From a virus, in IMG/VR virus record IMGVR_UViG_3300009422_001936, positions 1 through 23,104 of that record: a stretch of 23,104 bases of DNA; one strand, 5' to 3'. Below are positions 1 through 23,104 of this stretch, one piece after another. Both the position numbers and the translations under genes were made by a program. Each line of letters starts with the position of its first letter. Position 1 is the stretch's first letter. The notes beneath the pieces were generated by a model. The model did not search any database. It saw only the letters and a list, made by a program, of their open reading frames with translations, and had not been told where the DNA came from.

Positions 1-345
1 AAATATATCGGTAAAAAGCAAATGGTTCGTAAAATAAAACGTAAACCATTAAAAGGTAAAAAACGTAAACGTATTGATTACATTGAAAGTGATTGGAAAA
101 CATATACAGGTTCATCAGATGCTCTTAATAGTGATATATCTTCACTAGGTATAGATAAATTTAACTTTAAAATTTTAAAATTTTGCAATAGCAAATTTGA
201 ATTATCATATTTCGAAACTAAAATGCAGTTTGAAAAGGATGTTCTATTGAGTGAAAATTATTATAATGGTATTATAAACTGTAGAATAGGTAAAGCTCCT
301 AAATTGTTTTTGGAACAGTACTATAATAATAGTGATGATGGCTGA
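1..345 (+). CDS. GIY-YIG (Seg-like) homing-type endonuclease, 3' part
   Basis: The reading frame is open from the first base, so the true start lies upstream of the window; the ATG at 22 is probably internal. The first residues read KYIGKK, which fits the YIG half of a GIY-YIG nuclease. A basic stretch follows, then the typical second half: W-x-x-Y-x-GSS, an LGxDxFxFxIL helix region, an SKxELxYxExxxQFExDVL segment with the conserved glutamate, and YYN. This is the pattern of stand-alone Seg/GIY-YIG proteins common in T4-like phages, which cut DNA and promote their own spread. The GIY strand is missing because of the window edge. The next gene overlaps its end by about 11 nt. The family call is by motif only, without a search. 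Confidence 0.7.
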   Translation, partial: KYIGKKQMVRKIKRKPLKGKKRKRIDYIESDWKTYTGSSDALNSDISSLGIDKFNFKILKFCNSKFELSYFETKMQFEKDVLLSENYYNGIINCRIGKAPKLFLEQYYNNSDDG

Positions 346-895
346 TTTACATATAGAAAATTATGATTTTACTATAATTGACTTTAATGAGTTATTAATA
401 AACGATATACAACCAGAGATAATCAATTCTTTACATGAATTTAACTTATTAGAAAAGAGTATAAACAATCTACAGGTTAAAAAGTTTATATACCACTATA
501 CCATATACAATATATGTCAAAGGTTACTCAATTGCAAGTCAAAGTCTATTATATACTTTAATAATACTCAGTTAGATGACTGTGAATTAACAAAATATTT
601 TAAAGAAAAAGACATTTTAACCTTTTTTACCAATTTTCTTCGTAGAGTAGATAGACTCCTACCTTTAAAAATATTTATAAGTAAATATTCTATAGTATAT
701 CTTGATCATCTAATCGGTATAAATGATGGTAAAGCTCAAACAACAATAAATTCGATGGTAAGTAAAATTAATAATATGGATATTAGTAAGTATACATTTT
801 CAGGCGTAAAAAAGTTTACAAAACGTTACGAATTAACGTTTTTAAATAAAGATTACTTTAATAGACTATCTACAAAACTACTTCTAATTAGATAA
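335..895 (+). CDS. Conserved hypothetical phage protein, about 186 aa
   Basis: I do not recognise a named family. The frame offers GTG at 332, ATG at 335 and ATG at 338; an ATG is preferred, and either one overlaps the end of the endonuclease gene. The protein is lysine/asparagine-rich and looks soluble, with no signal peptide or membrane helix. The middle has a likely helical stretch around LRRVDRLLPLKIFISK, and the C-terminal half reads as a small alpha/beta domain ending in KLLLIR. Its stop codon lies inside the late-promoter-like octamer of the next gene. Position beside head-type genes suggests a late or DNA-metabolism role, but that is only context. Confidence 0.6.
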   Translation: MMADLHIENYDFTIIDFNELLINDIQPEIINSLHEFNLLEKSINNLQVKKFIYHYTIYNICQRLLNCKSKSIIYFNNTQLDDCELTKYFKEKDILTFFTNFLRRVDRLLPLKIFISKYSIVYLDHLIGINDGKAQTTINSMVSKINNMDISKYTFSGVKKFTKRYELTFLNKDYFNRLSTKLLLIR

Positions 896-898
896 ATA
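891..898 (+). promoter_or_regulatory. T4-type late promoter octamer (GATAAATA)
   Basis: GATAAATA lies 5 nt before the ATG at 904 and contains the TAA stop of the upstream gene. It differs from the T4 late consensus TATAAATA only at the first base. The same octamer plus ATAAT spacer precedes the starts at 6907 and 21260, so this is unlikely to be only AT-rich background. By T4 spacing, transcription would start on the A of the ATG. Confidence 0.55.
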
Positions 899-903
899 AT
901 AAT

Positions 904-1299
904 ATGGACAAATTTAATCAAACGGCCAATCAGTTTTTACGTGAATATGGTCAGCCAATCGGCTCATCAGACAACGAAATAATGGTACAAATGAAATCAG
1001 GCAAATCATTTGGTGATTTTTTAAGAAGTCTTGTAGGTAAGTCTAGAAAAGATATTTTAGATTCTGGAAGTTTTGCTAGATTATATTCAATGAACGTTCA
1101 CGGTATAGGTGGTAATAAGAACTCTCCAGATTCACCTGAAGTACTATTAAGTAGATTTTTAACTAAGTTTGGTGATTATGTTAATCATGATATTACAAAC
1201 CTACGTTCAGGAGCAGCTGAGACTGATGAGTTTAAAAGAAGCATGACTATCAAGGTCACCTTGAAAGAGAAAAAGAACGTAAAGATTTGTTTCGTCTAA
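904..1299 (+). CDS. 5' part of a frameshifted late protein gene
   Basis: As it stands, this frame encodes 131 aa, but the end is abnormal: after DEFK near base 1236 the sequence becomes a basic tail ending in KICFV. The -1 frame, open from 1236, instead gives a natural charged helix (KKHDYQGHLEREKERKDLF) that runs straight into the following ORF. Inserting one A into the AAAA run at 1234-1237 would join both parts into one gene, 904-1718, of 271 aa. The N-terminus MDKFNQTANQFLREYG has an LxE site like the tags on neighbouring proteins. Family unknown; probably virion or morphogenesis related, by position. The start is supported by the octamer 5 nt upstream. Confidence 0.6.
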   Translation: MDKFNQTANQFLREYGQPIGSSDNEIMVQMKSGKSFGDFLRSLVGKSRKDILDSGSFARLYSMNVHGIGGNKNSPDSPEVLLSRFLTKFGDYVNHDITNLRSGAAETDEFKRSMTIKVTLKEKKNVKICFV

Positions 1300-1718
1300 T
1301 AATGACAGAAAAAGATCCTGAAAAAAAGTCAGAATTAAGACAAAAAATGAATGCTTTTAGAAATAACAGTGAATATGCTGAAGCAAGAAGAGCTCTTTAT
1401 AATAAAGAAGATGTAGTAGTAGACGATTACCATAATAGACCTATCGAACAAGGTGAATTGGTTAACGATGGTGGTGATGAATTTAAAGAACTCGAAGATA
1501 TGTATAATAAAATTAATTCTATGAGAGGTACTAGTATAGAAGATCAAGAACAACCATTTTTAGATAAAGGTCAACGAGATGCTATTAAAGTAGCTCAAAC
1601 CTTGGCTAATGATCCTACGAGAAGATCATTTCAAAAAGATCCGCAAAAAGAAATTAATAAAGCATATGGGGATGTTATGAAAAAGATAGCTAACAAAATT
1701 AAAACAATTAAAATATAA
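1287..1718 (+). CDS. 3' part of the same frameshifted gene
   Basis: If read alone, this would begin with TTG at 1287 or ATG at 1302, giving about 140 aa, but coding sense in this frame extends back to 1236 and joins the upstream fragment. The product is hydrophilic and strongly charged, mostly helical (EKDPEKKSELRQKMNAF, YAEARRALYNKED), with a basic C-terminus. No catalytic motif is seen. It ends with a TAA whose last A starts the ATG of the next gene (TAATG), so translation may be coupled. Whether the break is real or an assembly error in an A run cannot be decided here. Confidence 0.55.
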   Translation: MFRLIMTEKDPEKKSELRQKMNAFRNNSEYAEARRALYNKEDVVVDDYHNRPIEQGELVNDGGDEFKELEDMYNKINSMRGTSIEDQEQPFLDKGQRDAIKVAQTLANDPTRRSFQKDPQKEINKAYGDVMKKIANKIKTIKI

Positions 1719-2026
1719 TGAAAAAATTCCTAGAACAATATAACACAATATTAGAACAAGATGAAGCTGAAGTACCTGTTGAAGAGCCAGTTGCTCCTCC
1801 TGTTGAAGAGCCAGCACCGGTACCAGAAGTAACTCAATTATCACCTGAAGGTGAAGTCTTACTGGTGAGATTAATTAAAAAAGCTTTAGTTACAGAAATA
1901 GAAGCTAGTGATATTGATCAAATTAGTATATTAGCAGATATTAATGAAACTAACGCAAAAGAATCATTAACCTCTCTTATTAATATAATGAAAAAATATT
2001 CACAAGATATTGACATCGAAACATGA
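1718..2026 (+). CDS. Small acidic tagged late protein
   Basis: This 102-aa protein starts MKKFLEQYNTILEQ, close in form to the capsid-targeting tag of T4 internal proteins, with a possible cleavage site after ILE at residue 13. Residues 15-38 are a flexible Glu/Pro/Val-rich linker containing the repeated unit PVEEP, encoded by a 16-bp direct repeat. The C-terminal half is an acidic helical domain. The shape resembles small prohead-core (scaffold) proteins, but no family is recognised. It overlaps the previous gene by 1 nt and the next by 4 nt (ATGA), indicating one operon. Confidence 0.65.
   Translation: MKKFLEQYNTILEQDEAEVPVEEPVAPPVEEPAPVPEVTQLSPEGEVLLVRLIKKALVTEIEASDIDQISILADINETNAKESLTSLINIMKKYSQDIDIET
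1775..1814 (+). repeat. 16-bp direct repeat pair in coding sequence
   Basis: CCTGTTGAAGAGCCAG occurs at 1775-1790 and again at 1799-1814, an in-frame offset of 24 nt. It encodes the repeated PVEEP element in the Pro/Glu linker of the acidic small protein. Copy-number change would lengthen or shorten the linker by 8 residues without breaking the frame. Confidence 0.8.
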
Positions 2027-3234
2027 GTTGGAAATCGCTAACAGACACATACTTACAGGAAGCTGCTGGTAAGAAAGTATCTAAATTACCAAGACAACGG
2101 GTAATTGGTGAAGATCTAAGATCAAAGATGCCTACTGATGAAGTACAGTATGGGTTACCCTTCGATGATGGAGATTTAGAGAGAGCTGCAGGTGCAGAAT
2201 TTCGTATACCGAAGGGTCGTAGCGAAAAAGAAGGGGCTGGGAAGGCATATTTACCTGCAAATGAACCAAAACTACAGCAAAAAATAGATGACGGTATTGC
2301 TAGATTATTAACCATAGGTAAATATTCTTCAAAACTTGGACAAGGAGATAGAGATGCTGTATCTAATATTAAAAATCATATTATGAATTTCGTTGATATG
2401 GATGGAGAAGATGCCTTTCAAGAAGTTCTAGATATTGTAAATGATTTAAATACTAATAAAGTACAAGCAGATTTACCATTAGTTACAGAATTTAATTGGG
2501 TAGATTTTGTAATTAAAGAACATCCATCAAAATATATAGGTGAGCATTCAAGGTCTCTTGTTTATGCTATCAGTAAGCAGCCCGGTAAAGGCTCGGTTAG
2601 TGTAGGTTGGCCAGAATTAGGCGGTATTATATTTTTATCAGATACAAAAAAGGCAAAAAAGGGCGATCTAGAAAGAAAAGGGGAATTGATTGAAGTAAAA
2701 GGGCCACAGGCTAGAATGGGTCACGGTGATCCAGATGTTGCTTTAAACAATATTAAATCGACTTCGGAAAAATTTAAGTTACCTTTTTCAACCTCCGGTG
2801 AGAAGGGTAGAAAAGCATATGAAACATTAGTACATATTATACAAGTGGTCTTAGATAGTGAAAAAGATAAATCTATAAAAGAAAATGCAATTTTTGATTT
2901 ACTTGTGTATGGTACACCCAAAAAACAAGTTAATGATGAGGTAATATCTTCTTTTGAGGAATGGTTATCAGAAAAAGATATTTTAAATCTCGTGAAGGAT
3001 GAATATAATATAAAAAATATTATTGGAGCTCTCCAAATATTATATTATTGGCATTCTGACGGACATAAATTTAATACACTCTGGGCTTGTGATGATAATT
3101 TAGATTCATATGCTTTTAAAGTAGATGATTCAACGACATTTAATGATATGTATAATATTATTGTAGATCATTTTATCGTTTCAAAGGTAGAATCTGACGA
3201 TTTCTACGGGGCAGTAGGTTTAACAGTCAAATAA
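2023..3234 (+). CDS. Tagged 403-aa protein, possible PD-(D/E)xK-like nuclease
   Basis: The N-terminus MSWKSLTDTYLQEA carries a near-ideal T4-type prohead protease site (L-Q-E, then A) at residues 11-14, so the protein may be packaged into the head and trimmed. A charged linker follows (about residues 15-100), then a mixed alpha/beta region. Around residues 215-230, GDLERKGELIEVKGPQ contains an E-V-K (E224, K226) on a predicted strand after acidic residues. This is the look of the (D/E)xK half of a PD-(D/E)xK nuclease, but the first acidic motif is not clear, so the call is tentative. The start overlaps the previous stop (ATGA), and a long helical C-terminal region of about 150 residues remains unexplained. 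Confidence 0.6.
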   Translation: MSWKSLTDTYLQEAAGKKVSKLPRQRVIGEDLRSKMPTDEVQYGLPFDDGDLERAAGAEFRIPKGRSEKEGAGKAYLPANEPKLQQKIDDGIARLLTIGKYSSKLGQGDRDAVSNIKNHIMNFVDMDGEDAFQEVLDIVNDLNTNKVQADLPLVTEFNWVDFVIKEHPSKYIGEHSRSLVYAISKQPGKGSVSVGWPELGGIIFLSDTKKAKKGDLERKGELIEVKGPQARMGHGDPDVALNNIKSTSEKFKLPFSTSGEKGRKAYETLVHIIQVVLDSEKDKSIKENAIFDLLVYGTPKKQVNDEVISSFEEWLSEKDILNLVKDEYNIKNIIGALQILYYWHSDGHKFNTLWACDDNLDSYAFKVDDSTTFNDMYNIIVDHFIVSKVESDDFYGAVGLTVK

Positions 3235-3243
3235 AATAAAAAA

Positions 3244-5220
3244 ATGAAAACATTTAAACAACACCATACAGTACTATTAGAATTCTTTGATGCAATCGAT
3301 GGAGCAGTTAAGCATATTGACCATTTAGAAGAAAATATACTTAATAAAGGTAAGCAAGGTGTTATAGAAGCTATTAACCAAATAGAATCTTCTATATCAT
3401 ATTTTGTAGACGAATCGGATTATAAAATATCTACTAAGTTTGACGGCGCGCCTGCTATCGTTGCAGGTGTTGATACTAATAATAAATTTTTCGTAGCTAG
3501 TAAATCAGCTTTTGCTAAAAACCCAAAAATTAACTACTCCGAAGAAGATATTATCGAAAATCATGGTACAGGTGGTTTAGGAGATAAATTAATATTAGCT
3601 TTACGGTATTTACCATCTTTAAATCTTAAAGGTATATATCAAATGGATTATATGTTTGATCCTCAAATGAAAGTGTATGAAGCACCAGAAACAATTGATG
3701 GTGTTAAAAATGAAAATAAATTTTTAACCTTTACCCCCAATACTATTAAGTATGCGGTTACTGAAAATAGCCCATATGGAGATCAAATTGCAAGATCTAA
3801 GATAGGCGTTGCAGTTCATATCGAATATATGGTACAAAATGGTATATTGAAAGTTAAAAAATATACTTCTTCAACAGATGAATTTTCACCATCTAATACA
3901 GTGTTTGTTTTTAATGTATTAGCAAATAAACCTAAAAATAGTAAATCATCTTTCGGTAAATTACTTTTAAAAGATGTAAAGGTTAAAAAGAAACAACTTC
4001 TTAAATTAGCCGATAAGGTAGATTTTAGTTCTCTAGATGATTATACAAGTACTCTTAAATCTTATATTAATTCAGAAATAAGATCAGGTAGATTCTTAGA
4101 AGATACATCGATATCTACTGAAGAATATGTTAACTATATTGGTGGTAGATTTACCAAAGAGATAGAAAAACTTAAAAGTGAAAAAGGTAAGGCTAAAAAG
4201 CAAGAGAAAATGAAATCAACATTAAAATCTCTCAAAGCACTTAAACCTTCTATTAAAAATGCTTTCGAAATTACTAAAATTATTGCTAATTTAAAAAATA
4301 ATTTAATTAAAATTTTTAATGAAATAACACAAAATGATCTGCTAGGTACATATCTTGAAGAAAGTCCTAATAACTGGCAAACAACTGCCCCGGAAGGATT
4401 TGCTCTATCAAAAGTTACTGCTGATGGTGCTGAAATTACTAAAATGGTAGACAGGGAAGAATTTAGCCGCGCTAATTTTGGTACCGGTAAACCAACGTCT
4501 CCAGAAAATCAAGAATCATATATTAGTAATCCACCCATTTTTAATACAGGTGAAGGTATGAGATTACAAAAAAGAGCTTCATTTGGTGAAATGTATAAGA
4601 TGTTAAAAGAATTTGAAGAAGCCGAAGATTTAACAAAAACAGTAGTTATATATCCAGGTAGATTTCACCCTTTTCATAAAGGACATGCATCTGTTTATGA
4701 TAAATTGAAACAACAATTTCCGACCGCAGATGTATTTATTTCAACGTCCGGTAAAACAAATGATACTAATTCACCATTTGAATTTGATGAAAAGCAAAGA
4801 ATGATACAAAGTGCTGGTATTGATCCAAAATTTGTTGAAATGACTGCTAACCCATACTTGGCAAATGAGATAACAGAAAGATATGATTTAGATAAAACTA
4901 AAGTTATATTTGCTGTTTCAGAAAAAGATATGGAAGGGGATAAACCACGTTTTAAATTCGGTTTAAAGAAAAATGGTGAACCAAGTTACTTTCAACCGTA
5001 TGATAAATCTAAAAAAATGACTAGTGGAGATAAACACGGTTATATTGCAACTCTACCTACTATGGATTTTAATATTCTTGGTAAAGATATAAGAAGTGCA
5101 TCTCAAATTAGAGAATTATATAAAAAATCAGACGAACAAGGTAGGAGAGATCTTATTATAGATCTTTACGGTTCATTAGATGAAGAAGTTAAAAGAATCT
5201 TCGACAATAAATTGATTTAA
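3244..5220 (+). CDS. Two-domain nucleotidyltransferase-like phage protein (DUF6267-like)
   Basis: This 658-aa protein has three parts. Residues 1-14 (MKTFKQHHTVLLEF) form a T4-internal-protein-like tag with LLE as a possible cleavage site. The N-terminal domain holds K65-F-D67-G68, the KxDG signature of the ligase/nucleotidyltransferase fold, whose lysine takes up AMP or GMP; following segments (SKSAFAKNPKINYS, HIEYM) fit later motifs of that fold. The C-terminal domain (about 465-658) starts with YPGRFHPFHKGH; H478-x-G480-H481 is the HxGH motif of cytidylyl/NMN adenylyltransferases. Long helices with lysine-rich stretches lie between. I believe this is the T4-like marine phage family catalogued as DUF6267, from memory. 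Its substrate is unknown. It converges on the minus-strand gene with overlapping stops. Confidence 0.75.
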   Translation: MKTFKQHHTVLLEFFDAIDGAVKHIDHLEENILNKGKQGVIEAINQIESSISYFVDESDYKISTKFDGAPAIVAGVDTNNKFFVASKSAFAKNPKINYSEEDIIENHGTGGLGDKLILALRYLPSLNLKGIYQMDYMFDPQMKVYEAPETIDGVKNENKFLTFTPNTIKYAVTENSPYGDQIARSKIGVAVHIEYMVQNGILKVKKYTSSTDEFSPSNTVFVFNVLANKPKNSKSSFGKLLLKDVKVKKKQLLKLADKVDFSSLDDYTSTLKSYINSEIRSGRFLEDTSISTEEYVNYIGGRFTKEIEKLKSEKGKAKKQEKMKSTLKSLKALKPSIKNAFEITKIIANLKNNLIKIFNEITQNDLLGTYLEESPNNWQTTAPEGFALSKVTADGAEITKMVDREEFSRANFGTGKPTSPENQESYISNPPIFNTGEGMRLQKRASFGEMYKMLKEFEEAEDLTKTVVIYPGRFHPFHKGHASVYDKLKQQFPTADVFISTSGKTNDTNSPFEFDEKQRMIQSAGIDPKFVEMTANPYLANEITERYDLDKTKVIFAVSEKDMEGDKPRFKFGLKKNGEPSYFQPYDKSKKMTSGDKHGYIATLPTMDFNILGKDIRSASQIRELYKKSDEQGRRDLIIDLYGSLDEEVKRIFDNKLI

Positions 5221-5480
5221 GCTCCAGCGTAACCAGTATTTTTAGCGGTTTCAGTATCGTCTAACTCGTCAACTTCTACTCTATCCACATCAGGGTCTTG
5301 CTCGTCTTCTACATCAGCATCTAAATTATCATACTCTAATGCATGATAGACTGATGATAGGTAGTCAGCAGCTTTTGTTATTTTAGAAGCTGTCCAACCT
5401 TCTAAATTATCTAAATTTTCAAGATGGTTAAATAACTTAGTTGCATACTCTGCTGCTTTAAGTAATTCAGCTCTTGCCAT
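5217..5480 (-). CDS. 3' part of a frameshifted minus-strand phage protein gene
   Basis: Read alone it gives 87 aa starting MARAELLKAAEYATKL. The same frame is open further upstream and reads CESGCDDCSDDDYDGELD directly before this methionine, so the methionine is internal. The helical segment LLKAAEYATKL...LEGWTASKITKAADYLSSVYHAL is a pattern I recall from small virion-associated proteins of T4-like marine phages. It is followed by a very acidic tail (DADVEDEQDPDVDRVEVDE). The gene runs opposite to all its neighbours and its stop overlaps the stop of the nucleotidyltransferase gene. No terminator hairpin is visible at the junction. Confidence 0.6.
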   Translation of the reverse strand: MARAELLKAAEYATKLFNHLENLDNLEGWTASKITKAADYLSSVYHALEYDNLDADVEDEQDPDVDRVEVDELDDTETAKNTGYAGA

Positions 5481-5482
5481 AT

Positions 5483-5746
5483 CTAATTCACCATCATAAT
5501 CATCATCACTACAATCATCACAACCACTTTCACATTCATTTTATCACCGGCTTGGATAAATACTGCTTCTCCATCTTCACAAGGTGAATCTTTTTTATTA
5601 TTAAGCTTTAATACAACTACTTTAGAAGCTGTATTTTGTGAACCTGGTCCGGGTACATTTACCATTTTACCGACCATGGGTCCCATACCCATATTTTCAT
5701 TTACTGATTTATATTGTTCAAATATTAGATTAGCTTCGTTATTCAT
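5483..5746 (-). CDS. 5' part of the frameshifted minus-strand gene
   Basis: The chosen start, ATG at 5744-5746 (MNNEANLIFEQ), sits 5 nt after a late-promoter octamer; the longer frame to 5776 would overlap the divergent gene. The first 69 codons look normal (GMGPMVGKMVNVPGPG, a beta-rich KVVVLKLNNKKDS, EDGEAVFIQAGDK). Then the frame degenerates into a Met/Val-rich tail, which is the wrong-frame reading of an acidic CESGCDDCSDDD coding stretch. One extra base in the A run at 5539-5542 (minus strand AAAA) restores a single 176-aa gene covering 5217-5746. LIFE near the N-terminus may be a cleavage-type tag. Confidence 0.6.
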   Translation of the reverse strand: MNNEANLIFEQYKSVNENMGMGPMVGKMVNVPGPGSQNTASKVVVLKLNNKKDSPCEDGEAVFIQAGDKMNVKVVVMIVVMMIMMVN

Positions 5747-5751
5747 ATTAT

Positions 5752-5759
5752 TATTTAAT
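5752..5759 (-). promoter_or_regulatory. Late promoter octamer (ATTAAATA), minus strand
   Basis: On the minus strand, ATTAAATA is followed by ATAAT and then the ATG of the 176-aa gene, the same 5-nt spacing as at other starts here. It overlaps by three bases the plus-strand octamer at 5757-5764, so two divergent promoters share about 23 bp. Confidence 0.5.
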
Positions 5760-5764
5760 AAATA
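5757..5764 (+). promoter_or_regulatory. Late promoter octamer (AATAAATA), plus strand
   Basis: AATAAATA is followed by ATTAA and the ATG at 5770. It would drive the small basic protein cluster (5770-6892), and it is back to back with the minus-strand octamer at 5752-5759. Confidence 0.5.
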
Positions 5765-5769
5765 ATTAA

Positions 5770-6084
5770 ATGACATTCGATAAACTATACTCTTCTCTTA
5801 TGGAAGCAGTCGCCAGCGAAGACGCAGAATATAAAGGCAGAAAAGTAACTCTTAATAAACCTACAAGAGGTGATGTTAAGAAGTTTAAGGTGTATGTAAA
5901 AAATCCTAAGACTGGTAATGTGAAGAAGGTTAATTTTGGACATGGCGGTACATCTGCTAAAAGGAAAACAATGAGAATACGCAAATCTAATCCAGCAGCT
6001 CGTAGATCTTTCAGAGCACGTCATAAATGCGATCAAAAGAAGGATAGAACAACAGCAGGCTACTGGTCATGCAAAAAATGGTAA
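5770..6084 (+). CDS. Small basic tagged head-type protein (104 aa)
   Basis: The N-terminus MTFDKLYSSLMEAVASE has an L-M-E then A site at residues 10-13, like a T4 prohead-protease tag. The rest is very basic: a beta-like FKVYVKNPKTGNVKKVNFG, then KRKTMRIRKSNPAARRSFRARHKCDQK and a final YWSCKKW. The SFRARHxC...YWSCxxW ending is a pattern I recall in small proteins of T4-like cyanophages. The two cysteines and one histidine could bind metal, but this is not certain. A cleaved, DNA-binding internal head protein is a reasonable inference. It is first in a run of four basic genes. Confidence 0.65.
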   Translation: MTFDKLYSSLMEAVASEDAEYKGRKVTLNKPTRGDVKKFKVYVKNPKTGNVKKVNFGHGGTSAKRKTMRIRKSNPAARRSFRARHKCDQKKDRTTAGYWSCKKW

Positions 6085-6090
6085 TTTATT

Positions 6091-6462
6091 ATGAAGACAT
6101 TTAAAACATATTATGAAGAGGCGTCAAACTATATTGGTAAAAATATAGTATATGCAACAAAAGATACATCCGGTGGTGGTACAACAAACTCCACATCAAA
6201 AGGTAAAGTTGTCGATCACAATAAAAAGTACGACGTTATTACCCTTGATAATGGTGTAAGAATTAATACTCATTTACATTATCGAGAAGATGGTAATCTC
6301 TACCATGAAGGTGACTTTTATATTGATAGTTTACCCCCTGCAGAAGATGGTGAAGATAGATGTAAAAGAAAAGCTGATAGTGTATATGGTAAAAAAACTT
6401 CAGCATATAAATCAGGAGCAATGGTAAGATGCCGTAAAGGTAAAATTTGGAAAAAGAAATGA
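6091..6462 (+). CDS. Small basic tagged protein (123 aa)
   Basis: It starts MKTFKTYYEEAS, nearly the same as the T4 internal protein leader MKTYQEFIAEA, though the residue two before the glutamate is Y rather than L or I. Residues 13-80 form a likely beta-barrel-like domain (KNIVYATKD, KGKVVDHNKKYDVITLDNG, containing an HLHY). The C-terminus is basic: DRCKRKADSVYGKKTSAYKS, then GAMVRCRKGKIWKKK. That SAYxSGAxVxCRK pattern recurs in small phage proteins of this group. It overlaps the next gene by 4 nt (ATGA). Confidence 0.65.
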   Translation: MKTFKTYYEEASNYIGKNIVYATKDTSGGGTTNSTSKGKVVDHNKKYDVITLDNGVRINTHLHYREDGNLYHEGDFYIDSLPPAEDGEDRCKRKADSVYGKKTSAYKSGAMVRCRKGKIWKKK

Positions 6463-6620
6463 ATAAATTCGATACAATATTAGAAAGCTTATGGGCTAAC
6501 ATTAATAAAAAGAGAAAGTCTGGTAAGAGATCTGCAAGAAAAGGTAGTAAAGCTTATAAAGCAGCAAAAAAATCAGGCGATAAATTGCATTCTAATAAAA
6601 TGCGTAAAGCTGGTAAATAA
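6459..6620 (+). CDS. Very small, lysine-rich tagged protein (53 aa)
   Basis: The ATG lies in an ATGA overlap with the previous stop, and the TAA ending at 6620 shares its last A with the next ATG, so the frame fits exactly between its neighbours. The peptide starts MNKFDTILESLW, with ILE then S matching the T4 prohead protease rule. About 35 residues follow that are mostly Lys, Arg, Ser, Gly and Ala (KKRKSGKRSARKGSKAYKAA). After cleavage this would be a polycationic peptide suited to neutralising packaged DNA. It is short, so codon evidence is limited, but the operon fit and tag make it credible. Confidence 0.65.
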   Translation: MNKFDTILESLWANINKKRKSGKRSARKGSKAYKAAKKSGDKLHSNKMRKAGK

Positions 6621-6892
6621 TGAAATTTGATGATCTAGTTGACCATTATTTGATTGAAGCTAGTGATAGTCTCCATCAATGGTTTAAACGCGGTGGTAAA
6701 GATCCTAAGACGGGTAAAAAATTTAGCGGTTGGATAAATTGTAAGACTGGAGGACCTTGCGGAAGAAAGTCAAAAAAATCAGGAGGTAGTTATCCAGCAT
6801 GTAGACCAACTAAAGCTGCATGTAAGAAAATAAAGGGTAAAATGTATAAAAAGAAAAGTTCTAAGAGAGTTGACTGGAATAAGAAGAAATAG
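6620..6892 (+). CDS. Small basic Cys-containing tagged protein (90 aa)
   Basis: The N-terminus MKFDDLVDHYLIEASDS has an L-I-E then A site at residues 11-14. The mature part reads LHQWFKRGGKDPKTGKKFSGW, then NCKTGGPCGRK, YPACRPTKAACKKIKG, and a lysine-rich end. Four cysteines in C-x5-C and C-x6-C spacing could form a small metal site. I recall the GW-NCKTG-CGRK-YPACRPT string in other phages and some bacteria, with unknown function. It is last in the basic cluster; the next late promoter follows 1 nt after its stop. Confidence 0.65.
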   Translation: MKFDDLVDHYLIEASDSLHQWFKRGGKDPKTGKKFSGWINCKTGGPCGRKSKKSGGSYPACRPTKAACKKIKGKMYKKKSSKRVDWNKKK

Positions 6893-6893
6893 T

Positions 6894-6901
6894 AATAAAT
6901 A
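6894..6901 (+). promoter_or_regulatory. Late promoter octamer (AATAAATA)
   Basis: AATAAATA plus ATAAT directly precedes the ATG at 6907 of the Gly/Ser-rich structural protein. The upstream stop (TAG, 6890-6892) lies outside the motif, so the match is not a by-product of the stop codon. Confidence 0.55.
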
Positions 6902-6906
6902 ATAAT

Positions 6907-7656
6907 ATGCCCGGTTATATAAGAAATACAGTTGGAATAGGAAGCGCTAGTGGTGCTAATACTAGCTTAAACCTTATGGTCAACATAAAATTTAATGAAA
7001 GCGGTGGCGGTACTTATTCTCAAAATAAAGCAAATTCGGGTCCGGTTGGTTTAAAAAGGTGGTTCGAAACTTATGCAGTAACCCCGGCAATGGTTAAAGG
7101 AGCGTATACAAACGTTAAATGGTCTGAATTTAAAGGCTCAGCTATTTTTGGGTGTACTATATCAATAAGAAACGAAACTTATGAACGGTATGGCAGGAAT
7201 GATAATGGTGGTATTAGAATAACCCCTTTATTTGGTAGTGTGGATAGCAGTGGGGGTGGTAGTTTTACTGTTACAGTATTTACCGCTAAAGGGGGTTCGC
7301 AGGTCGCTTCCAGCACTAGTTCATCGGTCTTCACCATCGGCGGCACCGGCAGCGCCGGCTCTCCAGGAAGCTTTCCCGATAGTACGTATTATGTAACAGT
7401 TACGAATGTTCACGGTTCAGGGGCGTCTCCAGCATCAAATTCTTTCGGGTTTTATTGGAAATGTGCTTATAACTCTAAAACAGATGGGCAAATTAGATCC
7501 GACCCGGTTGACCCTAATTCATTTAATAGTTCAACTGGAGGCCAAACAATCATAACACCTCCAGCACGAACGAACCTAGGAGATTTTAGTGCTGGTATGA
7601 CAGTACTTTGTAAATCAAAGAGCTTCAGTGTTATACCTGCTGCTTCAACTCCATAA
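6907..7656 (+). CDS. Gly/Ser/Thr-rich virion appendage protein (fibre-like)
   Basis: This 249-aa protein is rich in Gly, Ser, Thr and aromatic beta-strand patterns (FTVTVFTAKGG, YYVTVTNVHGSGASP) and has no enzymatic motif. Such composition fits a beta-structured tail or head fibre, or a decoration protein. Two similar beta segments, around residues 115-145 and 155-185, suggest a repeated sandwich-like fold. It has no internal-protein tag, which suits an external virion part. A short patch in the middle uses C/G-ending codons unlike the rest of the window. It has its own late promoter and lies upstream of the accessory island; adsorption or decoration is inference. Confidence 0.55.
   Translation: MPGYIRNTVGIGSASGANTSLNLMVNIKFNESGGGTYSQNKANSGPVGLKRWFETYAVTPAMVKGAYTNVKWSEFKGSAIFGCTISIRNETYERYGRNDNGGIRITPLFGSVDSSGGGSFTVTVFTAKGGSQVASSTSSSVFTIGGTGSAGSPGSFPDSTYYVTVTNVHGSGASPASNSFGFYWKCAYNSKTDGQIRSDPVDPNSFNSSTGGQTIITPPARTNLGDFSAGMTVLCKSKSFSVIPAASTP
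7275..7385 (+). other. Local GC-rich patch inside the structural gene
   Basis: Codons here shift to GGC, ACC, AGC, GCC, GTC and TTC, encoding a Gly/Ser/Thr stretch (SVFTIGGTGSAGSPGSF), while the flanks use AT-ending codons. It is the clearest composition break in the window. It may be an acquired linker or a recombination patch. Confidence 0.6.
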
Positions 7657-7668
7657 CTTAATAAAAAA

Positions 7669-8370
7669 ATGTCATTAAATACCGAAGATAATATTGCAAT
7701 TCAAGTCTATGCCGATATTTTAAATAAAAATATCGGAAAAACATTATTCATTGAATATTTTGAAAATAACAATTTCTATATGCAACCGTTTGAAATTCTT
7801 CAAGAAGCTTCAAACTATAGAATACAAGTAAATAGGATATATGATAGTACAACTATTACTAAAGATTTGTCTAATATATCTAATATAACCATTTATAATG
7901 ATGAAATGACTCAGCGCCAAGTTGATGGAGTTTTAAATATAGATAAATTTCTTGATGACCCAGCATATCAAATGATTTTAAGCGGTTCAGATGATTATAT
8001 TGCTTTTCATGAGAAAAAGTTTTTATCTACTGACGCTTGTAATGTACCATTGGGACATATTTACCTTTCAATAAAATTAGGTTATAATAATTATAGTGAA
8101 GTTTTAAATGCTGATATTGCTGATTTAAAAACGAAGTGGACAGCCTTAATAACTGAACATAAGAATAAAGCGGTTGAAATTTTAACTGCTGAAAAAACCC
8201 AATGTCAGAATGATGGTAATACTGACGATGTTGAAGAAATCGAAGTTATACTGACCCTACTAAGCGACCTAACCTCTGAAATTGATGAGGAAATGGCAGA
8301 ATTGACCGATCGTGACAGTATTTTAAAATACTGGCCACCTTTACTACTACCGGCTCCAAGTTACTTATAG
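7669..8370 (+). CDS. Hypothetical protein with C-terminal coiled coil (233 aa)
   Basis: No family is recognised. The first half is a mixed alpha/beta domain beginning MSLNTEDNIAIQVYADIL; around residues 118-135 come KFLSTDACNVPLGHIYLSIK. From about residue 140 it is a long acidic helix with heptad-like spacing (LNADIADLKTKWTALITEHK, DVEEIEVILTLLSDLTSEID), ending in a proline/leucine tail (WPPLLLPAPSYL). It lies 12 nt after the fibre-like gene and 8 nt before the oxygenase gene, so probably in the same late transcript. A virion assembly or chaperone role for the fibre gene is possible from position only. Confidence 0.55.
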   Translation: MSLNTEDNIAIQVYADILNKNIGKTLFIEYFENNNFYMQPFEILQEASNYRIQVNRIYDSTTITKDLSNISNITIYNDEMTQRQVDGVLNIDKFLDDPAYQMILSGSDDYIAFHEKKFLSTDACNVPLGHIYLSIKLGYNNYSEVLNADIADLKTKWTALITEHKNKAVEILTAEKTQCQNDGNTDDVEEIEVILTLLSDLTSEIDEEMAELTDRDSILKYWPPLLLPAPSYL

Positions 8371-8378
8371 CATATTAA

Positions 8379-9629
8379 ATGCAAACAGCTCCACATGACG
8401 ATTTAAACGGTATAACTGTTGACCCGACAGGAGGGCCTCAAGGACCTTTTTTTACAAAAGATTTATCTTTATATGATGATGAGATAAATTGGAAACATAT
8501 ATGTAATGTTAATAAAGATATATGGTTAGACGATGAAAAACGTATAGATTATATAGAAATGTTTGGTTCTCTTAAAACTATAATATCTAAAGATCAATTA
8601 TTACAATATATAGGTAGAATAAGTTCGGATTTAAATTTTGAGTCTAAACATGGTTATCATAGTTACTACAAAGATAAATTAATAAATTTTAAAGAAGATA
8701 AAACCCCGTTTATACATTTTACTTTTGATAATGTTTTTAGTGAAAATGAAATAAACGAGGTAAAAGAACTTTTTAACACTCTAGATTTCAAGTCTGAAGA
8801 AAAGGAAGAGGTAAGACAGGTATATACCGTAAAACGTTTAGATTATAAAAACAATGAAATACTAACTAATATAGTAGATAAAATAGCTAATAGATCATCT
8901 ATACAAGAGTACAATAAATGGATATATAAAACAGCTAATAAAAGTGTAAAGGATGGTCTCCATTTAATTAGACTAGTAAAAGATTTTCCCGGTTATAATA
9001 ATCCTGTACATATGGATAAAAATAATTTATTAACCATGATGTTATTTTTAGATTTTGATAGGGAAGGTAATATAGGTACAGAACTATTAGATGAAAATAA
9101 AAATTTTGTTAAAGACACACCTTATGGTTTAAATTGCGGTTATGTATTTACCGATTCTTCTAATGAAAGTACATATCATTCATTTACTAAAAAAATAAAA
9201 AAGTGTCGTTATTCAATAATGTATAATATATATGAAAATGAAGAACAATATTTAGATATATATAATACCAATGATAAATGGGGAATTATTAATAAATTAA
9301 GACATTTAAATGAAATTAAGAAAAATTTATTTACGACTAATGAATTATCACCAAGTAGGGTTGACTGGAATAATGATAGAGCAATAAAACATAGAAAAGA
9401 AAAATCATTTACTGATAGATTTAATAAACAACAAGGGTGTATTAACTATAACAGCCTTTCTATTAAACAAGTTAATGAAATTATAGAAGATAAAAAATTA
9501 GATAATACTGGAGATTTCTTTAAAAAAATAAAAACTTTAAAACTATCTCGTAAGGAAGATACTGAAAAAGCAGAGTTAACTTGGAACCCTAACAATCCTG
9601 AAAATTATTTAAATACAAAAAATTTATGA
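8379..9629 (+). CDS. 2-oxoglutarate/Fe(II)-dependent oxygenase-like protein
   Basis: The 416-aa protein has the metal triad of the family: H211-M-D213 in NPVHMDKNN, a distal H267 in TYHSF, and R277 in KCRYSI, the expected 2-oxoglutarate-binding arginine ten residues later. Strand patterns between them (LTMMLFLDF, GYVFTDSS) fit the double-stranded beta helix. The N-terminal 120 residues are a separate domain with no clear match, and the C-terminal 125 are charged and helical. Such enzymes hydroxylate or oxidise proteins, nucleic acids or small molecules; the substrate here is unknown. It is at the upstream edge of the sugar island and may belong to it functionally. Its stop overlaps that of the convergent orphan gene. 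Confidence 0.65.
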   Translation: MQTAPHDDLNGITVDPTGGPQGPFFTKDLSLYDDEINWKHICNVNKDIWLDDEKRIDYIEMFGSLKTIISKDQLLQYIGRISSDLNFESKHGYHSYYKDKLINFKEDKTPFIHFTFDNVFSENEINEVKELFNTLDFKSEEKEEVRQVYTVKRLDYKNNEILTNIVDKIANRSSIQEYNKWIYKTANKSVKDGLHLIRLVKDFPGYNNPVHMDKNNLLTMMLFLDFDREGNIGTELLDENKNFVKDTPYGLNCGYVFTDSSNESTYHSFTKKIKKCRYSIMYNIYENEEQYLDIYNTNDKWGIINKLRHLNEIKKNLFTTNELSPSRVDWNNDRAIKHRKEKSFTDRFNKQQGCINYNSLSIKQVNEIIEDKKLDNTGDFFKKIKTLKLSRKEDTEKAELTWNPNNPENYLNTKNL

Positions 9630-10214
9630 TGGTTTATAAATAGCTACTTTATTTAAATCACCACTTTTACTATAGGTAACAAATACTCCATCTTTTGTAT
9701 ACCCTCCATTATCATTTAAAGATTTTATTATATTTGATCCACTTGGGTCAACATACTTATAAACTTTAAAGTTAAATTTATCTGCAAGTCCTTTTATAGT
9801 TGTTAGACTTACATCTGATATTTCATTATTACTATCACCCCTTGTTGCATATAATGCACTATTACTAAAATCATTTGTATCTTTGGCTATCATAACATTT
9901 ACAAAACCTTTTTCATATATTGACTTTAAATTATTATTTTTTAAAATATCAAGTATATCATTTGTGTTTCTAAATAACCTACCATGGGTGGTTAAAATAG
10001 AAGCTTTTTCATGATTACCATCACGTAAGTATATATCTGTCCCATTAATCCAAAAACAATATATTTTTAAACTTTTATTTAATATACCATATCTTTTAAC
10101 TTCCCACGGTCTTACCTTACTATCCGGAATATACCATTTTTGCCCACTATCGTTTTGACAGTAAAATAAATTAGATTTTGTTTTTTTTATATCAGCTAAC
10201 TCAATACGTACCAT
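9624..10214 (-). CDS. Minus-strand orphan protein (196 aa)
   Basis: Function unknown. The product starts MVRIELADIKKTKSNLFYCQ and looks like a soluble alpha/beta protein with a beta-rich first half (QKWYIPDSKVRPWEVKRYG, KIYCFWINGTDIYLRDG) and a C-terminal domain with IKGLADKFNFKVYKYVDPSG. No membrane helix or signal peptide is seen. The gene points against all its neighbours and has a tandem TATAAATA promoter just upstream; its stop overlaps the oxygenase stop. This layout resembles a moron, an added independent gene. Confidence 0.6.
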   Translation of the reverse strand: MVRIELADIKKTKSNLFYCQNDSGQKWYIPDSKVRPWEVKRYGILNKSLKIYCFWINGTDIYLRDGNHEKASILTTHGRLFRNTNDILDILKNNNLKSIYEKGFVNVMIAKDTNDFSNSALYATRGDSNNEISDVSLTTIKGLADKFNFKVYKYVDPSGSNIIKSLNDNGGYTKDGVFVTYSKSGDLNKVAIYKPS

Positions 10215-10216
10215 TA

Positions 10217-10230
10217 TATTTATATTTATA
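10217..10230 (-). promoter_or_regulatory. Tandem overlapping late promoters (two TATAAATA)
   Basis: On the minus strand, two exact TATAAATA octamers overlap by two bases (10223-10230 and 10217-10224). They end 8 and 2 nt before the orphan gene's ATG. The exact consensus and position make this the strongest promoter call in the window. The first copy would place transcription start about 3 nt before the ATG. Confidence 0.65.
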
Positions 10231-10255
10231 AAAAATTGATAATTCTCCTTTTTAA

Positions 10256-10263
10256 ATTAAATA
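10256..10263 (+). promoter_or_regulatory. Late promoter octamer (ATTAAATA) before the sugar operon
   Basis: ATTAAATA plus the 5-nt spacer AGTCT precedes the ATG at 10269, the first gene of the sugar operon. It faces away from the tandem promoter of the minus-strand orphan. If used, it would make the cassette a late transcript. Confidence 0.45.
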
Positions 10264-10268
10264 AGTCT

Positions 10269-11063
10269 ATGTGTAAAGTTAATCTCGTTTGTAGTGTGAA
10301 TGAAAAATATTTACCATTAATTAATGTTTTTTTAAAATCGATAGAAATAAACAGTGCAAACACATTTGATAAAATTATTATTAGATGTATTGGCTTTGAT
10401 CCAGACTTTTCAAAATTAAATTTAAATATTATAAAAATAATAGATAATAAAAACCTTTCTAAAAAGAAAAATATGTTATCTAAAGAAGGGGAATATGTCA
10501 ATGATACTCTACTTGAAGGTTTACAAAAAAGTAAAATAGGTATTAGAGCTGGTAGATGGCTTTATAGTGAAGAGATAGCTTACTGTTCTAATAGTAAAGT
10601 GTTGACTATCAATGATACACTACAAAAATATAATTTACCTGTATTATATAGTGATGTTGATACCATAGTTAAAGGTAATTTAAATGACCTTATTAATAAT
10701 ATAAACGAAAATGATATTTGCGTAGTAGAAGATGAACCATATACCGAACAACATAAAGGTTCAAAGCGTTTACAAGGTCATACCAAACTATACCAAGGAG
10801 GATTTATCTCATTTAATAATAATACAAAGGTTAAAAAATTCGTCGAAAAATGGTCAGATATGGTAATTAAAAATTATACAGATTGGGATGCTGATGAAAA
10901 GTATTTTTACGATGTATTGCAGGAAAATAAATTAAACGTGTTTAACTTAGATAAAACGTTTAAAGATGAAGATTTAAATAGAGAATCAATAGTATGGTCA
11001 GGAGCCGGTACAACAAAATTTTGTGATGATAGATATATTAAAGAGTATAACAGGTATAGATAA
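10269..11063 (+). CDS. DxD glycosyltransferase, paralogue 1 (GT-A, GT8-like)
   Basis: The start at ATG 10269 is chosen over an upstream TTG at 10236 because of the promoter spacing and because paralogues start at the same place. The 264-aa protein begins with the Rossmann-like strand VNLVCSVNEKYLPLINVFLKS. YSEEIAYCSN at residues 99-108 is the family signature. D129-V-D131 in LYSDVDTIVKG is the DxD that binds the metal and nucleotide-sugar, and YQGGFISFNN fits the acceptor strand. W-x-A-D near 215 and a terminal VWSGAGTTKF (243-252) complete it. The donor is unknown. It overlaps the next paralogue by 38 nt. Confidence 0.7.
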   Translation: MCKVNLVCSVNEKYLPLINVFLKSIEINSANTFDKIIIRCIGFDPDFSKLNLNIIKIIDNKNLSKKKNMLSKEGEYVNDTLLEGLQKSKIGIRAGRWLYSEEIAYCSNSKVLTINDTLQKYNLPVLYSDVDTIVKGNLNDLINNINENDICVVEDEPYTEQHKGSKRLQGHTKLYQGGFISFNNNTKVKKFVEKWSDMVIKNYTDWDADEKYFYDVLQENKLNVFNLDKTFKDEDLNRESIVWSGAGTTKFCDDRYIKEYNRYR

Positions 11064-11874
11064 AAATCTAGTTTTAATATGTACTAGTAATGAACGGTAT
11101 ATTAAACCAACCCGGGCTTTTTTAAATAGTATAATTAAAAATTCCCCAAAAGTAAATGTATTAGTGAGATTAGTAAATGTAAAACAAGATACTATTACCG
11201 GTTTAAAGGCTACATATAATGATTATAATATATATTTTTATATAGATAATACCCCTCTTTGTGATAAAAGAAACATTGTAAATAAAACAGAGACTTTTGA
11301 TAAATCAGCTATTCAGCTTATGCGTAAAAGTACAGCTGATTTTAAAGGGGTTGGTTGGTTATATTCAGAAGAAGCAGCATATTGTTCAAATATTAAGTAC
11401 AATACTATAAATCAGCTGTTAGAATATGGTATAAAGTGTGTAGTATATATGGACGTAGATACAATTGTACGTAAGGATATATATAATATACAAGATACTA
11501 TCAATACCTATGATTTGGCTATGTATATTTGCCCTAATGAACACCTAAAGACGAGTACCCAATATGGAGAAAAATATATAGGCTGGCATGCAGGTATAAT
11601 TATAAGTAATAATACTATGTTAAGTGTAGATTTTTTAAAGGATGTTGAAAAACGAGTTAGTAATAATATGTATGATATAGAAGCTGATGAAGATGAGTTT
11701 GATCATGTTTTTTATCAAAAAAAATATAATAATAAAATTAAAATAAACTCTTTAACCAAATACTACAAAGATAATGGACCTGAATTTAATGTAAAAAATG
11801 CTGTATGGAGTGGTCAAAACGTAGCAAAAGTTGATAACGAAAAATATATAAATGAATATTCTAAATACATCTAG
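11026..11874 (+). CDS. DxD glycosyltransferase, paralogue 2
   Basis: The 282-aa protein starts at ATG 11026, inside the end of paralogue 1; the first 14 residues are probably unstructured and the domain proper begins at NLVLICTSNERYIKPTRAFL. It carries YSEEAAYCSN (113-122), D143-V-D145 in YMDVDTIVRK, WHAGIIISNN, and a terminal VWSGQNVAKVDNEKYINEY. Its residues match the consensus of the five copies best. Role: transfer of a sugar from an activated donor to an unknown acceptor in the cytoplasm, as no membrane anchor is seen. It overlaps the radical SAM gene by 23 nt, consistent with coupled expression. Confidence 0.7.
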   Translation: MIDILKSITGIDKNLVLICTSNERYIKPTRAFLNSIIKNSPKVNVLVRLVNVKQDTITGLKATYNDYNIYFYIDNTPLCDKRNIVNKTETFDKSAIQLMRKSTADFKGVGWLYSEEAAYCSNIKYNTINQLLEYGIKCVVYMDVDTIVRKDIYNIQDTINTYDLAMYICPNEHLKTSTQYGEKYIGWHAGIIISNNTMLSVDFLKDVEKRVSNNMYDIEADEDEFDHVFYQKKYNNKIKINSLTKYYKDNGPEFNVKNAVWSGQNVAKVDNEKYINEYSKYI

Positions 11875-12859
11875 ATTAAAAAACACTCTATGGGGTGAAG
11901 TTAAATATAAAGATTTTGGGCAACATTTTGACGTCGGAAACGTGCATCATCGTGATACTGCGTTATATATAAACATTTCAGATAAATGCCCGTTAGATTG
12001 CCATTTTTGTAGAAACTCAATAGATGATGATTACTTAAAAGGTAACTCTAAGATAATGTCTACCGAGGTATTTAAAAAGGTAATAGATAAAAGTACTGAT
12101 TACGGTATATGGTATTATTCTTTAATGTGTTTATTTGGTGAACCTTTTTTAGATAAAGATATTCTCACCAAGTTAAATTATATGGAAGACCACCCTGTGG
12201 TTAAATCATTCAATATACCATCAAATATTATACCTTTAAAGAAAAATACTTTTGATAAAATGTCTAAGTTAAAAAAGTGTTTATTAAAAGTTAGTGTATA
12301 CGGCCATGATGAAGAAACTTATAGTAACTTTACTAAAAAGAAAAATATGTTTGAAAAAATGTATAATAATCTTTCCTATATACATGAAAAAATGAAAAAC
12401 GGTAACTGTAATATGAAAGTTACCGTAATGATGAAAAACCAAAAGTTTGATAATGATTACCCTAAAGGTAAAATGTCTATATTATTGAATAAGTTAAATT
12501 TATTACCTAATGTAAGGATTGACAGTTATGAAGTTTATACATCAAATAGAACTATAGTAGATAAACAACTAATGTCTGAAGTAGAGGTTAAAAGAGGTAT
12601 ATGTACTAGATCAATTGTTGGTATTGTATTTCCTAATGGTGACGTAGGTTTCTGTTCTTTTTGCGATATATATAGAAAGCATGTAATGGGTAATATTTTA
12701 ACACAAAGTTTTGAAGAGATATATGAAAATCCTAACGGATTATATAGTATATTACATAATAATATGAAAATAAATCTTTATAATTCAGTTTGCAGTAAGT
12801 GTGATTTTTTCTCACCTATTACTCCTGAAACTGAAAAAAAATTAAAATATCTTAGGTAA
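11852..12859 (+). CDS. Radical SAM enzyme with SPASM-type C-terminus, copy 1
   Basis: In 335 aa, C46-P-L-D-C50-H-F-C53 is the CxxxCxxC motif that holds the SAM-binding [4Fe-4S] cluster, inside NISDKCPLDCHFCRNS. A TIM-barrel pattern follows, with LMCLFGEPFLDKD as the GGE-like strand. The C-terminus has C-x13-GDVGFCSFC, then GNILTQSFEEIY and CSKC, matching a SPASM/Twitch domain with auxiliary clusters. Such enzymes oxidise or modify peptides or amino-cyclitols (for example BtrN in butirosin biosynthesis). No precursor peptide was found nearby, so a sugar substrate is more likely here. It sits between glycosyltransferase copies 2 and 3. Confidence 0.75.
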   Translation: MNILNTSRLKNTLWGEVKYKDFGQHFDVGNVHHRDTALYINISDKCPLDCHFCRNSIDDDYLKGNSKIMSTEVFKKVIDKSTDYGIWYYSLMCLFGEPFLDKDILTKLNYMEDHPVVKSFNIPSNIIPLKKNTFDKMSKLKKCLLKVSVYGHDEETYSNFTKKKNMFEKMYNNLSYIHEKMKNGNCNMKVTVMMKNQKFDNDYPKGKMSILLNKLNLLPNVRIDSYEVYTSNRTIVDKQLMSEVEVKRGICTRSIVGIVFPNGDVGFCSFCDIYRKHVMGNILTQSFEEIYENPNGLYSILHNNMKINLYNSVCSKCDFFSPITPETEKKLKYLR

Positions 12860-12868
12860 TTTAATCGT

Positions 12869-13642
12869 ATGAATGATATTATATTATGCTGCACTAGCAA
12901 CGGCAAAGGTAAATATATAAAATATTTAAAATGCTTATTGCAATCTATAAAGGTAAATACACCTGATTTAAAGGTTCATGTTAGATTGGTAAACTGCGAT
13001 AAAAAAACACATACAGAAATTAAAAAATATAAAAATATTATTTTACAAAAAGATGAATTTAACAAAAAAAATAAAATTCATGTTAGTACATTAGGCCCAC
13101 ATTTAAATAAAAGTGTTTTATATTTACTTTCTAAGTATAGAAATGAAGTATGGGGGTTATATGATACAGAAGCTTTCTATACATGTATGGTTAAATATAA
13201 TACTATTTCTAATTTATTAAATGATTATAAAACTGTTGTATATGTTGATGTTGATACAGTTGTTAGAAAAAATATATTAAAACATATAAATGAAATCCAA
13301 GGGTGTGATATTGGATTATATTTTGATAAAAAAGAAATAAATTTCCCGCACCCAGGTTTAATTATTGCTAATAAAAGTAAAAAAATGATAAACTTAATGA
13401 AATATATGGACGACCATTTTAGTAAATGTATTGAAACAGGTAATGTGAAAGTTGAATTAGGGGATGGCGACTTACTATTTAAAACAATACAAGAAAAAAA
13501 TATTAATTATTCCCGCTTAACATTAAAATGGAAAGATGAAGGTTATAATTTTAACAATAAATCATTAATGTGGTCAGGTCGGTCAGAGAGAAAAACAAAA
13601 AATGAAATATATATTAATGAGTACAAAAAATATAGTATATGA
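12869..13642 (+). CDS. DxD glycosyltransferase, paralogue 3
   Basis: The 257-aa protein starts NDIILCCTSNGKGKYIKYL. It has D127-V-D129 in YVDVDTVVRKN, HPGLIIANKS, a long KWKDEGYNF, and MWSGRSERKTKNEIYINEYKKY at the end. The signature motif is altered: YDTEAFYTCM replaces YSEEAAYCSN, keeping the second glutamate and the cysteine but losing the S-E and the final Asn. It may use a different donor or acceptor. It lies between the two radical SAM genes and overlaps the second by 4 nt (ATGA). Confidence 0.7.
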   Translation: MNDIILCCTSNGKGKYIKYLKCLLQSIKVNTPDLKVHVRLVNCDKKTHTEIKKYKNIILQKDEFNKKNKIHVSTLGPHLNKSVLYLLSKYRNEVWGLYDTEAFYTCMVKYNTISNLLNDYKTVVYVDVDTVVRKNILKHINEIQGCDIGLYFDKKEINFPHPGLIIANKSKKMINLMKYMDDHFSKCIETGNVKVELGDGDLLFKTIQEKNINYSRLTLKWKDEGYNFNNKSLMWSGRSERKTKNEIYINEYKKYSI

Positions 13643-14652
13643 AAATTGAAGACGAAATAAAATTTATAAAAATAAAACACAAATACCTTAAAGAAAATGT
13701 AATTGTTGATAGAAAACCTGCGTTTAAATTTGATGTTTCTATTAATGGTTCAGAATCTTTAGGTAAGATGATAAACATTCAAGCTAGTAGTTCATGTCAG
13801 CTTAAATGTAAAGGGTGTCGAGGTAGCTTTGATGATAAATTTTTAAAAGAAGTTGGTAAAAATTCTTTTATTGAAGATAGTATTTTTAAAACTATTGTTA
13901 AAAAATGTATACAATCAGGTATACAGTATGTAGAACTAACCCCGGCTATTGGTGATCCATTTTTAGATAAAAATATAGAAAATAAAATAAATTACTTAAC
14001 TAGTTTACCGGAGATTAAATTAATAATATTAACTACTAATCTATTAAAGTTTGATAGTGAACTATTTAAAAGATTATTAAAAAATGATAAAGTATTTTTA
14101 AATGTTAGTGTATATGGAATTGATGAAAAAACCTATGAGGATGAAACAGGTAGAAATTTATTTAACAAGTTTTTTAAGAACTTTAAAACTTTATATACTT
14201 TAATAAAAGAAGAAGAAAAGATAAAATCTTTCGTACAATTAACTAATAGAACCTCATTTATGTTAGATGATGATTTTCCAAAGTGTGATGTACTGTATTT
14301 AATTGATTTATATACTCGGATAAAAAATGTTAGATTAGACAGTTCTGAAATTTTTAATATAAACCGAGCTGGTAGTGTTGATAGAGATGATCTTAATTTT
14401 GCAAAAGGTAATAAAGATATTAAACGTAGTGGTCTTTGCCCGCATGGTCCTGGTCTAGGGGGAGGTATTTTACCTAACGGTGATGTATTATTCTGTCCTT
14501 TTAATGATATATATAGAACAGGTGTTGTTGGTAATATATTTAAAGAATCTTTAACTGATATTTATAAAGGAGATAAATTTCAAGAGATAGTTGAAAATCA
14601 TAACAATAACATATATAATGGTATATGTGCAAAGTGTAATGAAACCTGGTAA
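13639..14652 (+). CDS. Radical SAM enzyme with SPASM-type C-terminus, copy 2
   Basis: In 337 aa, C53-Q-L-K-C57-K-G-C60 is the CxxxCxxC motif. The region after it (VELTPAIGDPFLDKNIE) parallels copy 1. The tail has CPHGPGLGGGILPNGDVLFC, PFNDIYRTG, GNIFKESLTDIY and CAKC, so SPASM-type cysteines are kept. Copy 1 and copy 2 align over their length in motif order (DDD/YLKG, VSVYGxDExTY, PNGDV) but differ clearly in sequence, so the pair is an old duplication or two related enzymes. Two such enzymes suggest two oxidation or epimerisation steps on the product. Start by ATGA overlap with paralogue 3. Confidence 0.75.
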   Translation: MKIEDEIKFIKIKHKYLKENVIVDRKPAFKFDVSINGSESLGKMINIQASSSCQLKCKGCRGSFDDKFLKEVGKNSFIEDSIFKTIVKKCIQSGIQYVELTPAIGDPFLDKNIENKINYLTSLPEIKLIILTTNLLKFDSELFKRLLKNDKVFLNVSVYGIDEKTYEDETGRNLFNKFFKNFKTLYTLIKEEEKIKSFVQLTNRTSFMLDDDFPKCDVLYLIDLYTRIKNVRLDSSEIFNINRAGSVDRDDLNFAKGNKDIKRSGLCPHGPGLGGGILPNGDVLFCPFNDIYRTGVVGNIFKESLTDIYKGDKFQEIVENHNNNIYNGICAKCNETW

Positions 14653-15772
14653 AGATATTGTTAATAGTCATAACGAGTGGGATACATTAGAAGAAGTAAT
14701 CGTCGGTAAGGGTTTACCGGAGAAGATACCGGCATTGGATTTTACGTTTAGACTTCATTTTCATGATAATATATATAATGTAACCTCAACATGTGGTTCA
14801 AAATTAGTCAATGATAAAAATACCCAAGAATTGCATATCAATAAAAGACATATACATGAACATAATGAAGATATTGAAAATTATGTAGACTTATTAAAAA
14901 GTCATGGTATAACAGTCAGAAGACCTAAAACCCCAGATAAAATAAATACGATTAAAACACCTGACTGGGAAAGTTCTAATCACCCTGCATTAAATGTAAG
15001 AGATTTAACTATGATAGTTGGTAATAAAATTATTGAAACTCCACCAAGTTTAAGATTTCGTTATTTTGAAAATGATTTTTTAAAACATTTATTTTTAGAA
15101 TATTTTAAATCTGGGGCTGAATGGATAACAGCTCCAAGACCGTTAATGGTAGATGAATCATTTGATTTAAGTTATTATGAAAAAGATAACGGGGCTATAG
15201 CTGAATATAGATCATTAGTAAAGGAAAGCAAAATGAGTTGTGGTCATGAAATAATGTTTGATGCGGCCAATTGTATGAGATTAGGAGAGCATATTCTTTT
15301 TAATTCTAGTACCAAAAATTCAGACCTAGGTCTTCAATGGTTGCAACGTACACTTGGTGATAGATATAAAATATTAAAGACTAATGTTACTGATACACAC
15401 ATCGATTCAACGTTTTTACCTCTCCGTCCTGGTTTAGCATTAATGCTTAAGCCTGATAAAAAACATTTATTGCCTAAATGCATACAAACCTGGGACCTAA
15501 TTGATATACCTTTAAGAGATAGATCTGCAGAAGATATAAATGACCAAGGTATAAAATTAGCTAGCCCTAGGATTGAATTAAATGTATTATCAATTGATAA
15601 ATCTACTATTATTTGTCACCCTGAATATAGAGATATATTACATGAAAAACTTAGGAAATATAAATTTAATGTAATACCTTGCAGAATGAGGCATTGTGAA
15701 TTATTTTCAGGGGCTCATCACTGTTTAACCTTAGATGTTAGACGTAACGGTAAGCTTGAAAATTATTTTTGA
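14639..15772 (+). CDS. Arginine amidinotransferase (AGAT/StrB1 type)
   Basis: The ATG at 14639 gives 377 aa, starting MKPGKDIVNSHNEWDTLEEV; this overlaps the previous gene by 14 nt, and a longer in-frame start at 14591 adds a shadow of the previous gene. NEWDTLEEVIVGKG is the family's N-terminal signature. The pentein-fold active site is intact by position: D208 in MFDAAN, H254 in DTHIDSTF and C362 in GAHHCLTLDVRR. RDLTMIVGNKIIE and RFRYFE are also typical. The enzyme moves the amidino group from arginine to an amine, forming guanidinoacetate in AGAT or a guanidino-cyclitol in streptomycin biosynthesis (StrB1). With sugar genes on both sides, an amino-sugar acceptor is the better guess. This is a confident family call; substrate unknown. 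Confidence 0.85.
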   Translation: MKPGKDIVNSHNEWDTLEEVIVGKGLPEKIPALDFTFRLHFHDNIYNVTSTCGSKLVNDKNTQELHINKRHIHEHNEDIENYVDLLKSHGITVRRPKTPDKINTIKTPDWESSNHPALNVRDLTMIVGNKIIETPPSLRFRYFENDFLKHLFLEYFKSGAEWITAPRPLMVDESFDLSYYEKDNGAIAEYRSLVKESKMSCGHEIMFDAANCMRLGEHILFNSSTKNSDLGLQWLQRTLGDRYKILKTNVTDTHIDSTFLPLRPGLALMLKPDKKHLLPKCIQTWDLIDIPLRDRSAEDINDQGIKLASPRIELNVLSIDKSTIICHPEYRDILHEKLRKYKFNVIPCRMRHCELFSGAHHCLTLDVRRNGKLENYF

Positions 15773-15773
15773 T

Positions 15774-16703
15774 ATGAAAATATTAAAAGAAATTAATAAA
15801 ATAAAAAATGTTGTAATTATAGGTGGTTCTGGATGTATAGGTACTGCAACTTGTAATTATTTTACAACATTAGGTATAGCAGTTACTGTTATAGATATAG
15901 TTCCACCTGAAGATCCTAATTTAAATTATATTCATTGTGATATAAGAAACTTTAAAGATTTAAATAAAGCTTTAAATGGTGCAGAATATGTTTATATATT
16001 AGCAGCTATATCTGATGCTAATGAAAATAGTAGTTCACCACTTAAATCAATGGATATTAATATTGGTGGTATTAATAATGTTTTAATAGCTTCGCGTAAT
16101 AATAAAGTTAAAAGGGTTATATTTTCAAGTACGGTTTGGGTTTATAGCGAAAGTGGAGAAATAAATGTTAATGAAGATAGTATTATATCTTCCAATAATG
16201 TTAAACATAATTATACTGCTAGTAAAATAGCTGGAGAGATGTTAATTAGATCATATTGTAACTTATATAATTTAAATTATACTATAATGAGATATGGGAT
16301 TGCTTATGGTCCAAAAACTAACAGTAATACTGCTATTTCAAATTTTATTAATAAAGCTTTTAATGGTGAATCAATTTATATAAACGGTGATGGTAAAGCA
16401 TATAGAAATTTTATGTATATAACAGACCATGCAAGAGCTAATTTATCTGTTTTACATAAAAATGCTATTAATCAAACGATTAATTTTGATGGTCCGGAGT
16501 CTATTACAATCAAAACTGTTGCAGATTTAGTTAAAAAGCATATAAATAAAAAAATTAAAATTAAATGTATTGATAGTAAGCCAGGTGACTATAAAGGTAG
16601 AAATGTATCTAATGAAAAAAGTCTTAATCTGTTAGATTGGAAGCCTGAAGTTTTATTCGAAGAAGGTCTTAAAAAACAAATTAAAATATTATGTCAGGAA
16701 TAA
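15774..16703 (+). CDS. NAD(P)-dependent nucleotide-sugar epimerase/dehydratase
   Basis: In 309 aa, GGSGCIG (17-23) is the GxxGxxG dinucleotide site, FSSTVWVY carries the catalytic Ser/Thr strand, and Y147-T-A-S-K151 is the YxxxK pair of extended SDR enzymes. MRYGIAYGPK and the NGDGKAYRNFMYITDHA segment are typical of nucleotide-sugar epimerases. The start ATG is 2 nt after the amidinotransferase stop; an upstream TTG at 15735 is ignored because it adds a non-homologous tail. Which sugar and which carbon cannot be told. It overlaps the next gene by 13 nt. Confidence 0.8.
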   Translation: MKILKEINKIKNVVIIGGSGCIGTATCNYFTTLGIAVTVIDIVPPEDPNLNYIHCDIRNFKDLNKALNGAEYVYILAAISDANENSSSPLKSMDINIGGINNVLIASRNNKVKRVIFSSTVWVYSESGEINVNEDSIISSNNVKHNYTASKIAGEMLIRSYCNLYNLNYTIMRYGIAYGPKTNSNTAISNFINKAFNGESIYINGDGKAYRNFMYITDHARANLSVLHKNAINQTINFDGPESITIKTVADLVKKHINKKIKIKCIDSKPGDYKGRNVSNEKSLNLLDWKPEVLFEEGLKKQIKILCQE

Positions 16704-17452
16704 TTGTAACTTTTAGTTTTAATAATGATTATGTTTCTTATGGTAAATTATTATGTAAATCTATTTTAGAATCAGGTTCAGATGTAGATGTTTTTGCGAG
16801 ATGCGTTAATATAGAGGATAATAATATTAATTATTTTAGAAGCACTTACCCTAGTTTTGTTTTTTACGAGGATAATATAACTCTTAATAAAGATAAAAAA
16901 TTTTTAAAAAATGAAATACCTAAAAACGAAAATCTATCCCCTATATACAATAAAGAATTAAGAAAGTTTGTAACTAAAACTAAAAATGTTAATGTTTCAA
17001 AATATAGTGAAGAATCTGCATATACATGTCATAGTAGATTTTTAAATATAGTTAAACTTTTAAATGAAAAACCTAAAGATACAATAATATTATGTATAGA
17101 TGTTGATACAATATTTAAAAGAAGGGTTAATGAAAATATTGTTAATGATATGGTAGATAAAGATTTAATGGTATATAAAAACGTTAATGGTGAATTTAAT
17201 GAAGAAGGTTGTTTTATACTCAAATGCAATAATAAAATTAATTCATTTTTTAATAATATAAATGATATAGTTCAAAAAGATTTTCTAAATTGGGACATCG
17301 ATGGATTTGCTTTAAAGAAGTTACTTACCAATAATAAAACTATTAAAATTAAACAATTAGATATAAAAAAATATAAAGATAAAAAATTAACTGATAAGTC
17401 TTTATTATGGTCTGGTGATTCTCACGTTAAAAATAATTTAAAATTTAGGTAA
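16691..17452 (+). CDS. DxD glycosyltransferase, paralogue 4
   Basis: The 253-aa protein begins MSGIIVTFSFNNDYVSYGKLLCKS. It keeps YSEESAYTCHSR (105-116, an altered signature), D137-V-D139 in CIDVDTIFKR, GCFILKCNN, a W-x-I-D near 200, and a terminal LLWSGDSHVK. It ends in NLKFR and lacks the EYxKY tail of the others, so it is the most diverged copy with paralogue 3. The gene lies downstream of the epimerase, separate from the first three copies, with its own partner paralogue 5 next to it. Confidence 0.65.
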   Translation: MSGIIVTFSFNNDYVSYGKLLCKSILESGSDVDVFARCVNIEDNNINYFRSTYPSFVFYEDNITLNKDKKFLKNEIPKNENLSPIYNKELRKFVTKTKNVNVSKYSEESAYTCHSRFLNIVKLLNEKPKDTIILCIDVDTIFKRRVNENIVNDMVDKDLMVYKNVNGEFNEEGCFILKCNNKINSFFNNINDIVQKDFLNWDIDGFALKKLLTNNKTIKIKQLDIKKYKDKKLTDKSLLWSGDSHVKNNLKFR

Positions 17453-17460
17453 ATTTATAA

Positions 17461-18252
17461 ATGGTTATTTGTTGTACAACAAACGAAAAATATATTAAGT
17501 TTACATTAGCTCTAATTAATTCAATTAGAAAAAATTGTAAAATAAAATATAAAGTAGAATGTCTATGTGTAAATGTAAGTAAAGAAAGTGTAAAAAAACT
17601 TAAAAATTTAGGTAATGTTAACTGTATTATTGATAATACTTTATTATCTAAAAAAAGAACTTTAACTACTCCAGATAATTCTACTTTAACTTCTATTTTT
17701 AACCGTGATAAAGATTACGGTTGTCTTGTAAGTGAAGAAGCATGTTATTGCAGTAATAAAAGATTTGATTTAGTTTATAATACTCTTCTAAAGAATGATT
17801 ATGTTTTGTTTTTGGATGTAGATGCAATTATACGAAAAGATCTTAATGAGTTATTTTTAAGATATAAAAATTTCGATATAACTATTAAAAAAAATATTAA
17901 TTCTACAATATATGGTACTCGAAAAGTACTTAAAATATCAGAACCGAATAATATAATATACCAACAAGGGGTATTCTTCGTTAAAAGCAATACTAAAACG
18001 ATAAATTTTTATAATAGTTTAAAACGTATTGTAGAAAAAGATATTTTTAATTGGAATATAGATCAAATCGCATTTTATAATGAAATTGAAAAGCATAATT
18101 TAAATTTAAATCAATTAGATACTACCTTTAAAGATGTTTATAATAACCCAGGAGACTTTAAAGATGCAAGTCATATATGGTCAGGTGCGTGGAAAGAAAA
18201 ATACTCTAATGAAAAATATTTAACTGAATTTTTTAAATATGCTATTGAATAG
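17461..18252 (+). CDS. DxD glycosyltransferase, paralogue 5
   Basis: The 263-aa protein starts directly with the family strand, VICCTTNEKYIKFTLALINS. It has VSEEACYCSN (90-99), D119-V-D121 in FLDVDAIIRKD, QQGVFFVKSN, WNIDQIAFY, TFKD and HIWSGAWKEK, then EKYLTEFFKYA. All signature residues are present, so it should be active. After it comes a 29-nt gap with a palindrome, the first real break in the operon, then the deacetylase. Confidence 0.7.
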   Translation: MVICCTTNEKYIKFTLALINSIRKNCKIKYKVECLCVNVSKESVKKLKNLGNVNCIIDNTLLSKKRTLTTPDNSTLTSIFNRDKDYGCLVSEEACYCSNKRFDLVYNTLLKNDYVLFLDVDAIIRKDLNELFLRYKNFDITIKKNINSTIYGTRKVLKISEPNNIIYQQGVFFVKSNTKTINFYNSLKRIVEKDIFNWNIDQIAFYNEIEKHNLNLNQLDTTFKDVYNNPGDFKDASHIWSGAWKEKYSNEKYLTEFFKYAIE

Positions 18253-18262
18253 TTAAGGTTAT

Positions 18263-18279
18263 ATACTATAATATAGTAT
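18263..18279. promoter_or_regulatory. 17-bp palindrome upstream of the deacetylase gene
   Basis: ATACTAT and ATAGTAT form a perfect 7-bp inverted repeat around AAT, and the ATG of the PIG-L gene follows 2 nt after it. The centre contains TATAAT, a match to a -10 box, but no -35 element is clear. It could be an operator, an internal promoter or a weak hairpin; at 14 A-T pairs it would be a poor terminator. Confidence 0.4.
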
Positions 18280-18281
18280 TC

Positions 18282-18893
18282 ATGAAATACTTAATTATAG
18301 CTCCGCATGCAGATGATGAATTATTAGGTTGCGGTGGTACCGTAAATAAATTATTACGTTCAGGTGAAGAAGTATACTTATTAGTTTGCTCTACCCGGCA
18401 TAATGATTTAGCAAAATATAAAGATGTGTTTTCGTTATTTACTGATTATTACGAATTACCATTTGAAGATGAAAAGTTACATAGATATAATTTACTTAAA
18501 GCTATAGAACCAATCTATAACAATATAAAACCTGATACAATATTTATACCTAATAAAGATGACTTTAATTTAGACCATCAAGAAGTTTATGAAGCTTGTC
18601 AAGTAGTTTTAAGAAGATTTCAAACTCATCAACCTAGAGAAATTTTAATGTATGAAGTACCATCATCAACAACTCAATCTTTTAAAAATAACTTTAAATG
18701 CAATTATTATATAGAGTTGAATGATGCTGATATTAAGTTTAAAGTTAATAACTTTATGAAATATATAAATGAAATAAGAGATTACCCTAATCCGCGAAAT
18801 GAGGAAGGTATATTAACTTATGCAAAATTTAGAGGTATGGAATGTAATGCAAAATTTGCAGAAGGGTTTAATTTAATATATAAAAAAATATGA
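18282..18893 (+). CDS. PIG-L/LmbE-type N-deacetylase
   Basis: The 203-aa protein has APH9-A-D11-D12-E at its N-terminus, the metal-binding PHxDD(E) motif of the family, followed by LLGCGGT. Later, DFNLD98-H99-QEV supplies the second half of the zinc site (usual HPDH). Family members remove the N-acetyl group from GlcNAc-type sugars, as in mycothiol, bacillithiol, GPI and aminoglycoside pathways (BtrD/NeoL type). The length is normal for a short member. The free amine it makes would be the natural acceptor for the amidinotransferase in this operon. It overlaps the aminotransferase by 4 nt (ATGA). Confidence 0.8.
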   Translation: MKYLIIAPHADDELLGCGGTVNKLLRSGEEVYLLVCSTRHNDLAKYKDVFSLFTDYYELPFEDEKLHRYNLLKAIEPIYNNIKPDTIFIPNKDDFNLDHQEVYEACQVVLRRFQTHQPREILMYEVPSSTTQSFKNNFKCNYYIELNDADIKFKVNNFMKYINEIRDYPNPRNEEGILTYAKFRGMECNAKFAEGFNLIYKKI

Positions 18894-19534
18894 AAACAGT
18901 TTGGGAAAATGTAGATAAGTTTGAAGAGATTATTGCTGATTATGCAGGTAGTAAGTATGCAGTAGCAGTTGATAGTTGCACTAATGCTCTTTTTTTATCT
19001 TTTAAGTATTGTAAAGATGTATTAGAATTAGGTGATTGGTTTGTAGATATACCTAAACAGACATATGTATCTGTACCTATGCAAGCAATTAATGCTGGTT
19101 ATAAAGTTAAGTTTGTAGATAAATCATGGGCTGGCTCTTATAAATTAGGTAGTTTACCTATTATAGATTCAGCACAAAAATTTTGCTCACAAATGTATGA
19201 AAATGATACATTTTATTGCCTATCTTTTAATTTTAAAAAAATATTATCTACCGGAAAAGGTGGTATGATTTTAACTGATAATAAAGATGCGTATGAATGG
19301 TTTAGAAGAGTAAGATATGATGGTAGACCTTCTATTTATTATAACGATATGATGCATATGCCTGTTAATGAAATTGGTTATCATATGTATATGGCACCTG
19401 AACAAGCGGTAATGGGTATACAAAATTTTTATACTATAAATCCTAATAGAGATAGTAATAGTTCTTGTAGCGATGATTATAAAATCGATTTATCTAAACT
19501 AGATTGCTTTAATGAAGATAATTGTATTAGGTAA
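18890..19534 (+). CDS. Compact DegT/DnrJ/EryC1-type PLP aminotransferase
   Basis: In 214 aa (about 360-400 is usual), the core PLP region is present: SKYAVAVDSCTNAL binds the cofactor phosphate, D93-S-A-Q is the aspartate that contacts the pyridine nitrogen, and SFNFK116-K117 before ILSTGKGGMILTD holds the Schiff-base lysine (K117 by alignment). The C-terminal small domain is missing; the protein ends in YKIDLSKLDCF, which looks like a natural end, as in compact DegT proteins I recall from marine phages. It would transfer an amino group to a keto-sugar if complete, or need a partner. The reductase gene overlaps by 23 nt. Confidence 0.75.
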   Translation: MKTVWENVDKFEEIIADYAGSKYAVAVDSCTNALFLSFKYCKDVLELGDWFVDIPKQTYVSVPMQAINAGYKVKFVDKSWAGSYKLGSLPIIDSAQKFCSQMYENDTFYCLSFNFKKILSTGKGGMILTDNKDAYEWFRRVRYDGRPSIYYNDMMHMPVNEIGYHMYMAPEQAVMGIQNFYTINPNRDSNSSCSDDYKIDLSKLDCFNEDNCIR

Positions 19535-20312
19535 CGGTAACGCTGGTAGTTATGTATACAGCTATTTGTCAAAATCTTTTAAGTGTAAGTTATTTACCAG
19601 AAAAGATTTTGATGCTATCAATACTGACTTTAGTTTTATTAAAAATGCTATAGATTCTGATGATGTTATTATTAATTGTGTTGGTATTTTAAAACCAAAA
19701 ATATCAAGTGTTGGTATTGAAAATACATTTTTAATAAATTCTGTTTTTCCTAATAAGTTATACGAAATATGTAAACATAATAATGCTCATTTTATACATA
19801 TTTGTTCTGATTGTGTTTTTAAAGGTGATAAAGGTAATTATACAGAAGATAGCCTAACAGATGCAACTGATATATACGCATTATCTAAAAGTTTAGTTAA
19901 AAATGGTATTATAATTAGAACATCATTTGTAGGTGAAAATAGCGGTTTACTTAAATGGTTATTATCTAATAAAAATAATGTTATTAATGGATATGATAAC
20001 TGTCTTTGGAATGGTATTACAGCTTTAGAATTAGCTAAGTTTATCGAAAAGTTAATTAAATTTAGACTTTTTAATGAGAAAATTATACACATTTTTAGTA
20101 ATAAAATTTATAGTAAATATGAACTTTGTAAATTGATTAATAAGGTATATAATTTAAATATTAAGGTAAATAAATTATCAGCTAAAACTATTGAAGGTAC
20201 TAAAATTAATAATGTACTTGATAGATCTTTAAATTCTAATAAACAGTATTTTAATCTTATAAATAACGATCTCGAAAAACAATTAATAGATATTAAATTA
20301 TGGAAAATATAA
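19512..20312 (+). CDS. RmlD-like dTDP-4-keto-sugar reductase (SDR)
   Basis: The 266-aa protein starts MKIIVLGNGNAGSYVY, with a GxGxxG coenzyme site at residues 7-12. It has VIINCVGIL and ICSDCVFKGDKGNYTEDS, the latter close to the SDYVFDG...Y.E.D pattern of dTDP-4-dehydrorhamnose reductases. Y122-A-L-S-K126 is the catalytic YxxxK. Length is a little short of RmlD (about 290). It reduces a 4-keto nucleotide-sugar, possibly to a deoxysugar such as rhamnose or a related sugar; no rmlA, B or C is in the window, so the substrate would come from the host or from outside the window. Confidence 0.75.
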   Translation: MKIIVLGNGNAGSYVYSYLSKSFKCKLFTRKDFDAINTDFSFIKNAIDSDDVIINCVGILKPKISSVGIENTFLINSVFPNKLYEICKHNNAHFIHICSDCVFKGDKGNYTEDSLTDATDIYALSKSLVKNGIIIRTSFVGENSGLLKWLLSNKNNVINGYDNCLWNGITALELAKFIEKLIKFRLFNEKIIHIFSNKIYSKYELCKLINKVYNLNIKVNKLSAKTIEGTKINNVLDRSLNSNKQYFNLINNDLEKQLIDIKLWKI

Positions 20313-21010
20313 ATATTTGTTACGTTATTACCGGTGAGGTTAATTATATTGATTTAACTCTCAAATCAATAAAGTACATTGAAAAAACATTTAAAAGCTC
20401 AAAATATAAACTAAAGTTTTTTGTTGTTAGTGAAGAAAAAATTAAGCTTCCTTCTTTTATAAAAAATATTATTTCACCATATAAAGATATACCAATATTA
20501 TGGCAAAGAATGTATATACCTGAATTACTGAATGTTAAAAAATGCATATTTTTAGATAGTGATACAATAACTTTATCATGTATATCTAAATTATGGGAAA
20601 CTGATCTTAATGGTAATATAGTCGGGGCAGTTGAAAGTCATTTTCTTAAACCGACCGATGAATTACCGTTTTATGTTTTTTATCAATTAGATTATAAACC
20701 TTATAATAAAGTAAAAAAATTTTTTAATTGCGGGGTCCAAGTTATTGATTGTAATAAATGGTTAAAAAATAATATAGCGGAAAAAATGTTACCGTTATAT
20801 TTAGAATTATTAAAAGTTAAACATTATAGTTACAAAATGGATGAACCTGTTTTTTGTACAGTTTTACAAAATAAAATACAAAAATTAGATAAAAAATGGA
20901 ATTTTTTACCGGTGGATAATAGTATTAGACCAGCGATAATACACTATTACGGTATGTATTGTAGAAATAAACCAGACCCAGAATTCTGGGGTAAAGGGAT
21001 TGATGATTAA
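20300..21010 (+). CDS. GT8-family glycosyltransferase
   Basis: In 236 aa, D86-S-D88 in CIFLDSDTITL is the DxD, FNCGVQVIDCNKW is the typical strand of the GT8 (glycogenin/LgtC) family, and IIHYYG near 215-220 is the C-terminal histidine motif, the K of usual HxxGxxKPW being less clear. It differs from the five paralogues: no SEEAAYCSN and no WSG motif, so it is a separate family member. It is the last gene of the operon and overlaps the reductase by 13 nt. The sugar and acceptor are unknown; transfer to a glycan, a protein or a small molecule is possible. Confidence 0.75.
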   Translation: MENINICYVITGEVNYIDLTLKSIKYIEKTFKSSKYKLKFFVVSEEKIKLPSFIKNIISPYKDIPILWQRMYIPELLNVKKCIFLDSDTITLSCISKLWETDLNGNIVGAVESHFLKPTDELPFYVFYQLDYKPYNKVKKFFNCGVQVIDCNKWLKNNIAEKMLPLYLELLKVKHYSYKMDEPVFCTVLQNKIQKLDKKWNFLPVDNSIRPAIIHYYGMYCRNKPDPEFWGKGIDD

Positions 21011-21047
21011 ATTTTCAATAAAACTAGTTGTATAAAAAAAATAAAAA

Positions 21048-21055
21048 TATAAATA
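21048..21055 (+). promoter_or_regulatory. Exact T4 late promoter octamer (TATAAATA)
   Basis: TATAAATA lies 7 nt before the ATG at 21063, in the 52-nt gap after the sugar operon. It is the only exact plus-strand copy placed at a gene start in the window, and it marks the return to late genes. The rest of the gap is A/T-rich, with no hairpin terminator visible. Confidence 0.65.
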
Positions 21056-21062
21056 GATTAAT

Positions 21063-21251
21063 ATGAACGAAGAAAATACAAAAACATTAACTGAGCAATT
21101 TAATATTTTTACTGAAGAAGTAGAAAAATTTAACGAAAAGGGTGTAGCAGCAGCTGGAACGCGTGCTAGAAAAGCTCTTTTATAAATTGCTAAATTAACA
21201 AAAGCTATTAGAAAAGATATTCAAGATGTAAAGAATGCTGGTAAAGCATAA
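21063..21251 (+). pseudogene. Histone H1-like small protein gene, broken by an in-frame TAA
   Basis: The first 40 codons read MNEENTKTLTEQFNIFTEEV..., then KGVAAAGTRARKALL, and TAA at 21183-21185 ends them. The same frame continues after the stop with IAKLTKAIRKDIQDVKNAGKA and a second TAA at 21249-21251. This continuation completes the AGTRARKAL-x-x-IxKL pattern of H1/Hc1-like small DNA-binding proteins of marine T4-like phages. A single G to T change (GAA to TAA) would explain it. TAA is a normal stop elsewhere in the window, so recoding is unlikely in general. The intact 62-aa product would bind DNA, perhaps inside the head. Mutation, sequencing error or local readthrough are all possible. 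Confidence 0.65.
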
Positions 21252-21254
21252 ATA
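21247..21254 (+). promoter_or_regulatory. Late promoter octamer (CATAAATA)
   Basis: CATAAATA plus ATAAT precedes the GTG at 21260, the same layout as at 904 and 6907. It includes the terminal TAA of the H1-like frame. An ATG at 21258 is followed at once by TGA, so the 5-nt spacing supports GTG as the start. Confidence 0.5.
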
Positions 21255-21259
21255 ATAAT

Positions 21260-21691
21260 GTGATCACATTTAAAACATTCTTTGAGTCCAATAAACCTCT
21301 AGGTTTAATTGAAACTATAACTTTTGAAGAATTAGGTCCCATTGAAGCTAAGATTGATAGCGGCAATGGGGCTTATAATGTCTTGCATGGTGTAAACCTA
21401 CAACATGAAGGCGATCAGGTTACATTTGATACGGTTAATGATAAACAAATTACTAAACCAGTTGTAGAGTTTATTGATATTAATGTTGGTTCTGGACCAG
21501 ACGGTGAACCTACTATCGATAATAGGCCAGTTGTTGAGTTTGATATTCAAATAGGTGATAAAACATACCCTAATACAAAATTCTCTATTGGTTCCAGAGA
21601 AGGTAATGATTATAAAATATTAGTTGGTAAAGAATTTATCGAAGAACTTGGTGGTATCATCGATGTAGGTGCTGAAGGTAATTTGGATTAA
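21260..21691 (+). CDS. Retropepsin-like (RimB-type) aspartic protease, tagged
   Basis: The 143-aa protein uses GTG as start. MITFKTFFESN is a tag of the same type as those on head genes, with FFE then S. AKID33-S-G-N-G-A-YNVLH is the DSG active-site loop of single-domain retropepsins, and the late GREGN...ILVGKEFIEEL region fits the second Gly/hydrophobic segment. The family (formerly 'ATP-dependent zinc protease', PF05618) often lies beside RimK-like ligases, but none is seen here. It could process a virion or host protein. The call rests on the DSG motif and fold pattern. Confidence 0.65.
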   Translation: MITFKTFFESNKPLGLIETITFEELGPIEAKIDSGNGAYNVLHGVNLQHEGDQVTFDTVNDKQITKPVVEFIDINVGSGPDGEPTIDNRPVVEFDIQIGDKTYPNTKFSIGSREGNDYKILVGKEFIEELGGIIDVGAEGNLD

Positions 21692-21702
21692 ATTTACGGT
21701 AA

Positions 21703-22614
21703 ATGTCCAGTCAAATACCTATTGATGTTTACCGTCTATTTAAGAAACTTGATAGAAATATTAAGTTTAAAGATATAAAGATTATATGTAACAGTCATTA
21801 TATAACTGAAGATAATAGTTTAGTTTATAAAGCGGGTAATTATATTATAAAACCAGAATCAAAATTTTTTATAAGTCATCATTACCCACAAATTCAAAAA
21901 CTATATTCAATAGATAATAAGTATATTCTTAATTATAAAAATAATATTAATCTAAATCCAAATATGTTTTATTATGAATATATAGATGGTTGTTTACTAT
22001 GCACTTATCCGGATAATAAAAATAATGTTGTTATTGAAAATATTATTGAATTTATTAAATTTTATATTAATATTGACATCGATAAATTTGATGAAATATC
22101 TAATATAGACTCACAAGTAAAAACACCGATACATATAGTTCAAATCAATAACGAAAAAGCTTTTAATAACCCGTTATATAATAATTTAAAAAAAATATAT
22201 GATATTAGTATTAAAAATCAGAAAAAAACTAAAAAAAAGCTATTGTTAGTTAAAGATTTAAACGCACATAATATTATAGTTGACAAAAATAATAATATTA
22301 GATTAATTGATATGAGCGATGGTATTATGATTGATTATTATCATTTATATATTCATAAATACTTTTCATTTTTATGGATATTTGGAGAAAAAGTTGTTAA
22401 CCGGGCGCTTAAAGAATGTAATATTGATGATAATTTATTTGTTAAAGAATTATCATTAATATATTTTTTATATCAAAAAGTACCTACTAACGGTATAGAA
22501 TTTTTAAATAAAACCATACACCGAAATTGGATCCAACGTTTATCATTAAAATATAAATATCGTAAAATAGTTAAAGAGATGGTAAAATCTCTCAGTCAAC
22601 GCTACCCAGATTAG
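21703..22614 (+). CDS. APH/choline-kinase-fold phosphotransferase-like protein
   Basis: In 303 aa, the C-terminal half carries a catalytic loop VKD185-LNAHN190-IIV and then RLID203-MSDG. This matches the HxDxxxxN and D(F/L)xG-like motifs of the kinase fold shared by aminoglycoside phosphotransferases and choline kinases; histidine is replaced by lysine in the first. The N-terminal lobe has LVYKAGNYIIKPE, where the lysine may bind ATP, and FYYEYIDG fits the hinge strand. The substrate is unknown: small amine sugars, lipids or proteins are possible. It converges on folE2 with abutting stops. It is 0.7 kb downstream of the sugar operon. Confidence 0.6.
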   Translation: MSSQIPIDVYRLFKKLDRNIKFKDIKIICNSHYITEDNSLVYKAGNYIIKPESKFFISHHYPQIQKLYSIDNKYILNYKNNINLNPNMFYYEYIDGCLLCTYPDNKNNVVIENIIEFIKFYINIDIDKFDEISNIDSQVKTPIHIVQINNEKAFNNPLYNNLKKIYDISIKNQKKTKKKLLLVKDLNAHNIIVDKNNNIRLIDMSDGIMIDYYHLYIHKYFSFLWIFGEKVVNRALKECNIDDNLFVKELSLIYFLYQKVPTNGIEFLNKTIHRNWIQRLSLKYKYRKIVKEMVKSLSQRYPD

Positions 22615-23104
22615 TTATCTTAAACCTGTAGTTTCAAATACATCTCTAGCAACCCCAGCAGAAAAGCCTCCTTCTACACCCTTTACAATAACTGATATTG
22701 CATTATGGCTATGAAGACTCTCATTATGAGAGGCTACAATCTTAAAGTCTTTAATACGAGATTCACTACTTAGCTTTTCATACATTAAACGTACCGCATC
22801 TTCAACAAACTTTAGATTTGAACCATTAAGTTCAGCAAATGCTTGCTCATCTTCTCTCTTAACCATTACTTGAGTCTCAGTTTGAAGAGCAGCTAAACAT
22901 AACTCTTGTATATCTTCCACCCATAACATATCATCAAACTTAACACTAACTCTTGCAACACTACGTTGACTATGAGGTACTGTAGCACGGTTACGATACT
23001 TTTCAGCATGCTCACTTAATTCGAAACTACAAGGGCATGCAGATGAATATACAAAGTCAAAGTGAATATACTTCTTAAATTCACCATCTTTAGTAACATC
23101 ACCT
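22615..23104 (-). CDS. folE2: GTP cyclohydrolase IB (FolE2), C-terminal part
   Basis: The frame is open from the window edge, so about 163 C-terminal codons are present and the N-terminus is outside; the internal ATG at 22929 is not the start. [13 protein letters not shown] and the following PHSQRS match the CPCSxE(I/L)S...HNQR active-site block of type IB cyclohydrolases. [14 protein letters not shown] and [12 protein letters not shown] fit the later ExxHxHxA segment. The enzyme makes 7,8-dihydroneopterin triphosphate from GTP, which leads to folate or to queuosine/7-deazaguanine compounds. Phages often use this step for 7-deazaguanine DNA or tRNA modification; no other gene of that route is in the window. 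Confidence 0.85.

Follow-up and report, generated by a model that had tools for sequence, protein, structure and literature searches.

An AGAT/StrB1-family amidinotransferase in a glycosyltransferase island of an environmental phage and its possible amino-sugar acceptor

The stretch of DNA analysed here (the window; 23,104 nucleotides, positions 1 to 23,104 of IMG/VR record IMGVR_UViG_3300009422_001936) carries a gene that the initial annotation read as an intact arginine amidinotransferase in a phage. This raised the question of which acceptor such an enzyme would serve and where its product would go. The gene (14639..15772, plus strand) started with ATG and remained open for 377 aa with no internal stops. 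In a phmmer search of PDB sequences, its product matched SxtG (8.9e-53), StrB1 (1.6e-52), HsvA (1.9e-48), and human AGAT (~1e-45), and the family match (E ~1e-52) covered residues 6-377, which is nearly the whole protein. The donor-site residues D122, D256, and S309, whose AGAT counterparts are D170, D305, and S355, were retained in the alignment. D208, H254, and C362 aligned with the AGAT triad D254, H303, and C407 (PMC3684758), which confirmed the catalytic residues proposed for the phage protein.

The AlphaFold model (pLDDT 88.5, pTM 0.89) retrieved StrB1 as the best fold match (E 8.6e-32), followed by SxtG, HsvA, and AGAT. Arginine deiminase and DDAH were far weaker by fold (8e-11, ~20 orders of magnitude worse) and gave no match in the phmmer search of PDB sequences, so the deiminase identity, which the annotation had named as an example of an activity that would speak against its reading, was dropped. 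There was no match in Pfam or NCBIfam, and the PHROGs assignment was phrog_25854, a family of unknown function. Among pairs at least 80% identical inside the virus clade, where dS was below ~1.2 (unsaturated), dN/dS was ~0.05-0.13, which indicated that the gene is maintained by selection. By sequence and model, the window protein is almost certainly an arginine amidinotransferase of the AGAT/StrB1 family with predicted amidino-transfer chemistry, and the gene is a phage-specific variant within a known enzyme family.

Guanidine transfer had been considered rare in phage gene content, an expectation that did not hold for environmental phages. A scan of IMG/VR with two peptide patterns only found at least 392 stretches encoding amidinotransferase relatives, and a radical-SAM gene cluster that includes a putative glycine amidinotransferase was published for phages CP220 and CPt10 in 2010 (PMC2853527), so the gene is not new as phage gene content. 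Among isolate phages, matching amidinotransferases occurred in 4 of 50,697 records, three from Campylobacter phages (two of them the same phage, CP220) and one from a Synechococcus phage. A DNA-level search against isolate phages gave no match. The enzyme family is known, and its putative role in a phage sugar-building island would be the newer part.

The phylogeny suggested at the outset was built from 144 and 75 sequences; the trees are unrooted, and "StrB1 side" denotes merely "not AGAT side." The window protein fell into a virus-only clade (97/86), which comprised 22 sequences in the larger set. This clade was joined at 100/100 with the CP220 clade and a single bacterial protein, encoded on a Bacteriovoracaceae contig (L088). 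AGAT, SxtG, HsvA, and most bacterial proteins lay together on one side of a branch supported at 100/99, and the window protein lay on the other. StrB1 and its bacterial relatives formed a separate clade (99/98), also without the window protein, and the StrB1 side contained at least two further virus groups. Position 211 agreed with this split: it was Asn in StrB1, its relatives, and most phage proteins, and Asp in all 64 AGAT-side proteins. The window protein thus belonged neither with AGAT, SxtG, and HsvA nor with StrB1, and it was not a deiminase. One phage contig (L009) carried tandem amidinotransferases (6884-7984 and 7992-9110) that belong to separate branches of a single virus clade; the pair is reminiscent of streptomycin synthesis, in which amidino transfer occurs twice.

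The 300-flap of AGAT (D298-P-N-P-M302) shapes acceptor binding; its Asn300 and Met302 matter for binding of the substrate, and in CyrA and AmtA flap residues were reported to alter the specificity or the activity (PMC4887976). In the phage clade, Asn300 was replaced by Thr or Ala and Met302 by Ser, Asn, His, or Thr (Thr251 and Thr253 in the window), with Asp252 between them. This Asp was invariant in 22 of 22 window-clade and 3 of 3 CP220-clade proteins; the corresponding residue was mostly Pro on the AGAT side, Gly or Ser in StrB1 relatives, and Tyr or Phe in other phage clades. A conserved Trp311 (or Tyr) was lost in the window and CP220 clades, where mostly Arg/Lys or Gly was found instead. 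CyrA likewise lacks Asn300 and Met302, so the AGAT flap residues are not decisive for glycine use. The phage flap, with its Asp252 and the loss of Trp311, suggests that the acceptor is probably neither glycine nor exactly the inosamine phosphate of StrB1; as it resembles neither StrB1 nor AGAT, the StrB1 substrate is not transferable by homology.

The amidinotransferase gene lies in an island of genes that are all on the plus strand. It overlaps by 14 bases the 3' end of a radical SAM/SPASM gene (13639..14652, CxxxCxxC at residue 53), and a second radical SAM/SPASM gene is located at 11852..12859. The sole PDB sequence match of the former was BtrN, and cyclitol chemistry was not argued from it because the match was weak (4e-5). 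Downstream are an NAD-dependent sugar epimerase/dehydratase of the SDR type (15774..16703), a PIG-L family de-N-acetylase (18282..18893), a short DegT/StrS-type sugar aminotransferase (18890..19534), and an RmlD-like SDR reductase (19512..20312). Six known or probable glycosyltransferases complete the island. Three belong to GT8: 10236..11063 (GT8/Nucleotid_trans, with a DVD motif), 17461..18252 (GT8/Nucleotid_trans), and 20300..21010. The three probable ones, each with a DVD motif and without a Pfam match, are at 11023..11874, which as a query retrieved homologues from related islands, at 12869..13642, and at 16691..17452, whose homologue was immediately 3' of the amidinotransferase in several relatives. 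None of the island glycosyltransferases had a membrane-helix-like segment (highest 19-residue Kyte-Doolittle mean 1.40), and membrane O-antigen modification of the Gtr type was set aside on this basis, its route not being seen in the window. Near the island, a DUF6267 domain was fused to a cytidylyltransferase-like domain (3244-5220), and a short ORF at the left contig end (22-345) had matches to phrog_7363, a family of homing endonucleases, and to phrog_447.

The DegT protein is 214 aa long, and the phage copies are ~200 aa, about half the ~370 aa of typical DegT enzymes. The positions of the PLP Asp93 and the Schiff-base Lys117 were invariant across the aligned phage copies, and the best fold matches of the model were GDP-perosamine synthase and other nucleotide-sugar aminotransferases. 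Half-length DegT proteins with both PLP residues (Lys and Asp) but little of the usual C-terminal domain were widespread in environmental phages (at least 584 IMG/VR stretches). In streptomycin synthesis, a DegT/StrS-family aminotransferase makes the amine used by StrB1. By analogy, an amine on a nucleotide sugar would be a natural acceptor for the phage amidinotransferase.

The neighbours of the gene recurred. In 20 non-redundant clade 1 loci besides the window, within a range of ~8 kb and with shared ancestry included in the counts, PIG-L was found in 19, DegT in 16, the epimerase in 15, and RmlD in 14; PIG-L and RmlD are thus conserved partners. The order DegT-RmlD-amidinotransferase occurred in 9 of the 20, and four loci (L025-L028) had no detectable DegT near the amidinotransferase. 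In a second virus clade, DegT was directly upstream of the amidinotransferase. A DegT alignment scan, in which the amidinotransferase was not used for selection, yielded 80 loci in 74 groups. An amidinotransferase was present within 10 kb in 11 of 12 groups with a close DegT (at least 200 bits against the window DegT) vs. 10 of 62 groups with a weaker one (Fisher p 9e-7, uncorrected for ancestry shared among groups). The homologue of the gene at the right flank of the island (21260..21691, plus strand) served as a control in relatives. Only 4 of 35 control loci, representing ~2 distinct phages, had the amidinotransferase, and all four also had DegT, PIG-L, and RmlD. The amidinotransferase was absent from the searched loci and records of those sister phages whose flank gene was most similar (82-90% identical). 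The control-gene and DegT counts indicated that the amidinotransferase is an accessory part of a swappable island and goes with the amino-sugar module. The module can exist without it, as the PIG-L-DegT-RmlD trio was also found without an amidinotransferase (L184 and near-copies). Tryptophan halogenase-type proteins occurred in related phage islands beside radical SAM and glycosyltransferase genes; one neighbour protein was assigned by Pfam match, and L184:18240-19757 was judged by sequence alone.

The bacterial sister locus L088 (Bacteriovoracaceae) had genes for a full-length DegT, a NodU-type carbamoyltransferase, and radical SAM proteins together with its amidinotransferase in a chromosomal stretch (3066-9496). 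Among bacterial loci, this cluster comes nearest to the phage genes, and it may be a biosynthetic cluster not described before.

Among named systems, StrB1 (L-arginine:inosamine-phosphate amidinotransferase of streptomycin synthesis, PDB 1bwd) was the best fold match and shared the triad and Asn211 with the window protein. However, it is in a separate clade at ~35% identity, and has Ser in place of Asp252; Trp311 is lost in the window protein, and the window island has glycosyltransferases and SDR enzymes instead of cyclitol genes. The L-arginine:glycine amidinotransferases, human AGAT (GATM) and CyrA, have the same catalytic residues, and AGAT also shares the donor site, but AGAT differs by its side of the tree, its Asp at position 211, and its flap. 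The putative glycine amidinotransferases of Campylobacter phages CP220, CPt10, and F379, which are tailed phages, share the Asp252 flap and have radical SAM and sugar-transferase neighbours, and CP220, the member tested in the tree, belonged to the joint clade. In contrast to the window, they have no DegT, PIG-L, or RmlD of the window type nearby, and the identity is 35% (CP220). Synechococcus phage S-SCSM2R encodes an inosamine amidinotransferase near a short DegT, radical SAM, and glycosyltransferases; however, this protein is shorter, is 27% identical, and clusters with another set of viruses (93 SH-aLRT). The aminoglycoside enzymes BtrN, BtrR, and BtrD represent the same classes as the SPASM radical SAM, DegT, and PIG-L proteins, but the matches are weak and at class level, no cyclitol synthase was seen, and membership is not claimed.

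Here, we propose that the phage makes an amino sugar, turns its amine into a guanidine, and attaches the product to a glycan or a virion protein, which we consider the probable course. Cys362 would attack arginine, the amidino group would be held as a covalent thio-uronium intermediate, and ornithine would be released; the amidino group would then be handed to a primary amine. The acceptor would be an amino sugar, probably nucleotide-linked, shaped beforehand by the epimerase and the RmlD-like reductase, with its amine installed by the short DegT aminotransferase and/or exposed by the PIG-L deacetylase. Cytosolic GT8-type glycosyltransferases would attach the guanidino sugar to the glycan or virion protein. 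The acceptors considered initially were a sugar, glycine, and mere consumption of arginine. The sugar is better supported because genes for a sugar aminotransferase, a deacetylase, a reductase, an epimerase, and glycosyltransferases accompany the amidinotransferase gene, and an amino-sugar acceptor is likely on these grounds of gene content and residues; glycine is disfavoured, and arginine consumption found no support.

An AGAT-like enzyme would use glycine and form guanidinoacetate, which might supply an energy route of the creatine type during infection. The annotation of the CP220 and CPt10 relatives (PMC2853527), a report of GAMT as a marine viral gene (PMC11360552), and the changed flap of CyrA, which is compatible with glycine use, fit this explanation. 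It is nevertheless quite unlikely, given the tree separation from AGAT, the replacement of Asn300 and Met302 around an invariant Asp, and the fact that no guanidinoacetate methyltransferase was recognised among the top 25 neighbour families listed per set. Alternatively, a polyamine, lysine, or another free amine might be the acceptor, as for HsvA and AmtA, with the link to sugar genes a coincidence of a shared accessory island. Family members with such acceptors are known, and HsvA, a good sequence match, is titled a polyamine amidinotransferase in the PDB. But HsvA is on the AGAT side of the tree, the co-occurring genes are a sugar aminotransferase, a deacetylase, and glycosyltransferases, and no polyamine gene family was among the top 25 clade 1 neighbour families listed, which makes such an acceptor unlikely. 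Degradation of arginine by a deiminase or dihydrolase, starving the host or feeding the phage, is very improbable. The pentein fold superfamily is common to these enzymes, and AmtA M246S lost transfer activity but still freed trace ornithine from arginine (PMC4887976); against this stand the weak fold match, the lack of a sequence match, and the conservation of both the flap signature and the gene partners.

The guanidino sugar or another amidinated group might instead be placed on the DNA of the phage itself as an anti-restriction hypermodification. The window encodes FolE2 (22615-23103, minus strand) and the related locus L003 a QueE-like protein judged by sequence (17004-17744), genes that suggest 7-deazaguanine synthesis in this phage lineage. 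Campylobacter phages of this kind have modified DNA (PMC6884629), and glycosyltransferases are able to act on phage DNA. However, FolE2 stays beside the control gene in most sister phages without the amidinotransferase, so the two were judged unlinked, and no DNA-modifying enzyme was recognised within the island. DNA hypermodification is accordingly a rather improbable use of the enzyme.

Returning to the proposed guanidino sugar, the transferases of the window look cytosolic, and host LPS core, virion proteins, and DNA are therefore all candidate destinations, as we infer them. A surface glycan or virion protein is favoured since T4-like phages have the island within a hypervariable region of glycosyltransferase genes, and it is ranked above DNA because of the persistence of FolE2 in the sister phages. 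T4-type gp23 capsid genes were found on the records behind three clade 1 loci and on those of several further loci with an amidinotransferase. Pelagimyophages have comparable glycosyltransferase islands, with GT8 and radical SAM genes, which were read as host O-chain modification (PMC7029224). We tentatively suggest, as a reading slightly less likely than not, that T4-like phages have a swappable guanidino-sugar pathway, comprising the deacetylase, the short sugar aminotransferase, the reductase, the amidinotransferase, and glycosyltransferases, that places a positively charged sugar on particles or the host surface.

If this pathway is real, phages produce a charged guanidino sugar. Guanidino sugars are otherwise best known from aminoglycoside antibiotics, e.g., streptomycin. 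We know of no earlier description of a guanidino-sugar phage glycan, and no phage guanidino-sugar pathway was found in the open-access literature. Such a charged sugar could block competing phages, protect the virion, or alter adsorption. The pathway would also give a function to phrog_25854, a family widespread among environmental viruses and so far without an assigned role, and would shed light on the amidinotransferase cluster described for Campylobacter phages in 2010.
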